From positions 274,473 to 338,472 of the forward strand of contig JAGYKL010000001.1 in assembly GCA_018401705.1 (NCBI GenBank): 64,000 nucleotides of DNA. The letters run 5' to 3'. The notes below the pieces were generated by a model, which ran no database searches, was not told the DNA's origin, and saw only the letters and a list, made by a program, of their open reading frames with translations. Position 1 is the stretch's first letter. Each line of letters begins with the position of its first letter. This document shows positions 1 through 64,000 of the stretch, piece by piece. The stretch is from Bacteroidia bacterium. GTDB lineage: Bacteria; Bacteroidota; Bacteroidia; M30B66. Made by a program: the position numbers and the translations under genes.

Positions 1-2119
1 GTTGTAGAAAGCTAAATCACTGGCTTTTAGGTGAAAGACTATAGTTTTAGTTTCACCGGGCTGCAAATGCACTCGTTGAAACCCTTTTAATTCTTTGACT
101 GGTCGGGTGATGCTGCCAACTTGATCGCGAATATAAAGCTGTGCTATTTCTACCGCTTCGCGGGATCCGGAATTAGTTAGTTCGGCAAAGACTTCAATTG
201 AACCGTCTACAGGCATTTCATGTGAAGAAAGTCGCAGGTGATGGTAATGAAAATGCGTGTACGTTAATCCGAAGCCAAATGGATAAAGTGGTTCAAAACC
301 AGCGTCTAGGTGAAAAGAAGTATTTCCGGTTGATGTTTGTCCCGCCCTGGTGGGGATGTGGTCTATATAGGTAAACGTTTCGTAGGTAGCCGGTTTTCCT
401 GAGTTTCGATGGTTGTAATAGATTGGTATTTGACCTACCATTCTTGGAAAAGAAACCGGTAATTTACCTGAAGGCGCAACTTTACCGAAAAGGATATCAG
501 AAATTGCCGGACCACCCATTGTTCCGGGATGCCAGGCAAAAATCATAGAATTTACGTAATGTTGAGTTTGCTCAAGCGTGAGGGGCCTCCCTGCTAAAAT
601 AACAAGGATTGTTTGCTTTCCAAGCTTTGATATTTCTTCGAGCAATTCGTTTTGAACACCCGGCAAGTCAATATCAGCGCGGCAATGAGCTTCGCCGGAA
701 AGAATAGATTCCTCGCCCATGAACATAATAATGGTTTCTGATTCTGCTGCAATGGCAAGGGCTTCGGCAAATCCATCTCTGTTTTTAGTACGGCTGGTTT
801 CCAGGCCACGAGCATATCTTATATTTACGTCATCACCTAGTTCCTTACGAATTGCTTGCAAAGGAGTTTGACACCACTCAGCTTTCCCGTCGAAAACCCA
901 AGTGCCCATTTGTTCATGTTTATCATCGGCCAGAGGCCCGATAACAGCAACATTCTTTAAATTTTCCTTCTTTAAGGGCAGAACCTGATGATCATTCTTT
1001 AGCAAAACACAACTTTGAATGGCAGCTTCCTTGGCAGCAGCCAAGTGATTATTATTTCCTTTTTCAGGGAAAGAGCTTGCATTTGTGTAGGGTTTTTCGA
1101 ACAGACCTAAGTCATATTTCACCGAAAGAATATGTTTAACTGAAGAGTTAATGTCTTCTTCATTCACTTTACCTTCTTCAATAAGTTCCTCAAGATGAGC
1201 TAAGTATGTATGACTTGCCATTTCCATATCCACCCCGGCGTTGGCTGCATGCATGGCGGCTTCGCGATCGTGTTCTGCAAAACCGTGAGTTATGAGTTGG
1301 ATAACAGAATCCCAATCGCTTACTACGAATCCTTTGTAATTCCATTCATCGCGCAAAACCTTGCGTAAGAGAAAATCATTGGCTGTTGAAGGCACACCAT
1401 TTATATCGCTAAATGCCGACATAAACGTTGCCACACCTGCATCTGCACAAGCCTTAAAGGGAGGAAATGCAACATTCCTAAGCTCTGATTCAGAGATATT
1501 TACATAAGCATAATCTCTTCCGGCTTCTGAATAACCATATCCGGCGAAGTGCTTTGCACAAGCTGCGATATGACCTTCTTTAGACAGATCATCGCCCTGA
1601 AAACCTTCAACCATAGCCACTCCAAGCTTGGAAGCTAAATACGGATCTTCGCCCAACGATTCGGCAATTCTTCCCCAGCGAGCATCGCGGGTAACATCAA
1701 TCATCGGAGCGAAAGTCCAGTTAACCCCATCAGAAGCTGCCTCAACAGCAGCCACTCTTGCACCTTCTCTAATTATGCTTGGGTTCCAGCTAGCTGCTTG
1801 TCCCAGCGGAATTGGAAATACCGTTTGATATCCATGAATCACATCACGACCTATAATTAGCGGAATGCCCAATCGGCTCTCTTCAACCGCAATACGCTGT
1901 ATTTCATTTAATAAATCTACACCTACTTCATTGAGAATTGAACCTACTTTGCCATGTCTGATATCATCAGCTAGGTCGTGTGGAATACCACCTCTACCGG
2001 CAAACTGCGACATCTGCCCAATCTTTTCTGCCAAGGTCATTTTGCCCAGCAACTCATTCACAAATTCGTCCTTATTTATCACTTCCTTAGTGGTTCTTGA
2101 GTATTTTTTTCTCTGACAT
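1..2119 (-). CDS. Glycoside hydrolase family 3 beta-glucosidase (3' end beyond window)
   Basis: Predicted exo-acting beta-glucosidase that would release glucose from the beta-glucan oligosaccharides made by the GH16 enzyme encoded upstream. Visible in the translation: the GH3 start region KMTLAEKIGQM, the KHFAGYG motif, and GFVVSDWDSV holding the nucleophile Asp (codon near 1317). The second alpha/beta domain follows, then the start of a fibronectin III-like domain that runs off the left edge. About 700 residues are present, so only some tens are missing. No signal peptide is seen. The natural ATG at 2119 (MSEKK) is one base out of frame because of an A7 run (2104-2110); dropping one A joins it to the GH3 frame. 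Otherwise GTG at 2082 would start translation. It is the last visible gene of the minus-strand operon from 4408. Family assignment is firm; the linkage specificity is inferred from the neighbours. Confidence 0.9.
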
Positions 2120-2204
2120 TTCAATTCAATTTTCTAGCCTTGGGGATGAAATAAAAGCCTGTACAGGTTTAATTATGAGCCTTTATTTGGTTGTTTGGTA
2201 TATG

Positions 2205-3527
2205 TTAATGATTTACAATTAGCTTTCCTTGACTTGAATTACCATCCACTGAAAGTGAATAGAAATACAGACCGTTGGATAAAGCTTGAGTAGATATTTG
2301 AATCTGGTTCAATCCTGTATTTGCGTTTACTCTTGAGCTTTGCACGTTGCGACCTTGAACATCAACAATATTAAGCACTACCGGAGCTGAATAATTCAAG
2401 TCGAATGAGAGCGTAGAAATTTCATTCGCAGGGTTTGGAAAAAGACTTAGTGAATTAAAAGCACTTAAATCATTGGTTGAAACAGGCTCTCCAAACTGGA
2501 AATTATCAAAATAAAACTGACCTGAAGTAAAAGTTTCAGGATCTTTAAGAATTACAAATTGTGAGATATCAGTAGATTCAAATACTGATGAAACATCGAA
2601 AGTAAGTGTTTGCCAAGTTGCACTTGTAGATGTAGCCTGATCAACAGCAATGATTACATCATTATTGGCATTTTGTAAAGACAAACGGTATGTCGAAGGC
2701 GCTGCGGGATCCCAAATATCTATGGAAATAGTGCTTCCTTCTTCAAGAGCAAGGTTGCCATCAAAGAGACCAATGAGTACGTCAAATTCTTCTCCACCAT
2801 TTCTGGTGTATGTTGCTACATAATCAGAGGTGTTTCCCGTTTGGTCAGGATTTGGAACTCTTCTAAAGTTGATTCCAGAGTGAGAGAAAATAAAATCTAC
2901 ACTCTGATTGCATTCAAAATCATTAAATACATCAGCATTAGCTGTTACGCCATCACAAGGGTCAGAAGCTAATTCAGGTCCGTTAATATTGTCAAAATAA
3001 TAGGTATCACCAGTATTTGAATTCGGATTGAACAATAATACAAGATGATCAACATTATCGTTGGCCACAGAAGCATCAGGTTGTTCAACAAAATTAAATG
3101 TAAGAGTTTCCCATGCATTAGCTACAGAAGTTACAGCAGTATAAACACTATGCCTTCCGGTTGGGTAGTTAGCAGGTAAAGCAAGCGTGCTATTCTCCAG
3201 AGTTATTTGAACTGTTACACCAGCATTCGGGCTCCAAACATCAATACTAATTTGCTTAGCTCCTGATACATAATCAGAAAGATCTGCCATTGGGGCTTCA
3301 AGAATTAATACATCAAATGTTTCAGAAGCATTTCTAGAATATTGCCCGGCTACATTACTTGTATTTACTCCAGATTTATCAGGATTTTCAAAGTAAGGAA
3401 TGAAGGTACCATTTATAAATCCGTAATCATTCTTGCGGATATCTTGAAAGTTATCCCAAATCTGCTGAGCAGAGATGCTTCCAGATATAAGGAATAGTAA
3501 AATGAATAATGAGTAGTTATTTTTCAT
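2205..3527 (-). CDS. Secreted two-domain glycan-binding-like protein with T9SS type A tail
   Basis: 440 residues with a clean signal peptide (cleavage near SISAQQ). Two related beta-sandwich-like domains follow, at about residues 22-190 and 195-350. Each starts with a D/N-F motif and ends with a YYFDNI / FYFDNF signature typical of galactose-binding-fold carbohydrate-binding modules. The C-terminal ~80 residues (SLFPNPANE ... GLYFYSL ... GKLIVNH) are a T9SS type A sorting domain, so the protein should be exported and attached to the cell surface. No catalytic motif is seen. It lies 20 bp downstream of the GH16 gene and upstream of GH3 in one operon, so a role in holding beta-glucan at the surface is a reasonable inference. 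Domain family and ligand are not proven by sequence alone. Confidence 0.8.
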   Translation of the reverse strand: MKNNYSLFILLFLISGSISAQQIWDNFQDIRKNDYGFINGTFIPYFENPDKSGVNTSNVAGQYSRNASETFDVLILEAPMADLSDYVSGAKQISIDVWSPNAGVTVQITLENSTLALPANYPTGRHSVYTAVTSVANAWETLTFNFVEQPDASVANDNVDHLVLLFNPNSNTGDTYYFDNINGPELASDPCDGVTANADVFNDFECNQSVDFIFSHSGINFRRVPNPDQTGNTSDYVATYTRNGGEEFDVLIGLFDGNLALEEGSTISIDIWDPAAPSTYRLSLQNANNDVIIAVDQATSTSATWQTLTFDVSSVFESTDISQFVILKDPETFTSGQFYFDNFQFGEPVSTNDLSAFNSLSLFPNPANEISTLSFDLNYSAPVVLNIVDVQGRNVQSSRVNANTGLNQIQISTQALSNGLYFYSLSVDGNSSQGKLIVNH

Positions 3528-3547
3528 GTGGTTTTATTTGAAGGAAT

Positions 3548-4408
3548 TTATTTTTTCTCGTAAACGCGAACGTAATCAATGAAGAAGTTCTGCGGAAATG
3601 TTGTGGTATTATCTGGATTACCCGGTAGATTGCCACCCACAGCCAGATTTAAAATCATGTGAAAATCCTGATCAAAAGGCCAGGTTGTGGGCAAAGTTGT
3701 AGAACGTGTATTGGGCTTCCCTATATCGATCCCATCCATTTGAAATTGAATACACTCTTCATTCCAAAGCACTGAAAACACGTGAAAGTCATCGGCAAAA
3801 GTGCCTTGCTCGAGTTCTATATCTTGCGAGGTATACCTCCAGAAATCATGTCCATAATGAATGGTACCGAATACTTTGTTTGGCTCACTTCCAATGTATT
3901 CCATGATGTCAATTTCTCCACTCTTTGGCCATCTACCATACACTGTGTCGGTTGGAAGCATCCAGATTGCAGGCCAAATACCTTGCCCGATAGGCATTTT
4001 TGCGCGAATCTCCATACGGCCATATTTCCAGTCGCCTTTATTCTTAGTGACTAAGCGGGCGGAAGTATATTGATGTTGACCTAAATAAAGTGGATTTTCT
4101 CTTCTTGCTTTAATTATGAGATTGCCATTTGAGATATAAGCATTCTCAGGGCGAGAAGTATAATACTGTAATTCATTATTGCCCCATCCGCATAAGTCAG
4201 GACTAATATCACAGCCATTGCCTAAGTCAAAAGACCATTTAGAATCATCAATAGTTTCTGAATCAAATTCATCTTGCCAAACTTGCGTGTATTCTTCAAT
4301 GGATGCAGGAAATCCACATCCTCCCAATTCTTCAGGTTTTTTACACGAAGTCGCAAAAAAAGCAAATAAGCCAAAAAGGACAATACTTAAATCTCTAGCT
4401 CTACTCAT
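3548..4408 (-). CDS. GH16 endo-beta-1,3-glucanase (laminarinase-like) lipoprotein
   Basis: 286 residues from ATG 4408. An upstream ATG at 4441 would put 11 extra residues before the signal peptide and lies within about 10 bp of the promoter, so 4408 is preferred. The lipoprotein signal ends in FFATSC with Cys22 as the predicted lipid anchor. The catalytic domain carries SGEIDIMEYIG, the GH16 E-x-D-x-x-E signature: Glu165 nucleophile and Glu170 acid/base. Other GH16 hallmarks are WQDEFD near the N-terminus, GIWPAIWMLP and FHMILNLAVGG. It should cut beta-1,3 (or mixed-linkage) glucan at the cell surface. It is the first gene of the operon GH16, binding protein, GH3, driven by the promoter at 4446-4453 with the GATGTA repeat cluster upstream. 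Length and motifs are normal for the family; exact substrate is inferred. Confidence 0.92.
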   Translation of the reverse strand: MSRARDLSIVLFGLFAFFATSCKKPEELGGCGFPASIEEYTQVWQDEFDSETIDDSKWSFDLGNGCDISPDLCGWGNNELQYYTSRPENAYISNGNLIIKARRENPLYLGQHQYTSARLVTKNKGDWKYGRMEIRAKMPIGQGIWPAIWMLPTDTVYGRWPKSGEIDIMEYIGSEPNKVFGTIHYGHDFWRYTSQDIELEQGTFADDFHVFSVLWNEECIQFQMDGIDIGKPNTRSTTLPTTWPFDQDFHMILNLAVGGNLPGNPDNTTTFPQNFFIDYVRVYEKK

Positions 4409-4445
4409 TTTTTTGTTATTGTATTTTTTACACAAAGGCAATAGT

Positions 4446-4453
4446 CAAATGTA
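4446..4453 (-). promoter_or_regulatory. -7 promoter element TACATTTG of the GH16 operon
   Basis: On the minus strand the octamer TACATTTG matches the Bacteroidota -7 consensus TAnnTTTG exactly. It lies 37 bp upstream of the GH16 ATG (4408) and 33 bp downstream of the last GATGTA repeat. No good -33 TTTG is placed at the usual distance, which fits an activator-dependent promoter. Transcription start would be near 4440. Confidence 0.65.
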
Positions 4454-4486
4454 ACAAATACGTTGGGTTAATACTTGTGTAAAACA

Positions 4487-4535
4487 TACATCTTGTTTAC
4501 ATCAAGCATAATTTTTCCTACATCATAAATACATC
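4487..4535 (-). promoter_or_regulatory. Four-site GATGTA operator upstream of the GH16 operon
   Basis: On the minus strand GATGTA occurs four times, at 4535-4530, 4524-4519, 4503-4498 and 4492-4487: two pairs with an 11-bp period separated by 15 bp. The same arrangement, in the same orientation relative to transcription, lies at 8955-9002. It is probably the binding site of the regulator encoded at 4660-7584; one-turn spacing would place all sites on one face of the helix. The repeats are read directly; the binding protein is inferred. Confidence 0.75.
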
Positions 4536-4606
4536 AAAAAAGGCAAAGTAAAATTCAAGAAAATTATAGAATACTGATTTTCTGATGTTTATTCCGACAA
4601 ATCATC

Positions 4607-4614
4607 TATATTTG
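4607..4614 (+). promoter_or_regulatory. -7 promoter element TATATTTG of the regulator gene
   Basis: Exact TAnnTTTG match 45 bp before the GTG start at 4660. It is more than 70 bp from the GATGTA cluster and faces away from it, so the regulator probably has its own, perhaps basal, promoter. Confidence 0.5.
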
Positions 4615-4659
4615 ACTACTACATTCATATATCTCTTAAGTTAAATTACTTGTTCAGGC

Positions 4660-7584
4660 GTGAAATTTCCAATCAAAACTTATTTCATAATTGCCTTAGG
4701 TTTGACTCAGATGTCATACTCTAAATCTATGGCTCAAAGCCTTTTTGCCGGTGAGCCCGACATTACTTCTTACTCAAGAACAGCCTATCAAGGGGGCACT
4801 CAAAACTGGGCTATACTTCAAGATAGTAGAGGTCTCATGTATTTTGGCAACAACAAAGGCTTGCTTGAATTTGATGGCACTCATTGGCAGCAATATCCTT
4901 TGCCCAACAGAACTATAGCGCGCTCAATGGCTCAAAAAAGCGATTCATTGTTATATGTTGGAGGCCAAAACGAGCTTGGTTTCGTAAGTTTTAATTCAAG
5001 AAATGGAGCTAGCTATAGAAGCTTAACACATTTAATACCAGAGGAAAAACGAGGTTTTGAAGATGTTTGGCAAACGTTTGTGCTTGAAAACGCCGTGTAT
5101 TTCTGCACCGAACAAATGGTTTTCAAATTCCAGGGCGAACATGTGAGCACAATCTTACCATTATCGGAGCGATTCGAAAATTTCTTTTTCTTGAGAAACC
5201 AAATCATACTTCAAGAAAAACAAAGTGGTTTGTATTCTTTAACCGAGCAAGGCCTCAAAGAATTTATGATTTCAGACCTGATTAAAGGTCAAAGAATCAT
5301 TGCCATCCTTCCCTTTCAGAATACATCGAATTTATTGATTAGTTCGAGTGGAGAAATGTTCATACAAGATGGAAACTCCATCCAAGCTTTTATTTGTGAA
5401 GCTTCTGAGTTCATCAAAACCAATCAGCCCTATTGCGCCATTAGACTCAATAATGGCCAAATAGCAATCGGCACAGCGCAAAACGGCCTTTTGCTTTGTG
5501 ACTCATCGGGTAGAATACTCAAGCATCTGAACAAGCAAAAGGGACTTCAAAACAATACAATTCTTTCAGTTTATGAAGATGCGGGGGGAAACCTGTGGAT
5601 GGGTCTCGACAATGGAATCGACAACGCTTTGATTAATTCACCTTTCTCTATAATCGATTCTCAATCAGGGATTCAAGGTACTGGATATGCCGCTCTTTAT
5701 AAAAACAACAAGCTTTATCTTGGAACCAATCAAGGCCTCTACTTCACAGATTGGAATTCTTCTGAAAGCAATAACCGAGATTTGAATTTCAGTCCTGTAA
5801 ACTCAGGGCAAGGCCAAGTTTGGAGTTTAAATAAACTTGGAGAAACAGTCTTGGTTGGAAGACACCAAGGAGCATCGTATTTAATTGACAATAAACTAGA
5901 ACCTTTATCAAATATTCCAGGTGCATGGAAATTTATACCGCTTAATTCAAAGCCCGGATTCGCTATAGAAGGCTCATATTCAGGATTCTCCATTTACAAA
6001 TCGGAAAATAATGGTCAAAGTTGGGTTTTTATTAAAAAACTGCAAGGATTTGATGAATCATCAAGAATTTTTGAAGAGGATAAATCAGGTAATATTTGGA
6101 TCTCTCATGCTTACAAGGGACTCTTTAAAATTTCACTTAGCGACGATTTAAATGAAATTAAAAACATTACCAGATTCGATACAAGCCACGGATTACCGAC
6201 AGATTTGTTCATCAATGTCTCAAAAATTAAAGATGAATTAGTGTTTTCTACACCAAAAGGAATTTTTCGATTCGATAACCTTACAAATCGATTTAAAGCT
6301 CATGATGACTTTAACGAAATATTTGGTCCCAACAGGAATGTTCATCGTCTTTTCGAAGACGAAATGGGGAATATTTGGTTTTCGATAGATAAAGAATTTG
6401 GAGTACTTAAAGTCAAAGAAGGCACAGTGCTCAATCGCATGGAAACACTTTACTTCAATCAACTGCATGAGCAAATAGTGGATGGATTTGAGCATGTTTA
6501 TGCCTTGAATGAGAAAAATATTTTCATAGGAACCGAGAAAGGGTTCATTCACTTTAACCCTTCGGCAGAAACTACTTCTAAACAACCTTTCAATCTGATT
6601 ATTAGAAGAGTATCACTCATTCATGAAGAAGATTCAGCGGTATACTATGGAGGCATAAAAGATAAATATTCTGAATATTCGGGCGATTTCGGCTATAAGG
6701 AAAATGATTTTCGTTTCACTTTTGCCGCCGCTTATTACGAAAAAGCCAGTCACACAAACTATCGTTACTTACTTGAAGGCTTTGATAAAGAATGGTCAAA
6801 CTGGTCTTCCAGAACCGAAAAAGAATTTACCAATCTTCCCGCAGGAAAATACATCTTTAAGGTTCAGGCGAGAAATTCCTATGGGGAAATAAGCAATGAA
6901 GTAAGCTATAAATTTAGAATCAGACCAGCCTGGTATGCAAGCACATACGCAAGAATATGCTACTTCATTCTCATAGTAATTTCATTGCTTACTTTAATTC
7001 AATTTATCTCACGTAGAGAAGAAAAGAAGACCATAGCCTACAAAGAAGAACAAGAAAAAAAGCTTGAGCGAAAAGAGGCGGAATTCAAAAAAGAAGTTGA
7101 AAAATCTGAGCATGAAATAACCAAAATCAGTAATGAAAAATTACAGGCTGATATCAATCACAAAAACAGTCAACTTGCCTCAGCTACCATGCATCTGGTT
7201 CAGAAAAGCGAAATCTTGATGAAAATCAAAAACGATATCGGAAATATCCAAAAAAGTGCCCCTTCAGATTTTAAAAAACAAATTGAAGCCATTTCAAGAA
7301 CCATCGATTACGACATACAGCAGGATAATAACTGGGAACAATTTGAAATGTCATTTGATCAGGTACACGAAAATTTCTTTAAAAGGCTAAGAGCTAAATA
7401 TCCGGAGCTTACACCCAAAGACCAAAAGCTATGCGCCTACTTAAGAATGAACTTAAGCACAAAAGAAATTGCTCCTCTGTTAAATATCTCTGTAAGGGGT
7501 GTTGAAATAAGCCGTTACCGGCTGAGGAAAAAGCTTGATATTGATTCAAATACCAACCTCATTGCCTTTATCATGGAAGTTTAA
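4660..7584 (+). CDS. Membrane-anchored sensor-regulator: Reg_prop propeller, Y_Y_Y domain, TM, coiled coil, LuxR-type HTH
   Basis: 974 residues from a GTG start that leads directly into a signal peptide (cleavage near SKSMAQS). Residues ~30-640 contain repeated two-component-regulator propeller blades (motifs such as LQDSRGLMYFGNNKGLLEFDG and EDAGGNLWMGLDNGID). A Y_Y_Y domain follows (YRYLLEGFDKEWSNWSS), then one transmembrane helix near 767-785, a charged coiled coil (~790-880), and a C-terminal LuxR/GerE-like HTH (YPELTPKDQKLCAYLRMNLS ... NISVRGVEISRYRLRKKL). There is no histidine kinase or receiver domain, so it looks like a one-piece sensor: glycan sensed in the periplasm, DNA bound in the cytoplasm. 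It sits between the GH operon and the barrel operon, both preceded by identical GATGTA operators. Its stop codon overlaps that of the convergent hydrolase gene within TTAA. Architecture is clear; ligand and target are inferred. Confidence 0.88.
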   Translation: MKFPIKTYFIIALGLTQMSYSKSMAQSLFAGEPDITSYSRTAYQGGTQNWAILQDSRGLMYFGNNKGLLEFDGTHWQQYPLPNRTIARSMAQKSDSLLYVGGQNELGFVSFNSRNGASYRSLTHLIPEEKRGFEDVWQTFVLENAVYFCTEQMVFKFQGEHVSTILPLSERFENFFFLRNQIILQEKQSGLYSLTEQGLKEFMISDLIKGQRIIAILPFQNTSNLLISSSGEMFIQDGNSIQAFICEASEFIKTNQPYCAIRLNNGQIAIGTAQNGLLLCDSSGRILKHLNKQKGLQNNTILSVYEDAGGNLWMGLDNGIDNALINSPFSIIDSQSGIQGTGYAALYKNNKLYLGTNQGLYFTDWNSSESNNRDLNFSPVNSGQGQVWSLNKLGETVLVGRHQGASYLIDNKLEPLSNIPGAWKFIPLNSKPGFAIEGSYSGFSIYKSENNGQSWVFIKKLQGFDESSRIFEEDKSGNIWISHAYKGLFKISLSDDLNEIKNITRFDTSHGLPTDLFINVSKIKDELVFSTPKGIFRFDNLTNRFKAHDDFNEIFGPNRNVHRLFEDEMGNIWFSIDKEFGVLKVKEGTVLNRMETLYFNQLHEQIVDGFEHVYALNEKNIFIGTEKGFIHFNPSAETTSKQPFNLIIRRVSLIHEEDSAVYYGGIKDKYSEYSGDFGYKENDFRFTFAAAYYEKASHTNYRYLLEGFDKEWSNWSSRTEKEFTNLPAGKYIFKVQARNSYGEISNEVSYKFRIRPAWYASTYARICYFILIVISLLTLIQFISRREEKKTIAYKEEQEKKLERKEAEFKKEVEKSEHEITKISNEKLQADINHKNSQLASATMHLVQKSEILMKIKNDIGNIQKSAPSDFKKQIEAISRTIDYDIQQDNNWEQFEMSFDQVHENFFKRLRAKYPELTPKDQKLCAYLRMNLSTKEIAPLLNISVRGVEISRYRLRKKLDIDSNTNLIAFIMEV

Positions 7585-8876
7585 TTCTCTAAACTACCTA
7601 CAAAGAATGGAAAATTTGCTGTACCTGCATTGCCCTTTCCATCATAGATGTAAACGAATAAACGGTAAGAACCTTCTTTTTTAGGTGCTTTGAAAATGAA
7701 TTTTCCTGTCCCTGAGTCTTCAATAACATCAATATTAACCGGCTCAGGCTTGGATTCTGCATCACCACCAGATTTTATATCTCTACTTTCAGGTAGTAAT
7801 TCCCATCTCATTGTTAACAGGTCTAAATCGGGTTCTGTTACATCATAGGCAAATTCACAAATCTTACCCGGCTTAACAAAAACACTCTCAACCGGCTTCT
7901 TCCCATTCATTGTAATTGAATTAATATGAGGAGAGCGATTTGATGGTGCTTTTCCACTCCAGGCCTCTTCAAGAACATCCATTACTTCTGTTTCAGTGCC
8001 ATCTTCCAAAAATACTCCATACCAGGTTGGCGTTGTTTCCTGCTTTTGTCCCCATAAGAAAACATAAGAGCCCAAGCACATCTGTGGATCAATTTTAATC
8101 CCTTTTTCATAGCGCTCACGATACTTATCGGCCTTCTCGCTACTGGTTTGCTCAATAGGAACTCCCCATGACGTTTTTGGCACTTCCCAGTGGCCATCAG
8201 GCCCCCACTCGGTAATAATGTATGGCTTATTCCAGCCGAAGGCTCTAATCTCTTTGTCAATCCCAATCAAGGCACCGTAAGTGTTAATACCAAAGATGTC
8301 AATGTGAGGAGCTCTTTCCTTCACCAGCTGAATCTCAGCTACATCCAAGCCTGCCGTAACTGTCATGGTTGGGTGATTCGGATCAACTTCATGAATCATC
8401 TTGGCTATATCATTGATTGCATTCCACACTTTAAAATCAGAATAAAACAAGTCAGTTTCATTACCAACACCCCACATAAGAAGGGCAGGATGATCTTTAT
8501 AGGTTTTTACTACCTCTGTAAATCTCTCCAATTGCGCTTTAACGCCTTTTGTATCGTCATAGTCAAAGCCTTGTCGCTCACATCCAACCCAAAGTCCAAA
8601 AAGCACTGTTAAGCCTTTTGAATGTGCCTCATCTAAAATATTAATGGCTTCACTGGCTCCCCAGGTTCTCACCGAATTAGCTCCATAGGCAACAGCTCTG
8701 TCGAGGTACTTCTGTCCGCCTACTCCATTAATATAATACGGTTCACCTCCTCGATATAATTTCCAGTTTCCGTTTTCTTCTTTAAGCTCAACCTTTATAA
8801 CTCCATCTTGGGCTTGTGATTTTGTGATGTGAACAACTGAAATCAAAATCAGAATTGTTACAATGATACCTCTCAT
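7581..8876 (-). CDS. Secreted clan GH-A glycoside hydrolase (TIM barrel, GH2/GH5-like)
   Basis: 431 residues with a signal peptide (cleavage near KSQAQ). A (beta/alpha)8 catalytic domain spans about 40-310. Clan GH-A landmarks are visible: NSVRTWG near the barrel start, WGVGNE with predicted acid/base Glu140 after strand 4, and IITEWG with predicted nucleophile Glu223 after strand 7. A C-terminal Ig-like domain (~315-431) follows the barrel. There is no T9SS tail or lipobox, so it is probably periplasmic. It is convergent with the regulator gene and divergent from the barrel operon, sharing the GATGTA-containing intergenic region. It likely acts on beta-glucan or oligosaccharides from it. The exact family (GH2, GH5 or a newer beta-1,3-glucanase family) cannot be fixed by eye. 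Confidence 0.8.
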   Translation of the reverse strand: MRGIIVTILILISVVHITKSQAQDGVIKVELKEENGNWKLYRGGEPYYINGVGGQKYLDRAVAYGANSVRTWGASEAINILDEAHSKGLTVLFGLWVGCERQGFDYDDTKGVKAQLERFTEVVKTYKDHPALLMWGVGNETDLFYSDFKVWNAINDIAKMIHEVDPNHPTMTVTAGLDVAEIQLVKERAPHIDIFGINTYGALIGIDKEIRAFGWNKPYIITEWGPDGHWEVPKTSWGVPIEQTSSEKADKYRERYEKGIKIDPQMCLGSYVFLWGQKQETTPTWYGVFLEDGTETEVMDVLEEAWSGKAPSNRSPHINSITMNGKKPVESVFVKPGKICEFAYDVTEPDLDLLTMRWELLPESRDIKSGGDAESKPEPVNIDVIEDSGTGKFIFKAPKKEGSYRLFVYIYDGKGNAGTANFPFFVGSLEN

Positions 8877-8954
8877 GTGATGTGGAATTGTGCTGTTAAT
8901 TAATGCTGAAAATTAACAATAAATAAGGGATTTAGCGATTGAGAAAAGCTCAAT

Positions 8955-9002
8955 GATGTAGCTATGATGTATTCAAATTTGCAAAGATGTAAGCTTGATG
9001 TA
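8955..9002 (+). promoter_or_regulatory. Four-site GATGTA operator upstream of the beta-barrel operon
   Basis: GATGTA occurs at 8955-8960, 8966-8971, 8986-8991 and 8997-9002: two 11-bp-period pairs separated by 14 bp. This mirrors the cluster at 4487-4535 in order, orientation and distance to the -7 box (33 bp in both). It could also affect the divergent hydrolase gene starting at 8876, though no clear -7 box is seen on that side. Confidence 0.75.
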
Positions 9003-9035
9003 TTAAAAAATAGAGTCAATGGTGTTGGGATAACA

Positions 9036-9043
9036 TAAATTTG
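9036..9043 (+). promoter_or_regulatory. -7 promoter element TAAATTTG of the beta-barrel operon
   Basis: Exact TAnnTTTG match, 33 bp after the last GATGTA site and 24 bp before the ATG at 9068. No well placed -33 element is seen, as at the GH16 promoter. Transcription start would be near 9050. Confidence 0.65.
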
Positions 9044-9067
9044 TGAATCACTAAATTCAATAGGTGT

Positions 9068-11143
9068 ATGAAACAAACCTACTTGTCAATTAGTTCCCTT
9101 CTCTTCTGTAAAGTTTCGCAATTCTCATCTAAAGCCTTGCGGAGCTTGACTTTGGCACTTGTGTTTATTTGGTGTAATAATTACACCGCAAATGCTCAAT
9201 TAATAAAGGGTTCTTTAACAAATAATCAAAGACTTCTTGAAACACAAGATTTTTCGTCGGTGGTACAAGGTATCCAGTACGACTCAGCTTTTGTTGCAAA
9301 GCAGTTGCGCAAAAACGATCAGAAGCTAAGCATTTTCGGTTATTACAGGCTTTTTGCCTACGGCAGAAATATTACTGAGGCTTATCCCGATTTGAGTCCC
9401 TATGAAAGAGGTTATGGCATAGGCGATGGTTATAGAGAACCTATGATGGCTATGACTATAGTTGGTCGCCCAAACGGAAAAACTAGTTTCGGAACTGAGA
9501 TTTTCATGTTTACTCCCTATGATGGTGAGTTTGCAGCAAATAATGTCCTTTCAACTACGCTTGGCTTAAATTTCTATGGTAATTTCAGAACTAAAGATGG
9601 AAACTTTGGTGTTCGGGCCGGTGGTATACATTGGTATAATTTAAGCCCAATGACCATTGGGGTATTCCAAATCCTTGATCGCTTCAGTATTTTCGATAGA
9701 ACACCCTGGGAAGGCGTTAATAATACATCTAAGTATGATAGCTATTTTAAATCTGGTGCTGTTAACCCTGGAGATTTACGTTGGAACTTTCAAGCTTTCC
9801 AAGGCTTAATTATTAATGGAGCTAAATTACCTCACGATTTTGCATTTGACTTATTTTGGGGTAAAACTCAGCCTAACGGCGGATTACCAAACGCTTTAAC
9901 AGACCCCTACCAATCTATTCCTACAACTTTAGAGTATGGCGAAGTGCCAAACTATATTGGCATGGGCGGAACTTCAAGAGTTATTCCCAGCACCATTGCT
10001 GGAGGCAAATTAGCCAAAACATTTGGTCCCGATCAACAGCTGCTAGCTTATAACGTTATTCATAACTCAACTGCATTAGACAGCATCCACAAAGACCTTA
10101 GAACATATACTGTTCATTCTCTTTCTCTAGGACTCAACTTTGGAAAAATTAAACTCAGTGGCGAGTTGGGAGCCGGAAATTATGAAAGCCCAACCTATGC
10201 AAAAAAATGGGGCGAAGCTCTTATGCTCCGTCTAATGGTTCCTAACGATGTGCTCCCTTTGCCTTTTGATTTGCAGGTATATCAAATTAGCAAAAACTTC
10301 TTCAATCAAAACAGTGAAATCTTTACCAATTCTAATCCTGATATTTTACGTGATATTGGATTAGTTGCAGGAGCAATTGGAACAGGAGGTCAAATTACAG
10401 TGGTAAATCAGCTTGTCCACAATAGAAGAGGCTTAAACCTCAACACAGGTGTTGAAATACAGGATTTCAAGTTTAATGTTGGCTGGGGAATTTCGGCCGA
10501 ATTGGAAGCTACTGCCGGTCAACTTAGTTATGTTCACCGTGTTAACGGATTAGCTCTCTCTAGAATTTATAATCCTTTCCCGGCTAATGCAACCGCTCCA
10601 ACTGTATTTGACCCTTATGGCAGAAAAATTTCATTTTTCAGAGGTGTTTCAGAAGTAGTTCAAACAACAGATTTGAATCCCGCGACAGCGGAGCCTCTAT
10701 ATAGAAAGTACTTTAGTGCTGTTGATGTTCAGGCTAAATACAAATTGAACTTGAATGGTCGTCCACTGTACCTTTTCTATCTGGGTTCTTTCGGCTCTGC
10801 TGATGCAAACCTTGCTGCATTGCCCCTGATGAATGAAAGTACTTATCTTTTTGTTCAGTACAACGAGTTTGATTTGTATTACGAAGTCCTTCCAAAATTT
10901 ATTCTTACTGGTTATTACGGAATCGAAAACGCCCGCGGAGGCAGATATACTGATTGGGATTCAGACACCAATAAGCCGCGCGATCAATTAGGAACTGGCA
11001 TTGGAGCCGGCTTTGACTGGAAGTGGGCCGAAAATTCAGGACTATACTTCAGACATCGGTGGATGCAATTTGAAGACAGGAGCTTTAGCCTCGATAAATT
11101 TAAAGGGAGAGAATTCACAATCGAAATCAAAACATTTTTCTAA
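9068..11143 (+). CDS. Predicted outer-membrane beta-barrel protein, 691 aa, unrecognised family
   Basis: A long basic N-terminus leads into a hydrophobic segment and a signal cleavage near YTANAQ. The rest is rich in alternating aromatic/polar strands with Tyr/Gly turns and ends in Phe (EFTIEIKTFF), the usual end of an outer-membrane barrel. No SusC plug or TonB box, SusD-like fold or hydrolase motif is seen. The central part holds repeated strand-turn motifs such as FRTKDGNFGVRAGGIHWYN. It is the first gene of the operon 9068-15163 and has the same operator layout as the GH16 operon, so it is expected to be made with the glucan enzymes. It may form a pore or surface scaffold for oligosaccharide uptake. 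Function is an inference from context and topology only. Confidence 0.7.
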   Translation: MKQTYLSISSLLFCKVSQFSSKALRSLTLALVFIWCNNYTANAQLIKGSLTNNQRLLETQDFSSVVQGIQYDSAFVAKQLRKNDQKLSIFGYYRLFAYGRNITEAYPDLSPYERGYGIGDGYREPMMAMTIVGRPNGKTSFGTEIFMFTPYDGEFAANNVLSTTLGLNFYGNFRTKDGNFGVRAGGIHWYNLSPMTIGVFQILDRFSIFDRTPWEGVNNTSKYDSYFKSGAVNPGDLRWNFQAFQGLIINGAKLPHDFAFDLFWGKTQPNGGLPNALTDPYQSIPTTLEYGEVPNYIGMGGTSRVIPSTIAGGKLAKTFGPDQQLLAYNVIHNSTALDSIHKDLRTYTVHSLSLGLNFGKIKLSGELGAGNYESPTYAKKWGEALMLRLMVPNDVLPLPFDLQVYQISKNFFNQNSEIFTNSNPDILRDIGLVAGAIGTGGQITVVNQLVHNRRGLNLNTGVEIQDFKFNVGWGISAELEATAGQLSYVHRVNGLALSRIYNPFPANATAPTVFDPYGRKISFFRGVSEVVQTTDLNPATAEPLYRKYFSAVDVQAKYKLNLNGRPLYLFYLGSFGSADANLAALPLMNESTYLFVQYNEFDLYYEVLPKFILTGYYGIENARGGRYTDWDSDTNKPRDQLGTGIGAGFDWKWAENSGLYFRHRWMQFEDRSFSLDKFKGREFTIEIKTFF

Positions 11144-11154
11144 TCAAGCCAACA

Positions 11155-12942
11155 ATGAAGAACTATTTACATAAAACTCTTGCAAGCATCTGTCTTACAG
11201 CGTTACCGTTTGGTTTTCTGCTTGCGCAGGATGGCTCCGCTTTCGCAACCGAAAAAGAAAAGGACGAAAAGAAAGTTCGTTTTAATGGCTTAGGCAGATC
11301 GATTCTTTCACAAAACACCATTACCGGCGATATTCTCGACGCCGACACTAATACCGTTAGAAGAATTACCGATGGTGAGTTTCTGCTTGATGTGGCTATA
11401 AATGCAACGCCTAACAAGAAAACAGAAGTTCAATCAATTCTTCGCCTCCGAAATGAGTTTGGTGGCTTCTATGGAGCAGGCGTTACCGTTGAAGTGCGTG
11501 AACTTTGGGCAAGAGGAATCATTGCCGACAAGATTCGTTACCGTGTTGGTGATATGGATGTGGCAATGACTCCATACACATTCTTTAATCCGAACGAAGA
11601 AGGTACTGTTAATGAAGCAGCCGCTTTTATTCCTTTCAAGGATGTAATCAATTACGAGCAGTTCTACACCAATAACAACACTCGAAGGGTTCAGGGTGCT
11701 CAAATGGATTTCGGGCTGAACTTCAGTAAAATCCTCGATGAAATGGATTTTAAAGCCTTTATTGCAAGAGTTAGAGGCACCGATTTCTTTACCGTTCCAA
11801 CACGATTCACCAGTGGCGGTCAATTAAACTTTAGCACCGAGAAGTTTAGCGACACCCTTGGCACAATGGCTCGCTTCGGGATTAATGCAGCACATACTTT
11901 TGATGATTTACAGTCGGGTGAGGCTACAGCGGGCATCAGAAATTCGGTTGTTTCATTCAACTTCGATGTTACTATTTTCAACAAAAAGAAATCAAGCCTT
12001 AACCTGATTGGAGAAACCGGAAAGTCCTTCTTAACCAGCAAAAGAGATTCTATTACTCTTTCTCAAGAGGATGATTCCTTCTTGGATATTGGGCTTAAAT
12101 TTAAACTTAAACCGCAACAGCTTGAATTCATGGCTTCCTTTATAGATGTAGGCCCCGATTTCTTTAGCATTGGAGCTCAAAGTAAACGAGTTGATTTTGC
12201 TGCAAATAAAACTTACTACAACAGAATTGGTGTTGATGAAATGCTTAGAACACCTTCTATTTTTGATTTAAGTCGCGATAGAGCACTATACACATTTCGC
12301 TTATCAGATCAGTTAATGGCATATGATCCACGCTTTAGCAATACTATGCCTTACGGCACTGCCACTCCTAACCGTCGTGGGATAAATTTATCTGTAGGTT
12401 ATGGCAATCCCAACGGTGTTTTGGAAGCAGAGTTAAAAGCGTCTCTCTTGAACGAAATCAGAGGTCAGGGCACGTTCGAATTGAAAAACTTTACGCTTGT
12501 GAGAGCTTCAGCTAATTTCAATGCTCATAAATTACTCAATTGGGAAAATAAACTGCGCCTAACGGCGGGATATCAATATGAGCAAACCACACGTGGTGGT
12601 ATTGATGTTGAAGTTCTCGATTTACAATCTAACCTCATTGAAGCAGGTATCGAAATTGAAATATTCAAAGACTTTGAACTGCTTTTCGGAACTAAAATCC
12701 TTTCAGCAAAAGGCAATGAGTTCATTCCTTTGTATGGAGAATTCAACAATATTCAGGATTTCCCAGCGCCTTATATCGTTGATGATACCGAAACTCTTTT
12801 AGCAACAGGTATCAGATACAACTTCAAAAAAGGAATCTATCTCACCATTCAATACCAAACGTTTAATTCGCAAAGAGGTCAGAATAATCCGAATAACTAC
12901 GGATTCAATCAGCTCTTCGCCGTTTACAACATGAATTTCTAA
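11155..12942 (+). CDS. Second predicted outer-membrane beta-barrel protein, 595 aa
   Basis: It starts 11 bp after the preceding barrel gene, so the two are almost certainly cotranscribed. A signal peptide ends near FGFLLAQ. A short charged linker rich in Lys/Glu follows (about residues 31-42), then amphipathic beta strands through to a C-terminal NMNF. Strand-like stretches such as LLDVAINATPNKKTEVQSIL and LETANFNAH-type segments alternate with Gly/Asn turns. No known enzymatic motif or TonB box was recognised. A plausible role is partner of the 691-residue barrel in a glycan import or display complex that stands in for SusC/SusD. Confidence that it is an outer-membrane barrel is moderate; its function is unknown. 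Confidence 0.65.
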   Translation: MKNYLHKTLASICLTALPFGFLLAQDGSAFATEKEKDEKKVRFNGLGRSILSQNTITGDILDADTNTVRRITDGEFLLDVAINATPNKKTEVQSILRLRNEFGGFYGAGVTVEVRELWARGIIADKIRYRVGDMDVAMTPYTFFNPNEEGTVNEAAAFIPFKDVINYEQFYTNNNTRRVQGAQMDFGLNFSKILDEMDFKAFIARVRGTDFFTVPTRFTSGGQLNFSTEKFSDTLGTMARFGINAAHTFDDLQSGEATAGIRNSVVSFNFDVTIFNKKKSSLNLIGETGKSFLTSKRDSITLSQEDDSFLDIGLKFKLKPQQLEFMASFIDVGPDFFSIGAQSKRVDFAANKTYYNRIGVDEMLRTPSIFDLSRDRALYTFRLSDQLMAYDPRFSNTMPYGTATPNRRGINLSVGYGNPNGVLEAELKASLLNEIRGQGTFELKNFTLVRASANFNAHKLLNWENKLRLTAGYQYEQTTRGGIDVEVLDLQSNLIEAGIEIEIFKDFELLFGTKILSAKGNEFIPLYGEFNNIQDFPAPYIVDDTETLLATGIRYNFKKGIYLTIQYQTFNSQRGQNNPNNYGFNQLFAVYNMNF

Positions 12943-12967
12943 GCTACTCGACTCAAAATAAAAGTTT

Positions 12968-13967
12968 ATGAAAAAATCACTTCTATACATTTTTAAGTCC
13001 ACTCTGCATCATATTGTTCTTGGGTTCTTGCGACCATAAAACAGATATTTATGATGGTTAATCTTATCGACCGCTTTTTGGCGGTTTATCGTTTTCGACG
13101 GCAAAGTCAGCACGAAACTGTTGATTTCTCCGCAGGTGAAACTGTTGTTTTTCACGACCCAATTAATAAAAACATCGGTGGGTAATTGAAATCACCGGCC
13201 AGGAAAGTGGCGCTAAAAAAATTATTGAGGCTTTAACAAAGACGTACTGCGAGCAACGCAACCTGGTCAGGAAATACCACCGAACTGCCTTTTTCAAAAC
13301 TGAATTATGCAAAGTGCTTTTGCAGTTCCTGAAGAACCCGATTTTGTTAGCTCTGCTATGGTCAGGGTACTGGTCTAAGATCCCTATCCAGCACCTTATT
13401 CACCGATTACACAAGCAGAACCCGGTGGAATATGAAGTTGGAAATTTCAATTTGAGCTTACCCAAACAGTGGCAGAAGAGCCTGATTCTGCTGGTCCCAG
13501 GATTCAAACTTATTATCTGCTTGAAGGAACTGATAATGTTGTTTCTAACTTCTTCGTAGATTAATCAATATAAATTCAACAATTGCTTCCGGAACAACTT
13601 ATGCACCTCTGCCAGCTACAGTTCCCGAAGATTTGTATTTCAACTGTTTCATCCACGCATTGGCGGTCCACACGGAATAGCTGTAATTCAATTTGTATTT
13701 GATTCAAACAACAGCGGGGCATTTGAAGATGGTGTAGATCAAACCTTTCAGCTTGAAGGAGATTTCCCTCTCAATTGGGTTGGCTGGAGACATATACATC
13801 ACTCAATGGCCGATGTTAATATGACCCAGGCCCAACTCGAGAAACTTGTTACTATTAGAGTTCTGCTCATTTCTGATAAAAATGCTCAACCTACTCCCTC
13901 TCTTCAAGTTGATTTTGGCATTGATTGTTTTAACCTTTACTCAAGGCAGGTCCCACTTGAACTTTAA
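12968..13967 (+). pseudogene. Surface lipoprotein, frame-broken (about 333 aa if repaired)
   Basis: ATG 12968 opens MKKSLLYIF. A frame change around 12991-12999 then gives ILFLGSCDHKTDIYDG, a clear lipobox with Cys anchor. Readable pieces continue in all three frames: an EITGQESGAKKIIE stretch, ATWSGNTTELPFF, then YEVGNFNLSLPKQW, and a last clean segment from about 13660 to the TAA at 13965-13967 (PHGIAVIQFVFDSNNSGAFE ... WVGWRHIHHSMADVN). The pattern looks like an N-terminal Ig/PKD-like domain plus a C-terminal carbohydrate-binding-type sandwich. It is third in the barrel operon, 25 bp after the 595-residue barrel. At least six small indels are needed to restore it, most of them lost bases, so sequence error is more likely than true decay. 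Role as a surface glycan-binding lipoprotein is inferred. Confidence 0.6.
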
Positions 13968-13985
13968 TCATTATAAGCGTTTGTT

Positions 13986-15163
13986 ATGAATATTTTATCT
14001 TCAAAGCCTGACTTATACGCTGTCTTTAACGTATATCCTTTTGGCATTGGCTGGTTGTGTGCAATTTAAAACAGCGCAACTTTACGATGGCGGCAGGCCC
14101 TAAAGATGTTTATGTCTTACCTAAAGACATCTCTTTGGTTGTTGAATCGCGCATTTTGAAGATAAGACCAAAAAGATCTTTGGGGATTAGAAAGGATGTT
14201 TGTCAAGATGCTTCTTATGCTATTTGCTTACAGCGGAAACGACTGCATTAATTTCTTGGAACCGCGAAGCTGAAGGTTGCAAATGGGCAGGCATCGGAAT
14301 AGGTTGGGATGGATACGCAGGAAAAGACTTGAGTCCGATTATGAATGCAGCTGCCATTCAATTTTATGTAAGAACTGTTAATGGAAGAATGTTCGGCCTT
14401 CCCTTTGTGCTCACCTTAGAAGATTATTCAGGTGGAATGGGATTTTGTTATACCGCAAATAAATATTTCGAAAGATCGGCTATCGACACTGTTTGGCAAA
14501 GAGTTGTAGTGCCATTGGCCGACTTCGACCTTGAAACAGAGAACCTAGACCCTACCAATATCAAGCAATTGCAAAATTGGAACTACAGCAAAGTGGGAAC
14601 GTTTATATCGACAAATCCCAAACTGATTTATTTTACCCTGAACCTGTTACACCCTGGATGCAAGAAGAATCTCTTCCCGACCCTCTTGCTATGCCGGTAG
14701 TATCTTTTCTGATAAATTTAGAATGATAATTCCTGGGGAATCTTCAGCACCGAATGTCATAAAGTGGAAATTTCAATAAGGAAAGGCTTCCGAAACAGCT
14801 CCATACATGCCACTTGGGATTTTTCACCAATAACAATTGTGAATTTAATTCATAGACAAGTTGGGAATGGCGGCCTATTGATATGACAGGTGAAATAAAT
14901 TCAGCATTAAATTTCCAAATAAAATTTGTTAGTACTGCTTCGCAGGATGTATTTATTGGCTTGCAAAGACTACGATCGTTCCAAATCTGAAACATTAAAT
15001 TTAAAAACGCTTGACCTCAAACCTCAGTCTGGAACAATGTTACTATTCCTCTAGAAAATCTTGATTCAAAAAAGTAAATTTTCTAAAATCAAAAGATTTG
15101 TCATGTGCATTTCGAAGGGAAGGCGAAGTGTTTATCGATGATATCAAACTAGTTACGCATTAG
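13986..15163 (+). pseudogene. Surface lipoprotein with carbohydrate-binding-like domain, frame-broken
   Basis: It begins at ATG 13986, 18 bp after the previous stop. After one frame change the lipoprotein signal reads LTYILLALAGC, followed by VQFKTAQLYDGG, matching the CDHKTDIYDG start of the preceding lipoprotein. A clean stretch in one frame (about 14240-14590) encodes a module with WAGIGIGWDGYAGKDLS and WQRVVVPLADFDLE, typical of carbohydrate-binding beta-sandwiches. The end reads EVFIDDIKLVTH and stops at TAG 15161-15163. About 390 residues if repaired. Several single-base losses break it, as in its neighbour. It is the last gene of the barrel operon. Probably a surface glycan-binding protein; the ligand is inferred to be beta-glucan from the locus. 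Confidence 0.6.
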
Positions 15164-15271
15164 TCTAATATTCCTTTTTGCACAATTGAGATAGTTCTCA
15201 GGTTTTATCCCTCAATTCATTTGCCTCATATCCAGTCTTTCTTTAACTTGTAGTGCCCTAAAACCACTACA

Positions 15272-17060
15272 ATGAAAAAGCTGCAATTATTATTAGTATG
15301 CCTATTGCTTGCCTCAACAAGGCCGAACAACTAATTGAAGGGTAATGAGAATGGTTAATACAGAAGTTAATCATCAAACTGACTTACCTAAAAACTGGCA
15401 ATTTGAACAAGTAAATCCTGCTAGTTTTACCGAGGCAATTACAATTCACTTGCTTCATGTTGAAGAAGTTCTTGCCTTAAGAACTACAGAGCATCTTAAT
15501 CAAAACCAAATTAAGAACAGGCTTGACTTACTCAAGACCTTGCACAATTATGCCCTGGCTGGAAAGTTCCCGCAAAACACGCATTACTCATTTCAAACAC
15601 CCATCTTCATTGATGATTTCAATACTCATTGTGCTGTTGGATACTTAATGCAACAATCTGGCTATGAGAAACTTGCAAAAAAAATATCTAATGAGCAAAA
15701 CTTAGCTTATGTTAAAGAAATAAATGTTGATGGAGTTGCCCAGTGGGCAAATGAACACGGCTTTAGCATTGATGAACTTGCTTGGATTCAACCGGGATAT
15801 CCGCCCGCAACAGTGCTTACTCCACTACTAAATGGTGTAAATGGAACAGTATACTCCATTGCTGAATATCAAGGCCAATTATATGCTGCCGGTAGTTTCG
15901 ATACAGCCGATGTATCACCTGCTAACAATATTGCCACCTATATTTCGGGCTTCGCCGGATGGCTTTGGACAGAGGTTGATGGAGGCACTAATGGACCAAT
16001 TCGCAAGCTTTTAGAATTTAACGGCGACTTAATTGCTGCCGGTGATTTCTCTTCCGCCGGAGGCGTAAATGCAAGAAGTGTTGCAAAATTGCATAACGGC
16101 CAGTGGGAAGCTATGGGCGAAGGTTTGAACGGAATTGTATACGATTTAGAGGTCTTTAATGGCTCTCTTTATGCTTTTGGCGATTTTGAAATAACCGGCT
16201 CTGATACCAATGGTGAAGATGTAGCAATTTGGAACGGAAGCGCTTGGGATGATGTAGGTCTTGTTACTAATGGCGCTGTTTATGCCGCCCACGCTACAGA
16301 TATGATGCTTCACATTGCAGGAAATTTCTCAGTATGTGGAGGAATAACAACAAATAATATTGCAAGTTATAATGGCTTTCTGATTTCAACACCCGGAGAA
16401 GGTATTCCTGCCCCGGTTTACGATGTTATAGAATGGAATGGTACACTAACCGCTGCTACCAAAATAAAACAAGGATTGGATACTCTAGGTGTTATGCAAT
16501 TCAATAACGGAAATTGGGATTGTTTACCCGGAGTGAGAGAATCTGTATATGCTGACTCTACCGCTCAATTCAAATCACTTTTAATTTATGACGATGAACT
16601 TTATGTAACCGGAAAATTCTTTATTGAATCTTTTATGATTTACGGCAGTGGAGTTGCTCGTTGGACAAATTCAGAAACCTATCCTGAACCACTTACTTTT
16701 GTTTTGGATACTGTTTTTACTAGTATATATCTTGATGACTATATCATAGGTGGCGATTTTCATATTCCTCAAAGCACTCCGGTAAATGCAATTGCTAAAG
16801 TGGAAAATTTTACAACCTCAAATAATACTATTTCTAAGTCGAATAAATCATCTTTAATTGCTTATCCAAATCCAAGCAATAGCGAGAAAATAAAGTTTAT
16901 CAATGCCGAGAATCTCGAATGGTTGAGAGTGTACGACCTTCAAGGAAAGTTCTTGAGTCAATTCGATAAGTCTCAAATACAAGATTTTGAATTACCCGCA
17001 AGAGGTATGTTCATTGTTGAATCTAACCGTGGCGATCATTTGAGGTTGTTGAGGAATTAA
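15272..17060 (+). CDS. Secreted propeller-like repeat protein with T9SS type A tail (5' end frame-broken)
   Basis: The clean reading frame runs from ATG 15345 (571 residues) but lacks a signal peptide and has an in-frame stop just upstream (15336). A signal peptide (MKKLQLLLVCLLLAST) begins at ATG 15272 in another frame, and the bases between read AEQLIEG in the third frame. Two small indels therefore probably separate leader from body. Residues ~1-160 form a helical domain with HCAVGYLMQQSGYEKLAKKI. Residues ~165-480 contain repeats of the type IAAGDFSSAGG / AFGDFEITG, like a beta-propeller. The last ~75 residues (LIAYPNPSNSEK ... MFIVES) are a T9SS type A tail. It could be cotranscribed with the lipoproteins upstream (109-bp gap). 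Function unknown beyond being a secreted surface protein. Confidence 0.75.
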
Positions 17061-17086
17061 TATCCTAAACAACTTATCTTGCAGGC

Positions 17087-18121
17087 GTGATAGAGCATGT
17101 TCAATTATGCATTCGGGAAGTTATTCAGGAAACATCTGATAGCAAGACGTTTATCTTTGAAAATAAAGATTTAAACTATCAGGCAGGTCAGTTTCTAACT
17201 TTTTTAATCCCTTCGGGTATTTCAACTATCCGGAGGGCTTATTCTTTTTGCACCGCTCCGCAGGTGGATGAATATCCTGCAGTAACAGTAAAACGAGTTG
17301 CTAATGGAGCAGGCTCCAGATATATACTCGAAAACTGGAAACCTGGTGATTGGGTACAGTGCATAAAAGCTTCGGGAAAATTCACGCTTTCAAAAGAAAA
17401 TGTGTCTGAAATAGTTCTTTTCGCTGCAGGCAGCGGGATTGTGCCTCTATTATCAATTATGAAACAAGCTTTACATGATCAAAGCATTAAAAAGATTCAC
17501 CTTTTCTACTCTAATCGCTCAGCAAACTCTACCATTTTCAGAAAAAAAATCTTAAAACTAGAAGCCCATTATCCTGAAAAATTAAAAGTAACTTGGTTTT
17601 TCAGCGATTCATTTAACATTCGCGAAGGCCGGATAAATGCCGATTTTGTCGACTCTTATTTCACAAACAAAATCTTAAGTCAAAAGGATCTTGTTCATGT
17701 GTTTGCTTGTGGCCCCGAATCATTTATGTACCTGGCAGAAGTAAGAACCTTGTACGCAGGTGTTCCATCTGAAAATTATCATCAGGAAGTCTTTTTCAGA
17801 GAAGATAATCCAAATCATAAACCGCATGCTTTTAAAGAAGGCAACTTTGATGTAGAAATAGAAAAAGACGGTAAAACCTATTCATTTCAAGTTCCCGGAG
17901 ATAGAACAATCCTATCGCAAGCAATTAAAAATAATATACCAATAGCTTGGTCATGCTCTAGCGGAAGATGCAGCACCTGCATGTTAAAACTGCTTGAAGG
18001 CAAAGTGTATTTATCTAGAAACGAAACACTTACTGATAAGGATTTATCAAAAGGTTTCGTACTCACGTGCACTGCTTACCCTGAAGAAGGTCCGATAATA
18101 CTTAAATCCGATCTTTTTTAG
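17087..18121 (+). CDS. Ferredoxin-NADP reductase-like oxidoreductase with C-terminal 2Fe-2S domain (PaaE-like)
   Basis: 344 residues from GTG 17087. Three domains are visible in the order typical of PaaE/Hmp-reductase proteins. The FAD domain has RRAYS at residues 49-53. The NAD(P) domain has LFAAGSGIVPLLSI near 108-121 and the CGPESF motif near 205. The plant-type 2Fe-2S domain has the C-x4-C-x2-C cluster in WSCSSGRCSTC and a distant LTC. It would pass electrons from NAD(P)H through FAD to its own iron-sulfur cluster and then to a partner oxygenase or other acceptor. No partner gene is next to it, so the physiological acceptor is unknown. It starts 26 bp after the T9SS gene. Length and motifs are complete. 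Confidence 0.88.
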   Translation: MIEHVQLCIREVIQETSDSKTFIFENKDLNYQAGQFLTFLIPSGISTIRRAYSFCTAPQVDEYPAVTVKRVANGAGSRYILENWKPGDWVQCIKASGKFTLSKENVSEIVLFAAGSGIVPLLSIMKQALHDQSIKKIHLFYSNRSANSTIFRKKILKLEAHYPEKLKVTWFFSDSFNIREGRINADFVDSYFTNKILSQKDLVHVFACGPESFMYLAEVRTLYAGVPSENYHQEVFFREDNPNHKPHAFKEGNFDVEIEKDGKTYSFQVPGDRTILSQAIKNNIPIAWSCSSGRCSTCMLKLLEGKVYLSRNETLTDKDLSKGFVLTCTAYPEEGPIILKSDLF

Positions 18122-18460
18122 ACAATAACCCGCTTCGCTTAATATACACTTAAGCCTGACTTAGCCTTAAGTTAACATTCTTAACATAATCATAAGCTTA
18201 TAGTTATTTGGACTTCGGTTTAAGGTTATAGGTCATTCTGACCTTTGCAATTGGAGAATACTGTTTGTTCGCATTATGCTAACTAACAATCTTTATGTAA
18301 TGAATGGATATCAAAATGAAAAAAAACAAATCAAGCAAAGCTTTATTCAAAGCTAGCCTACTAAGTTTTCGGCTAAGCTTATTGGTAATAATCAGTTTTG
18401 AATCTATTTCTAAGATTATTCTTCACAATTTCTTTCAAAATTTCATTTCCTAACTTTGAT
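18122..18460 (+). other. Intergenic stretch, no convincing gene
   Basis: Nearly 340 AT-rich bases. A 45-codon frame (18316-18453) encodes a basic, hydrophobic leader-like peptide ending just before the ATG of the next gene; it could be a leader remnant or chance. TAACTTTG at 18451-18458 fits the -7 consensus but lies too close to the ATG at 18461 to serve it. No terminator or RNA gene recognised. Confidence 0.4.
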
Positions 18461-19294
18461 ATGAGCTCAACATTCAAAAAAAACCTCAGATCTGCAATTT
18501 TCAAAAAATTGCAGCTTTTAGTTAGTATTTCAATACTCCTAATCCAATTTACCGAAAATCTTAATGCTCAAAGTGTTATGATTAGTCAGTATATTGAAAC
18601 AAATAGTGGCTCCACTCCAAAAGGTATTGAAGTCTATAATATTTCCGGTTCAACAATTACCTTTTCTGGGGCCAATAACTTACGAGTTTTTCAAGGAACA
18701 AATGGCGGATCGTGTGCTCAATTAGTTAACATCACCGGAGGAACCCTTGCTGCTGGTGAAGTATGGGTTATTGGTACAGCAAACTTAGTAACATTTGCCA
18801 ACGCAAATGGCACAGACCTTAGTGGCACAACTACTTATAATTTTTCTTTTAATGGGGATGACGCCTTACAACTGTATTTGGGTGCAACATTACAAGATGT
18901 TTTTGGCACATGCGGCACAGATCCCGGCAGCTCATGGTCTGGTGGTGGGGTGTCTACTGCAAACAATAATCTACAAATTAAAAATGCAATTTGTACCGGA
19001 ACAACTAGCAATTGGTCAAACCCAAGTTTAAGATACGATCAAATTGCAAACGGTTCAACAATGACGGGATTTGGAAATGCTCCTACTGGTTGCGGCGGCC
19101 CATGCACGGCTCCCCTTACTCAGGCAAGTAGTATTTCATTCTCCAACATCCTATCAAACTCAATGGATGTTTCTTGGACCAATGGAAACGGAGATGGTCG
19201 TGTGGTTATAATGAATACTTCAAACACATTTACTACTCCGGCCAATGGCTCAAATCCAACTGCAATTACAACCTGGCGGTGGATATTGATATAG
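18461..19294 (+). CDS. N-terminal part of a giant secreted adhesin (lamin-tail-like and FN3 modules)
   Basis: ATG 18461 starts a signal peptide (cleavage near ENLNAQS). An in-frame start 63 bp upstream would only add a non-signal extension. Residues ~38-200 look like a lamin-tail-type domain (GIEVYNISGSTITFSGANNL, then a Cys-containing VFGTCGTDPGSSW). An FN3-type module opens next (MDVSWTNGNGDGRVVIMNTS) and is cut by the first frame break near 19280. The same FN3 family occurs in the giant protein at 42572-52396. This segment, the broken tract 19295-21610 and the clean segment 21611-24013 are one gene of about 1850 residues if repaired. Confidence 0.75.
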   Translation: MSSTFKKNLRSAIFKKLQLLVSISILLIQFTENLNAQSVMISQYIETNSGSTPKGIEVYNISGSTITFSGANNLRVFQGTNGGSCAQLVNITGGTLAAGEVWVIGTANLVTFANANGTDLSGTTTYNFSFNGDDALQLYLGATLQDVFGTCGTDPGSSWSGGGVSTANNNLQIKNAICTGTTSNWSNPSLRYDQIANGSTMTGFGNAPTGCGGPCTAPLTQASSISFSNILSNSMDVSWTNGNGDGRVVIMNTSNTFTTPANGSNPTAITTWRWILI

Positions 19295-21610
19295 TAGGTC
19301 CGGAAATTCAGTTTCTGTAAGTGGACTTTCCAACCACAACATATTGGTATACTAGAGTTTACGAATATTGCTCCCCCGATAGGGTTTATAATTCAGGCAT
19401 ACTGGCAATAATCCAAGAAGCCAGGCAACAACGGCTCCCACACCGCTTTTAAATGCAGGCTCTTTAACAGCTTTTGGCAAAGCGAGTGCATGGCAGGGAC
19501 ATACGGTCCAAATACATTCACAATTTCAGGAACAAATCTAACTACTGCCATATTGCCGTTGGGGGCTCTATCCGGCTATCAATTTGCAACCACAGCTGGA
19601 GGTCCTTACTCAAACAGTTTGAGCATTGCTCAACCTGGCAATTACATTTAACCAAACCATTTTATGTTAGGTTCTTACCCATTGCAACGATAATTACAAT
19701 GGCAATATTGCCATTGGAGGAGGGAAGGCTTGCTCAAGCATAAATGTTGCAGCTTCTGGAACAGGAATCAATACTCTTCCAACAGTTCTGTCAGGGGCAA
19801 CTTCTTCAATAACCTATTCCCTCGGCAATTGTTGAAGGAAGCATCAGCAACATAGGTTGCTCATCAATCTCCGCCTATGGCGTTGAATATAGTACAACAT
19901 CAGGCTTTATAAGAACAGGAGCCCAGGTTACTTCTTCTAACCTAAGTGCGAAACAGCTCAAACCTTCCCCAACTGGTCTTGATGCACAAATCAAACCTAC
20001 TACTACCTTAACCCATGCAACAAATTCGGGCGGAACATCATACGGCTCTGAATCATCATTCACAACTTTGATTTAGATGCTCCTATAGCAAACCCGGGTT
20101 CAGGAATTGGCGATTTTGCATTCTGCCAGTGGGATCCTGTAATTGGTACTGGGCTATCGCCTGGATGTTAGCACTACTCGCTCACTTCCGCAAATGCTAC
20201 CAGATTTATTTATTTCAGAGCCTGTAAAGGGTTCTTCAAGCGTAGCCATCGAAATTTTCAATAGTACCGGAGCGTCGTCAATTTGAGCGATTATCGCTTA
20301 AGGCTTTTTACAAATGGATCAGCAAGTCCTTCTAACGACGTTCTTTCCAGGATCTTTGTAAATACTTACAGAACATGATTTATGAAATTCTTAAGCTGCA
20401 ATCTACAGTGGAACACCTAATGCGGCAGTGTGAACAACGGGGATGATGCTGTTGCTTTATGGAAAATATCGCCTCTTCTTATGTTGATATTTTTGGAAGA
20501 AATTAAGTAATGACCTGGAACCCAATGGACTTTAGGAGGGAAACAACACTGCCGATCAAACCCTAGTTAAATGCTGATATTTCGGGCAGGGTAACTGTAA
20601 AATCCATCAGGAACCGGACCTGGCGCTTTCTTAACCTTAGCTACTGAGTGGACTGAGTTTCCTCAAAATAACGTTTCAGTTTAGGTTCGCATACCTTCAA
20701 TTCAGGTGGTGCTACCTATGTTCCGGATATCAAGATCTTGCAGTAGCAGGAATATCGCAACTTGTTACAGGCTTGACAGCAAACAACTTTAGTAATGCGG
20801 TTAGAGCCGTATCTGCTACAAGCACATCTGATAATTCAAACGTAATTTCAGTTCTAACTACAAATACAGGTTGTGCCTCAGGAGTAAATATCAGTTCTTT
20901 TTTACCAACAGAGTGGACCTGAAGGCACAAGAGTAACTATAACAGGAACTAAACTTAACACTGCAGCATCGGTTTACCTTCAATATCTTCTGCCGCCCAC
21001 TTTACAATTATTAGCAGCACTGAAATTGAAGCTCAGGTTCCTGCTACAGGAACGGGAGTCATAAGAGTTGCCGATAGCGGCGGGTGTTTCGGTGTTTCTT
21101 CCGGCTCATTTACATTCATTGCCAATTCAGGGAACTTGGTAGAGATCGCGCGCGATGTAATTATCTCTGAAGGATACGACCACAAAGCGCAGGAATAACC
21201 ATTACATTGGAAATTTACAATGGAACTGGAAATGCAGTAGATTTAAATACAACAATAGATTACTCTCTCAGGCTTCTAAATAAAAAGTTCAGTTTCTGAC
21301 CTTCACCAACTACTTACAATTTAGATATAACTGGTGTAATTAATCCTGGCGAAACTAAAGTTTATTATGCTGGAACTGATGGAGGCCTTGCCTCTCTGCC
21401 AGCTCTTGGCTTTAACAATGAGTTTAATGAATGGGATGAAATAATTCTACTCAAAAAGACAATGTAATTATCGACCGGGTTCAATTCCCCAACAACGTTG
21501 GATATGATTACCGGAGATTAAATACTGTAACAGGACCAAATACAACATATACAGCCGCAGAGTGGAACAGAATTGAAACGGGTGAAACCACCGCCGATAT
21601 TGGAACATTT
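19295..21610 (+). pseudogene. Frame-broken middle of the giant adhesin gene
   Basis: No frame stays open for long, yet the protein sense continues piecewise in all three. The FN3 module ends with TRVYEYCSPDRVYNSG. IPT/TIG-like repeats follow (pieces such as GPEGTRVTITGTKLNTA and PATGTGVIRVADSGGCF). At least two further lamin-tail-like modules are seen (IEIFNSTG; LEIYNGTGNAVDLN). Many one- and two-base losses are needed to explain it. Flanking parts of the same gene are clean. This pattern suits sequence error in a repetitive gene; real decay is possible but would not be expected to leave the amino-acid sense so well preserved. Confidence 0.6.
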
Positions 21611-24013
21611 GTGGTTGGCTCTAACTTTAACATTACTACTCAGCCGCTCGATGCCTCAGCCGAACCATGCGACCCATTTAGCTTATTAGTCGAAAGCTCA
21701 AATCCTGTTGTTGGTTATCAATGGTATAGATTAAATAGTTCTGGCTCTTGGGTTGCTGTTGTTCCTTCTGCAGAAATCAGCGGGATTACGGAAAACCAAC
21801 TTAATGTAAATCCTTCACTTGGATATGATGGGGTGCAATTCTATTGCGAAATCAGTAGAGCTCTCTGCACTAAGCGATCAAATGCTGTTCTTTTTGACGA
21901 AATACCAAATCCAAGAAGATATTTTCGATCTGCAGGAAGCGGCGGTTGGGTAACTGATAACATCTGGGAATATGCTACCAGCAACTTAGGTCCATGGACT
22001 TCTTCTTGCTTTTTCCCAACAGCTTCTACATCAGACGAGATTGTCATTCAAAATGGGCATTCAGTAATAGTTAATGCAGCCGATATAACAATAGATCAAG
22101 TAATTATTGAAGTCGGAGGCGACTTATCGTTGAGTTCCTCAGATGCTATCACCTTTGCAAATGGGCCCGGCGTTGATTTTCTTATTGAAGGCACCTTTAC
22201 TGATAATGCCAATTCTGGCGGAGGAAATGGCGTTTTTATGAATCCGGGAGCTACATGGCAAATGGGTATCAACGGCACACTTGTTAAAACGAACAACTCA
22301 TCTTTTGCAGTTTATCGGGACAATTATGAAGGAGGTATGAGTTTAATTCCCGCTTCTTCGAACATCATCATTCGAAGCGTTTCAGGAAGCAACCCTTCAT
22401 TCACAGCTGTTGGGAATACGTTTTATCCAAACTTAATTTTCGAATCAAGTGGTGGCAATTGGAATCCCGTAGTATTAGGAAGTCGTTTTAACGGAGCCTC
22501 CGATTTTCCAACAATCAAAGGCAATCTTGACATAGGTGGCTTAGGTGCTGGAACGGTTGTGATTTATAATCAAAACACAAATGCCAGCCCTCTAACTGTG
22601 CTGGGAAATACAACTATTAGAGCCGGCAATACATTAACCAACGTAGGAACAAGTAATGGAACCGGGTTTGATTTTAAAGGGAACTTATCAGTTGAAGGCT
22701 CTTTTACCGTGTCATCTTTATCAAACACAAATTTCCTAAGCTTAAGCGGAAACTCAACCCAAACCGTTTCCGGAGCCGGAACCATGAGTATTGCCAATTT
22801 AAGACTTAATAATACATCTGCCTTTGGCATTGATTTGCAAAGAAATCTAACTGTTAACAATGAACTCACGATGACGAACGGACACATCCAGACCGGAACT
22901 CATCTATTCACATTAGGGTTTGATGTAAGCAACAGAGGCTCACTAGTGTACTCAAACGGGTATGTAGTTGGCAGAATGCGTCGTTGGTTCAACGGAACAA
23001 ATTCAGGACCTGCAAATAGCCTATTTCCAATGGGTGTTTTAAGTGCCGATTACTACAACAGGTCTGTGAATCTTGAATACACAACTGCAGCTAGTGTTCC
23101 GGGTCACCTAACGGTGGAATTCATTAATTCACCAATGGCTGCTGTCAATTCCGGATTACCAATTCTTGCATCTAACACCGGCGGCGCTACTTTTGATATT
23201 GAGTACCTCGAAGACGAAGGCTACTGGCAAATTGATAATCAAGTTGGCACTCTAACTGATGGATTATATACCATAGCTCTAACTGGTGAGGAGTTTCAAA
23301 CTGTGACTGATGTTAGTAGTCTTACCTTACTCAAAAGAGTTAGTGCGGGTCCATGGACTTGCCCTGGTAATCACCTTGCTCCTTCTGGAACAACAAGCTT
23401 ACCAATTGTTTCAAGGTCAAATGTTACTGGTTTTTCTAACTTTGGTTTTGGCTCAGGGGCAAACAATCCGCTCCCAGTTGAATTACTCAGCTTCTCTGCA
23501 ACACCTCAAAATGATGCTGTAAACTTAGAGTGGGTTACAGGTTCTGAAATTAATAATCAATTATTTACTGTTGAAAGAAGCGTTGATGCTGTTCAATTTG
23601 TTGAAGTCATAAGCCAACAAGCTGCGGGAAACTCATCCATCTCCAATTATTACAGAGATATTGATCAAGAACCCCTGAGCGGTATTTCTTACTATAGGCT
23701 TAAACAAACCGACTATAATGGAAACTTCACATACTCTGAAATAGTACCTGTGAATTTCCAAAACTCAGCTAATGAAATTGAATGGGTAAGCTTTAATCAT
23801 GCTACTTCAACAATTAGTGGTTTCTCAAATCGAAATAATCCATTCACACATTATCGCCTGTTTGATTTAAGCGGAAAAATCATCCTTGAAGGGAATTTAA
23901 GTTCAAAAAACGGCTCGTTCAATATTGCTTGTAGTATTACATCAAAAGGACTTTACCTATTAGAAATGCTGGATAATAATAAGCAAGCAACTGTATTCAA
24001 GCTTGCCTTTTAA
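21611..24013 (+). CDS. C-terminal part of the giant adhesin, with T9SS-like end
   Basis: About 800 residues in one clean frame. An Ig-like segment comes first (SSNPVVGYQWYRLNSSG), then a long parallel-beta-like region of 'NLTVNNELTMTNGHI' type repeats (~residues 130-560) seen in Bacteroidota adhesins. The conserved pre-tail module follows (NPLPVELLSFSATPQND ... YYRLKQTDYNGNFTYSE). The last ~75 residues (HYRLFDLSGKIILEGN ... GLYLLEM ... FKLAF) resemble a T9SS type A domain without the PNP motif. The same pre-tail module precedes the tail of the 3274-residue protein. The in-frame ATG at 21611 is not a biological start; translation begins at 18461. Confidence 0.75.
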   Translation: MVGSNFNITTQPLDASAEPCDPFSLLVESSNPVVGYQWYRLNSSGSWVAVVPSAEISGITENQLNVNPSLGYDGVQFYCEISRALCTKRSNAVLFDEIPNPRRYFRSAGSGGWVTDNIWEYATSNLGPWTSSCFFPTASTSDEIVIQNGHSVIVNAADITIDQVIIEVGGDLSLSSSDAITFANGPGVDFLIEGTFTDNANSGGGNGVFMNPGATWQMGINGTLVKTNNSSFAVYRDNYEGGMSLIPASSNIIIRSVSGSNPSFTAVGNTFYPNLIFESSGGNWNPVVLGSRFNGASDFPTIKGNLDIGGLGAGTVVIYNQNTNASPLTVLGNTTIRAGNTLTNVGTSNGTGFDFKGNLSVEGSFTVSSLSNTNFLSLSGNSTQTVSGAGTMSIANLRLNNTSAFGIDLQRNLTVNNELTMTNGHIQTGTHLFTLGFDVSNRGSLVYSNGYVVGRMRRWFNGTNSGPANSLFPMGVLSADYYNRSVNLEYTTAASVPGHLTVEFINSPMAAVNSGLPILASNTGGATFDIEYLEDEGYWQIDNQVGTLTDGLYTIALTGEEFQTVTDVSSLTLLKRVSAGPWTCPGNHLAPSGTTSLPIVSRSNVTGFSNFGFGSGANNPLPVELLSFSATPQNDAVNLEWVTGSEINNQLFTVERSVDAVQFVEVISQQAAGNSSISNYYRDIDQEPLSGISYYRLKQTDYNGNFTYSEIVPVNFQNSANEIEWVSFNHATSTISGFSNRNNPFTHYRLFDLSGKIILEGNLSSKNGSFNIACSITSKGLYLLEMLDNNKQATVFKLAF

Positions 24014-24081
24014 GTATTTAAATAATTATTAATCAAATCTTTAAAATAAAAAAGGCAAATATTAAAATTATCTTCATCCTG

Positions 24082-24109
24082 AAAGCTGCTTCAATTTGAG
24101 GCAGCTTTT
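24082..24109 (+). terminator. Hairpin terminator after the giant adhesin
   Basis: AAAGCTGC (24082-24089) pairs with GCAGCTTT (24101-24108), extended by TCA/TGA in the loop region and followed by a short T-rich run. It lies 68 bp after the stop at 24013. Confidence 0.6.
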
Positions 24110-24243
24110 GTTGTTAATACCTGTCGTGACGTTTATGCGAATTAAACCCTAAACGGGTTGATTAAAAAGCCATTCAAGAAATCACTTTCTTCTACTGAAT
24201 TCAAAGTCAAGCAGTTTATAATATCTACGATTGCCATGCATTC

Positions 24244-25104
24244 TCACCATGATGTTTGCAATAAATTCCTTGAAGCCTTTTCACTGCATTTTTGATACTT
24301 AGAATAGGCTGATGCAGCTCTTGTCCTTATTTGCTCATTGGTTTCATTCTTCAAATAACCGCTAATTGCATCGTGAATTGTGTATGCTTCGGGGCACATT
24401 AATCCGGAGGTCCAAACAAGTGGGTTTACATTAGCTTCTTTTAAATGAGGTGAGAAAAAGTGCTTGCTATAACATGCGAGAATAATTACATCTCTTTTCT
24501 TACCGTCGGTGTTTTGATATGTATCATTGATCTGAAAATCCATGAGACCGTCGTGCCCAATGTAGGCAATGAGATTTGAGCTTCCAGCCGAACCTATTAT
24601 TGTTTCATTTATTTGCAAAGTGTCTTTGAATTGGCCAGAACTACTGCTAAGAAAATCCTTGGTGCAGTGCTCAATATATTCACCATCATAAGCATCGGCA
24701 ATTAAATAGTAATTTTTTGTTGTACTTTTAAAAACCAGTCTTTCAAGCCTTATTGAATCTAACTTTGCTGATCTGATTAATTTCCATTCTTTACTATTTT
24801 TGAAGTAAGTTCTTATTCCAAAGGCACAACCCCAGTAAAGATTATTGTTTGGATCTTGACCATTACCAATTTTTGAAGGAACAGGAACTATACCTTGATA
24901 CTTATTGTCGCAAAGAGCCACGAAAACGTGAATCGTTTTTGTTGTTGTATCAAATTGAATAAACTTATCACTCTCAGTCTCAACGGCTAATTCGCCGAGA
25001 TTATTTTCACTTTCAATGTTTTGAGAGCTGCAATTTAAAAGTGTTGAACATAGTAATATGCTAATTACAAAGTGTTTGGCCATGTTTATTGTTGATTGCT
25101 TCAA
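24244..25104 (-). CDS. Lipoprotein with a caspase-like His/Cys pattern
   Basis: 286 residues (279 if the second ATG at 25083 is used). Either start gives a lipoprotein signal ending in STLLNC. The body begins with FVALCDNKYQGIVPVP and NNNLYWGCAFG and is otherwise soluble. Two conserved-looking motifs, each after a hydrophobic strand, hold the possible catalytic pair: NLIAYIGHDGLMDF (His184) and DVIILACYSKHF (Cys211). The order strand-His-Gly then strand-Ala-Cys resembles clan CD cysteine peptidases (caspase, gingipain and clostripain fold), although the His-to-Cys spacing is short. A WTSGLMCPEAYT segment follows. It has its own gene unit behind the terminator at 25153-25184. Protease function is an inference; an inactive or unrelated fold is possible. 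Confidence 0.6.
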   Translation of the reverse strand: MKQSTINMAKHFVISILLCSTLLNCSSQNIESENNLGELAVETESDKFIQFDTTTKTIHVFVALCDNKYQGIVPVPSKIGNGQDPNNNLYWGCAFGIRTYFKNSKEWKLIRSAKLDSIRLERLVFKSTTKNYYLIADAYDGEYIEHCTKDFLSSSSGQFKDTLQINETIIGSAGSSNLIAYIGHDGLMDFQINDTYQNTDGKKRDVIILACYSKHFFSPHLKEANVNPLVWTSGLMCPEAYTIHDAISGYLKNETNEQIRTRAASAYSKYQKCSEKASRNLLQTSW

Positions 25105-25152
25105 TAGCTATTGAGAACTGTAATACGTTCATTTTGGGAAATAATTGCACAT

Positions 25153-25184
25153 AAAAAAAGGCTGCCCCCTTTCGGGAACAGCCT
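25153..25184 (-). terminator. Strong intrinsic terminator of the modular T9SS gene
   Basis: On the minus strand GAGGCTG pairs with CAGCC around a C/G-rich inner stem (TTCCCGAAAGGGGG), followed by seven T. It lies about 25 bp past the stop at 25208 and separates this gene from the lipoprotein gene downstream. Confidence 0.85.
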
Positions 25185-25207
25185 CATATGTTAAACTGAA
25201 ACAAATA

Positions 25208-27106
25208 TTAATGTTGAATAACTAGTTTCTTAGTTAGTGCAGAATTGTTCTGTATAACTTCTAAGAAATAAACTCCGTTTGATAAACTACTCACATCTAA
25301 TGACGGGATTTTGTCACCCTGAGTCTGTATCTGGTAAACCAAACTTCCAATTGCATTGAAAACCGAAACTTGTGCATTTGTGTTACCCAATCCGGAAATG
25401 AAAACATTATTACCTGCAGGATTAGGATACAATTGAACAGCAGTGCTTGAAAGCGAATTCAACCCAACTGAACACTCAGTGCATGATGCCCAGCATACTG
25501 CAGGAAGTGTCATTGCCATATCTTCAACAGTTATGGTTCTGTTTGTAAATCCATCAATGGTTGAAGTGCATGAGCTACCCGGAGTAAGTTCTTCCTGACC
25601 ACTTAGATTATCATAGGCAAACTTAAACTCATGAGTTCCAGGAGTGATAGAAATGGTTGTAGACCATACGCCATCACCATCATCATCTGAAAGAGGGTTA
25701 CATCCGCTACACCATCCGTTAAAAGAGCCAAATACTTCTGGCGTTGTGAAAGCTTCAGTAACTTGGTTCATATCCACCTGAAAGGTGACATCCTGATTAG
25801 GAACCACCGAACCACAATCAGTGCAAGAAGCCCAACAAACCACATCTAATGTAGCTTCTGCAGAAACCTCAAGACTTCTGTTTGTGAATCCATCAGCAGT
25901 TACAGTACAAGAGCTTCCAGGAGTTAACTCTTCCTGAATATTCCAAGAATCGGCAGCAAACTTAAACTCATAATTTCCCTCTTGAAGAGGAATAGTGATT
26001 GTCCAGATTCCGTCTCCATCAATGTCGCTCATTGGAGCACAACCTCCGCACCATCCGTTGAAAGTACCGTTAATTTCTGGAGTTGTGAATGATTCTGTAA
26101 CTTGACTCATATCAACCTGAAAGGTAACATTATAAGTATTTAAAGCACCCTCACAGTTTGTACAACTACCCCAGCAAACAACAGGTAATGTAATATCTGA
26201 ATCTACCGTGATGGTTCTGTTAGTGAAACCATCAGCTGTTGCTGTACAAGAACTTCCTTCTGTTAAAGATTCCTGAATTGTCCATGAATCAGCTGCATAT
26301 TTATAAATATATGTGCCGGCTGCCAGCGGAATTGTAAGTGTCCAAATTCCGTCGCCATCAAGATCACTCATTGGTGCACAACCTCCACACCATCCGTTGA
26401 AAATACCATTCACCTCAGGTGTAGTAAACGCTTCTGTAACATCATTCATGTTTACACTAAAAGTTACATCGAAAACTTCAACTCCTGTATCACAAATATT
26501 ACAAGTACCCCAACAAACTGGATCTAAAACGACGTCCTCTGAAACGGTAATGCTTCTATTTGTAAAGCCATTTAAAGTGCTTGTGCATGCACTTCCGTCT
26601 GTTAAAGCTTCTTGAATAGTCCAAGAATCAGCTGCATACTTATATTCATAAGTACCTGCAGCAAGAGGAATGGTGATTGACCAGATTCCGTCGCCATCAA
26701 CATCACTCATTGGAGCACAACCTCCGCACCATCCGTTGAAAATACCATTTACTTCAGGAGTAGTAAATGCATCTGTTACATCATTCATATTAACCTGAAA
26801 CGTTACATCGAAAGTTCCACCAACAGAGCCTTCTCCCATTTGAATATCATCAAAATAATAAGTCTTAGCTCCAGCTTGTGCTCCTGTTTGAGCCCAGTTG
26901 AAGAAGATTGTTGCTTTGTCGTAAGTGTAACCAAGATTTAAAGCTGCTGTTCCAGTTTGCTCATTAGCAAAATCAAACGTTAGTGTTTCCCCATCCATTA
27001 GCAACTGTATGAATTGCTTCTGTTTGAACGAACGTAGATCATTCTTGTCTTCAATTTTCAAAACAACAATAATTCCTGCATCTGGCGACCAAGTTCTTAC
27101 TGTCAT
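25208..27106 (-). CDS. C-terminal part of modular T9SS protein: one A-type sandwich end, four CBM48-like B modules, sorting tail
   Basis: Clean frame of 632 residues. The first ~90 are the end of an A-type module (YYFDDIQMG signature). Four B modules of ~100 residues follow. Each opens VTFQVNMNDVTEAFTTPEV-like, has FNGWCGGCAPMSD and DGDGIW, and ends with CWGTCNIC-like cysteines. B modules resemble E-set/AMPK-type glycogen-binding modules (CBM48-like) with added Cys. The last ~75 residues (VQLYPNPAGNN ... GVYFLEV ... KKLVIQH) are a T9SS type A tail. The true start is at 28804; the ATG at 27106 is internal. With the broken tract upstream the gene order is A-A-B-A-B-B-B-B-tail, about 1200 residues. 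A polysaccharide-binding surface role is likely; no catalytic site seen. Confidence 0.75.
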   Translation of the reverse strand: MTVRTWSPDAGIIVVLKIEDKNDLRSFKQKQFIQLLMDGETLTFDFANEQTGTAALNLGYTYDKATIFFNWAQTGAQAGAKTYYFDDIQMGEGSVGGTFDVTFQVNMNDVTDAFTTPEVNGIFNGWCGGCAPMSDVDGDGIWSITIPLAAGTYEYKYAADSWTIQEALTDGSACTSTLNGFTNRSITVSEDVVLDPVCWGTCNICDTGVEVFDVTFSVNMNDVTEAFTTPEVNGIFNGWCGGCAPMSDLDGDGIWTLTIPLAAGTYIYKYAADSWTIQESLTEGSSCTATADGFTNRTITVDSDITLPVVCWGSCTNCEGALNTYNVTFQVDMSQVTESFTTPEINGTFNGWCGGCAPMSDIDGDGIWTITIPLQEGNYEFKFAADSWNIQEELTPGSSCTVTADGFTNRSLEVSAEATLDVVCWASCTDCGSVVPNQDVTFQVDMNQVTEAFTTPEVFGSFNGWCSGCNPLSDDDGDGVWSTTISITPGTHEFKFAYDNLSGQEELTPGSSCTSTIDGFTNRTITVEDMAMTLPAVCWASCTECSVGLNSLSSTAVQLYPNPAGNNVFISGLGNTNAQVSVFNAIGSLVYQIQTQGDKIPSLDVSSLSNGVYFLEVIQNNSALTKKLVIQH

Positions 27107-28760
27107 GGTAGTGTATTATCGGCAGTAATTGAATTGGAGTTAGCAAAACATTTCGAAAATGGAGGAATGTCATCAGTTAATGTTGTAACTGTTACGCCTG
27201 CGTAAAAACTGCGCTGTTGCTGATTTATTAAATTCAACTACTGTGTTTCCTGCATCTGTTGGGTCAACTGTAATTACTGATGCTTCGGCTCCTTCAAAAC
27301 CTACTATACCATAATCTACATTTTCATCATCAAAAGTAACAGGAAGGTTCATTTGATTTTAGCCCAATTACGCCACAATCAACACAAGAACCCAACAAAC
27401 AGTTGGCAAACAATAGTTTCTGTAACAGAAAGAGCTCTGTTCGTAAAGCCATCAGCTGTGACTGAACAAGAGCTCCTTCATAATCGATTCCTGACCAGCC
27501 CAAGAATCATATGCAAACTTGTATGCATATTGACCTGGTGTTAGCGGAATTGTAAGTGTCCAGATACCATCTCCATCTAAATCGCTCATTGGAGCACAAC
27601 CTCCACACCAATCGTTAAAAGTACCATTTATCAGGGGTTCCAAAAGCTTCAGTAACTTCATTCATATTTACACTAAAAGTAACATCAACAGGATCAGGAA
27701 CTACTTTTCACCTAATTCAATATCATCAAAATAGTGTCTTTAGCCCCAGCTTGTGCCCGTTTGAGCCCAATTAAAGAAGATTGTTGCTTGTCATAGTGTA
27801 GCCTAGATTTAGTGTGGTTCCAGATACTGTTGGTTAGCAAAATCAAACGTTAGTGTTTCCCAACCATTGCAACAGTGTGAATTGCTTCGGTTTGAACTGA
27901 CTGTTGGATCTGAATGATCTTCAATTTTCAAGACAACGATAATTCCAGCATCAGGAGCATCTCAGGTTCTAACTTTCATTGAAGTTAAAACTGGATGTCA
28001 ATGGGATAGGAGTTGAAAGCCTAATTCGGCAGGAGCTGTTAAAGTAACTCCAGCATAAAACTGTGCTGTTTCTGATTTATTAAATTCAACTACTGTGCTC
28101 TGCATCGGTTGGATCAACCAATTACTGATGCTTCAGCTCCTTCAAAACCAATTATACCATAGTCAACCGTTGAATCATCAAATGTAACAGGCAGATTCAT
28201 CTGAGTTAAACCACCAACTGACTCACCCATTTGAATATCATCAAAATAATAAGTCTTAGCTCCAGCTTGTGCTCCTGTTTGTGCCCAGTTGAAGAAGATT
28301 GTTGCTTTGTCAAAAGTGTAACTAAGATTCAATGCTGCAGTTCCAGTTTGCTCATTAGCAAAATCAAACGTTAGTGTTTCCATCCGATTAAACTGTATGA
28401 ATTGCTTCTGTTTGAACTGAACGTGTAGGATCATTCTTGTCTTCAATTTTTAAACAACAACAATTCCTGCATCTGGCGACCATGTTCTTACTGTCATGGT
28501 TGTATTATCTGCAGTAATTGGAATTGTTGTTGCAAAACCATTCGAGAATGGAGGAATGTCATCAGTTAATGTTGTAACTGTTACACCTGCAAAACTGCGC
28601 TGTTGCTGATTTATTAAACTCAACTACAGTGTTTCCTGCATCTGTTGGGTCAACTGTAATTACTGATGCTTCGGCTCCTTCAAAACCTACTATACCGTAA
28701 TCAACTGTTGGATCATCAAATGTAACGGGCAAATCCATCTGTGTTTGTCCGCTCAAACCC
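25470..28760 (-). repeat. Coding repeat array: three A modules and five B modules, some nearly identical
   Basis: A modules (about 500 bp) lie near 28760-28220, 28210-27710 and 27350-26830. B modules (about 340 bp) lie near 27690-27360, 26820-26490, 26480-26150, 26140-25800 and 25790-25470. Segments 26851-26980 and 28241-28370 differ at only a few bases, as do 27190-27350 and 28590-28740. Such closeness points to recent duplication or gene conversion, and it also makes read assembly error-prone here. Confidence 0.75.
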
Positions 28761-28804
28761 GCTGCGGCGGTCCACATTAGGACCATTAGTAAAATTCTTT
28801 TCAT
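27107..28804 (-). pseudogene. Frame-broken N-terminal part of the modular T9SS protein
   Basis: Starts at ATG 28804 with a signal peptide (MKRILLMVLMWTAAAGLSGQ) and the first A module (QMDLPVTFDDPTVDYGIVGF). Two A modules, one B module and the start of a third A module can be read across changing frames. Comparing the near-identical copies shows what is wrong. Where one copy encodes AQFYAGVTV intact (28041 region), the copy near 28585 lacks two bases and the copy near 27200 has one extra base in a T run; the segment 27720-27790 has at least three separate losses against 28240-28310. The frame is thus broken by small indels, not by missing domains. It continues directly into the clean segment 25208-27106. 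Confidence 0.65.
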
Positions 28805-28889
28805 TTTATAGATTGTTAATTGTGGGATTAATAACTGCAATGTAGGACTTATTGTAATAAATACAAAATCTATTTTCCTCAGTATTTAT

Positions 28890-28897
28890 TAGGTTTG
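28890..28897 (+). promoter_or_regulatory. -7 promoter element TAGGTTTG
   Basis: Exact TAnnTTTG match 19 bp before the GTG at 28917. It favours that start for the Nudix-type regulator. Confidence 0.5.
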
Positions 28898-28916
28898 CAG
28901 AATTAACCCAAACGCA

Positions 28917-29660
28917 GTGAGTAAAAAAAAACCTCGTAAATCGAAGATGAGTCAACAGGATTTATACTCAATTCCTATTGATGATTTTTTCAAGTCAGCA
29001 TTCTCAGTGGATTGTGTCATTTTTGGTTATGACGGCAAGAGCCTTGATGTTTTGCTCATTAAGAGAGGGACTGAACCTTTTAAGGATTTTTGGGCTTTAC
29101 CAGGTGATTTGGTTTATCCTGCAGAAGATTTAGATGTCTCTGCAAATAGAGTTTTGCATGATTTAACTTCCTTAGATGACATCCCTGTAACACAGGTACA
29201 TACTTTTGGTAAAGTAAACAGGCACCCTTTAGGTAGGGTTATTACAATTGCATACACAGCTATAGTTGAAAAAAGTCACCTTAATCCACATCCTGCATCT
29301 TGGGCTGAGGCAACTGAGTGGCATCCTGTTGGAGATGTTCCAAAGCTGGCCTTCGATCATGAAGAAATACTAGGAAACGCTTTATTGCACTTGAAGAATC
29401 TGGCAAAAGCTGAACCTTTATGGGCTAATGTTCTGCCAAAAAAATTCACTCTCACACAACTGCAAGAATTCTATGAAATACTCTTTGAGAAAAAATTCGA
29501 CAAAGGCAATTTCAGAAAGAAAACCAGAGATATGCACTTCCTTCAAAAACTAAGCGAATTGCAAAAAAATGTAAACCACAGACCTTCTGCTCTTTACGAG
29601 TTTGATGAGCAAGTTTACCTAGAGCAAAAAAACGTACAAGACCTTCTTTTTGATTTGTAG
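28917..29660 (+). CDS. NrtR-like transcriptional regulator (degenerate Nudix domain plus winged helix)
   Basis: 247 residues from GTG 28917; ATG at 28947 (MSQQD) is the alternative. Residues ~25-165 form a Nudix fold (SVDCVIFGYDG, then FWALPGDLVYP). The Nudix box has lost its catalytic REx2EE glutamates: the equivalent stretch reads NRVLHDLTSLDD. The C-terminal ~80 residues (FTLTQLQEFYEILFEKKFDK ... FRKKTRDM) are the winged helix of the NrtR/AraR group. In Bacteroidota such proteins are sugar- or NAD-metabolite-responsive regulators, not hydrolases. It is transcribed divergently from the modular T9SS gene (112-bp gap), the most obvious candidate target. Effector unknown. Confidence 0.85.
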   Translation: MSKKKPRKSKMSQQDLYSIPIDDFFKSAFSVDCVIFGYDGKSLDVLLIKRGTEPFKDFWALPGDLVYPAEDLDVSANRVLHDLTSLDDIPVTQVHTFGKVNRHPLGRVITIAYTAIVEKSHLNPHPASWAEATEWHPVGDVPKLAFDHEEILGNALLHLKNLAKAEPLWANVLPKKFTLTQLQEFYEILFEKKFDKGNFRKKTRDMHFLQKLSELQKNVNHRPSALYEFDEQVYLEQKNVQDLLFDL

Positions 29661-29772
29661 AATTTGAAACTATTCTAACTCAATCCATTTGTTAAAATTG
29701 TTTAATTATATAGGAATAACACAAGCTTGGTAATGCTTCAACTTACTTCTTGTCGTATTTTTACAGTATATT

Positions 29773-30306
29773 ATGGACAAGGAATACCCTTCGATATATA
29801 AGTCAAACAGACTTGGTCATATCTTCCAAGCAGTTACTTCAACAATTCTGCTTTTGCTTTCTTCATGGTTACTGTTAATATCTGTTGGCTTTGACGGTAT
29901 CCCCCAGAATTTAGTATTTCTAATTCTCGGTATAGTTGCTTTAGCTTCATTGGTAGTACTTTTGCTTTCAATCCTAAGGCTTTATAAGCCTATTCCCAAA
30001 CTCCAATATCATGCTCATGGTTTTGATTGCACCATTGGAACTTCAACATTAATTCAGATTAAATGGGAGGAAGTAGAAAATCTAGCTTTTGTGAGTGCTA
30101 AAAACGAAGAAGTAATTGCCATAATCCTCAGGAGACCAGCTTCAATCATCCGCCGCTATCGCGGCTGGGCCTCCTTAGTAATGAAGGCAAGACTTAAGAA
30201 TTACGGCACTCCAATTATTTTTTCAGCTAAGGACTTAAACATTAGTCTAGACGAAATGAAACTAGGTTTTGTTCACTATTGGAATAAACACAGACATGAA
30301 ATCTGA
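29773..30306 (+). CDS. Small membrane protein with two TM helices and PH-like domain (STM3941-like)
   Basis: 177 residues. Two hydrophobic helices lie at about 17-38 and 45-67, separated by a short loop. After them comes a cytoplasmic beta-rich domain (GFDCTIGTSTLIQIKWEEVE, later IIFSAKDLNISLDEM), which fits the STM3941-type family of small membrane proteins with a PH-like fold. No catalytic residues are evident. It stands alone between the regulator and the serine hydrolase gene. Function is unknown in the family. Confidence 0.7.
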   Translation: MDKEYPSIYKSNRLGHIFQAVTSTILLLLSSWLLLISVGFDGIPQNLVFLILGIVALASLVVLLLSILRLYKPIPKLQYHAHGFDCTIGTSTLIQIKWEEVENLAFVSAKNEEVIAIILRRPASIIRRYRGWASLVMKARLKNYGTPIIFSAKDLNISLDEMKLGFVHYWNKHRHEI

Positions 30307-30364
30307 AGAATTAATTTTCCTTACTTTAGATTAAACTCTTTACCCAATTTGCACTCTCTTGCGC

Positions 30365-31668
30365 ATGAAACAATTTTCAAGTATCATTCTAATTCTTTTA
30401 TCATTTTCGCTCTCAGCTCAATCACTATATTTCCCCCCTAACACTGGCAACGAATGGGAGACATTAGACCCAGCTGATCTAGGCTGGTGTGCTGATTCAC
30501 TTAACTCCCTAATTGACTATGTAGGAAGCAATAATTCTAAAGCATTTATAATTCTTAAAGGCGGTAAAATCGTTGTTGAACAATATTATGACAGTTTTAC
30601 AGCCGACAGTGTTTGGTATTGGGCCTCTGCCGGAAAATCATTAACTGCATTTTTAGTAGGAATGGCCCAGCAACAAGGTTTATTAAACATTGATGACCCA
30701 ACAAATCAGTATTTAGGTAATGGATGGACTTCCTGCACCCAAGAACAGGAAGATGCTATAACTATTCGAAATCAGCTGTCTATGACAAGTGGACTCGATG
30801 ATACTCAAGGAAGTCTTGATTGCACAATTGATACTTGTCTGCAATATCTTACCCCTCCAGGAACAAGATGGTCCTATCACAATGCTCCTTATACTTTACT
30901 GGATGGAGTTTTAGAAAATGCAAGTGGCTCCACTATTAACCAGTTCCTATTTAATAATGTAAGTCTTAGAACAGGAATATTCGGACTTTATGTTCAGATT
31001 CAGTTTAATAATGTTTTCTTCAGTACCGCAAGAAGATTTGCAAGGTTCGGCTTACTCGCTCAGAATAAAGGCATTTGGAATCAAGACACTTTAATGACTG
31101 ACCAGCAGTATTTTAATCAAATGATAACTCCTTCACAGGACATAAATAAATCATACGGGTATTTATGGTGGTTAAATGGTTATGAATCATACATGCTTCC
31201 TCAATTACAATTAGTTTTTCCGGGATATACACTTCCGGATGCTCCGGCTGATTTATATTCAGGAATAGGAAAAGATGGTCAGTATGTGATGGTTTCCCCT
31301 TCAGAAGATATGGTTGTTGTAAGAATGGGTAATGCTCCCGATGGACTCGAAGGCTTAGTACCAACAGTTCTTGGTAACAATATCTGGCAAAGGATTGGTA
31401 ATTTAACCTGTGGTGAAGTAGCCATAAAGGAAGAAGCAATTGAATCAAAAAATATCATCGCTTACCCAAATCCAGGAAACGGATCAATGAATTTCTTAGG
31501 TTTGCCAGCCACCACGAAGCAGTATGAAGTCTTTGACCATACTGGTCGATTGGTTTACAAGGAGCATACAAATTCAGATTTCATTAATTTTAATCTTGAA
31601 TCGGGCTTTATTCCATAAAAATTAGCACTTCAAACCAAAGTTTCTTTATTAGATATATTAATAATTAA
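30365..31668 (+). CDS. Secreted class C beta-lactamase-family serine hydrolase with T9SS tail (one frameshift near the 3' end)
   Basis: ATG 30365 starts the signal peptide MKQFSSIILILLSFSLSAQ; the in-frame TTG six bases earlier is less likely. The penicillin-binding-protein/class C fold shows WASAGKSLTAF (nucleophile Ser in SxxK) and WSYHNAPYTLL (YxN-type motif). The third motif is replaced by GIGKDGQYVMV. It is probably an esterase or peptidase. The simple frame ends at 31618, after the start of a T9SS domain (IIAYPNPGNGSM ... FDHTGRLVYKE). Adding one base near 31607-31611 restores the rest (GFYSIKISTSNQSFFIRYIN) and moves the stop to 31666-31668. That stop then overlaps the ATG of the next gene as TAATG, good support for the repaired end. 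Confidence 0.8.
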
Positions 31669-32185
31669 TGTCCTACACTTTTCATCTTGAAACGCCCCGA
31701 TTACCTCTAGGGAAATGAGAGAATCTGATGCATTCTCATTTTTCTTGCTCAACGAAGATCCTGAAGTGATGTTATACCGGGACAGAGAGGTTCAAAACGA
31801 AGAAGATTCACGTCAATTTCTCGAGAATTCCCCAACATATCCTACTTAAAAAGATGGTTATGGACGATGGACTTGCATAAACAAGCAAAGTGGCGAACAT
31901 TAGGATGGTGCGGATTGAGGTTGCAAAAAAACGGAGAAACTGATTTGGGATATCGCTTCCCACAAAAGATTTTGGAATCAAGGCTTTGCGAGCGAAGCGG
32001 GCCATTCTCTGGCAACCGGATTCAATGAATTAAAAATTAAATTCAATTATCGCCACGGCTGATGAAAAAAAATATCGCTTATGAAAGTAATGGAAAAATT
32101 AAACATGAAATTTAGTCACAAAGAAAAAACCGAACGTTCTTATGACTTATTCTATCGCATTCTGGCTTCAGAATTCACTCAATAA
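31668..32185 (+). pseudogene. GNAT acetyltransferase (RimJ/RimL type), frame-broken
   Basis: ATG 31668 overlaps the repaired stop of the hydrolase gene. Pieces in three frames read MSYTFHLETPRL, RESDAFSFFLLNEDPEVMLY, GWCGLRLQKNGETDLGYR, NQGFASEAG and ADEKNIA, ending FYRILASEFTQ at TAA 32183-32185. This order of motifs (ETxRLxLR start, DLGYRxxxxxWNxGFAxEA, Nx2SxxVxEKLxM) is that of RimJ/RimL-type N-acetyltransferases, about 172 residues. Five or more small indels break it. If repaired it would acetylate an N-terminal amine or small amine using acetyl-CoA; the substrate is unknown. Confidence 0.65.
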
Positions 32186-32254
32186 GCAAAGTTTAGCATT
32201 CACGATTTCGTTAGAGCATTTTAGTAAATTGCTGGCAAAAAAATCGCGATCAAA

Positions 32255-32749
32255 ATGCTACAAGTTAATTTCATAGTTGTTCTCCTTACAGCTTTAATTC
32301 CAATGATCATTGGCACTATTTGGTACAATCAAAACTTCTTGGGAATGCTTGGATGCGTGAAGCAGGCATTAGCCAAGAGCAAATTAAGTCGGGGAACATG
32401 GCTAAAATCCTAGGGTTTAGCTTCTTTATTTTTCTTGGCATTTCTTTACACTCATGGTAATTCACCAGTGGCACCTCAACCCATCATAATGAGTGAGCCT
32501 GATTATCCAAAACCTGATTCACCTGCCCGAATCTGGCTTAAAAAACACCTTCGAAAATTACGGTAGCAATTTCCAGAACCTTCAAGCATGGCTCTTTTCA
32601 TGGAGCTTTAGTTGGCTTTCTTGTGGCTTTTCCCCTGATTGGGATAAATAGTCTTTTGAAAGGAGAACTTAAATATATATTTATTCATAGCGCTTATTGG
32701 ATAAATTACTCTTGCATTAATGGGCGGTATTATTTGTGAATTTTCATAA
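32255..32749 (+). pseudogene. DUF1761-like membrane protein, frame-broken
   Basis: Begins MLQVNFIVVLLTALIPMIIG and continues, with a few frame changes, through GTIWYNQNF, NAWMREAGISQEQIK, FFIFLGISLHSW, FKHG and FHGALVGFLVAFPLIGIN, to MGGIICEFS at TAA 32747-32749. The GTIWYNxxxFGxxW start and the HGxxHG...G motif fit DUF1761, small proteins with about four TM helices and no known function. It ends 3 bp before the gamma-carboxylase-like gene, suggesting cotranscription. Confidence 0.6.
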
Positions 32750-32752
32750 TAT

Positions 32753-34102
32753 ATGGATTTAAAACAGAAAACCTCAGACTTCAAAAACTGGCTTTTTACA
32801 CAAGGAGATCCCTTAAGACAAGATGTTTTCAGGATACTTTTTGCATTTGTGTTGATTCTCCAATATTCAACATATGCTTCGGCAAAGTTTATAGAGAAAG
32901 GCATTCTTGCGCCAGCATTTCTTTTTTACTACGATTTCTTTCCATTCGTGAAGCCTATTTCAGAAGGCGGATTAAAATTCGTGCTTTTCCTGACAGTAAT
33001 TGGTCCCATTATGATGCTTTTCAGGAAAACAAGTAGAGTTGGAGCTGCCATATACTTTATAAGTTTTCTTTACTTATTACTTCTTGACGAAAGCTATTAT
33101 AACAACCATTATTACCTCATTTTAATAATGACTTTCTTTTATGCTGTTTTCAAGCAAACAAAAACAGTATCAGGCATTAGGTTTTCACCTAACTGGCAGC
33201 ATTTTTTGCTTGTTTTCATGCTTTGCATTGTTTATTTCTTTGGAGGTTTAGTGAAACTAAAATATGATTGGATTTTTCTTCAACAGCCAACAAGAATTTT
33301 ACTGGAAATAAATTCGGTTAAATCATCATTTCCAGAATTATTAAAATCAGAATTTGCTGTATATTATATCACCTTCGGTGGAATTCTATTCGATTTATCT
33401 ATTTCTTTTTTATTGCTTTGGAAGCGTACTTTCATACTTGGAGTTATAGCTACAATAATTTTCCATGTCACAAATCACTTTATATTCAATTTAGGTGAAG
33501 GAGGAACAATTGGAATTTTTCCATTAATGATGATTGCAGCAAATGTTTTGTTTGCTCCACCAGAAAAATTCAGAAAGTTCATTTCAAAGTTTCTACCCGG
33601 CACAAACGAAGTATTTTCAATTCCACAAAAAGAGACTGTTAACCTCTACAACAAAACAACCTATGCCCTTGTTATGGCTTATGTGGTTATTCAGCTCATT
33701 CTTCCGTTTAGGCCATACCTTCAAGGCTCTCATGTTAATTGGACTGGCCAGGCCGACTATTTCGCTTGGCGCATGAAGCTGAATAACAAAGGCGTGAAAG
33801 CAAAATTCTACGTAAAATATTCTCCTGAAGAAGAAGCTCAGGAAATTAATATTGGAAGAATTATAAATACAATGCAGATTTCAATGATGGGTCAGCATAT
33901 AGATATGATTTATAAATTCAGTAAATATTTAACAGAGCGATTCGAGAGAGAATCGGGCAAACGGCCTATCATCACTGCTGACTTTCAGGTTGCATTGAAC
34001 GGCAGGCCCTATCAACCAATTGTTGACCCAGAGACTAACCTTGCTGAAATAAGCTATTCGCCATTCAAACATCCCGATTGGGTTTTACCTCTAAAGGAAT
34101 AA
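32753..34102 (+). CDS. Vitamin K-dependent gamma-carboxylase homologue (HTTM/VKG_Carbox family membrane protein)
   Basis: 449 residues starting 3 bp after the preceding stop. An N-terminal amphipathic segment (FRILFAFVLILQYSTYASAK) leads into about eight membrane helices typical of the HTTM domain. Family motifs are visible: LLDESYYNNHYYL, VKLKYDWIF, and FHVTNHFIFNLGEGGTIG, with conserved His/Asn in the membrane. The C-terminal ~150 residues are a soluble domain opening with YFAWRMKLNNKG, recalling the WRM region of animal gamma-glutamyl carboxylase, so this is more than a bare HTTM protein. In animals the family carboxylates Glu residues using vitamin KH2. Bacterial members are mostly untested, and the reaction here is not established. 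Confidence 0.8.
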   Translation: MDLKQKTSDFKNWLFTQGDPLRQDVFRILFAFVLILQYSTYASAKFIEKGILAPAFLFYYDFFPFVKPISEGGLKFVLFLTVIGPIMMLFRKTSRVGAAIYFISFLYLLLLDESYYNNHYYLILIMTFFYAVFKQTKTVSGIRFSPNWQHFLLVFMLCIVYFFGGLVKLKYDWIFLQQPTRILLEINSVKSSFPELLKSEFAVYYITFGGILFDLSISFLLLWKRTFILGVIATIIFHVTNHFIFNLGEGGTIGIFPLMMIAANVLFAPPEKFRKFISKFLPGTNEVFSIPQKETVNLYNKTTYALVMAYVVIQLILPFRPYLQGSHVNWTGQADYFAWRMKLNNKGVKAKFYVKYSPEEEAQEINIGRIINTMQISMMGQHIDMIYKFSKYLTERFERESGKRPIITADFQVALNGRPYQPIVDPETNLAEISYSPFKHPDWVLPLKE

Positions 34103-34146
34103 TTGTTGGCACGAAATTTTCTAAAGGACGAAAAAATCTAGAAATC

Positions 34147-34605
34147 ATGAGAACTATTTTATTATTTACGGCGTTGCTGTGCGCGCTAATACCTAATAAT
34201 GCATCTGCTCAAGGACAAACTCCTGAATATAAGGTGATTACTATTGTTGAATCCATCGTTCCGATGGGATTGGGTCGCTCAAGGATTGTCGAAACAAAGT
34301 CTAATGTGAATGTTGGAGACTTTACAACAGAAAGAACCGATGGTAAAGACTCCAAGCAAGGTAAGATTGACAGAAGCGACGCAAAAGTTGATGCATTTGC
34401 AGAAACTAAACTTCTAAATTTCTACAGTGGCGTTGGGATTAATTTCCAAAACATAGCATCGAATGATGCTATTATCACTTCCAAAATAAATGAGCTAGCA
34501 AAAGAAGGCTGGCGTTTAGCTTTTGTTAATAGTGGTGTTGAAAGTGACGCAGGAGGAGATGATGGGAAAGGAATCTTTATAACAAGAATGATTTTCACCA
34601 AGTAA
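34147..34605 (+). CDS. Small secreted protein of unknown function
   Basis: 152 residues from ATG 34147, where a signal peptide begins (cleavage near NNASAQ). A further upstream ATG (34078) overlaps the preceding gene and would bury the signal. The mature part contains YKVITIVESIVPMGLGRSRI, a Lys/Asp-rich middle and GINFQNIASNDAIITSKINE, ending in WRLAFVNSGV...IFITRMIFTK. I do not recognise the family; this C-terminal pattern recurs in small Bacteroidota secreted proteins of unknown role. It is followed by a strong terminator, so it probably ends the operon begun upstream. Confidence 0.65.
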   Translation: MRTILLFTALLCALIPNNASAQGQTPEYKVITIVESIVPMGLGRSRIVETKSNVNVGDFTTERTDGKDSKQGKIDRSDAKVDAFAETKLLNFYSGVGINFQNIASNDAIITSKINELAKEGWRLAFVNSGVESDAGGDDGKGIFITRMIFTK

Positions 34606-34627
34606 TTAAACTCAGAAACTGAGTATT

Positions 34628-34662
34628 AAAGCGGCTTGTACGATGCACAAGCCGCTTTTTCA
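34628..34662 (+). terminator. Intrinsic terminator
   Basis: A 12-bp perfect stem (AAAGCGGCTTGT / ACAAGCCGCTTT, 34628-34639 and 34647-34658) with a 7-base loop, followed by a T run, 22 bp after the stop at 34605. Confidence 0.9.
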
Positions 34663-34682
34663 TTTTGTATTAAAATTAAGTC

Positions 34683-34690
34683 TACCTTTG
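34683..34690 (+). promoter_or_regulatory. -7 promoter element TACCTTTG of the RhlE-type helicase gene
   Basis: Exact TAnnTTTG match followed by C, about 100 bp before the GTG at 34787. It leaves a 5' leader of roughly 90-130 bases, a length common for cold-regulated helicase mRNAs. No clear leader structure was worked out. Confidence 0.5.
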
Positions 34691-34786
34691 CATCGGCGCA
34701 CTGAATAGATATGTGTTGAATAATACATGGCTGCCTCAATCGATCTTCGGGATCATTATTTCGGTTTAATTTAAGTTGATGTTTCA

Positions 34787-36112
34787 GTGCAGAACTTAAA
34801 AGAAAACCCTCCCCTTAAACATTACATGACATTTTCTCAACTCGGATTAATAGATCCGATTATGAAAGCCCTCGAAACAGAAGGCTATCAAACACCTACG
34901 CCTATTCAGGCTCAGGCTATCCCAAGTATTCTGCAAGGCAGAGATATTCTAGGTTGTGCTCAAACAGGCACAGGTAAAACAGCAGCATTTTCAATTCCAA
35001 TGTTGCAAATATTAAATGCTTCCAGGTCTCAAGCAGGTCAACGCAAACACATTAGAAGCCTTATTTTAACTCCTACCAGAGAATTGGCAATTCAGATTGA
35101 AGAAAGCCTCTCTGCTTACGGAAAAAACCTTCCATTAACTCATACAGTTATTTTTGGCGGTGTACCTCAGAAGCCTCAAGTAAATTCACTGCGCAATGGA
35201 ATTGATATTCTTGTAGCAACTCCGGGGCGTTTATTGGATTTACAACAACAAGGATTTGTAAAGCTTGATAAACTTGAGTTTTTCGTTCTCGACGAAGCAG
35301 ATAGAATGCTCGACATGGGCTTTATCCATGATGTAAAAAGAATCTTAAAGCTGATTCCTGAAAAACGTCAAACCTTATTCTTTTCGGCAACAATGCCTGA
35401 AGAAATTAAAAAGCTTTCGGCTTATATGCTACAAAACCCTCATCGGGTTGAAGTAACTCCGGTTTCATCTACTGCAGAAACTATTGCTCAGGAAATCTAC
35501 TTTGTTGAAAAGGCTGATAAAAAAGATTTGCTTCTTCACGTTCTCAAGCGCAAACACATTAAGTCTGCACTCGTTTTTACAAGAACAAAGCACGGAGCAA
35601 ATAAGGTTGTGAAAGATTTATTAAAATCTGGAATTTCTGCTGAGGCAATCCATGGCAACAAAACTCAGAATGCTCGTCAAAAAGCACTAAGCAATTTCAA
35701 AGCTGGCACAACTAGAGTGCTTGTGGCCACCGATATTGCTGCCAGAGGTATTGATATTGATCAACTCTCGCAGGTTATCAATTACGAAATTCCGAATGTA
35801 CCTGAGACTTATGTTCATAGAATTGGAAGAACCGGAAGGGCTGGAGCTGATGGAGCTGCTATGTCGTTTTGTGATTCTGAAGAAACAGCCTTCTTAAGAG
35901 ATATTCAACGTCTTATTAAAATTGAAATCCCTGTTAATAAGGAGCATGAATGGAACAAAAGTGCTGAATTCAGTTCTTTAATGATTGGGATGAAGAAAGC
36001 TTCACCTCCTCCAATGAATAAGAGGCCTTCACAGCCTTCTAATGCTAATAAGAACAGAAATCGCAAGCCTTACGGAAGAGATAACAGAAGACCAAGACCA
36101 GCAATGGCTTGA
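34787..36112 (+). CDS. rhlE: DEAD-box RNA helicase, RhlE type
   Basis: 441 residues from GTG 34787; ATG at 34826 (MTFSQLGL) matches the usual RhlE start and is a good alternative. All DEAD-box motifs are present in order: PTPIQ (Q motif), AQTGTGKT (I), PTRELA (Ia), TPGRLLD (Ib), VLDEADRML (II), FFSATM (III), ALVFTRTK (IV), [10 protein letters not shown] (V) and [10 protein letters not shown] (VI). The C-terminal ~60 residues are basic and low-complexity ([18 protein letters not shown]), typical for RNA contact. It unwinds short RNA duplexes with ATP, in ribosome assembly and cold adaptation. Single-gene unit with its own promoter. Assignment is firm for the family, good for RhlE. Confidence 0.93.
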
Positions 36113-36170
36113 TTGAATTAATAGGTTAATAATTAATTCACTCTAACGTTTAAAATAAATCATTGATTTT

Positions 36171-36178
36171 TACATTTG
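36171..36178 (+). promoter_or_regulatory. -7 promoter element TACATTTG of the desaturase gene
   Basis: Exact TAnnTTTG match followed by C, 50 bp before the ATG at 36229. Confidence 0.5.
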
Positions 36179-36228
36179 CACTATTCTTAATTTTTTGCAT
36201 TTGCTGAAGGTTTAGATAATATTAAAGT

Positions 36229-37296
36229 ATGGCTGCACCGAAATTTCTTCAGAGCTCAGGCTCTTTTCATTCTGAGTTAAAAAGCAGAATCACCAATTAT
36301 TTCCAAGAGGTAGGAACATCTCCAACCGGAAATTACAAACTCTTCATTAAGGCAATCATCCTTGTTGTGAGTTTCCTACTTGTTTATACCCACCTCGTGT
36401 TTTATACACCAGTTTGGTATATGGCATTATTAGAATGTATTCTTCTAGGAGGCCTTACAGCATCTATTGGTTTTAATGTGATGCACGACGGGGCTCATGG
36501 AAGCTTCAGTAAATATCCTTGGGTTAATAAATTAGCAGGGCTATCGTTAAACTTCCTTGGCGCTAATGTTTTCATGTGGAATACAAAGCATAATGTAATT
36601 CATCATGCTTACACGAATATTGATGGTATTGATGATGATATTGACGCAAGACCTTTTCTAAGACTTTGCGAGACTCAGACATATCATAAAATGCACAAGT
36701 ATCAGCACCTTTATTTTTGGCTTGCTTATTCACTTCTTTACATCTACTGGATTTTCTTTACTGACTACAAAAAGTACTTCACTAAAAGAGTTGGTAGCAT
36801 GCCACTTAAGAAGATGAAAACTGCCGATCATATTAGTTTCTGGTCTTTTAAAGTGCTTCATTTTGCCATGTTTGTTGTTGTTCCTATCTATACAATAGGC
36901 TTTCTTCCTTGGCTGGTAGGATTTATGCTATATGGAATGTTTGCCGGATTGGTTCTCAGTATTGTCTTTCAATTAGCTCATACTGTTGAAGAAACACACT
37001 TCCCAGAACCCGTCTCAAATCGTATCGAAGACGAGTGGGCAATACATCAACTTAAGACAACTGCAAATTTCGCAACAAGAAATAAAGTTATTTCATGGCT
37101 AGTTGGAGGTCTAAACTTTCAAATAGAGCATCACCTTTTCCCAAAGATATCTCATGTTCATTACCCTGAAATATCTAAGATTATTAAGAAAGCTTGCGAA
37201 GATTATGGTGTTACTTACATTGAACACAGGCATATGAGAAATGCAATTTGGTCGCATGTTAATCATCTTAAATCGCTTGGTAAAACTATCGCTTAA
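36229..37296 (+). CDS. Membrane fatty acid desaturase (acyl-lipid/acyl-CoA type)
   Basis: 355 residues with four to five membrane helices (~40-60, 65-85, 160-178, 205-250). The three histidine boxes that bind the di-iron site are intact: HDGAH at residues 86-90, HNVIHH at 121-126 and QIEHH near 297-301. The Q-x-x-HH third box is that of front-end/linoleoyl-CoA-type desaturases. There is no fused cytochrome b5 domain, so an external ferredoxin or b5-like donor is needed. It introduces a double bond into membrane acyl chains, which fits cold adaptation; the RhlE gene lies just upstream but has its own promoter. Regioselectivity cannot be told from sequence. Confidence 0.9.
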   Translation: MAAPKFLQSSGSFHSELKSRITNYFQEVGTSPTGNYKLFIKAIILVVSFLLVYTHLVFYTPVWYMALLECILLGGLTASIGFNVMHDGAHGSFSKYPWVNKLAGLSLNFLGANVFMWNTKHNVIHHAYTNIDGIDDDIDARPFLRLCETQTYHKMHKYQHLYFWLAYSLLYIYWIFFTDYKKYFTKRVGSMPLKKMKTADHISFWSFKVLHFAMFVVVPIYTIGFLPWLVGFMLYGMFAGLVLSIVFQLAHTVEETHFPEPVSNRIEDEWAIHQLKTTANFATRNKVISWLVGGLNFQIEHHLFPKISHVHYPEISKIIKKACEDYGVTYIEHRHMRNAIWSHVNHLKSLGKTIA

Positions 37297-37317
37297 GATT
37301 TGTTTTTTATAGAATTT

Positions 37318-37354
37318 AATGCCTGACATTTTTAAAATGCCAGGCATTTTTTAT
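37318..37354 (+). terminator. Intrinsic terminator of the desaturase gene
   Basis: AATGCCTG(a)CATTTT pairs with AAAATG(c)CAGGCATT, followed by a T run; it starts 21 bp after the stop at 37296. Confidence 0.88.
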
Positions 37355-37433
37355 TCCACCCTTCTTTCTTGCAGCTTCATCGACTTTTTTCGACCGTTTA
37401 TCGAAAAGTTAGTGCCTGTCTGTATCTCGAAAG

Positions 37434-37441
37434 TACCTTTG
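37434..37441 (+). promoter_or_regulatory. -7 promoter element TACCTTTG
   Basis: Exact TAnnTTTG match. Its expected transcription start (~37448) lies inside any frame opened at the upstream ATG 37369, so it decides for ATG 37456 as the start of the epimerase-like gene. Confidence 0.6.
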
Positions 37442-37455
37442 ATAAAAAAACAATT

Positions 37456-38379
37456 ATGGCTGCACTGCATACAATTATAGGAGCTGGAGGCTCAATAGGT
37501 AGTAACCTAAGTAACATACTCATTCAAAATGGAGAATCTGTTAGAGTAGTTTCAAGGTCTGGAAAACACAATGATGGATGCGATGTAAGAAAGGCAAACG
37601 CTTTAAACAAAGCAGAGCTAAGTGATGCTCTTGAAGGCAGTTCAATTGCCTACCTACTTATAGGAATTCAATACAAAGCATCAGTTTGGGAGAGAGATTG
37701 GCCTGTCATTATGCAAAACACAATTGATGTTTGCTCAGAGCAAGAAATTCCATTAATCTTTTTTGACAATGTCTACATGTATGGACTTGTAAATGGTGTG
37801 ATGACCGAGGAAACACCTTTTAGACCTGTGAGCAGGAAGGGTATTTTAAGAGCCCAAATAGCAACAATGCTTTTGGAGGCAATTAAAGCTGGAAAGGTTA
37901 AAGCGATAATTGCGCGAAGTGCCGATTTTTATGGTCCATATTCAGAACAAATGAGCTTCTTTCATGCTATGGTACTAAAGAATATCATACAAGGAAAACA
38001 AGCGCAATGGATGATTAACGGAGAATTGCCCCACTCACTCACATTCACTCAAGATGCTGCTCAAGCGTTGTACTTACTCAGTCAAGATGAAAATTGTTGG
38101 AATCAAACCTGGCATATGCCCACCGCAAAGCCAGCATTAACCGGAAATGAGTTAATGAACCTAAGCTCAAAGGTGCTAAATAAGCCAAAGAAATCGATGA
38201 TTATCCCTAAGTGGATGTTAAGAATCCTGGGAATATTCATTCCCGTTATCAAAGAAAATATGGAAATGCTTTATCAGGTGAGCGAGCCTTATATTTTCGG
38301 TTCTGATAAATTTGAAAAGCATTTTAGCTTCATGCCAACCTCTTATGAAGAAGGCATAAAAAAAGCATCGAACATGTAA
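37456..38379 (+). CDS. NAD(P)-dependent epimerase/dehydratase-family protein (atypical SDR)
   Basis: 307 residues from ATG 37456. The Rossmann glycine motif is GAGGSIGSNL at the very N-terminus, as expected for this start; the longer form from 37369 would add 29 non-homologous residues upstream of the promoter. Further SDR-like landmarks are YLLIGIQYK, PLIFFDNVYMYG (the Y of an atypical active site) and ARSADFYGP. The usual YxxxK is replaced around FRPVSRKGILRAQ, so catalysis may differ or be absent. It would reduce or rearrange a nucleotide-sugar-like or other carbonyl substrate, or act as a quinone-reductase-like binding protein. Single-gene unit. The substrate is unknown. Confidence 0.8.
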   Translation: MAALHTIIGAGGSIGSNLSNILIQNGESVRVVSRSGKHNDGCDVRKANALNKAELSDALEGSSIAYLLIGIQYKASVWERDWPVIMQNTIDVCSEQEIPLIFFDNVYMYGLVNGVMTEETPFRPVSRKGILRAQIATMLLEAIKAGKVKAIIARSADFYGPYSEQMSFFHAMVLKNIIQGKQAQWMINGELPHSLTFTQDAAQALYLLSQDENCWNQTWHMPTAKPALTGNELMNLSSKVLNKPKKSMIIPKWMLRILGIFIPVIKENMEMLYQVSEPYIFGSDKFEKHFSFMPTSYEEGIKKASNM

Positions 38380-38399
38380 ATAACATGTCCAATGCTTAA
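38358..38399 (-). terminator. Terminator of the dienelactone hydrolase-like gene, overlapping the facing gene's 3' end
   Basis: On the minus strand AAGCATTGGACATGT pairs with ACATGTTCGATGCTT (two mismatches) around a 5-base loop and is followed by seven T. It overlaps the last codons of the convergent epimerase-like gene, so those codons double as terminator. Confidence 0.75.
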
Positions 38400-38413
38400 A
38401 ATTAAAAAAGTGA

Positions 38414-39256
38414 TTATTTAATAGCTTTTGCTAAAAATGCTTTGGCCTTAGTTCCTGCATCATCAGCATTGGTTTTGTCATAATTGGGATTGCTTGGATT
38501 GGCGAAAGCATGCACTGCATCATATGTTTCAACAGTAATTTTATTACCCGATTTCTTTACGCCTTCTGCAAACTTATCTACCGCATCTTTTGTAATATAA
38601 GTATCTTGACTGCCATGTATGTAAAGAACATTTGTCTTTAAAGAATTGATTCTTGCCTGATCTTCTTCTGGAAAGCCATAATACATAACGCATGCTTTGG
38701 CATTTTTGCCAGCTAATAAAGTTGCTTCGAATGACCATGTTCCGCCCATACACCATCCAATTGTATAAATTTTCTGTCCTTTTCCGGCATATTCCAAAAC
38801 GCCCGATATTATTGCTTTAGCTCTTTCAGCATCTAAAGTGCCCATAAGCTTGCCTGCTTCTTCTGGAGTAGTTGCAACACTTCCATCATATAAGTCAACA
38901 GCAAAAACGTTCACATCTCCAAGCGAAGCTTGCCAATTCTGTGCTTCTTGTTTTATGTAATCGTTTAATCCCCACCACTCATGAAAAACTAATAAGGTCT
39001 TATCGCTCTTGTTTTTTGAAGGTATGTAATATGCATTAGCGGCTTTACCGTCGCTTGCTTTAAATGTTATCATCTTTCCTACTTGCGCTTTCAATTCAAA
39101 AGGAGCTGGCGCAAGATGATCGGCTCTAAAAGATTCATTCGAAGCAAAAGCTTCCATAGAATTAGGAGCAGGCACACAACAAGATTTCTGGGCATTAATT
39201 GAACTAGTTGCCAAGAAAACAAGCATTACAAACGGGGTTAAAAATTTAAATTTCAT
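38414..39256 (-). CDS. Secreted dienelactone hydrolase-family protein
   Basis: 280 residues from ATG 39256, where the signal peptide MKFKFLTPFVMLVFL starts (cleavage near SINAQ). A longer start at 39337 overlaps the upstream gene and would bury it. The alpha/beta hydrolase core has the dienelactone hydrolase landmarks: FHEWWGLNDYIKQEA, the nucleophile elbow IGWCMGGTW with Cys, HGSQDTYI with the acidic residue, and AVHAFANP with the catalytic His. It is exported and may carry further Cys after cleavage (QKSCCVP). The natural substrate of these periplasmic members is unknown; esterase or lactonase activity is expected. It follows the 479-residue gene on the same strand. Confidence 0.88.
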   Translation of the reverse strand: MKFKFLTPFVMLVFLATSSINAQKSCCVPAPNSMEAFASNESFRADHLAPAPFELKAQVGKMITFKASDGKAANAYYIPSKNKSDKTLLVFHEWWGLNDYIKQEAQNWQASLGDVNVFAVDLYDGSVATTPEEAGKLMGTLDAERAKAIISGVLEYAGKGQKIYTIGWCMGGTWSFEATLLAGKNAKACVMYYGFPEEDQARINSLKTNVLYIHGSQDTYITKDAVDKFAEGVKKSGNKITVETYDAVHAFANPSNPNYDKTNADDAGTKAKAFLAKAIK

Positions 39257-39326
39257 GGTTTTTTCGGGGTTTTTACTGGAGATAAACAGCATGGTATCTA
39301 TAAAGTTTTGAAAAGGGTTTTTGCTT

Positions 39327-40766
39327 TCAAAAATCAATCTTCCACTTGGTAAGCATTTCTTCAGATTTAATCTTTAGCCAAGATAAATCAGCTGCAGGCT
39401 TGGTGCTTATAATATCATTATGTAATGCAATTGTCATCTGGTTCTTGCCCATTTTCACCTTCATCAATTTATTGAGAAGGAGAATAAAATTATGGTAAGT
39501 GTCTCTTTGAAAATCTGAAATAAACTTATTTCTCCTTAGGTAAATCTTAAATGCATCAACGAGCGAGAAAAATGGATCATACTCTTCCATTTCATAGTAG
39601 ACCTTCATGAGTAAGGATTTAGAGTCGAGATGGTAATACACATCATTAAATTCAACTCTTAGCAGCATTCTTAATGCTTTGTCGTATTCCTTCCTAGTAA
39701 AATGCACCCAGGCCATGCTATATGTATAGGCATTCTCACTAAACTCAGGATTCAGCTTACCTTTAAATTCCTCAATAAATTCACTCACCCAAGAGTCTTG
39801 TACAAGCCTTAGCCCTGTTGTGACAATATTCTTGAAATCCGGTTGTGAGATATAATTCCCTTCGTAAAGAAGGTCCTTCTTTACCATTCTTTTATAGAGC
39901 TCAAATATTTCAGAAAGAGCCCCTTCTTCTCCCCTATTAATTCGACGGATGCAAAAATTCTGAGCAAACACATACATTCCACGCTGCTCATTGGCATTAA
40001 ATAAATGACCTTGATTGTCCAGCTCTTCCAGAAGGGCATTGTAATTTTCGAGGTTATCAGGTTGAGTTAGTGCTATATGTATTAGACGATAAATTCTAAT
40101 TGCTGGAACATCATCAAACAGCTCATTTCCCAAATACTTTACCATTTGATCGAAGAAACTCAGGTTATACTCAACACTAAGAATGTTTCTCCTATTAATC
40201 ATTTCACAATAATACCTGAAACCTCTTGCCAGATAGGTAATTTCAAGATTATCAATCACTTCTTGAAGTGATGAATCGAAAGCTCTATTTCGTTTTTCGG
40301 AAGTAAATTGATATGACAACTCACTTATTTGATGTTGATTAAAATAATAACCCGAATCTCTGTATGGCTCTTTACTATTAAGACTCTTTATTGATTCTAG
40401 CTCCTGAAGGAAGTATTTATCTAAATCTCTTAGATTATAACTTTGAAGTAAATAATACTTTTTCCTAAATGAGTCTTTTGAGAATTCTGCATATGCCAGA
40501 TACTCTTCAAGCAATTTTGTGAGATCAGATTGGAGATATCTAAGCTTTTGCTCATCAAAGTCTTGACCTTTATAATGCTTCTTAAAAAACGTTTCTTTAT
40601 CTAACTTTTCGGAGTTAAAATCGCCTTGGTAATGCGATAGGTTTTCAAGAAATACAATTAGATTGTGATTCTTATTAAAAAATGGAGATGCGACAAAAAC
40701 CTGAAAATCCTTGAATTCTTTTTTTGATAGAGTACTTAGAATTTGAATGAGTTTGCTTTGTTGCAT
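39327..40766 (-). CDS. Conserved helical cytoplasmic protein of unknown function, 479 aa
   Basis: No signal peptide or membrane helix. The sequence is almost wholly helical, with an N-terminal block (LSTLSKKEFKDFQVFVASPF, then NLIVFLENL) that recurs in many Bacteroidota proteins of unknown function. Later TPR-like pairs of helices follow (AYTYSMAWVHFTRKEYDKAL). Possibly a protein-protein interaction scaffold. It has a well placed -7 box at 40784-40791, and the dienelactone hydrolase-like gene follows it on the same strand with a 70-bp gap. I can name no function. Confidence 0.7.
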   Translation of the reverse strand: MQQSKLIQILSTLSKKEFKDFQVFVASPFFNKNHNLIVFLENLSHYQGDFNSEKLDKETFFKKHYKGQDFDEQKLRYLQSDLTKLLEEYLAYAEFSKDSFRKKYYLLQSYNLRDLDKYFLQELESIKSLNSKEPYRDSGYYFNQHQISELSYQFTSEKRNRAFDSSLQEVIDNLEITYLARGFRYYCEMINRRNILSVEYNLSFFDQMVKYLGNELFDDVPAIRIYRLIHIALTQPDNLENYNALLEELDNQGHLFNANEQRGMYVFAQNFCIRRINRGEEGALSEIFELYKRMVKKDLLYEGNYISQPDFKNIVTTGLRLVQDSWVSEFIEEFKGKLNPEFSENAYTYSMAWVHFTRKEYDKALRMLLRVEFNDVYYHLDSKSLLMKVYYEMEEYDPFFSLVDAFKIYLRRNKFISDFQRDTYHNFILLLNKLMKVKMGKNQMTIALHNDIISTKPAADLSWLKIKSEEMLTKWKIDF

Positions 40767-40783
40767 GTTTCTTTGCTTGTGAA

Positions 40784-40791
40784 CAAATTTA
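40784..40791 (-). promoter_or_regulatory. -7 promoter element TAAATTTG
   Basis: Exact TAnnTTTG on the minus strand, 17 bp before the ATG at 40766. Confidence 0.5.
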
Positions 40792-40990
40792 GAAGAATAA
40801 TCGACTTATTAATTCCAAAGCTCAAATTAGCTTCCGATAAAGTAAAAGATTTTAAAAAACTCAATAAAAATCACGATACCATGATTATCAAGCATTTAAC
40901 TGATAATAAAATTAAAAAAGCACAGATTATCGCAATAATTTGAAGCGATAGTTTGACAAAACTGTTACAAATATGTCTTGACTGATTGTG

Positions 40991-40998
40991 TATATTTG
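40991..40998 (+). promoter_or_regulatory. -7 promoter element TATATTTG
   Basis: Exact TAnnTTTG match 19 bp before the ATG at 41018. Confidence 0.5.
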
Positions 40999-41017
40999 AT
41001 AAACAAACTTAAAGGAC

Positions 41018-41863
41018 ATGAAAAAACGCCTTACTCTTCGTTTACAAATGCTGTTTATTTTATCGGCATTGGTTTCTGTTATTTCATTAAAAGCAGAAAC
41101 TGAAGGTTGCTCTAACGAAGCAACAACTCAAGAGATTTTTCTAACAGTTCCTAATAATGGCAGCATTACTGAAACAACAGAAATAACGATAAGAGCTCAG
41201 TTTTTAATTCCACAAGCTGTTAGGAACATTGATATAGTAGAGCAATCTACTCCCTCTGATCAAAAACCAGTCTCAAGAAGCGTTATGTTAAAAGACGGAA
41301 AAGTGGATGTTGATATTATCATCCGCGGTTCCGACATACTTCCATTTTTAAGTCCGTTTAGCAATGCTCCATTGGTAAAAGTTAAATTAGGAGTACTCAA
41401 TTATATAACTGTAGATAATATTTCCGGAGTATTTGAATCAAATGAAACTACACCGAACGGCAATATTGCATCAAGAATTCTGTCTGTTGAAATTGCGGAT
41501 ATTAATCTACCACAAAATGAAGAGGCTTCATTTGCTCAAATGCTTTCGATAGAAACAGAATATTCAAATACTCAGAGCACTGTTGCAGTTAACAGGACTA
41601 CTAATTTGAATGACAATTTGATTTTGTACCCTAATCCAGTTAGAGATAACTCATTGAACTTAACTTTAACGAAAACTGATTTAGCATTTACAGATATTTT
41701 TGTTTTCAATTCATTAGGCAGCTTAGTTTATCAGGAGAAGGTGAATGGATTAATAACATCGAATTACAGAATCAACCTTCCATCAATGCCATCTGGAGTT
41801 TACTTCATTAAACTTCATTCGAGCTCAAAAGATCTAGTTAAGAAATTCAATATCATCCAATAA
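41018..41863 (+). CDS. Secreted protein with T9SS type A tail, 281 aa
   Basis: A signal peptide (basic start MKKRLTLRLQ, cleavage near SLKAE) is followed by one beta-rich domain at about 35-185, with motifs such as FLTVPNNGSITETTEITIRA and VKVKLGVLNYITVDNISG. The T9SS type A tail ends the protein (LILYPNPVRDNSLNL ... FNSLGSLVYQEKV ... GVYFIKLHSS ... KKFNIIQ). No catalytic motif is apparent. It has its own promoter and terminator. A surface or secreted protein; function unknown. Confidence 0.75.
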   Translation: MKKRLTLRLQMLFILSALVSVISLKAETEGCSNEATTQEIFLTVPNNGSITETTEITIRAQFLIPQAVRNIDIVEQSTPSDQKPVSRSVMLKDGKVDVDIIIRGSDILPFLSPFSNAPLVKVKLGVLNYITVDNISGVFESNETTPNGNIASRILSVEIADINLPQNEEASFAQMLSIETEYSNTQSTVAVNRTTNLNDNLILYPNPVRDNSLNLTLTKTDLAFTDIFVFNSLGSLVYQEKVNGLITSNYRINLPSMPSGVYFIKLHSSSKDLVKKFNIIQ

Positions 41864-41894
41864 GAAAAGAGATTTAAGATTACCTGTTTTCTGT

Positions 41895-41938
41895 TAAACG
41901 TCTTGCCCAACCATCACAGGGCAGGACGTTTTTTTTAT
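41895..41938 (+). terminator. Intrinsic terminator
   Basis: AAACGTCTTGCCC (41896-41908) pairs with GGGCAGGACGTTT (41919-41931) with one G-T pair, followed by a long T run, 33 bp after the stop at 41863. It lies upstream of, and would be overlapped by, a spurious early start of the next gene. Confidence 0.9.
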
Positions 41939-41965
41939 TATATATTAGCCAAAACTGGATTCATT

Positions 41966-42454
41966 GTGAAGTATATGTTACCTGCTTTGGCAGTATTGTT
42001 ACTGCTATCATGCAGACCTAAGGCTACATGCGGAGATAAAGATTTTTATAATACCGAAGACTATACTGTCTTTGTATCTAAGCAACATCAGAAAGTACTT
42101 TTTCAAATGGCTTTGCTCAATGAACAATTTGATAAAGGAAATCCCCGCGAGATTAAGTCTCAATATTCTAGGTTGATAGCTACTTGCGATTCTGCCTTGT
42201 ACATAGTAAATCAACTAAGTGATTATAATAACGAAAGGGAATTCAAGGAGAGTGCTGTAAAGCTGTTCTCCTTTTATGGTGAAATATTCCATAATCAATA
42301 CCGAAAACTATTAGAACTCTATCTAAGTGAAGATGCTCCAAATGAAAGCACCGTAGATTCTATGCAAGCAATAGTGAGGAGTGTTCAAATGAATGAAGAG
42401 TCTTTGATCAAAACATTTGAAAGCGAAATGACTAAGTTGAATGCCGATAGCTAA
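41966..42454 (+). CDS. Small lipoprotein of unknown function
   Basis: Start chosen at GTG 41966 (or ATG 41975) because the earlier ATG at 41903 lies inside the terminator. Both give a lipoprotein signal ending in LAVLLLLSC. The mature part (about 145 residues) is helical and charged (KHQKVLFQ-like LNEQFDKGNPREI, later NQYRKLLELYLSEDAPNES). It may form a coiled-coil or helical bundle. Convergent with the giant adhesin gene, with a shared terminator between. No family recognised. Confidence 0.65.
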   Translation: MKYMLPALAVLLLLSCRPKATCGDKDFYNTEDYTVFVSKQHQKVLFQMALLNEQFDKGNPREIKSQYSRLIATCDSALYIVNQLSDYNNEREFKESAVKLFSFYGEIFHNQYRKLLELYLSEDAPNESTVDSMQAIVRSVQMNEESLIKTFESEMTKLNADS

Positions 42455-42518
42455 TTCCTTGACTGGAATTTATTAAACAAACATATTGCATGTCAACAAC
42501 ATTGATTTGCATCAAATA

Positions 42519-42548
42519 AAAAAGGCAATCTGATAGATTGCCTTTTTT
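42519..42548. terminator. Bidirectional terminator between convergent genes
   Basis: AAAAGGCAATCT / AGATTGCCTTTT with a 3-base loop, flanked by A and T runs on each side, so it can end transcription in both directions (lipoprotein gene and giant adhesin gene). Confidence 0.85.
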
Positions 42549-42571
42549 ATGAAAACATAATTTTGATTTTA

Positions 42572-45500
42572 TTACCAAACAAACTTCCTTGTTATACTTC
42601 CATCTTCTGAATATACTCTCAAGAAGTAAACTCCTGACGCCAATTCATTAGCACTCAAATTATGTATTGAGCCTGATGATTGACTCATTGTCTCAGACAG
42701 AATCATTCTACCATAAGCGTCAATCAATTCAACATGCAGATGTAAATTATCTGTGTTCAATGAGAAGTTAATTTGCTTTGAAGCTTTATTTGCTGTGAAA
42801 TACTCAAGATTAAATGAACTATTTCTACTAGCGTCAACAGCTACCCAATCACCTTTTGAAACATCTCCATTAAAGTCATACTGACTTAAACGATAGTAAT
42901 TAATGCCTTTGAAAGGCTTAAGGTCTATTTGTGAATACGATAAGATAGAATTACTGTTTCCTGCTCCGCTCACTTTTTCAAGTACTTCAATGTCGACAAG
43001 ATTAATACTTTTCTCAACAACAAAATAATCATTGTTTATCTCTGAAGCTGTAGTCCATGATAAGTTTACTACTTCATTTTTATAATCAGCACTAAAATTG
43101 AGAAGCTCAATAGGCAGAGGAGAACCATCGCCTAATCCTGTGAATTCGCTAAAGGTAGTTAGCCCACTCCAGTTGAGTGTTTTAGCTCCCGTGTTTACAG
43201 AACCTGTTCCCATGATTGCACCAACGGCCGGGCTTCCTCCTGCACCAATCCAACCACCTGCATTCCATTTGAAGGGGTACAATGTTGATTCAACACCTAC
43301 AACGTCTACTGCATCATAAGATAAATCAACATTGTAAGTTGGATCAGTAATACCTGTAGGCTCAACTGTCCAATATCTATTTAAATAAGTAGTAGCAGTT
43401 CCTATGTTAGGGTGCGGAATAGCTGCCACTGAAGCATCCAAATATGGATTAAGAGTAGCTGAAGCGCCAGTTAAATTAACAGTAACAGGCGAATAATAAT
43501 TCTCATCTCCAATTGGGAAGAAATAAGAACCAAAGCTATTTGTATACCTTCTTAACAATCCGTTTGGTGCATTACTTAACCAGCTAATAACATAGCTACT
43601 GGTGCTTCCTCCAGTAATGTTTCCGTTAGTAGAAGGGTTTCCAATTAGTAGATTGTTCCCATTTAAATCAACTAAGCCTGAATTAAGAGTAAGGTTTGCG
43701 TTAACTTCTATAGAATACTCAAGAATAACCTTAGCAGTTGAAGTTGTTTTTAAAAGATATAAGTTACCAAACGCTGTTGGCAAGGCATCTCCTGTTGTCA
43801 TATCGCTGGCACCCACAAAACCATAAGAGGCTGTTGAAGGAAAAGTTCTCGTACCTGAGATTCTGATATTTCCATCAGAAGTTGTTGTTCCAGTTAAGTT
43901 TAGACCATCTGCTGAACCATAAAGGAAACCTGAACCAGCCGTTAATGTGAAGTTACCTGTTCCACTGATATTATCGAATGCATCTAGTCTAAGTACTGCT
44001 GGACTATTAACTGTTAATGTTCCTGTAATATCAAAACTAGCTGCGGCATCTACATTACCAGCAGTTGCAGGAGCCGAATAATTAGAAAGCAGTGCATTAA
44101 TTTCGATGTTAGCGTAACTAATACCTCCTCTTATTAATTGTTGTTGAGTATTATTAGTTCCATACCATTCGATAATGCCTCCTGTGAGGTTGTAAGGCGT
44201 AGAAACAGCACTTAATTCAGGTAAAGAAGTGTTTAGTTTTGCCATTCTCAAACGACCATTATCCATTGTAAGACCAGCGTTTCCTGTCATTCCTTTATTT
44301 TCTAAATCGAAAACAGCAGTTCCGGTTATGCTAACATTATTTTCAACTACAATGTTTGAAGTAATAGTTTTAGCATCTGTCAGGTAAGTATTAGCTCCAG
44401 TAACTGAGAGGTTGTAGTATGAAGGAACCGCACCCGCAAGTACCTGATTTCCGGCTGCATTGAGTTCTATTGTACCACCTGTTAATGAATAACTTCCATA
44501 ATCCGATAAAAGAGGAACAGTTCCGGTGTTTGTTTGAATTCTGTATAAACCACCTGTCATTGTAATTTTTCCTGAACCAAAGAAATCGGCAGCATTGGTG
44601 CCAACAACAGTGCCCTGAATAATGCGTAAACCATTACCTGTATTACTTAAACCTATATTGCCCGTGGATGTATATAAAGAACCATTATAACCTTCAAATA
44701 GAAGATTAGTAGTTAAAGCATCTAATTCAACCACAATCTCCTTATTAGAACTGGCAGTTGGCACTCCATCGCCAATACGTTGATTGGGAGCCAAACCTAC
44801 ATAATGATAGATACCTGAAACACTAAACGCTCTTGTGTCGGTAACAACATTACCTTCATTAGCAGTGCCGGCATCAATTCCATTAGGATGAGTTATTTTA
44901 ATTCTACCGAAAGGATTTAAGTTAAAGCTTGTATTAGTTGCTCCTCCAGCAACTTCAACTACTCTAAGCGCAGTAGTTCCATTAAAGCCAAAATCAAATA
45001 CTCCATTTTGAGCAACAATTACTGCACTTTGAGTATTTAATTCGAGGTTTTGATTTATGATTCTTACATAAGCTCCATCCAAAACTTCATAAGTAAGGTT
45101 TGTGTATCTGTTGGTTAGAGATGAAGCACAATCAATTGTTTGAGTTGTTGCAGGTGTTAGACCATCGCCCACACCATTAAAATTAAAGAAACCACGATTT
45201 GTTCCGTTTCCATTGGTGCTTCTAAACTGAGCGCCGGAAGTAACAGTTAAGTCTCCTTTAAGATTAACCTGAGTTTCTACAGAATTGGATGTTACTGTTG
45301 AATTAAAGTCAAAGTTTGCATCTCCTAAAATGTTTAGATTACCCAAGATATTCATGTATGAATAGGATCCAGCTTGACTACCAGCCATTACTCTAAAAAC
45401 CCCACTATTTAGATTAGCATCTCCATTTACTGTTAGCACAAGAGAGCCCCCCGTCTTCAATTGAATGGTGCCTAAAGAAGGAAAACCTGATTCAATAATA

Positions 45501-48500
45501 AAATCACCACCTATAGTCGCAGTTAGTGCTCCAAAAGTTGATAATCTTAGAGTTTGGCCAACATCAATCGATCTGAATATCATGTCGTTGTGCGTCAAGT
45601 TTGCAATAGAACCTACTGCTTCTGCAATTGTCCATGTTGCCATAGTGCTAGCACCACTGGCTAGGTCAAAGATTACATTACCAAAGTATGCAGAGAACCC
45701 ACTATATGTGCTTGTGCTTAATGCTGCTGCAGCAAAATTGAATAGGAAGTCATTATTATCAAAATGATAAATAATCAGGTTTGACTCGGGTGCAAAGTTT
45801 TCAGTGCCATTCCAAATTGAAGTAGAAGGATTTCCAAATGCGAAATTGATGATAAGATTTCCACCATCTTCCACGTTAAGGTCGCCACCAGAAGCAATGC
45901 TTAAATTAGCATTCACCTGAAATGTACCACCATTCTGAATAGTTAATGATGCACAAGTAGAAGAAGAAGCATTGGTGATGTATCCTCCGTTCTCTACAAT
46001 CATAATCACAGAATTACCGAAACTGCCAACCGTATTAATTGTATGTCGGATGTATACTACATCTGATGTGTTGGTTGCAGGAGGAGCACTTACTGCCCAA
46101 GAACCCGAAAACTGCTCCCAAGTGGCTGTATTTGTAGTACCCCAAGATCCTGAACTTGTAGTTCTGTAACTGCCGGGAGCAATGTTAGAAATATTAAATG
46201 GATTACTAATTCCTGTGGTTTGACCCGGAGAAGTGGCTGTTAGGTTAAGTGGACCGCCAACAGCAGTATGATTTATAGTGTTGAAAACGGCTAAGCCTGA
46301 AGGTCCTGTTGCTGTTGCAATTTGTGGACTAGAAGATAATGTTCCGGAAGAAGTAATATCAACAGTTCCTGTGAAATCTAAATCCTGATTTCCGTTCGCA
46401 TCAACAGAGCCAACTGTAACTGCTGGCATGTTTGAACTTTGAACAAAAGAAATTGGCTGTGTAAAGAAGGCCAATTCTGTTCCTGTTACTTGTATACTAT
46501 TATTGTTGCCTGCAACAGATGAAGAGATAGCAGTAAAGTTGGTAAACAACGAAGACGTAGAGAAGGCTGCTGCTGCAACATCTGCATTCAATATAGTGAA
46601 TTGCATTTGCTGATTATCAACTATCGGCGACAGGTTAAATGTTACTCTTAGAGTAAGATTTCGTGTTGAATTATGAGGGCAAGAGTAAGATAAGCCAGAG
46701 AAAGCAATTGTGCCAGCTCCTGCATTTACTGTTGAAGCATTTGAAACCAAAGAGTTGCCATCAAACAGCGCAGCTGTTCTAATTCCATCAATGCCTACAA
46801 CACTAGAGAATGTAATTGATTCAAGAATTGTTGGCAAGCCATCTAAATCATTAACTCCACCACCATCGCGAATTGTAAATCTCCAAACTCCAATTGAGCC
46901 TCCAGCTCCAGAGCCTGTGTTTGTAATTAATGCACTTTGATATGTTGTGTAGTCAATGTTACTAGAGTATGAATACGTGCCATCATTAATGATGTCTGAA
47001 AGTGTGGCTGGTTCGACCAATGTAGTGGCATTTGCACCTGGAATAGTTGCAGCTGTTCTATAGTTATATGTTAATGGTTGAGAACCATTCCAGTTGAATG
47101 GAATGAGGGTGAAATAATATTGTGTAGTTGCAGAAAGACCTGTTATACTAGCACTTGTAGCTGCTGAACTTGTAATAATTGCAGCAACGGTAGCATCACC
47201 AATTGTAGCTCCAACTGTATATGAAGAAGCATCAGCCGGCAGCCCAGTTGGCGCTGCTCCTGTGCGTCGCAGGATGATGTAACCATCAGCATTTGCAATT
47301 AAATTCGCAGCATTAAAGGCAAGATCTATTTGATTGTAAGCAACTGCTGTTGCAGTGAATGAAGCAGAATGCCCTGCCGGTTCATTACTTAAGGTCCAAA
47401 ATGTATGAGAGGAAGGACCTGGCAAATTATAACATTCACCCACACTAGCATAAGAATAAGCGGTTGCAGTGTATTGTGTTTCTGGATTTAAACCTGTTAA
47501 ACCCGAAACCGAACTTCCCGAGTTACGGAACATCGCACGATTGTCGGTATTAAGCTGAGCTGCAAAGCCGTAATCAGTGTTTGCTGCATAAGCATTGCCA
47601 CTAATTGGTGCAACCAAGCCAGCTGCATTTGGACGAACGGTAACTAAAGTACCATCGCTTCCTCCACCAGGCGTCCACCCTAGGTCAATTCCATCGCTTG
47701 TTGGATTGGATGAGTTAAGTCCGGCAACTTGTCCGGCGGGAGCCGTGCATCCTGCATAAACTGTGTAGGACATGTCGTCAAAGTTGACTCTATTACCTCC
47801 ACCACTGGTTTTCACAATACGTATTCTAACTGGAGCCGGTAAGCTAAGCGTGAAGCTTTGTGCAGTAAGTGTTGTAGATGAGGTTGTGATTGTTCCTCCA
47901 AACTGTGTCCAAGAACCACCACCATTTGTTGACGCTTCAAGAATCCAGTCTGAATTGCCATCTGTGCCATAAGCAGCGTGTAAAACGGTAAATTGTTCAA
48001 TCCCACCAACGGTGATATCAAAGTCCATTTCCACCTTACCGGTGTTACGAACTCTTGCTGATGTTGTACCGTTTTTTCTATCATTAGCCAGGGAACCTAA
48101 AATAACATCATCTAAAATCCAATCACCCGCAGTGCAGGTAACTGTAGCAATTGCATAAGCTCCTTTTGTACCTGTTTCAAAATCTTCCCAAGGTGCTGGA
48201 ATTGTAGCACATGTTGTTTGTGGCTCAGAACCTAATTTGTAATTGATGTTAGCTCCAGAATTGGTGTAAGACCAAATCTTAAAGTAGTATGTTGTATTGG
48301 CAGTTAGTCCGGTAACAGTGAAAGCACCTGTGCCTTGAGCTACATTCTGAACGCCTGCACCGTTCGCCTCTGCAACCAAATCGCTAGGTGCGGCAATACT
48401 TCCGTAACCGCCTGAACTCCATTTAATTAAATAGCCTGTTGGTGCTTGACCTGCTGAAGCATCAGTCCAGCTAAGCGGAATTGTAGTTGTGGTAGTTACG

Positions 48501-51500
48501 CCACATGCAAAAGCACTTGGAAAGTCAGTTGGCTCCGGCAATGCAAGTGTGGTTCCATTTACTGCTGTTGTTCCTGAAGCATAATTTCTATCTGGTGAGC
48601 AGTATTCAAAAACTCTTACGTAGTAAGTTGTAAGTGGATTTAAACCTGTTACAGTTATTGGTCCAGAGCCAGTTCCATTAAACACAACTTGCTGACCACC
48701 ACCATAAACTAAGTTAGCTGCCGGGTTAGAGCCATCAGCTGGTGCTGTGATGGTAGCACTTATATTGATTATAACTACTCTGCCTGCTCCTGCTCCGTTA
48801 GTCCAATTAATATCTAATGTAGATGAACTTGGATTACTAGCCGAAACTGCTGCTGCATTTCCAGGTGCTGTACAAATAAAGACACCGCCTGTAAAGTGAT
48901 TAGTAGCACCTAAGGCATTTAAACCTGTTAAGCTCATTGTGTTTGCCGAAAGCGATCCGCCTTGAGTCCAAGTTGTTCCGTTCCATCTGCCTGAAAACGA
49001 AGACGCTTCAGCGCCAATAATATCAGCTGCTGTGTAAGTTCCAGTGAATGAATAAGTAGGTGTTGTAATTCCTGAAGAGCTTACTTGCCAGTATCTCGAA
49101 ATAGCTGGAGTTGGACTAGGATTGTTAGGGTGAATGATGTCTCTTACCTGAATCCCAGCGTAAGCTGAAGAATAAGAACCTGCAGTAAAGTTTAATGTTG
49201 CCGGACTGTATTGATTTCCATTGGGAGCTGTAATATCTCCGACAGGGAAAGTAAATGATCCGTTTGAGGTATAAACCTTTCTAAACTCTCCCGTTCCATT
49301 ATCAGAGTCGGCTGCAACGAAGGAATTTGCAGAAGCACCTGAAGTTGAAGCAGATGCATTGAGTGTTAGGTTGTTGTTTCCTAAAGCAAGAATTCCGTTT
49401 GTTAGGAAAAGGACATTGTTTATCGTTAATGGCGTTCCCAGTGATGCTGCAACTACACCAGATTGTCTGTCGATGGTTAACGTTCCAAGAATTTGGGAAC
49501 CTGCAGTAAAGTTTAAATTACCAACGCTACCTGTTCCACGTAGCGTGATGTTTGAAGCGTTAGTTCCGGTGAATGAACCAATTCCTGAAATAGTATTGGC
49601 TACGCCTGTTGAGCCAATTGTTAATGTTCTTCCGTTAAGAACCAATCTGTCGCCTGCCGTTCCGAAAGCGATTGCATTTCCTGATGAAGGAGCTGTAACA
49701 CTTAAATCGGTTGATGCTTCCAGTTGAACGATTGTACTTCCTGAAACTGGCTCAAAAACCATGTAATGAAGCACTACCGTTGTTGGTGATGTAATAACTT
49801 GGGTTCCGTTTTTAGTAAAAAATACGGCTCTTGAATTTGCGTTGAAAGTATGTCCGGTAAAGAAAGTAAGGTCACCCCCTATTTTTAAATCTCCACCGGC
49901 ATTATTTGAAAGTGAAAGCCCACCGGTAATATTTACGTTACCTAAAATTCTTACCGGAACATTCATGTCTTCAGCACCAAAATCGAGGTAAAAACCAGAA
50001 CCTGATTCAACTGTAAGGTTAGCTCCTGCTTCCCAAGAAGTGTTGGCACCGCCGTTAGCTCCCGGACTTACATTTGTTGAACCTGAAATTAATACGTTGT
50101 ATGGATAACCTCTAAATCCGGAAACATTAGAAATCCACTCGTTTCCGCGACCGTAATTACCTCCGGCATTGTACTGAAGTGTAGATGCAGCGCCATAAAA
50201 AGGAGCTCCGCCAACCTGAACAAAGCCTCCTGAATTAATTTGAAGAACTCCGTTTAATGTTGTTGATGTACCAAAATTTACCCCGGCATTGTTTAGTCTT
50301 ACTGTGATGTTTGCAGCAAGATTAAGCGCAGGTGATGCTCCACCAAAAGTGAAGGTTTTAGCTCCGTTGATGTTTACAATTCCGCCTGCAAGGCTTGAAT
50401 TAATATTTCGTGTTCCACCGTTTGAAAGGATATTACCTCCTGCATTGTTAAAGTTAAGTGCGCGACCGTTGATATCGAATGTACCAGCATTTAAAATCTG
50501 AAGTACGTCACCAGCAGTTGTGTTTATAGTAACATCTGTTCCATTAAGTTGAACAGAACCTGAAGGTTTGTTGATTAACAAATAATCAAAGAATACGTTG
50601 GTTGCTGCAGCAGTAATGGTTTGAACTGCCGAACTCTGCACAAACTGAAATGCTCTGTTATTATTGATAAGTGTACCATTTTGGACGAAGTTTCCTCCAA
50701 TAAAGAAATCTCCGGCACCTCCATTTAAAGTAAAAGTGGTTGAAGGATTTACTGTTAAATTACCCGGAATTCCTCTTCCACCCGCCAGGGTGATATTTGT
50801 ACCGGCTAAGCTTAAAATAACATTTCCAGGTACTCCTAAACCTACGGTTGGAGTTGTATTTCCTCCGCCGGTCCACTCGTTAAACGTGCCATAAGCTGAA
50901 CCAATATTGTAAATCAAGGTTGAGCCAGCACCACTGTAAGTAGGACTTTGATTAAAGAAACCACCTGCATTTATTTGACAAGTTCCCGACAGGGTTAAAA
51001 CAGAGCCAGCGTTAAGAGTAACACCTGCGGCTGTTGCAAATGTACCCGGAACTGTTCTATTTGTTGAATTCATGGTAAGTCCACCCTGAAGCACATTTAC
51101 ATCGAAGGGACTATTTGCAGACGGCCAGAAAACGTCGCCATTATTTACACCATAAGCTGAAGTATTATTAAAATTCAGAATCCCGGCAGCGCCGTAAGTG
51201 AAGTTATTTCCTGTGGCCCAGCCACCTGCATTTAGCTGAAATGCACCGTTGATTGTTGTAGCGCCGTTATTGGTATAAACTGCAGCTACTGCAAGCGAAG
51301 AACCTACAGCAACAGTTGTAAAAGTTCCTCCATTGCGTGTTATGGCTCCGCCGGATGTTACATTGTGTAGGATGGTAACGTTATCGCTTGCTGTTGGCAC
51401 GATGCCTCCAACCCAGGTTGAACCGGTGAACCAATCACCGTTGGTTGTGGAAGTAATACTTGAAGCTGTTGTTGCTTGCGAAAGCGGATTGCCTGTAGCT

Positions 51501-52396
51501 GTTGAAATATTGTAAGTTCTGTCGGGACTGCAATATTCATAAACCCTGAACCAGTATGTTGTGCTTGAAGCCAGACCTGAAATACTAATTGGACCAGAAC
51601 CTGTTCCGTTGAAAATACATTGTTGACCACCACCGTAAGTTGTATTAGCGGCAGGGTTTGCGCCTGTTGCCGGATCTGTGAAGCTGTTTACTGTGTTCAT
51701 GTAAACTACGCGACCGGCACCGCTGCCATTGGTCCAATCTACGTTCATGCTTGAACCTGTAACGCTGCTAAATGTAAATGCAGAAGCTTGAGTTCCTGGT
51801 GCTGCGCAACCAGTTGATAACGTAAATGAGAAATCATCAATCATCATGCGTTCAATAGAACCTGACCCAGGACCTTTCACTCGAAAAATAAATTGATTGG
51901 CTGCAACTACAGCTGGAGAAGGTAATGTATAAGCTAAAGTTTGCCAGTCTGAATTTGGAGGATTGACTCCTGTTGCAATTGTATTCCATGCACTACCGCC
52001 ATTGGTTGAATATTCGAAGGTGTGATTACAAGCAGGAGAGTTATCCCAACGACGATATTTCATGCCAATTGCAGATATGGTTCCTGCCGTATTGAAGGTG
52101 CCAGTCCATGAGAAGTTGACATTATTTTGCATCCTCCAAGAGTACGTTCCCAAAGCACCAGGAAATCCATTTTGGGCCGCGGTTGTATTTCTAAGCGCCG
52201 GGCCTCCTGTAAAAGTCCAGTTATTAGAAATAAAGGTGTGGTCAGATGCATAAGAGCCTATGGCTGCTGAACCTGCCGTCCAACTGGCAGCATTATCAAA
52301 GTCAATCGTGGTTGTCTGTGCCTTCACATTAGCCGCAGCAAGCAGAATGGCGAGGGTTAAAATGAGTTTCGAAGTGAATTGTAAAAATTGCTTCAT
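42572..52396 (-). CDS. Giant T9SS adhesin, 3274 aa
   Basis: A signal peptide (cleavage near NVKAQ) starts the intact 9.8-kb frame. Residues ~28-195 form a galactose-binding-type domain. An FN3 module (~200-305; GAGRVVYMNTVN, then YWFRVYEYCSPDR) is followed by long repeats of parallel-beta type (LTLNSG / NLTIG-like turns, ~310-1130). A second FN3 of the same kind lies near 1180-1290, then further FN3-like modules, another galactose-binding-type domain (~1390-1520), and a second long beta region. The conserved pre-tail module PLPIELLNFSADYKNE and a C-terminal type A-like tail (LIDAYGRMILSE ... GVYFLRV ... TRKFVW) end it. Expected at ~330 kDa on the cell surface for adhesion or matrix. It is the sister of the frame-broken giant at 18461-24013. 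No catalytic motif recognised. Confidence 0.88.
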   Translation of the reverse strand: MKQFLQFTSKLILTLAILLAAANVKAQTTTIDFDNAASWTAGSAAIGSYASDHTFISNNWTFTGGPALRNTTAAQNGFPGALGTYSWRMQNNVNFSWTGTFNTAGTISAIGMKYRRWDNSPACNHTFEYSTNGGSAWNTIATGVNPPNSDWQTLAYTLPSPAVVAANQFIFRVKGPGSGSIERMMIDDFSFTLSTGCAAPGTQASAFTFSSVTGSSMNVDWTNGSGAGRVVYMNTVNSFTDPATGANPAANTTYGGGQQCIFNGTGSGPISISGLASSTTYWFRVYEYCSPDRTYNISTATGNPLSQATTASSITSTTNGDWFTGSTWVGGIVPTASDNVTILHNVTSGGAITRNGGTFTTVAVGSSLAVAAVYTNNGATTINGAFQLNAGGWATGNNFTYGAAGILNFNNTSAYGVNNGDVFWPSANSPFDVNVLQGGLTMNSTNRTVPGTFATAAGVTLNAGSVLTLSGTCQINAGGFFNQSPTYSGAGSTLIYNIGSAYGTFNEWTGGGNTTPTVGLGVPGNVILSLAGTNITLAGGRGIPGNLTVNPSTTFTLNGGAGDFFIGGNFVQNGTLINNNRAFQFVQSSAVQTITAAATNVFFDYLLINKPSGSVQLNGTDVTINTTAGDVLQILNAGTFDINGRALNFNNAGGNILSNGGTRNINSSLAGGIVNINGAKTFTFGGASPALNLAANITVRLNNAGVNFGTSTTLNGVLQINSGGFVQVGGAPFYGAASTLQYNAGGNYGRGNEWISNVSGFRGYPYNVLISGSTNVSPGANGGANTSWEAGANLTVESGSGFYLDFGAEDMNVPVRILGNVNITGGLSLSNNAGGDLKIGGDLTFFTGHTFNANSRAVFFTKNGTQVITSPTTVVLHYMVFEPVSGSTIVQLEASTDLSVTAPSSGNAIAFGTAGDRLVLNGRTLTIGSTGVANTISGIGSFTGTNASNITLRGTGSVGNLNFTAGSQILGTLTIDRQSGVVAASLGTPLTINNVLFLTNGILALGNNNLTLNASASTSGASANSFVAADSDNGTGEFRKVYTSNGSFTFPVGDITAPNGNQYSPATLNFTAGSYSSAYAGIQVRDIIHPNNPSPTPAISRYWQVSSSGITTPTYSFTGTYTAADIIGAEASSFSGRWNGTTWTQGGSLSANTMSLTGLNALGATNHFTGGVFICTAPGNAAAVSASNPSSSTLDINWTNGAGAGRVVIINISATITAPADGSNPAANLVYGGGQQVVFNGTGSGPITVTGLNPLTTYYVRVFEYCSPDRNYASGTTAVNGTTLALPEPTDFPSAFACGVTTTTTIPLSWTDASAGQAPTGYLIKWSSGGYGSIAAPSDLVAEANGAGVQNVAQGTGAFTVTGLTANTTYYFKIWSYTNSGANINYKLGSEPQTTCATIPAPWEDFETGTKGAYAIATVTCTAGDWILDDVILGSLANDRKNGTTSARVRNTGKVEMDFDITVGGIEQFTVLHAAYGTDGNSDWILEASTNGGGSWTQFGGTITTSSTTLTAQSFTLSLPAPVRIRIVKTSGGGNRVNFDDMSYTVYAGCTAPAGQVAGLNSSNPTSDGIDLGWTPGGGSDGTLVTVRPNAAGLVAPISGNAYAANTDYGFAAQLNTDNRAMFRNSGSSVSGLTGLNPETQYTATAYSYASVGECYNLPGPSSHTFWTLSNEPAGHSASFTATAVAYNQIDLAFNAANLIANADGYIILRRTGAAPTGLPADASSYTVGATIGDATVAAIITSSAATSASITGLSATTQYYFTLIPFNWNGSQPLTYNYRTAATIPGANATTLVEPATLSDIINDGTYSYSSNIDYTTYQSALITNTGSGAGGSIGVWRFTIRDGGGVNDLDGLPTILESITFSSVVGIDGIRTAALFDGNSLVSNASTVNAGAGTIAFSGLSYSCPHNSTRNLTLRVTFNLSPIVDNQQMQFTILNADVAAAAFSTSSLFTNFTAISSSVAGNNNSIQVTGTELAFFTQPISFVQSSNMPAVTVGSVDANGNQDLDFTGTVDITSSGTLSSSPQIATATGPSGLAVFNTINHTAVGGPLNLTATSPGQTTGISNPFNISNIAPGSYRTTSSGSWGTTNTATWEQFSGSWAVSAPPATNTSDVVYIRHTINTVGSFGNSVIMIVENGGYITNASSSTCASLTIQNGGTFQVNANLSIASGGDLNVEDGGNLIINFAFGNPSTSIWNGTENFAPESNLIIYHFDNNDFLFNFAAAALSTSTYSGFSAYFGNVIFDLASGASTMATWTIAEAVGSIANLTHNDMIFRSIDVGQTLRLSTFGALTATIGGDFIIESGFPSLGTIQLKTGGSLVLTVNGDANLNSGVFRVMAGSQAGSYSYMNILGNLNILGDANFDFNSTVTSNSVETQVNLKGDLTVTSGAQFRSTNGNGTNRGFFNFNGVGDGLTPATTQTIDCASSLTNRYTNLTYEVLDGAYVRIINQNLELNTQSAVIVAQNGVFDFGFNGTTALRVVEVAGGATNTSFNLNPFGRIKITHPNGIDAGTANEGNVVTDTRAFSVSGIYHYVGLAPNQRIGDGVPTASSNKEIVVELDALTTNLLFEGYNGSLYTSTGNIGLSNTGNGLRIIQGTVVGTNAADFFGSGKITMTGGLYRIQTNTGTVPLLSDYGSYSLTGGTIELNAAGNQVLAGAVPSYYNLSVTGANTYLTDAKTITSNIVVENNVSITGTAVFDLENKGMTGNAGLTMDNGRLRMAKLNTSLPELSAVSTPYNLTGGIIEWYGTNNTQQQLIRGGISYANIEINALLSNYSAPATAGNVDAAASFDITGTLTVNSPAVLRLDAFDNISGTGNFTLTAGSGFLYGSADGLNLTGTTTSDGNIRISGTRTFPSTASYGFVGASDMTTGDALPTAFGNLYLLKTTSTAKVILEYSIEVNANLTLNSGLVDLNGNNLLIGNPSTNGNITGGSTSSYVISWLSNAPNGLLRRYTNSFGSYFFPIGDENYYSPVTVNLTGASATLNPYLDASVAAIPHPNIGTATTYLNRYWTVEPTGITDPTYNVDLSYDAVDVVGVESTLYPFKWNAGGWIGAGGSPAVGAIMGTGSVNTGAKTLNWSGLTTFSEFTGLGDGSPLPIELLNFSADYKNEVVNLSWTTASEINNDYFVVEKSINLVDIEVLEKVSGAGNSNSILSYSQIDLKPFKGINYYRLSQYDFNGDVSKGDWVAVDASRNSSFNLEYFTANKASKQINFSLNTDNLHLHVELIDAYGRMILSETMSQSSGSIHNLSANELASGVYFLRVYSEDGSITRKFVW

Positions 52397-52716
52397 TTTA
52401 TTTGGGTTCTTAGGGTCAGGTTAGGTAGAAATTTTATATCAATAGCGAGGCAAAAATGAACTAAAAACAGTCTAAAATTAGCTCACAATCAACTGGTTTA
52501 CAGTGATTAAAAGCACAATCATTAGCTTCAATAGTAATTTTACACCCCATAGGAATTTCAAAATCAGACAAAAGTACTTAAAATAAAAATAGCATAAACA
52601 ATGTATTGTTAACATTTAACTGACAAAAGCTTAACAATAAAATGAATTTTATAAGTGTTTAGATTTTTTTGTATTAACGTTAAGAATCAAGTCTCTGATT
52701 CCTTTACTTTGCCTCA
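52397..52716 (-). promoter_or_regulatory. Promoter region between giant adhesin and type B T9SS gene
   Basis: 320 AT-rich bases without a gene. On the minus strand TACTTTTG at 52576-52569 is an exact -7 match and would give the adhesin mRNA a leader of about 165 bases. Just upstream is a perfect 14-bp palindrome (AACAATGTATTGTT, 52597-52610) and a second inverted repeat (ATTGTTAA 52605-52612 with TTAACAAT 52631-52638), placed where a repressor would block the -33 region. The plus-strand gene has only a weak TTTACTTTG. Confidence 0.45.
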
Positions 52717-53694
52717 GTGATATTTAGAGCGAGCCTTCTATTGTTGATGCTTTTTGCTGGTAATGGCAAGGCACAAAGTTTAATTCCAAATGGAAGTTTT
52801 GAGCTTTCTCTTAAACCTGTAGAGTCTAAGTTTTCTGGCAATATTGAGTGGGCTAGTCCTTGGTTTCCTGCCGGAACCGGCAGTCCCGATTTAATTCGCA
52901 ATGGAGAAGTTCCTTTTGGCCACCAAAAGGCGGCGGATGGCAATCAGTTTGCGGGCATTATTTTGTATGATGAAGACAATCCCGAATTTAGAGAATACCT
53001 CGAAGTGAAGTTGAGCAGAGCTATGCAACCTGAGGAGAAGTTTAAACTGAATCTTAAAGTTTCGGCAGCTGAGTCTTCGAGATATTTCACCGATGCCCTA
53101 GGTTTTGCATTCACAAAAGACAGCCTTCTGGCTAAAAACTGGAATGTAATTGAGAGAGAGCCTGAATTGAGAACACGCAAGTTTAAGGCATTGAGCGACA
53201 CCTCAGATTTATGGCAGGAAATTGAGTTGGAATATACTGCAAAAGGTGGAGAACAGTTTTTGATAATTGGCAATTTCAGGCTTGATGCAGCAACAGGGCT
53301 TCAACCAAACAAGAAGAACAGTTATTTTAAAATCAGCTATCTGTATATTGATGACATAAAGCTCATTAGTTTAAACACAAGTGTTGAAGCAGTGCTTAAT
53401 CCTGTTAAAACTGATTTACCCGGAGGGGAAGAGCTGCCTGCATCTATGCTTCATGTGCCAAATGTTGTAACACCAAACGGAGATGGATTTAATGATGTAT
53501 TTTACATAGCCGGCTTGCCAAGGTATACCAAATTGAGTATATTTTCGTCTGAAGGAAAGCTGATTTACAGTACCAACAACTACCGAAATGATTGGGATGG
53601 CAGCGGATTTAAAACTGGCAATTACAGGTATGAATTGAAGCTTCCCGATGGTAATATAATTACCGGTCCTATTGATGTGGTAAAAAGAAAATAA
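52717..53694 (+). CDS. T9SS type B (gliding-motility C-terminal domain) secreted protein
   Basis: 325 residues from GTG 52717 straight into a signal peptide (cleavage near GKAQS). Residues ~20-215 form a single beta-sandwich domain beginning with IPNGSFELSLKP and ending with YLYIDDIKLI, the pattern of OmpA-associated or carbohydrate-binding domains in this phylum. The C-terminal ~85 residues (VPNVVTPNGDGFNDVFYI ... YRNDWDGS ... GNYRYELKLPDG) are the type B sorting domain, exported by T9SS and, in characterised cases, retained with SprB/PorP-SprF systems. Which surface protein it works with is unknown here. It is divergent from the giant adhesin. Confidence 0.85.
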   Translation: MIFRASLLLLMLFAGNGKAQSLIPNGSFELSLKPVESKFSGNIEWASPWFPAGTGSPDLIRNGEVPFGHQKAADGNQFAGIILYDEDNPEFREYLEVKLSRAMQPEEKFKLNLKVSAAESSRYFTDALGFAFTKDSLLAKNWNVIEREPELRTRKFKALSDTSDLWQEIELEYTAKGGEQFLIIGNFRLDAATGLQPNKKNSYFKISYLYIDDIKLISLNTSVEAVLNPVKTDLPGGEELPASMLHVPNVVTPNGDGFNDVFYIAGLPRYTKLSIFSSEGKLIYSTNNYRNDWDGSGFKTGNYRYELKLPDGNIITGPIDVVKRK

Positions 53695-53748
53695 GTTCAC
53701 AATAAGCACAAGGCTTTATTTGTTATTTTGTAATTCAAACTAGATTAA

Positions 53749-54612
53749 ATGACGCTTCCATATTTACGTCAGATTGGCATCATAATTACAATCATCATTT
53801 TTTCTATTGTTCTGGAAAGAACGAGCAGATTTTTGATTGGCAAGTTTCTTAATAAAAACGCAGAGCAGCTTAAGGTTGACAAAACTCGCTATGTCTTTCT
53901 AAAGCATGTTGTAACAGCAACAATTTATTTGCTTGCCATAATTGCTATTATCTACACATTGCCCAAGTTTAGGAGCATAGCTGTTTCGCTGTTTGCTGGA
54001 GCTGGTATTTTTGCTGCTATATTAGGATTTGCTTCTCAAGCTGCGTTTTCAAATATAATAAGCGGAGTTTTTATGGTTATTAGTAAACCATTTAAGGTTG
54101 GAGACCGTGTTGAAATAGGGAAATTATATGTTGGCATTGTTGAAGACATCACCTTAAGGCATACGGTGTTGAAAAACTTTGATAACCAGAGGGTGGTGAT
54201 ACCAAATTCAATAATCAGTGCCGAAACCCTTACAAATGCTCATTTATACGATAATGAAGTAAGGCGAAATATCGATTTTGAAGTAGATTATGCAAGTGAT
54301 ATTGACATGGTTAGGAGAATTATGAAAGAAGAATGTGAGAGTCACCCTCTTAATATTGATTTTAGGACAGAAGAAGATTTGCAGAAAGGCTTTGACAAGG
54401 TGCAGGTTAGGTTAGTTGCATTTGGTCAAAGTTCAATGACATTTAGAGCATATGCTTGGGCAAAAGATGCGGGTGATGCATTTGAAATGCATACTGATTT
54501 GAATATTTCAATTAAGAAAAGGTTCGACAAGGAAGGAATTCAGATTCCATTCCCTCAAAGAGTGATAAGCTATCGACATGAAAGCAGCAAAGGCGGTACT
54601 AAGCAAGCGTAA
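53749..54612 (+). CDS. MscS-family mechanosensitive channel
   Basis: 287 residues. Three membrane helices lie in the first ~120 residues. The pore-lining TM3 has the Gly/Ala-rich stretch AGIFAAILGFASQAAFSNII typical of MscS. The cytoplasmic beta domain follows (FKVGDRVEIGKLYVGIVEDI, then the HTVLKNFDNQRVVIPNS loop) and an alpha/beta C-terminal domain. It opens under membrane tension to release solutes on hypo-osmotic shock. Its end overlaps the start of the CorA gene by 35 bases, so the two are cotranscribed and perhaps translationally coupled. Family assignment is firm. Confidence 0.92.
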   Translation: MTLPYLRQIGIIITIIIFSIVLERTSRFLIGKFLNKNAEQLKVDKTRYVFLKHVVTATIYLLAIIAIIYTLPKFRSIAVSLFAGAGIFAAILGFASQAAFSNIISGVFMVISKPFKVGDRVEIGKLYVGIVEDITLRHTVLKNFDNQRVVIPNSIISAETLTNAHLYDNEVRRNIDFEVDYASDIDMVRRIMKEECESHPLNIDFRTEEDLQKGFDKVQVRLVAFGQSSMTFRAYAWAKDAGDAFEMHTDLNISIKKRFDKEGIQIPFPQRVISYRHESSKGGTKQA

Positions 54613-55663
54613 GAAAAAGAGCAGCAAGAAAGTTGGATTAGCTCCGGGAACGGTTGCCTATGTTGGTGATGCTCGCGATTTTGATGCTGCAATTAATGTT
54701 ATTCTTTATTCTGAAACGAAAGATCAGGAGATTAAAAATGCTTCAGTAAAAGATATCAAGTTTGAAGATCCCGCCGAAGGCGTGAGATGGATAAATATTG
54801 ATGGCATTCACCAGGTATCAGTTATAGAGCAAATAGGGCAAACATTCAGCTTACATAATTTAGTTCTGGAAGACATTGTGCATACTGACCAAAGACCCAA
54901 ACTAGATGAATTTGACAGCTACTTGTATGTGGCAGCGCAGATGGTGACATATGATGCAGATAGTCATCAAATTGTAACAGAACAACTCAGTATCATCCTG
55001 ATTAATAATACACTTATAAGTTTTCAGGAATTACCTGGCGATTTATTTGAAGGAATAAGAGAGCGAATACGCTCGAGTACAGGAAGACTTAGACGATTGG
55101 GAGCAGATTATTTATTGTATGCAATGCTTGATACAATTGTAGATCATTACTTTGCGGTACTCGAAAAAATTGGCGATGACTTAGATGAGATTGAGGTGAA
55201 CTTGTTGAATGAAGCAGCAAACCAGGATATCAACGATTTACATAGCTTAAAGAGAGAATTAATACTTCTGAGAAAGTCTATTTGGCCAATGAGAGAAGTG
55301 ATTGGTTCATTGAGCAAAAGCCAGACATTTCAGAAAAATTTAAGTACAGAAATATACTTGCGCGATGCTTATGATCACTGCATTAGAGCTATAGATACAT
55401 TGGAGCTTTATCGTGAAATGAGCTCAAGTTTAATGGATATGCATTTAAGTTCATTAAGCAATAGGATGAATACTGTGATGAAGACCCTCACGATTATTTC
55501 AACCATATTTATTCCTTTAACATTTATTGCCGGGGTTTACGGAATGAATTTTAGAAATATGCCTGAATTTGATTTCAAGTATTCATACGCAATCGTATGG
55601 ATTGTGATGATTTTGATAACGCTGATGATGGTGCGATATTTTCGTAAAAAAGGTTGGTTTTGA
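54578..55663 (+). CDS. corA: CorA-type magnesium/cobalt transporter
   Basis: 361 residues. A basic N-terminal tail overlaps the MscS gene. A cytoplasmic alpha/beta domain (~25-165) is followed by the long stalk helix (~170-290). Two C-terminal membrane helices follow, with the signature YGMNF between them (GMN near residue 323) and a positively charged tail. It forms a pentameric Mg2+ channel-transporter. Later ATGs in frame are possible starts, but the long form keeps the typical length. The MscS-CorA pair fits osmotic and ionic balance. Assignment firm for the family. Confidence 0.92.
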   Translation: MKAAKAVLSKRKKKSSKKVGLAPGTVAYVGDARDFDAAINVILYSETKDQEIKNASVKDIKFEDPAEGVRWINIDGIHQVSVIEQIGQTFSLHNLVLEDIVHTDQRPKLDEFDSYLYVAAQMVTYDADSHQIVTEQLSIILINNTLISFQELPGDLFEGIRERIRSSTGRLRRLGADYLLYAMLDTIVDHYFAVLEKIGDDLDEIEVNLLNEAANQDINDLHSLKRELILLRKSIWPMREVIGSLSKSQTFQKNLSTEIYLRDAYDHCIRAIDTLELYREMSSSLMDMHLSSLSNRMNTVMKTLTIISTIFIPLTFIAGVYGMNFRNMPEFDFKYSYAIVWIVMILITLMMVRYFRKKGWF

Positions 55664-55671
55664 TTGAAGAA

Positions 55672-55845
55672 TTAATTCTTCTTTGTTGGCCTTGCTATTA
55701 TAAAAGCCAAAATTATAACTGAAGCAATTGCCCCGATATATGCCTTTGCATTTTGGTCGAAAGAAGGATTTTCGAAATCAAAAAGCGTTATAGAAATAAC
55801 TAATAAAATAAGGGGAAGAGCTAGAATCGGTTGAATTTTTTTCAT
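55672..55845 (-). CDS. 57-residue membrane protein
   Basis: Starts MKKIQPILALPLILLVISIT; the first hydrophobic helix is followed by a short acidic loop (FENPSFDQNAK) and a second helix (IGAIASVIILAFIIARP), ending in Lys-rich KKN. Complete start and stop, convergent to the CorA gene, 34 bp downstream of the TonB-C protein gene on the same strand. A small two-helix membrane protein; function unknown. Confidence 0.6.
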   Translation of the reverse strand: MKKIQPILALPLILLVISITLFDFENPSFDQNAKAYIGAIASVIILAFIIARPTKKN

Positions 55846-55879
55846 GCTTTAGTTTTAATTTGGAAACTAAATTTAATGA

Positions 55880-56296
55880 TTATTCCTTAAAAAAGGGCAT
55901 GCTTAAATTCACTTCATACTCTACTGGTTTATCGCTTAATGTTGCAGGAGTCCAGGCAGGCATGATTTCTACTAGTCTAATTGCCTCTTTAACAAGTTGG
56001 GGTTGACCAGCAACTCCATTAACAATTCTGATAGTGCCTGCTTTTCCTTTTTTATCAATTATGAATTTAACCAACACATAAGCTTTCTGCTCAGTATAAT
56101 TTTTGGTTAAAAATACTTTACAGCTATCATTAAAAAACTTGAACATTAAATCTGAACCTCCCGGAAATAATGCAGGAACATCATATTTTTTTACTTGAGG
56201 AGAAACAGGTAAAGGATTATAATTTTCTGATTGGGCAGAACTGTTTGTGCTGAGTGCAATAAATGAAAGCAGAAAAATAATTGATATGTATTTCAT
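55880..56296 (-). CDS. Secreted TonB C-terminal-domain protein
   Basis: 138 residues with a signal peptide (cleavage near NSSAQ) and no transmembrane anchor. The body is a TonB_C fold: AYVLVKFIIDKKGKAGTIRI, then NGVAGQPQLVKEAIRLVE, ending PAWTPATLSDKPVEYEVNLS. In this phylum such domains are often found outside true TonB, in periplasmic proteins that touch outer-membrane or cell-wall partners. No TonB-dependent receptor gene is near it. Function unknown. Confidence 0.8.
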   Translation of the reverse strand: MKYISIIFLLSFIALSTNSSAQSENYNPLPVSPQVKKYDVPALFPGGSDLMFKFFNDSCKVFLTKNYTEQKAYVLVKFIIDKKGKAGTIRIVNGVAGQPQLVKEAIRLVEIMPAWTPATLSDKPVEYEVNLSMPFFKE

Positions 56297-56341
56297 TATC
56301 GTAAATTGAATACCTGAAAAAATATCTGCTACAAAAAAAAT

Positions 56342-56368
56342 TAAAAAAGCCTTAATCAGGCTTTTTTA
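56342..56368 (-). terminator. Terminator of the cold-shock gene, overlapping its last codons
   Basis: On the minus strand AAAAAAGCCTGATTAAGGCTTTTTT: the stem begins in the final Lys-Lys-Ala codons and contains the TGA stop (56358-56356); a T run follows. Confidence 0.85.
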
Positions 56369-56802
56369 ACGTTGATTGCATTCATTCCTTTTGGACCTTT
56401 TTCTAGTTCAAAAGATACTTTATCATTTTCACCTATTTCTCCAACAAAAGCATTGATGTGTACAAAGAATTTTTCTCCTGTACTTTGTTCTTTGATAAAA
56501 CCATATCCTTTAGCATCATTAAAAAAGTCAATTTTCCCAAGTCTAACTGCGGCCAGGTCGTCTTCAACTTTCTTAGGAATGCTAATTTCGATATTTTCGG
56601 CTTTTATTTTTCTTTTTGTAGCCGGATCTGGCGGAGTGTCTGTAATTTGGCCATTCTCGTCAACATATGCAATCATATCATCTAAACTTCCGCTGCTTGG
56701 TGAAGCAGCGCGTTCTTCTCTTTTATGTTGCTTATCTTGACGTTTCTTTAAACGTTTTTTTTCCTTTTCTTTTTTGCTAAAAGTTTCCTGTGATCTTCCC
56801 AT
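56356..56802 (-). CDS. Cold-shock-domain protein with basic N-terminal extension
   Basis: 148 residues. The first ~40 are Lys/Arg-rich (KKEKEKKRLKKRQDKQHKRE). A spacer follows (~40-80). A cold-shock domain then occupies ~85-148, with the RNA-binding motifs KGYGFI and FFVHI. Such extended CSD proteins are common in Bacteroidota. It binds single-stranded RNA/DNA and likely assists translation in the cold. Monocistronic, with its own terminator. Assignment of the domain is firm. Confidence 0.9.
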   Translation of the reverse strand: MGRSQETFSKKEKEKKRLKKRQDKQHKREERAASPSSGSLDDMIAYVDENGQITDTPPDPATKRKIKAENIEISIPKKVEDDLAAVRLGKIDFFNDAKGYGFIKEQSTGEKFFVHINAFVGEIGENDKVSFELEKGPKGMNAINVKKA

Positions 56803-57049
56803 TCAAGTATTATTAAGTTAAACGGATGGAGTTTGCATCCGCTGCAAGCGAGACAGTCTAAAGAAATTCAAATGCTTCTCAAGAGAAATAGACAAAATTC
56901 AGTCTGCTCAATGCGGCAAAGGTAAACTAAAATTACGGCATTTGAAAATCAAAGTAGGGCTTAAACTCGCTAATAGCAGGAGCTTAGCATTGATAATCTA
57001 AGTTCAAATAGAGCTATTTCCCATAATAAATACAGCACTTGTTTAGACT

Positions 57050-57511
57050 TCAATCTTGATTTAATTGTGAGTAAGAAGGAAACGATTTAAGCATGCTTAC
57101 GCTTTGGTTTTCAGGATTAACTTGAGCTGCAATCAGTCGCAACCCGTTAGTTATTGCAATAAATGAAACACCAAAACTCAAGTTATATCTTGCCGCTTGT
57201 TCAAAAACCTGTTGACTAAGATTAACCGAAGCGGCTTTGCATTCTATAATCATTAATGGTTTTAGATTATTGTTATAAACAACAATATCGGCACGTTCTG
57301 ACATCGAATCACGCTTTATAGAAACTTCAACACCTAACAAATTTGCTGGATATTTAAACTCTGTTATCAAATAGTGAAGCATATGTTGTCTTACCCATTC
57401 TTCGGGGTTAAGAATGACGAACTTTTTTCTGAATTGGTCGAAAATTTCCGTTCTTTGCCCCTCTAGCTGCCTAGATTTCAAATCTATTTGAGGCAAATTT
57501 AATTCAGGCAT
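57050..57511 (-). CDS. Stand-alone HsdR N-terminal-domain protein (HSDR_N)
   Basis: 153 residues from ATG 57511 (MPELNLPQ, the usual start of this family). ATG at 57532 would add seven residues and would overlap the facing start codon at 57531. Motifs: KSRQLEGQRTEIFDQFRKKF, LNPEEWVRQHMLHYLI, and the nuclease-like core ERADIVVYNNN ... MIIECKAA with the D-x(n)-E-C-K (E-x-K) residues of PD-(D/E)xK enzymes. No type I methylase, specificity or helicase domain is near it, so it is not a restriction system. In Bacteroidota it often lies near holA, as here. Function unknown, probably DNA-related. Confidence 0.82.
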   Translation of the reverse strand: MPELNLPQIDLKSRQLEGQRTEIFDQFRKKFVILNPEEWVRQHMLHYLITEFKYPANLLGVEVSIKRDSMSERADIVVYNNNLKPLMIIECKAASVNLSQQVFEQAARYNLSFGVSFIAITNGLRLIAAQVNPENQSVSMLKSFPSYSQLNQD

Positions 57512-57530
57512 ATTCAGACCATAATTTTCC

Positions 57531-58304
57531 ATGAAAAGCAAAGAAGAAATTGTAAATAATTGGCTACCCAGGTACACAGGAGTTGAACTGGAGAGTTTCG
57601 GCAAATATATTCTATTGACAAATTTCTCCAATTATGTGAGCAAGTTTGCCGAGCTCACGGGAGCAGAAATTAACGGTTTAGACAAACCCATGCCAAGTGC
57701 TACAGCTAATGGAATTACGATAATAAATTTCAGCATGGGTAGTCCGAATGCTGCTATCATAATGGATTTGCTGATGGCTATAAAACCTAAGGCGGTGTTG
57801 TTTTTAGGCAAATGCGGAGGCTTAAAAAGAAAAAATAAAGTTGGCGATATGATATTGCCAATTGCAGCAATTCGCGGAGACGGAACTTCAAATGACTATT
57901 TCCCACCAGAAGTGCCTGCTTTACCGGCTTTTAGTCTGCAAAAAGCTGTTTCTACAACTATCAGAAACTATAATATTGACTATTGGACAGGTACAGTTTT
58001 CACAACCAATAGAAGAGTTTGGGAACATGATAATGAGTTTAAGAAATACCTTCAGAAATTAAGAGCAATGGCTATTGATATGGAAACGGCAACCATATTT
58101 TCTGTTGGGTTTTACAACAAAATACCAACTGGAGCATTGCTACTTGTGAGCGACCAACCAATGATTCCCGAAGGAGTTAAAACCGACAAAAGTGATTCGA
58201 CAGTAACGAAGAAATATGTTGATAATCACTTAAAAATTGGAATTGACTCATTGAATGAGTTAATCAATAATGGACTAACGGTGAAACACTTAAGGTGGGA
58301 TTAA
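57531..58304 (+). CDS. amn: AMP nucleosidase (Bacteroidota type)
   Basis: 257 residues from ATG 57531. PNP/UDP-like fold: the early GVELESFGKYILLTNF block, PMPSATANGITIINFSMGSP, then LGKCGGLKRKNKVGDMILPI and the C-terminal MAIDMETATIFSVG (the Met-Glu-x2 motif binding ribose in nucleosidases), then LLLVSDQPMIPEG. It hydrolyses AMP to adenine and ribose 5-phosphate in purine turnover. Divergent from the HsdR_N gene, with start codons very close, so the two may share regulation. Length is normal for the short Bacteroidota type. Confidence 0.88.
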   Translation: MKSKEEIVNNWLPRYTGVELESFGKYILLTNFSNYVSKFAELTGAEINGLDKPMPSATANGITIINFSMGSPNAAIIMDLLMAIKPKAVLFLGKCGGLKRKNKVGDMILPIAAIRGDGTSNDYFPPEVPALPAFSLQKAVSTTIRNYNIDYWTGTVFTTNRRVWEHDNEFKKYLQKLRAMAIDMETATIFSVGFYNKIPTGALLLVSDQPMIPEGVKTDKSDSTVTKKYVDNHLKIGIDSLNELINNGLTVKHLRWD

Positions 58305-58384
58305 ATGGAAGAAAAGAATTGACTAGCGCGAATTTATCCACAATTGAAGGAGCTTAGGTCCTAACCTATTACTTTCGTGAGCGC

Positions 58385-59431
58385 ATGGCAGCAAAGACAA
58401 AAGCAGGAAATTCAGCTGAAGAAATTAAAAAGGCAATCAAGGCCAGAGATTTTTCTCCTATCTACCTTATTTGTGGAGAAGATTCTTACAGTGCAGATCA
58501 ATTAGTTGATTTTATTGAGAATTCTATCCTAACGGAGGATGAAAAGGAATTCAACCAAACTATTTTATACGGGGCTGAAGTTAGTATTGAAGATGTTGTA
58601 GCAAACGCCAAGCGTTTTCCTATGATGAGCGAGTATCAGGTGGTTATTGTAAAGGAGGCCCAGCTTATTAAGGAATTCAAGAACATTGAGTCTTATGTTG
58701 ATAAGCCCCAAACTTCTACCATTTTAGTACTTTCTTTTCATTCGAAAAGTGCTGATAAGCGGATTAAAGCAGTGCAGAAAATCGCTAAAGATTATGTCAT
58801 GCTTGAGTTCCCTGCTATCAAAGAGGACATGCTGCCAAGGTGGATTAGCAATTATTTTCATGACAAAGGTTATGCTATTGAACCCAAGGCGGCTGAATTG
58901 CTTGCTGAATTTACAGGACCAGATCTTTCTCGTGCTTCTATGGAAGCCGATAAAATCATGTTAAATGAAAATAAAGGGTATAAATACACTTCCTCCGATT
59001 TAGAAAAACACGTTGGATTAAATAAAGAATACAACATCTTTGAACTACAAAATGCTTTAAGTAGAAGAGATGTTTTTACTTCAAATAGTATTGCTTTTTA
59101 CATAGCCAAAAATCAAAAAGAAAGGCCATTGCCTGTTGTGATAAGTCTCTTGTACACACACTTTTCTAAGGTTTTGATGTATCATTATTTGAAGAGCAAG
59201 GGAGAACCCAATATTGAAAAAGCTTTGGGCGTTTGGACAGGTAGATTAAGAGAGTATGAAATAGCAGCCAGAAATTTTTCTCCTGCTAAATTAATCCATG
59301 TAATACATCACTTAAGAAGAGCCGATTTGCAATTTAAAGGCTATAACGCCGGTTCTATTGACGCTGAAGGTATTCTCTGGAACTCATTTTTATACGCAAC
59401 AACATTCTGGAATGAATTATTGGCTAGTTAA
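58385..59431 (+). CDS. holA: DNA polymerase III delta subunit
   Basis: 348 residues. N-terminal AAA+-like domain with PIYLICGEDSYSADQLVD, then KRFPMMSEYQVVIVKEAQ and TILVLSFHSKSADKR; middle EMLPRW-like LPRWISNYFHDKGY; C-terminal collar domain ending GILWNSFLYATTFW. Delta opens the beta sliding clamp in the clamp-loader complex. Its 3' end overlaps the EVE gene by 20 bases, so they are cotranscribed. Assignment firm. Confidence 0.92.
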   Translation: MAAKTKAGNSAEEIKKAIKARDFSPIYLICGEDSYSADQLVDFIENSILTEDEKEFNQTILYGAEVSIEDVVANAKRFPMMSEYQVVIVKEAQLIKEFKNIESYVDKPQTSTILVLSFHSKSADKRIKAVQKIAKDYVMLEFPAIKEDMLPRWISNYFHDKGYAIEPKAAELLAEFTGPDLSRASMEADKIMLNENKGYKYTSSDLEKHVGLNKEYNIFELQNALSRRDVFTSNSIAFYIAKNQKERPLPVVISLLYTHFSKVLMYHYLKSKGEPNIEKALGVWTGRLREYEIAARNFSPAKLIHVIHHLRRADLQFKGYNAGSIDAEGILWNSFLYATTFWNELLAS

Positions 59432-59822
59432 GTCTGAACCACATAAATATTCTTGGGATCAGTTTACAAAGGATAAAGAAACCTTTTGGGATGGGGTGAG
59501 AAACTATCAGGCAAGAAACAACCTGAAAGAAATGAAAAAAGGCGACGAAGTTCTTTTTTATCATAGCAATGAAGGCTTGTGTGTAGTAGGAATTGCCATA
59601 GTTAAAAAAGAATTTTACCAAGACCCTACAACTGAAGACACACGCTGGGTTGCTGTTAATTTATCACCTAAAAAAGCATTTAAAAGAGCCATCACTCTAG
59701 GTGAAATAAAGGCAGACCCAATGCTTTCTGAAATCTCATTGATTAAACAGTCGCGCTTGAGTGTAATGCCTCTTAAAAGAGAAGAATTTGACAGAATTGT
59801 AGACCTTGGGCTAGGAAAATAA
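59412..59822 (+). CDS. EVE-domain protein
   Basis: 136 residues from ATG 59412, overlapping the last 20 bases of holA. The start MNYWLVKSEPHKYSW is the standard EVE N-terminus; an earlier ATG (59358) would only add holA-overlapping residues. Further motifs: DGVRNYQARNNLKEMKKGDE, VLFYHSN, GIAIVKKEFYQDPT and SRLSVMPL. EVE domains (PUA-like) bind modified bases in DNA or RNA; free-standing ones are widespread in bacteria. The target here is unknown. Confidence 0.9.
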   Translation: MNYWLVKSEPHKYSWDQFTKDKETFWDGVRNYQARNNLKEMKKGDEVLFYHSNEGLCVVGIAIVKKEFYQDPTTEDTRWVAVNLSPKKAFKRAITLGEIKADPMLSEISLIKQSRLSVMPLKREEFDRIVDLGLGK

Positions 59823-59940
59823 TTTCTTTTTCTAAAGAAAAAGGAAATATACTCCTTTAGGGTGATAATTATTACGAAATCAGATTGCTATTTTTGATGT
59901 TTAAGTCAAAATTAACAAATCTACCGTCGTTGTTTTTGTA

Positions 59941-60099
59941 ATGAATAAGCCTGATAAGTTTGCTGGCGTAATAATATTGCTTTCAGTTGTAGGAATCATT
60001 GTACTTAAGTTGATACAACTTCACATCTCATGGTATTTATGTGTGCCTGTTGGATTGATGCTCATTTATATCATTTACAGAATTGTTATAAAAAGATAG
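59941..60099 (+). CDS. 52-residue membrane protein
   Basis: Complete frame with ATG and TAG. Two hydrophobic helices (about residues 8-25 and 30-50) separated by LIQLHIS, ending RIVIKR; the positive ends fit a two-helix inner-membrane protein. It lies in the 373-bp gap between the EVE and glycosyltransferase genes; the rest of that gap shows nothing recognisable, apart from a weak A/T-rich hairpin near 59820-59850. Function unknown. Confidence 0.5.
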   Translation: MNKPDKFAGVIILLSVVGIIVLKLIQLHISWYLCVPVGLMLIYIIYRIVIKR

Positions 60100-60195
60100 A
60101 TGGATAGGAATAATTGATGCAAATTGATTTTGATCAATATCTTATTCATTTAAGATTCTATTCTGAATATTCAAAACCTTATGTAGTTTAGCTGC

Positions 60196-61614
60196 ATGAG
60201 TGTTGAAATAAGGCGCTACTTGTGTGACTTTCGTTTTTGGCTAATGCTTTTCTTTTTGCTAAGGCTGATTAGCATTACAGATGCACCATTAGAAATCTCT
60301 CATAACTGGCGACAAAGCACAGTGAATATGATTGCCCGAAATTATTATGAAGGCAATACAACGTTCTTTTATCCTATGATGGATAATGCCGGTGAGAAAT
60401 CAGGAATTACAGGAACTGAATTACCTGTACTTAACCTTATTATTTCAGAGACTGCATCAATTTTTGGCTGGCAACACTGGTATGGGCGCTTGATTAATTT
60501 GATTGTTACAAGCATAGGAATTTGGTATTTCTTTAGGTGGCTAAAGGAGTTTATTGATGAAAAAGTCGCACTTCCTGCAAGTGTAATTTTGCTTGCTTCA
60601 CTTTGGTTTGCCTTTTCCAGAAAAATAATGCCCGATACATTTAGCATTGGAATAAGCTTCATTGGATTATACTTTGGATACAAACATCTGCATTCGAAAA
60701 AGCTAATTCATTTATTGCTATTTATTTTATTTGGCAGCTTAGGTGTATTATGCAAAGTGCCAGCAATTCTGGCGTTAAGCCCTTTAGTGGTTGAATATTT
60801 TATTATTTTAAAAAGAGAAAATAAATTCAATTTTCCGCTTTTAGCGGGAGGATTAATTGTTTTAAGTCTCACTTTATTCTGGTATTCACATTGGTTTAAT
60901 TACCTGATAAAATTGGGTAATTGGCAGTTCTATTATATGGGGCCAGGCTTCCCAAAAGGACTTCTGGAATTAATTTCAATGCCAAATGAAACATTGGATA
61001 ATATTTACTTTGAGAGTTTAAAATTCACTGGATTTATTGCTTTTATTATAGGTGTTGTATTACTTTTCATGAAGAATTCGGGAAGCTTAAAATTCATCTT
61101 TTTGCTTTGGACTTTAGGATTCTTCCTTTTTATGACTCAAGCTGGCTCGGGGTATTCTACACATGATTACTATACCATCCCCTTTGTACCAATAATGGCA
61201 ATTGTTGCGGGTTATGCAATCTCAAAAATTCCAAAACAGAGCTTTAGAATAGCAGCATTAGTGCTAATTAGCATTGAAGGAATTGCCAATCAGCAGCACG
61301 ATTTTCGGATAAAAGAATCTCAACTTTACAAGTTGGAATTGGAATCATTGAGCAGGAAATACATTCCTGAAAAAAATCTGATAATAATAAATACTGGCCA
61401 AAACCCTCAGTCGCTGTACTTCACAAATAGAAAAGGATGGAGTTTAATGCACAATGAAATTTTAAAATCCAGAGCCCTCGATTCTTTGGTAAATTTGGGA
61501 GCTAGCGTTTTAATTATCGATAGGCATTTTGGTGAAGCTGAATTAAATTATCCAATTATATCCAGTGATGAGAATTATGTATTTTATTCTCTACAGGAAA
61601 AACAAGAGCAATAA
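60196..61614 (+). CDS. Membrane glycosyltransferase of GT39/ArnT-like (GT-C) fold
   Basis: 472 residues with about nine to ten membrane helices. A first periplasmic loop follows TM1 and contains ISHNWRQSTVNMIARNYYEG, with the acidic/polar residues typical of GT-C enzymes (D30 in ITDAPLE). Later SIFGWQHWYGRLINLI and FAFSRKIMPDTFSI match GT39-type dolichol/undecaprenyl-phosphate sugar transferases. The C-terminal ~90 residues are soluble. It would move a sugar from a lipid carrier to an extracytoplasmic acceptor. It directly precedes selD with no gap (stop TAA, then ATG). Confidence 0.8.
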   Translation: MSVEIRRYLCDFRFWLMLFFLLRLISITDAPLEISHNWRQSTVNMIARNYYEGNTTFFYPMMDNAGEKSGITGTELPVLNLIISETASIFGWQHWYGRLINLIVTSIGIWYFFRWLKEFIDEKVALPASVILLASLWFAFSRKIMPDTFSIGISFIGLYFGYKHLHSKKLIHLLLFILFGSLGVLCKVPAILALSPLVVEYFIILKRENKFNFPLLAGGLIVLSLTLFWYSHWFNYLIKLGNWQFYYMGPGFPKGLLELISMPNETLDNIYFESLKFTGFIAFIIGVVLLFMKNSGSLKFIFLLWTLGFFLFMTQAGSGYSTHDYYTIPFVPIMAIVAGYAISKIPKQSFRIAALVLISIEGIANQQHDFRIKESQLYKLELESLSRKYIPEKNLIIINTGQNPQSLYFTNRKGWSLMHNEILKSRALDSLVNLGASVLIIDRHFGEAELNYPIISSDENYVFYSLQEKQEQ

Positions 61615-62655
61615 ATGGAAGAGCAAAGCGAAATAAAATTAACTCAGTTTGCTCATGGATCGGGCTGTGGATGCAAAGTTTCACCTTCTGTGTTGAAAGA
61701 GATTCTGGCTGGAAAGAGCAATACAAATGCATTTGCAAATCTCCTTGTTGGCAATGACAAAAACGACGATGCCGCTGTATTGAAATTGACAGAGGACTTG
61801 CTTCTTATTTCAACTACCGATTTTTTCATGCCAATTGTGGATGATGCGTTTGATTTTGGAGCTATTGCAGCTGCCAATGCTTTAAGTGATGTTTACGCCA
61901 TGGGCGGGAAGCCTAATTTGGCTTTAGCCATTTTAGGATGGCCATTAAGTAAACTACCTACAGAGCTTGCTGCTAAAGTTATGCAAGGGGCTGAATCGGT
62001 TTGCGCAAAGGCAGGAATTCCGATTGCCGGTGGACATACGATTGATTCGCAAGAGCCCTTTTTCGGACTTTCGGTAAATGGAATTGTGGCACCTCAACAA
62101 TTAAAAACGAATACAGGAGTTAAAAAAGGAGACATTTTATTTATTACTAAACCTTTGGGCACTGGCATCATAAGTTCGGCAAACCGAAGAGGCCTTGCCA
62201 ATGCAAATGAATTGAAGGAAGCAGTTGACTCTATGAAGAAACTAAATGCTGTTGGAAGTGAATTGGGTAAAATATCAGGCATTAGAGCAATGACAGATAT
62301 AACAGGCTTTGGCCTACTTAGTCATTTATTGGAAATGATGGCTGATAGCAATTTGAGTGCTCAGATTCATTTTGATAAAGTGCCACGCCTAGCTGGCGTG
62401 AACGATTACATCAAGAAATTCATTTACCCCGATTTAACTACAAGCAATTATAACTGGGCGAAAGATTCGGTGAGTGATTTAAATGCCGAAATGTTGTTTT
62501 TGCTATGCGACCCACAAACCAGTGGTGGGCTTTTGCTAAGTGTAGCTGAAGAATCGTTGTCTGCTGTTCAGGAAACACTTATTCAAAATGATTGTTATTA
62601 CGAAGCAATAGGATACTTTGAAGAGTTCAAAGGGAAAGCTATCTTTGTAAATTGA
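61615..62655 (+). CDS. selD: Selenide, water dikinase
   Basis: 346 residues, ATG immediately after the preceding stop. N-terminal catalytic motif GSGCGCK (Cys18 and Lys21 by analogy with Escherichia coli Cys17/Lys20), with Cys and not selenocysteine at the active site (no in-frame TGA). ATP/metal-binding Asp residues are in NDKNDDAAVL and STTDFFMPIVDD, and LSDVYAMGGKP is conserved. Makes selenophosphate from selenide and ATP, for selenocysteine or 2-selenouridine in tRNA. No selA, selB or selU (ybbB) is seen in the window, so which selenium use it feeds is open. Assignment firm. Confidence 0.92.
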   Translation: MEEQSEIKLTQFAHGSGCGCKVSPSVLKEILAGKSNTNAFANLLVGNDKNDDAAVLKLTEDLLLISTTDFFMPIVDDAFDFGAIAAANALSDVYAMGGKPNLALAILGWPLSKLPTELAAKVMQGAESVCAKAGIPIAGGHTIDSQEPFFGLSVNGIVAPQQLKTNTGVKKGDILFITKPLGTGIISSANRRGLANANELKEAVDSMKKLNAVGSELGKISGIRAMTDITGFGLLSHLLEMMADSNLSAQIHFDKVPRLAGVNDYIKKFIYPDLTTSNYNWAKDSVSDLNAEMLFLLCDPQTSGGLLLSVAEESLSAVQETLIQNDCYYEAIGYFEEFKGKAIFVN

Positions 62656-62661
62656 GATGAT

Positions 62662-63144
62662 ATGAGATTCGCACTGCTGATTACTGTTTTACTATTTGGT
62701 TATAATGTTCAAGCACAGGTTTTTAGTCAAAACTCCTGTCAGGATTCTACATTAATTTCAAACAATCCTTGTTATGGAACCTTGTACCAGCCAGTTTGTG
62801 GTTGCGATGGAATTACTTATAGAAATGAATGTCTCGCTTACGCTCAAGGATTATTAAACTTTGGCGACGGACCATGTGAGTTTATGGATTTTGACTTCCT
62901 ACCTAATCCATCATATACAACTGGCCAACTGCAATTGAAAATAATTTGCAAGGATGTAACCGATATCAACGTTTGGATATTCGATACGTTCTTTCGCCAA
63001 AAATACTATCAGGTTTCAAGGCAATTCAAAGACATTGAATTGTACCCTGATATAAGGGGTTTTGGCAATGGCTTGTTTTTTATTGTAGTAGAGGCTAACG
63101 GCGTTGTTAAGGTGAAACGTCTTTTGGTGAATCAGCTTGATTGA
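62662..63144 (+). CDS. Secreted Kazal-type domain protein with short T9SS-like tail
   Basis: 160 residues, 6 bp after selD. Signal peptide (cleavage near NVQAQ). One Kazal-like domain (~25-72): CQDSTLISNNPCYGTLYQ then VCGCDGITYRNECLAYAQ and GPC, i.e. the six-Cys VCGxDGxTYxNxC pattern of protease inhibitors. After it comes PNPSYTTGQLQLKI and a beta-rich end (NVWIFDTFF ... LFFIVVEANGVVKVKRLLVN) close to a T9SS type A tail. It may block extracellular proteases, its own or those of competitors; inhibitor activity is inferred. Confidence 0.75.
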   Translation: MRFALLITVLLFGYNVQAQVFSQNSCQDSTLISNNPCYGTLYQPVCGCDGITYRNECLAYAQGLLNFGDGPCEFMDFDFLPNPSYTTGQLQLKIICKDVTDINVWIFDTFFRQKYYQVSRQFKDIELYPDIRGFGNGLFFIVVEANGVVKVKRLLVNQLD

Positions 63145-63145
63145 T

Positions 63146-64000
63146 TTATTCCTGAATTATTGAATAAGCGTCTCCCAAACAGTTAATTAAATCTGAAGCA
63201 AGCATAGAAAATTCTCCGAATTCGGATGCGGCTATATCGCCAGCCAAACCGTGAAGAGCAACACCCAAAATTGCTGATTCACTATTTGAATAACCTTGAG
63301 CTAGAAGTGCTGTAATAATGCCGGTAAGAGCATCTCCAGAACCGCCTTTAGCCATTCCAGGGTTACCAGTTGAGTTGAAATGCACTTCTCCCGAAGGGAA
63401 ACAAATCGCCGTATAAGCACCCTTTAAAACAACTATTACCGAGAACTTTCTGCTTAATTCTCTTGCATTCTGCAGTCTATCGTATGTTGAATCAGCCTTT
63501 TCGGTAAGTCTATCCATTTCGCCAGGATGTGGCGTGAGTATAGTACCCGAAGGTAAAAATGCCAGCCAGGTTTTGTTTTCCGACAGAATATTTAATCCAT
63601 CTGCATCAATGACCATTTGAGCTATGCCCTGCTGAACGATTGCTTTTAATGTCTTTGATGTTGCTTCATCTGTGCCTGCTCCGGGGCCAAAACCAATTGC
63701 ACTAGCTTTTTCAAGATTAAAACTACCTTGGATAATATCAGAAGCATCCGAAGCAATGCACATTGCTTCGGGAAGAGCCGATTGCATTATGTTTACAGCA
63801 TCAGAAGGAACAATTAAAGACGTAAGTCCGGCTCCTGATTTTAGACAAGCTCTGCCTGCCAAAATCATAGCACCATATTTACCCCTAGAACCTCCTACTA
63901 ATAAAGCATGGCCAAAATTCCCTTTGTGTGAAAAGGCGTTTCGGTTTTTGATAATTGGCTTTAATTCGTGAATTAAAGTATATGAGTATGGAATTGAATC
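63146..64000 (-). CDS. nnrD: NAD(P)H-hydrate dehydratase domain (NnrD/YjeF C-terminal), 5' end beyond window
   Basis: The frame is open to the right edge, so the start lies outside. The visible ~284 residues begin ELKPIIKNRNAFSHKGNFGH and contain the ribokinase-like motifs ALLVGGSRGKYGAMILAGR, KSGAGLTSLIVPS, VIDADGLNIL, LTPHPGEMDRL and the Gly-rich GNPGMAKGGSGDALTGIIT. It repairs hydrated NAD(P)H using ATP or ADP. In many bacteria it is fused after an epimerase (NnrE) domain; the upstream part needed to tell is not in the window. It faces the Kazal-domain gene. Confidence 0.9.
   Translation of the reverse strand, partial: DSIPYSYTLIHELKPIIKNRNAFSHKGNFGHALLVGGSRGKYGAMILAGRACLKSGAGLTSLIVPSDAVNIMQSALPEAMCIASDASDIIQGSFNLEKASAIGFGPGAGTDEATSKTLKAIVQQGIAQMVIDADGLNILSENKTWLAFLPSGTILTPHPGEMDRLTEKADSTYDRLQNARELSRKFSVIVVLKGAYTAICFPSGEVHFNSTGNPGMAKGGSGDALTGIITALLAQGYSNSESAILGVALHGLAGDIAASEFGEFSMLASDLINCLGDAYSIIQE

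Follow-up and report, generated by a model that had tools for sequence, protein, structure and literature searches.

A GATGTA direct repeat, the probable operator of a membrane-bound Reg_prop/LuxR-type regulator, recurs in distant Bacteroidota

Two operons that flank a single regulator gene in a Bacteroidia genome are each preceded by the same short repeats, which raises the question of what reads these repeats and to what effect. The window (the whole stretch of DNA analysed, 64,000 nucleotides in length) carries four copies of GATGTA upstream of each operon, arranged as two pairs and followed by a promoter box. The features concerned are listed below, with the pairs termed operators in the predicted sense argued for in what follows.

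1 to 2124, minus strand: GH3 glycosidase, probable third gene of the GH16 operon, running to the window edge
2205 to 3527, minus strand: P0004, secreted, with a T9SS sorting tail, in the GH16 operon
3548 to 4408, minus strand: GH16 beta-glucanase gene; translation more likely begins at 4408, where the first ATG lies, and the leader is then about 33 nt long
4453 to 4446, minus strand: sigma-A-type -7 box TACATTTG of the GH16 operon; predicted transcription start at about 4441
4487 to 4503, minus strand: proximal operator pair of the GH16 operon, with sites at 4503-4498 and 4492-4487; 33 bp separate it from the -7 box
4519 to 4535, minus strand: distal operator pair of the GH16 operon, GATGTA-N5-GATGTA (sites 4535-4530 and 4524-4519)
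4660 to 7584, plus strand: regulator P0001, 974 aa, with a Reg_prop propeller, Y_Y_Y, one transmembrane segment, a coiled coil and a C-terminal GerE domain
7581 to 8876, minus strand: GH2-type TIM-barrel glycosidase, a neighbour kept in loci L087, L088 and L116
8955 to 8971, plus strand: distal operator pair of the barrel operon (GATGTA starts at 8955 and 8966)
8986 to 9002, plus strand: proximal operator pair of the barrel operon (GATGTA starts at 8986 and 8997), 33 bp before the -7 box
9036 to 9043, plus strand: -7 box TAAATTTG of the barrel operon; predicted transcription start at about 9048, leader of about 20 nt
9068 to 11143, plus strand: P0002, 691 aa, without a named family, first gene of the barrel operon
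11155 to 12942, plus strand: P0003, 595 aa, a probable outer-membrane barrel, adjoining P0002

On re-reading, the eight GATGTA sites and the two TAnnTTTG boxes were all found at the positions and on the strands given in the initial annotation, and the layout that it had described for both operons (site-N5-site-N14/15-site-N5-site) was borne out. Upstream of the GH16 operon the spacing is N5-N15-N5 and upstream of the barrel operon N5-N14-N5, each followed by 33 bp and then a perfect TAnnTTTG. Transcription starts were placed on the basis of Flavobacterium, in which the -7 box occupies positions -12 to -5 (PMC9723704). The listed open reading frame of the GH16 gene begins at a TTG at 4441. P0002 and P0003 (9068-12942) are conserved as a pair, look like outer-membrane proteins and belong to no named Pfam or NCBIfam family; a P0002 homologue is present in 43 of 390 genomes of the class. 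Elsewhere in the window, 42572-52396 holds one minus-strand open reading frame of 3274 codons.

Repeats shared by two regions of one genome could have arisen by chance, or as a mobile duplication copied from one intergenic region to the other. The regions were said from the outset to differ outside the sites, and they do: spacers and flanks are unlike, and the repeats are therefore not a copied segment. With one mismatch allowed, shuffling predicts 0.28 pairs in the window against the four observed, and the whole 3.74-Mb genome contains no exact GATGTA-N5-GATGTA pair other than these four. When 395 genomes of the class were searched for the full four-site pattern (spacer 4-34), two had it, with two copies here and one in G365, against 0 control matches, and a search of a plasmid collection with the intergenic region gave no match. 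Chance or copying is further contradicted by the unrelated genomes of several families that carry the repeats, as well as by the de novo hexamer result and the fixed box distance described below, and its probability is negligible.

The gene between the two operons encodes P0001, whose Reg_prop repeats and subsequent Y_Y_Y domain score 52.1 and 49.5 bits, above the Pfam cut-offs, and whose C-terminal GerE domain (NarL/LuxR-type, residues 917-969) scores 25.0 bits against a curated cut-off of 23.5. Hydrophobic stretches lie at the N terminus and near residue 770, the latter preceding a charged stretch that resembles a coiled coil. Solved HTCS sensor domains of Bacteroides (3v9f, 4a2l) are relatives of the periplasmic part, and the cytoplasmic part is modelled (pLDDT 92) as a long helix followed by a NarL/LuxR-type four-helix domain. 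The NarL, LiaR, VraR, and DosR domains superpose on this model with a target TM of about 0.7-0.77 and an rmsd of 1.6-2.5 Å, at weak Foldseek E-values of only 0.15-0.5. P0001 shares its helix-turn-helix fold (Pfam GerE; structural matches) with the NarL/FixJ response regulators, which are usually soluble and phosphorylated and bind inverted half-sites.

Among the 395 class genomes, 56 carry a homologue of P0001 at E below 1e-120. Sequence flanking about 70 homologues was retrieved from Bacteroidota, and the 600 bp upstream of 72 were scanned. In these sequences, GATGTA pairs with at most one mismatch are concentrated at period 11 (17 vs 0.6 expected), with none at period 10 and one at period 12. 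A de novo search for repeated hexamers over all periods from 7 to 23 placed GATGTA at period 11, on the strand facing the divergent gene, at the top with 10 loci, the best unrelated hexamer reaching 3. Refinement over 29 aligned pairs yielded the consensus wTGATGTAGTnnTGATGTAGT, in which positions outside the searched hexamers are also conserved (the T before the site in 25 of 29). With a position weight matrix partly built from the same sites that it then scored, 22 regulators (window included) reach at least 14 upstream, all on the facing strand, and the rest stay at or below about 7, leaving a clear gap; none of the 22 scores was matched in 60 shuffles each. To these 22 is added the L087 regulator, whose operator lies 1.5 kb away, before the P0002 orthologue. 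Among the close homologues in G397, G398, and G399, a near pair is present only in G399 (the G398 contig ends at the gene), and no good operator was found beside the regulator in the close relatives L094, L240/G398, and L241/G397.

Searches beyond these flanks gave a similar distribution. The pattern GATGTAGTNNNGATGTA has 17 matches in 80 genomes, all of them in the 60 that carry homologues and none in the other 20; for 10 of them a fetched regulator is no more than 10 kb away, and 3 more adjoin a shorter paralogue. Across 395 genomes, an exact pair with TAnnTTTG at 24-44 bp occurs six times vs two in a reversed-pattern control, which is fair for patterns that include the promoter box. It is unfair for the bare pair, since reversing GATGTA gives ATGTAG, which occurs within the real site GATGTAG. 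The six distances are 33 and 33 (here), 32 (G365), 32 (G322), 26, and 42, and three of the four matches at 32-33 bp adjoin the regulator; the fourth genome, G365, also encodes the regulator, in two pieces on short contigs. The proposed co-occurrence of the repeats with homologues of the 4660-7584 protein is upheld by the period spectrum, the de novo hexamers, and the class-wide and unseeded searches alike.

The repeats are likewise conserved upstream of orthologous barrel genes: all four P0002 orthologues that are at least 50% identical, including those of G010, G092, and G365, carry the operator. Operons holding P0004 and GH16 homologues are also headed by the repeats. The refuting outcome named in the initial annotation, absence of the repeats before orthologous GH16 or barrel genes, was looked for and did not arise. 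L087 and L088 share with the window a pair placed before P0002/P0003 orthologues, and in L089, L109, and L137 the pair precedes operons headed by a P0004 homologue as the first gene after the operator (a weak relative is found in L086), with a sodium symporter and P0002/P0003 homologues. P0003 adjoins P0002 in L087, L088, L089, L109, and L137. No pair lies directly upstream of the distant P0002 homologues (28-37% identical) in any of the 26 loci examined; several of these homologues sit in P0004-homologue-headed operons with the pair at the operon head. Large operons with SusC/SusD-type or glycosidase genes follow the pair in L090, L113, L114, and L129, three of which have a GH16 homologue nearby. 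In L129, an identical pair, GATGTAGTAGAGATGTA, stands before two operons of one locus (9698-9714 and 4345-4361), an arrangement that repeats the two-operon layout of the window. Pseudoflavitalea rhizosphaerae (L024), a culturable relative, shows the layout as well. The theme common to the targets is glucan use, and the exact ligand considered below is inferred.

The distance from repeats to promoter is nearly invariant. Among 24 operators, a box with at least five of the six fixed letters of TAnnTTTG starts 32 bp (10 operators) or 33 bp (4 operators) after the last pair; any other offset is seen at most once, none of 2000 shuffles reaches the 32-33 peak in any bin, and 10 of the 24 have no recognisable box at 32-33 bp. 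Operators outside this set have a perfect box at 33 bp in L107 and at 32 bp in L133, a 5/6-match box at 32 bp in L096, and no box at that distance in L112, L118, L119, and L128. The fixed 33 bp of the initial annotation therefore holds for both window operons and not as a rule, homologous operators having 32-33 bp. Similarly, the four-site operator exists at both window operons, and the unit is a single pair of which the double form is a variant; four sites as a rule are ruled out by the many loci with one pair and a box at 32-33 bp.

If the -7 box spans -12 to -5, the end of the last pair falls near -45. In every boxed operator the sites stop short of the -33 region on its upstream side (the last pair ending at about -45) and keep a fixed helical phase, such an upstream location being the usual position of an activator. 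P0001 might still bind the sites as a repressor: upstream repressor sites that act with looping exist, and the sequence offers no direct counter to this. SusR, of the class that P0001 resembles, is nevertheless an activator (PMC3878776), and together with the position of the sites this makes repression very unlikely. The missing -33 had also been taken as a sign of an activator. It is true that neither window operon has a good -33, but the argument carries little weight because most of the remaining candidate promoters in these loci have none either: of 105 further intergenic TAnnTTTG boxes from the fetched loci, only 14% are accompanied by a TTG at spacing 18-21, and 2 of 14 operator promoters have TTTG at spacing 19-21.

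When the DNA-binding domain is left out of the regulator tree, every operator falls in the same half (23 of 38 rows vs 0 of 33, midpoint root). Within that half, an operator accompanies 20 of the 21 regulators with the recognition helix RGVEI[SG]RYR and 3 of the 17 with other helices. Once kinship is allowed for, the test has 7-8 independent pairs; about 4-5 agree on helix and operator and about 0 are opposite (median p 0.06-0.125), so that the link between helix and operator is suggestive, with too few pairs for significance. Paralogues within G120 and within G322 also differ, one regulator in each genome having an upstream operator and one lacking it. These observations bear on the proposal that the operator belongs to an unlinked transcription factor of glucan loci, with its linkage to P0001 merely reflecting shared gene clusters. 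In its favour, the targets are often glycan genes, and the way in which loci were collected biases any linkage test seeded with P0001 homologues. However, the targets are diverse (GH16, SusC/SusD, MFS and SSF transporters, GH5, aldo-keto reductase) while the regulator is constant, the operator tracks the clade and recognition helix of the regulator and distinguishes the paralogues, and the class-wide search, made without a regulator seed, still falls beside the regulator. An unlinked factor is hence improbable, to about the same degree as a repressor.

The preferred reading is that the repeats are the operator of the adjacent P0001, acting as an activator, with binding and activation both predicted from sequence (probability about 0.87). 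The 4660-7584 protein had been named as the candidate regulator of both operons, and linkage, orthologous targets, and the kept distance of 32-33 bp support this. The periplasmic propeller would sense a glucan oligosaccharide, a ligand suggested because of the GH16, GH3, and GH2-type neighbours. Two NarL/LuxR-type domains, paired by the cytoplasmic coiled coil, would then bind TGATGTAGT half-sites 11 bp apart, the predicted target of the C-terminal domain being TGATGTAGTnnTGATGTAGT. Binding is envisaged as head-to-tail on one helix face, with the bound region ending about 45 bp before the transcription start. Since half-sites are 11 bp apart and pairs 31-34 bp apart (about three turns), all four sites lie on the same face, and in the double form the second pair upstream may hold a second dimer that strengthens binding. 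From about -45, P0001 would contact RNA polymerase at the TAnnTTTG promoter and switch on both flanking operons; the head-to-tail dimer and the polymerase contact are the simplest reading, drawn from the position of the sites. This candidate operator recurs beside relatives of the same membrane-bound sensor in distant Bacteroidota of several families.

Known systems resemble this arrangement in part. SusR-like regulators (SusR, SusR2-4) share with P0001 a membrane protein with a periplasmic glycan sensor and a cytoplasmic DNA-binding domain, linkage to glycan operons, and direct repeats. SusR, however, activates through motifs of two boxes 67 or 77 bp apart (PMC3878776), a spacing unlike the 11 bp between half-sites and 31-34 bp between pairs seen here. 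The SusR DNA-binding domain was reported to have no similarity to known ones (PMC3878776), and by this published description P0001, whose domain is GerE, is set apart from SusR. The HTCS of Bacteroides share the Reg_prop/Y_Y_Y periplasmic sensor and direct-repeat operators, with repeats about 21 bp apart (PMC3878776). They differ from P0001 in having histidine kinase, receiver, and AraC-type domains, none of which was found in P0001 by Pfam scan.

MalT and the SARP-LAL/LuxR activators act at target promoters with direct, not inverted, repeats near -35, and in SARP-LAL proteins the SARP domain may read the repeats. Both differ from P0001 in being soluble and ATPase-type, with unrelated sensor parts and a different sequence. 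Direct repeats are described for SARP-LAL activators (PMC5930380). Operators made of direct repeats are already known for LuxR-type activators elsewhere. No published operator for the Reg_prop/Y_Y_Y-GerE class was found among openly licensed papers, and the operator of this regulator class appears to have gone undescribed before.

Variant elements accompany other members of the family. Beside RRYR-group regulators (helix RG[VI]EIRRYRLRKK), a related element seen by eye, TGATGTATTAATGTAGAG, is conserved downstream of the regulator in L093, L095, L100, L102, L108, L110, and L111, and TACTACATCATTACCTCTCAT stands just after the regulator stop in most of these. L106 and L117 belong to group f10, in which the regulator helix is nearly the same; there, GTAGTA/TGTAGT repeats of period 11 replace GATGTA upstream of the regulator. 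In L103 (7094-7110, plus strand), L268 (7216), L269 (7887), and L270 (7542), an exact pair separates a Reg_prop-GerE regulator from the SusC-type operon downstream of it; operon and regulator point in the same direction, and the operator is oriented opposite to the operon. No -7 box was found at 32-33 bp from the L103 operator. The L103/L268-L270 and RRYR-type elements suggest further architectures. For regulator subgroups with other helices, the de novo search gave no strong exact hexamer repeat as an operator.

A broader proposal, to which we give somewhat less than even odds, is that all Reg_prop/Y_Y_Y-GerE regulators of Bacteroidota use one readable operator code. The code would comprise head-to-tail TGTAGT-based half-sites with a period of about one helical turn, 32-33 bp from a sigma-A -7 box, and its site sequence would shift with the recognition helix, as may be the case for TGATGTATTAATGTAGAG beside RRYRLRKK regulators. 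LuxR genes of this kind head many laminarin clusters (PMC13188888). A site of fixed geometry would make targets assignable from sequence alone, and would provide a ready promoter part with which to probe how, in Bacteroidota, a NarL-type protein tethered to the membrane gains access to DNA and polymerase. If the class-wide code is true, the targets of these regulators would be readable from genomes.
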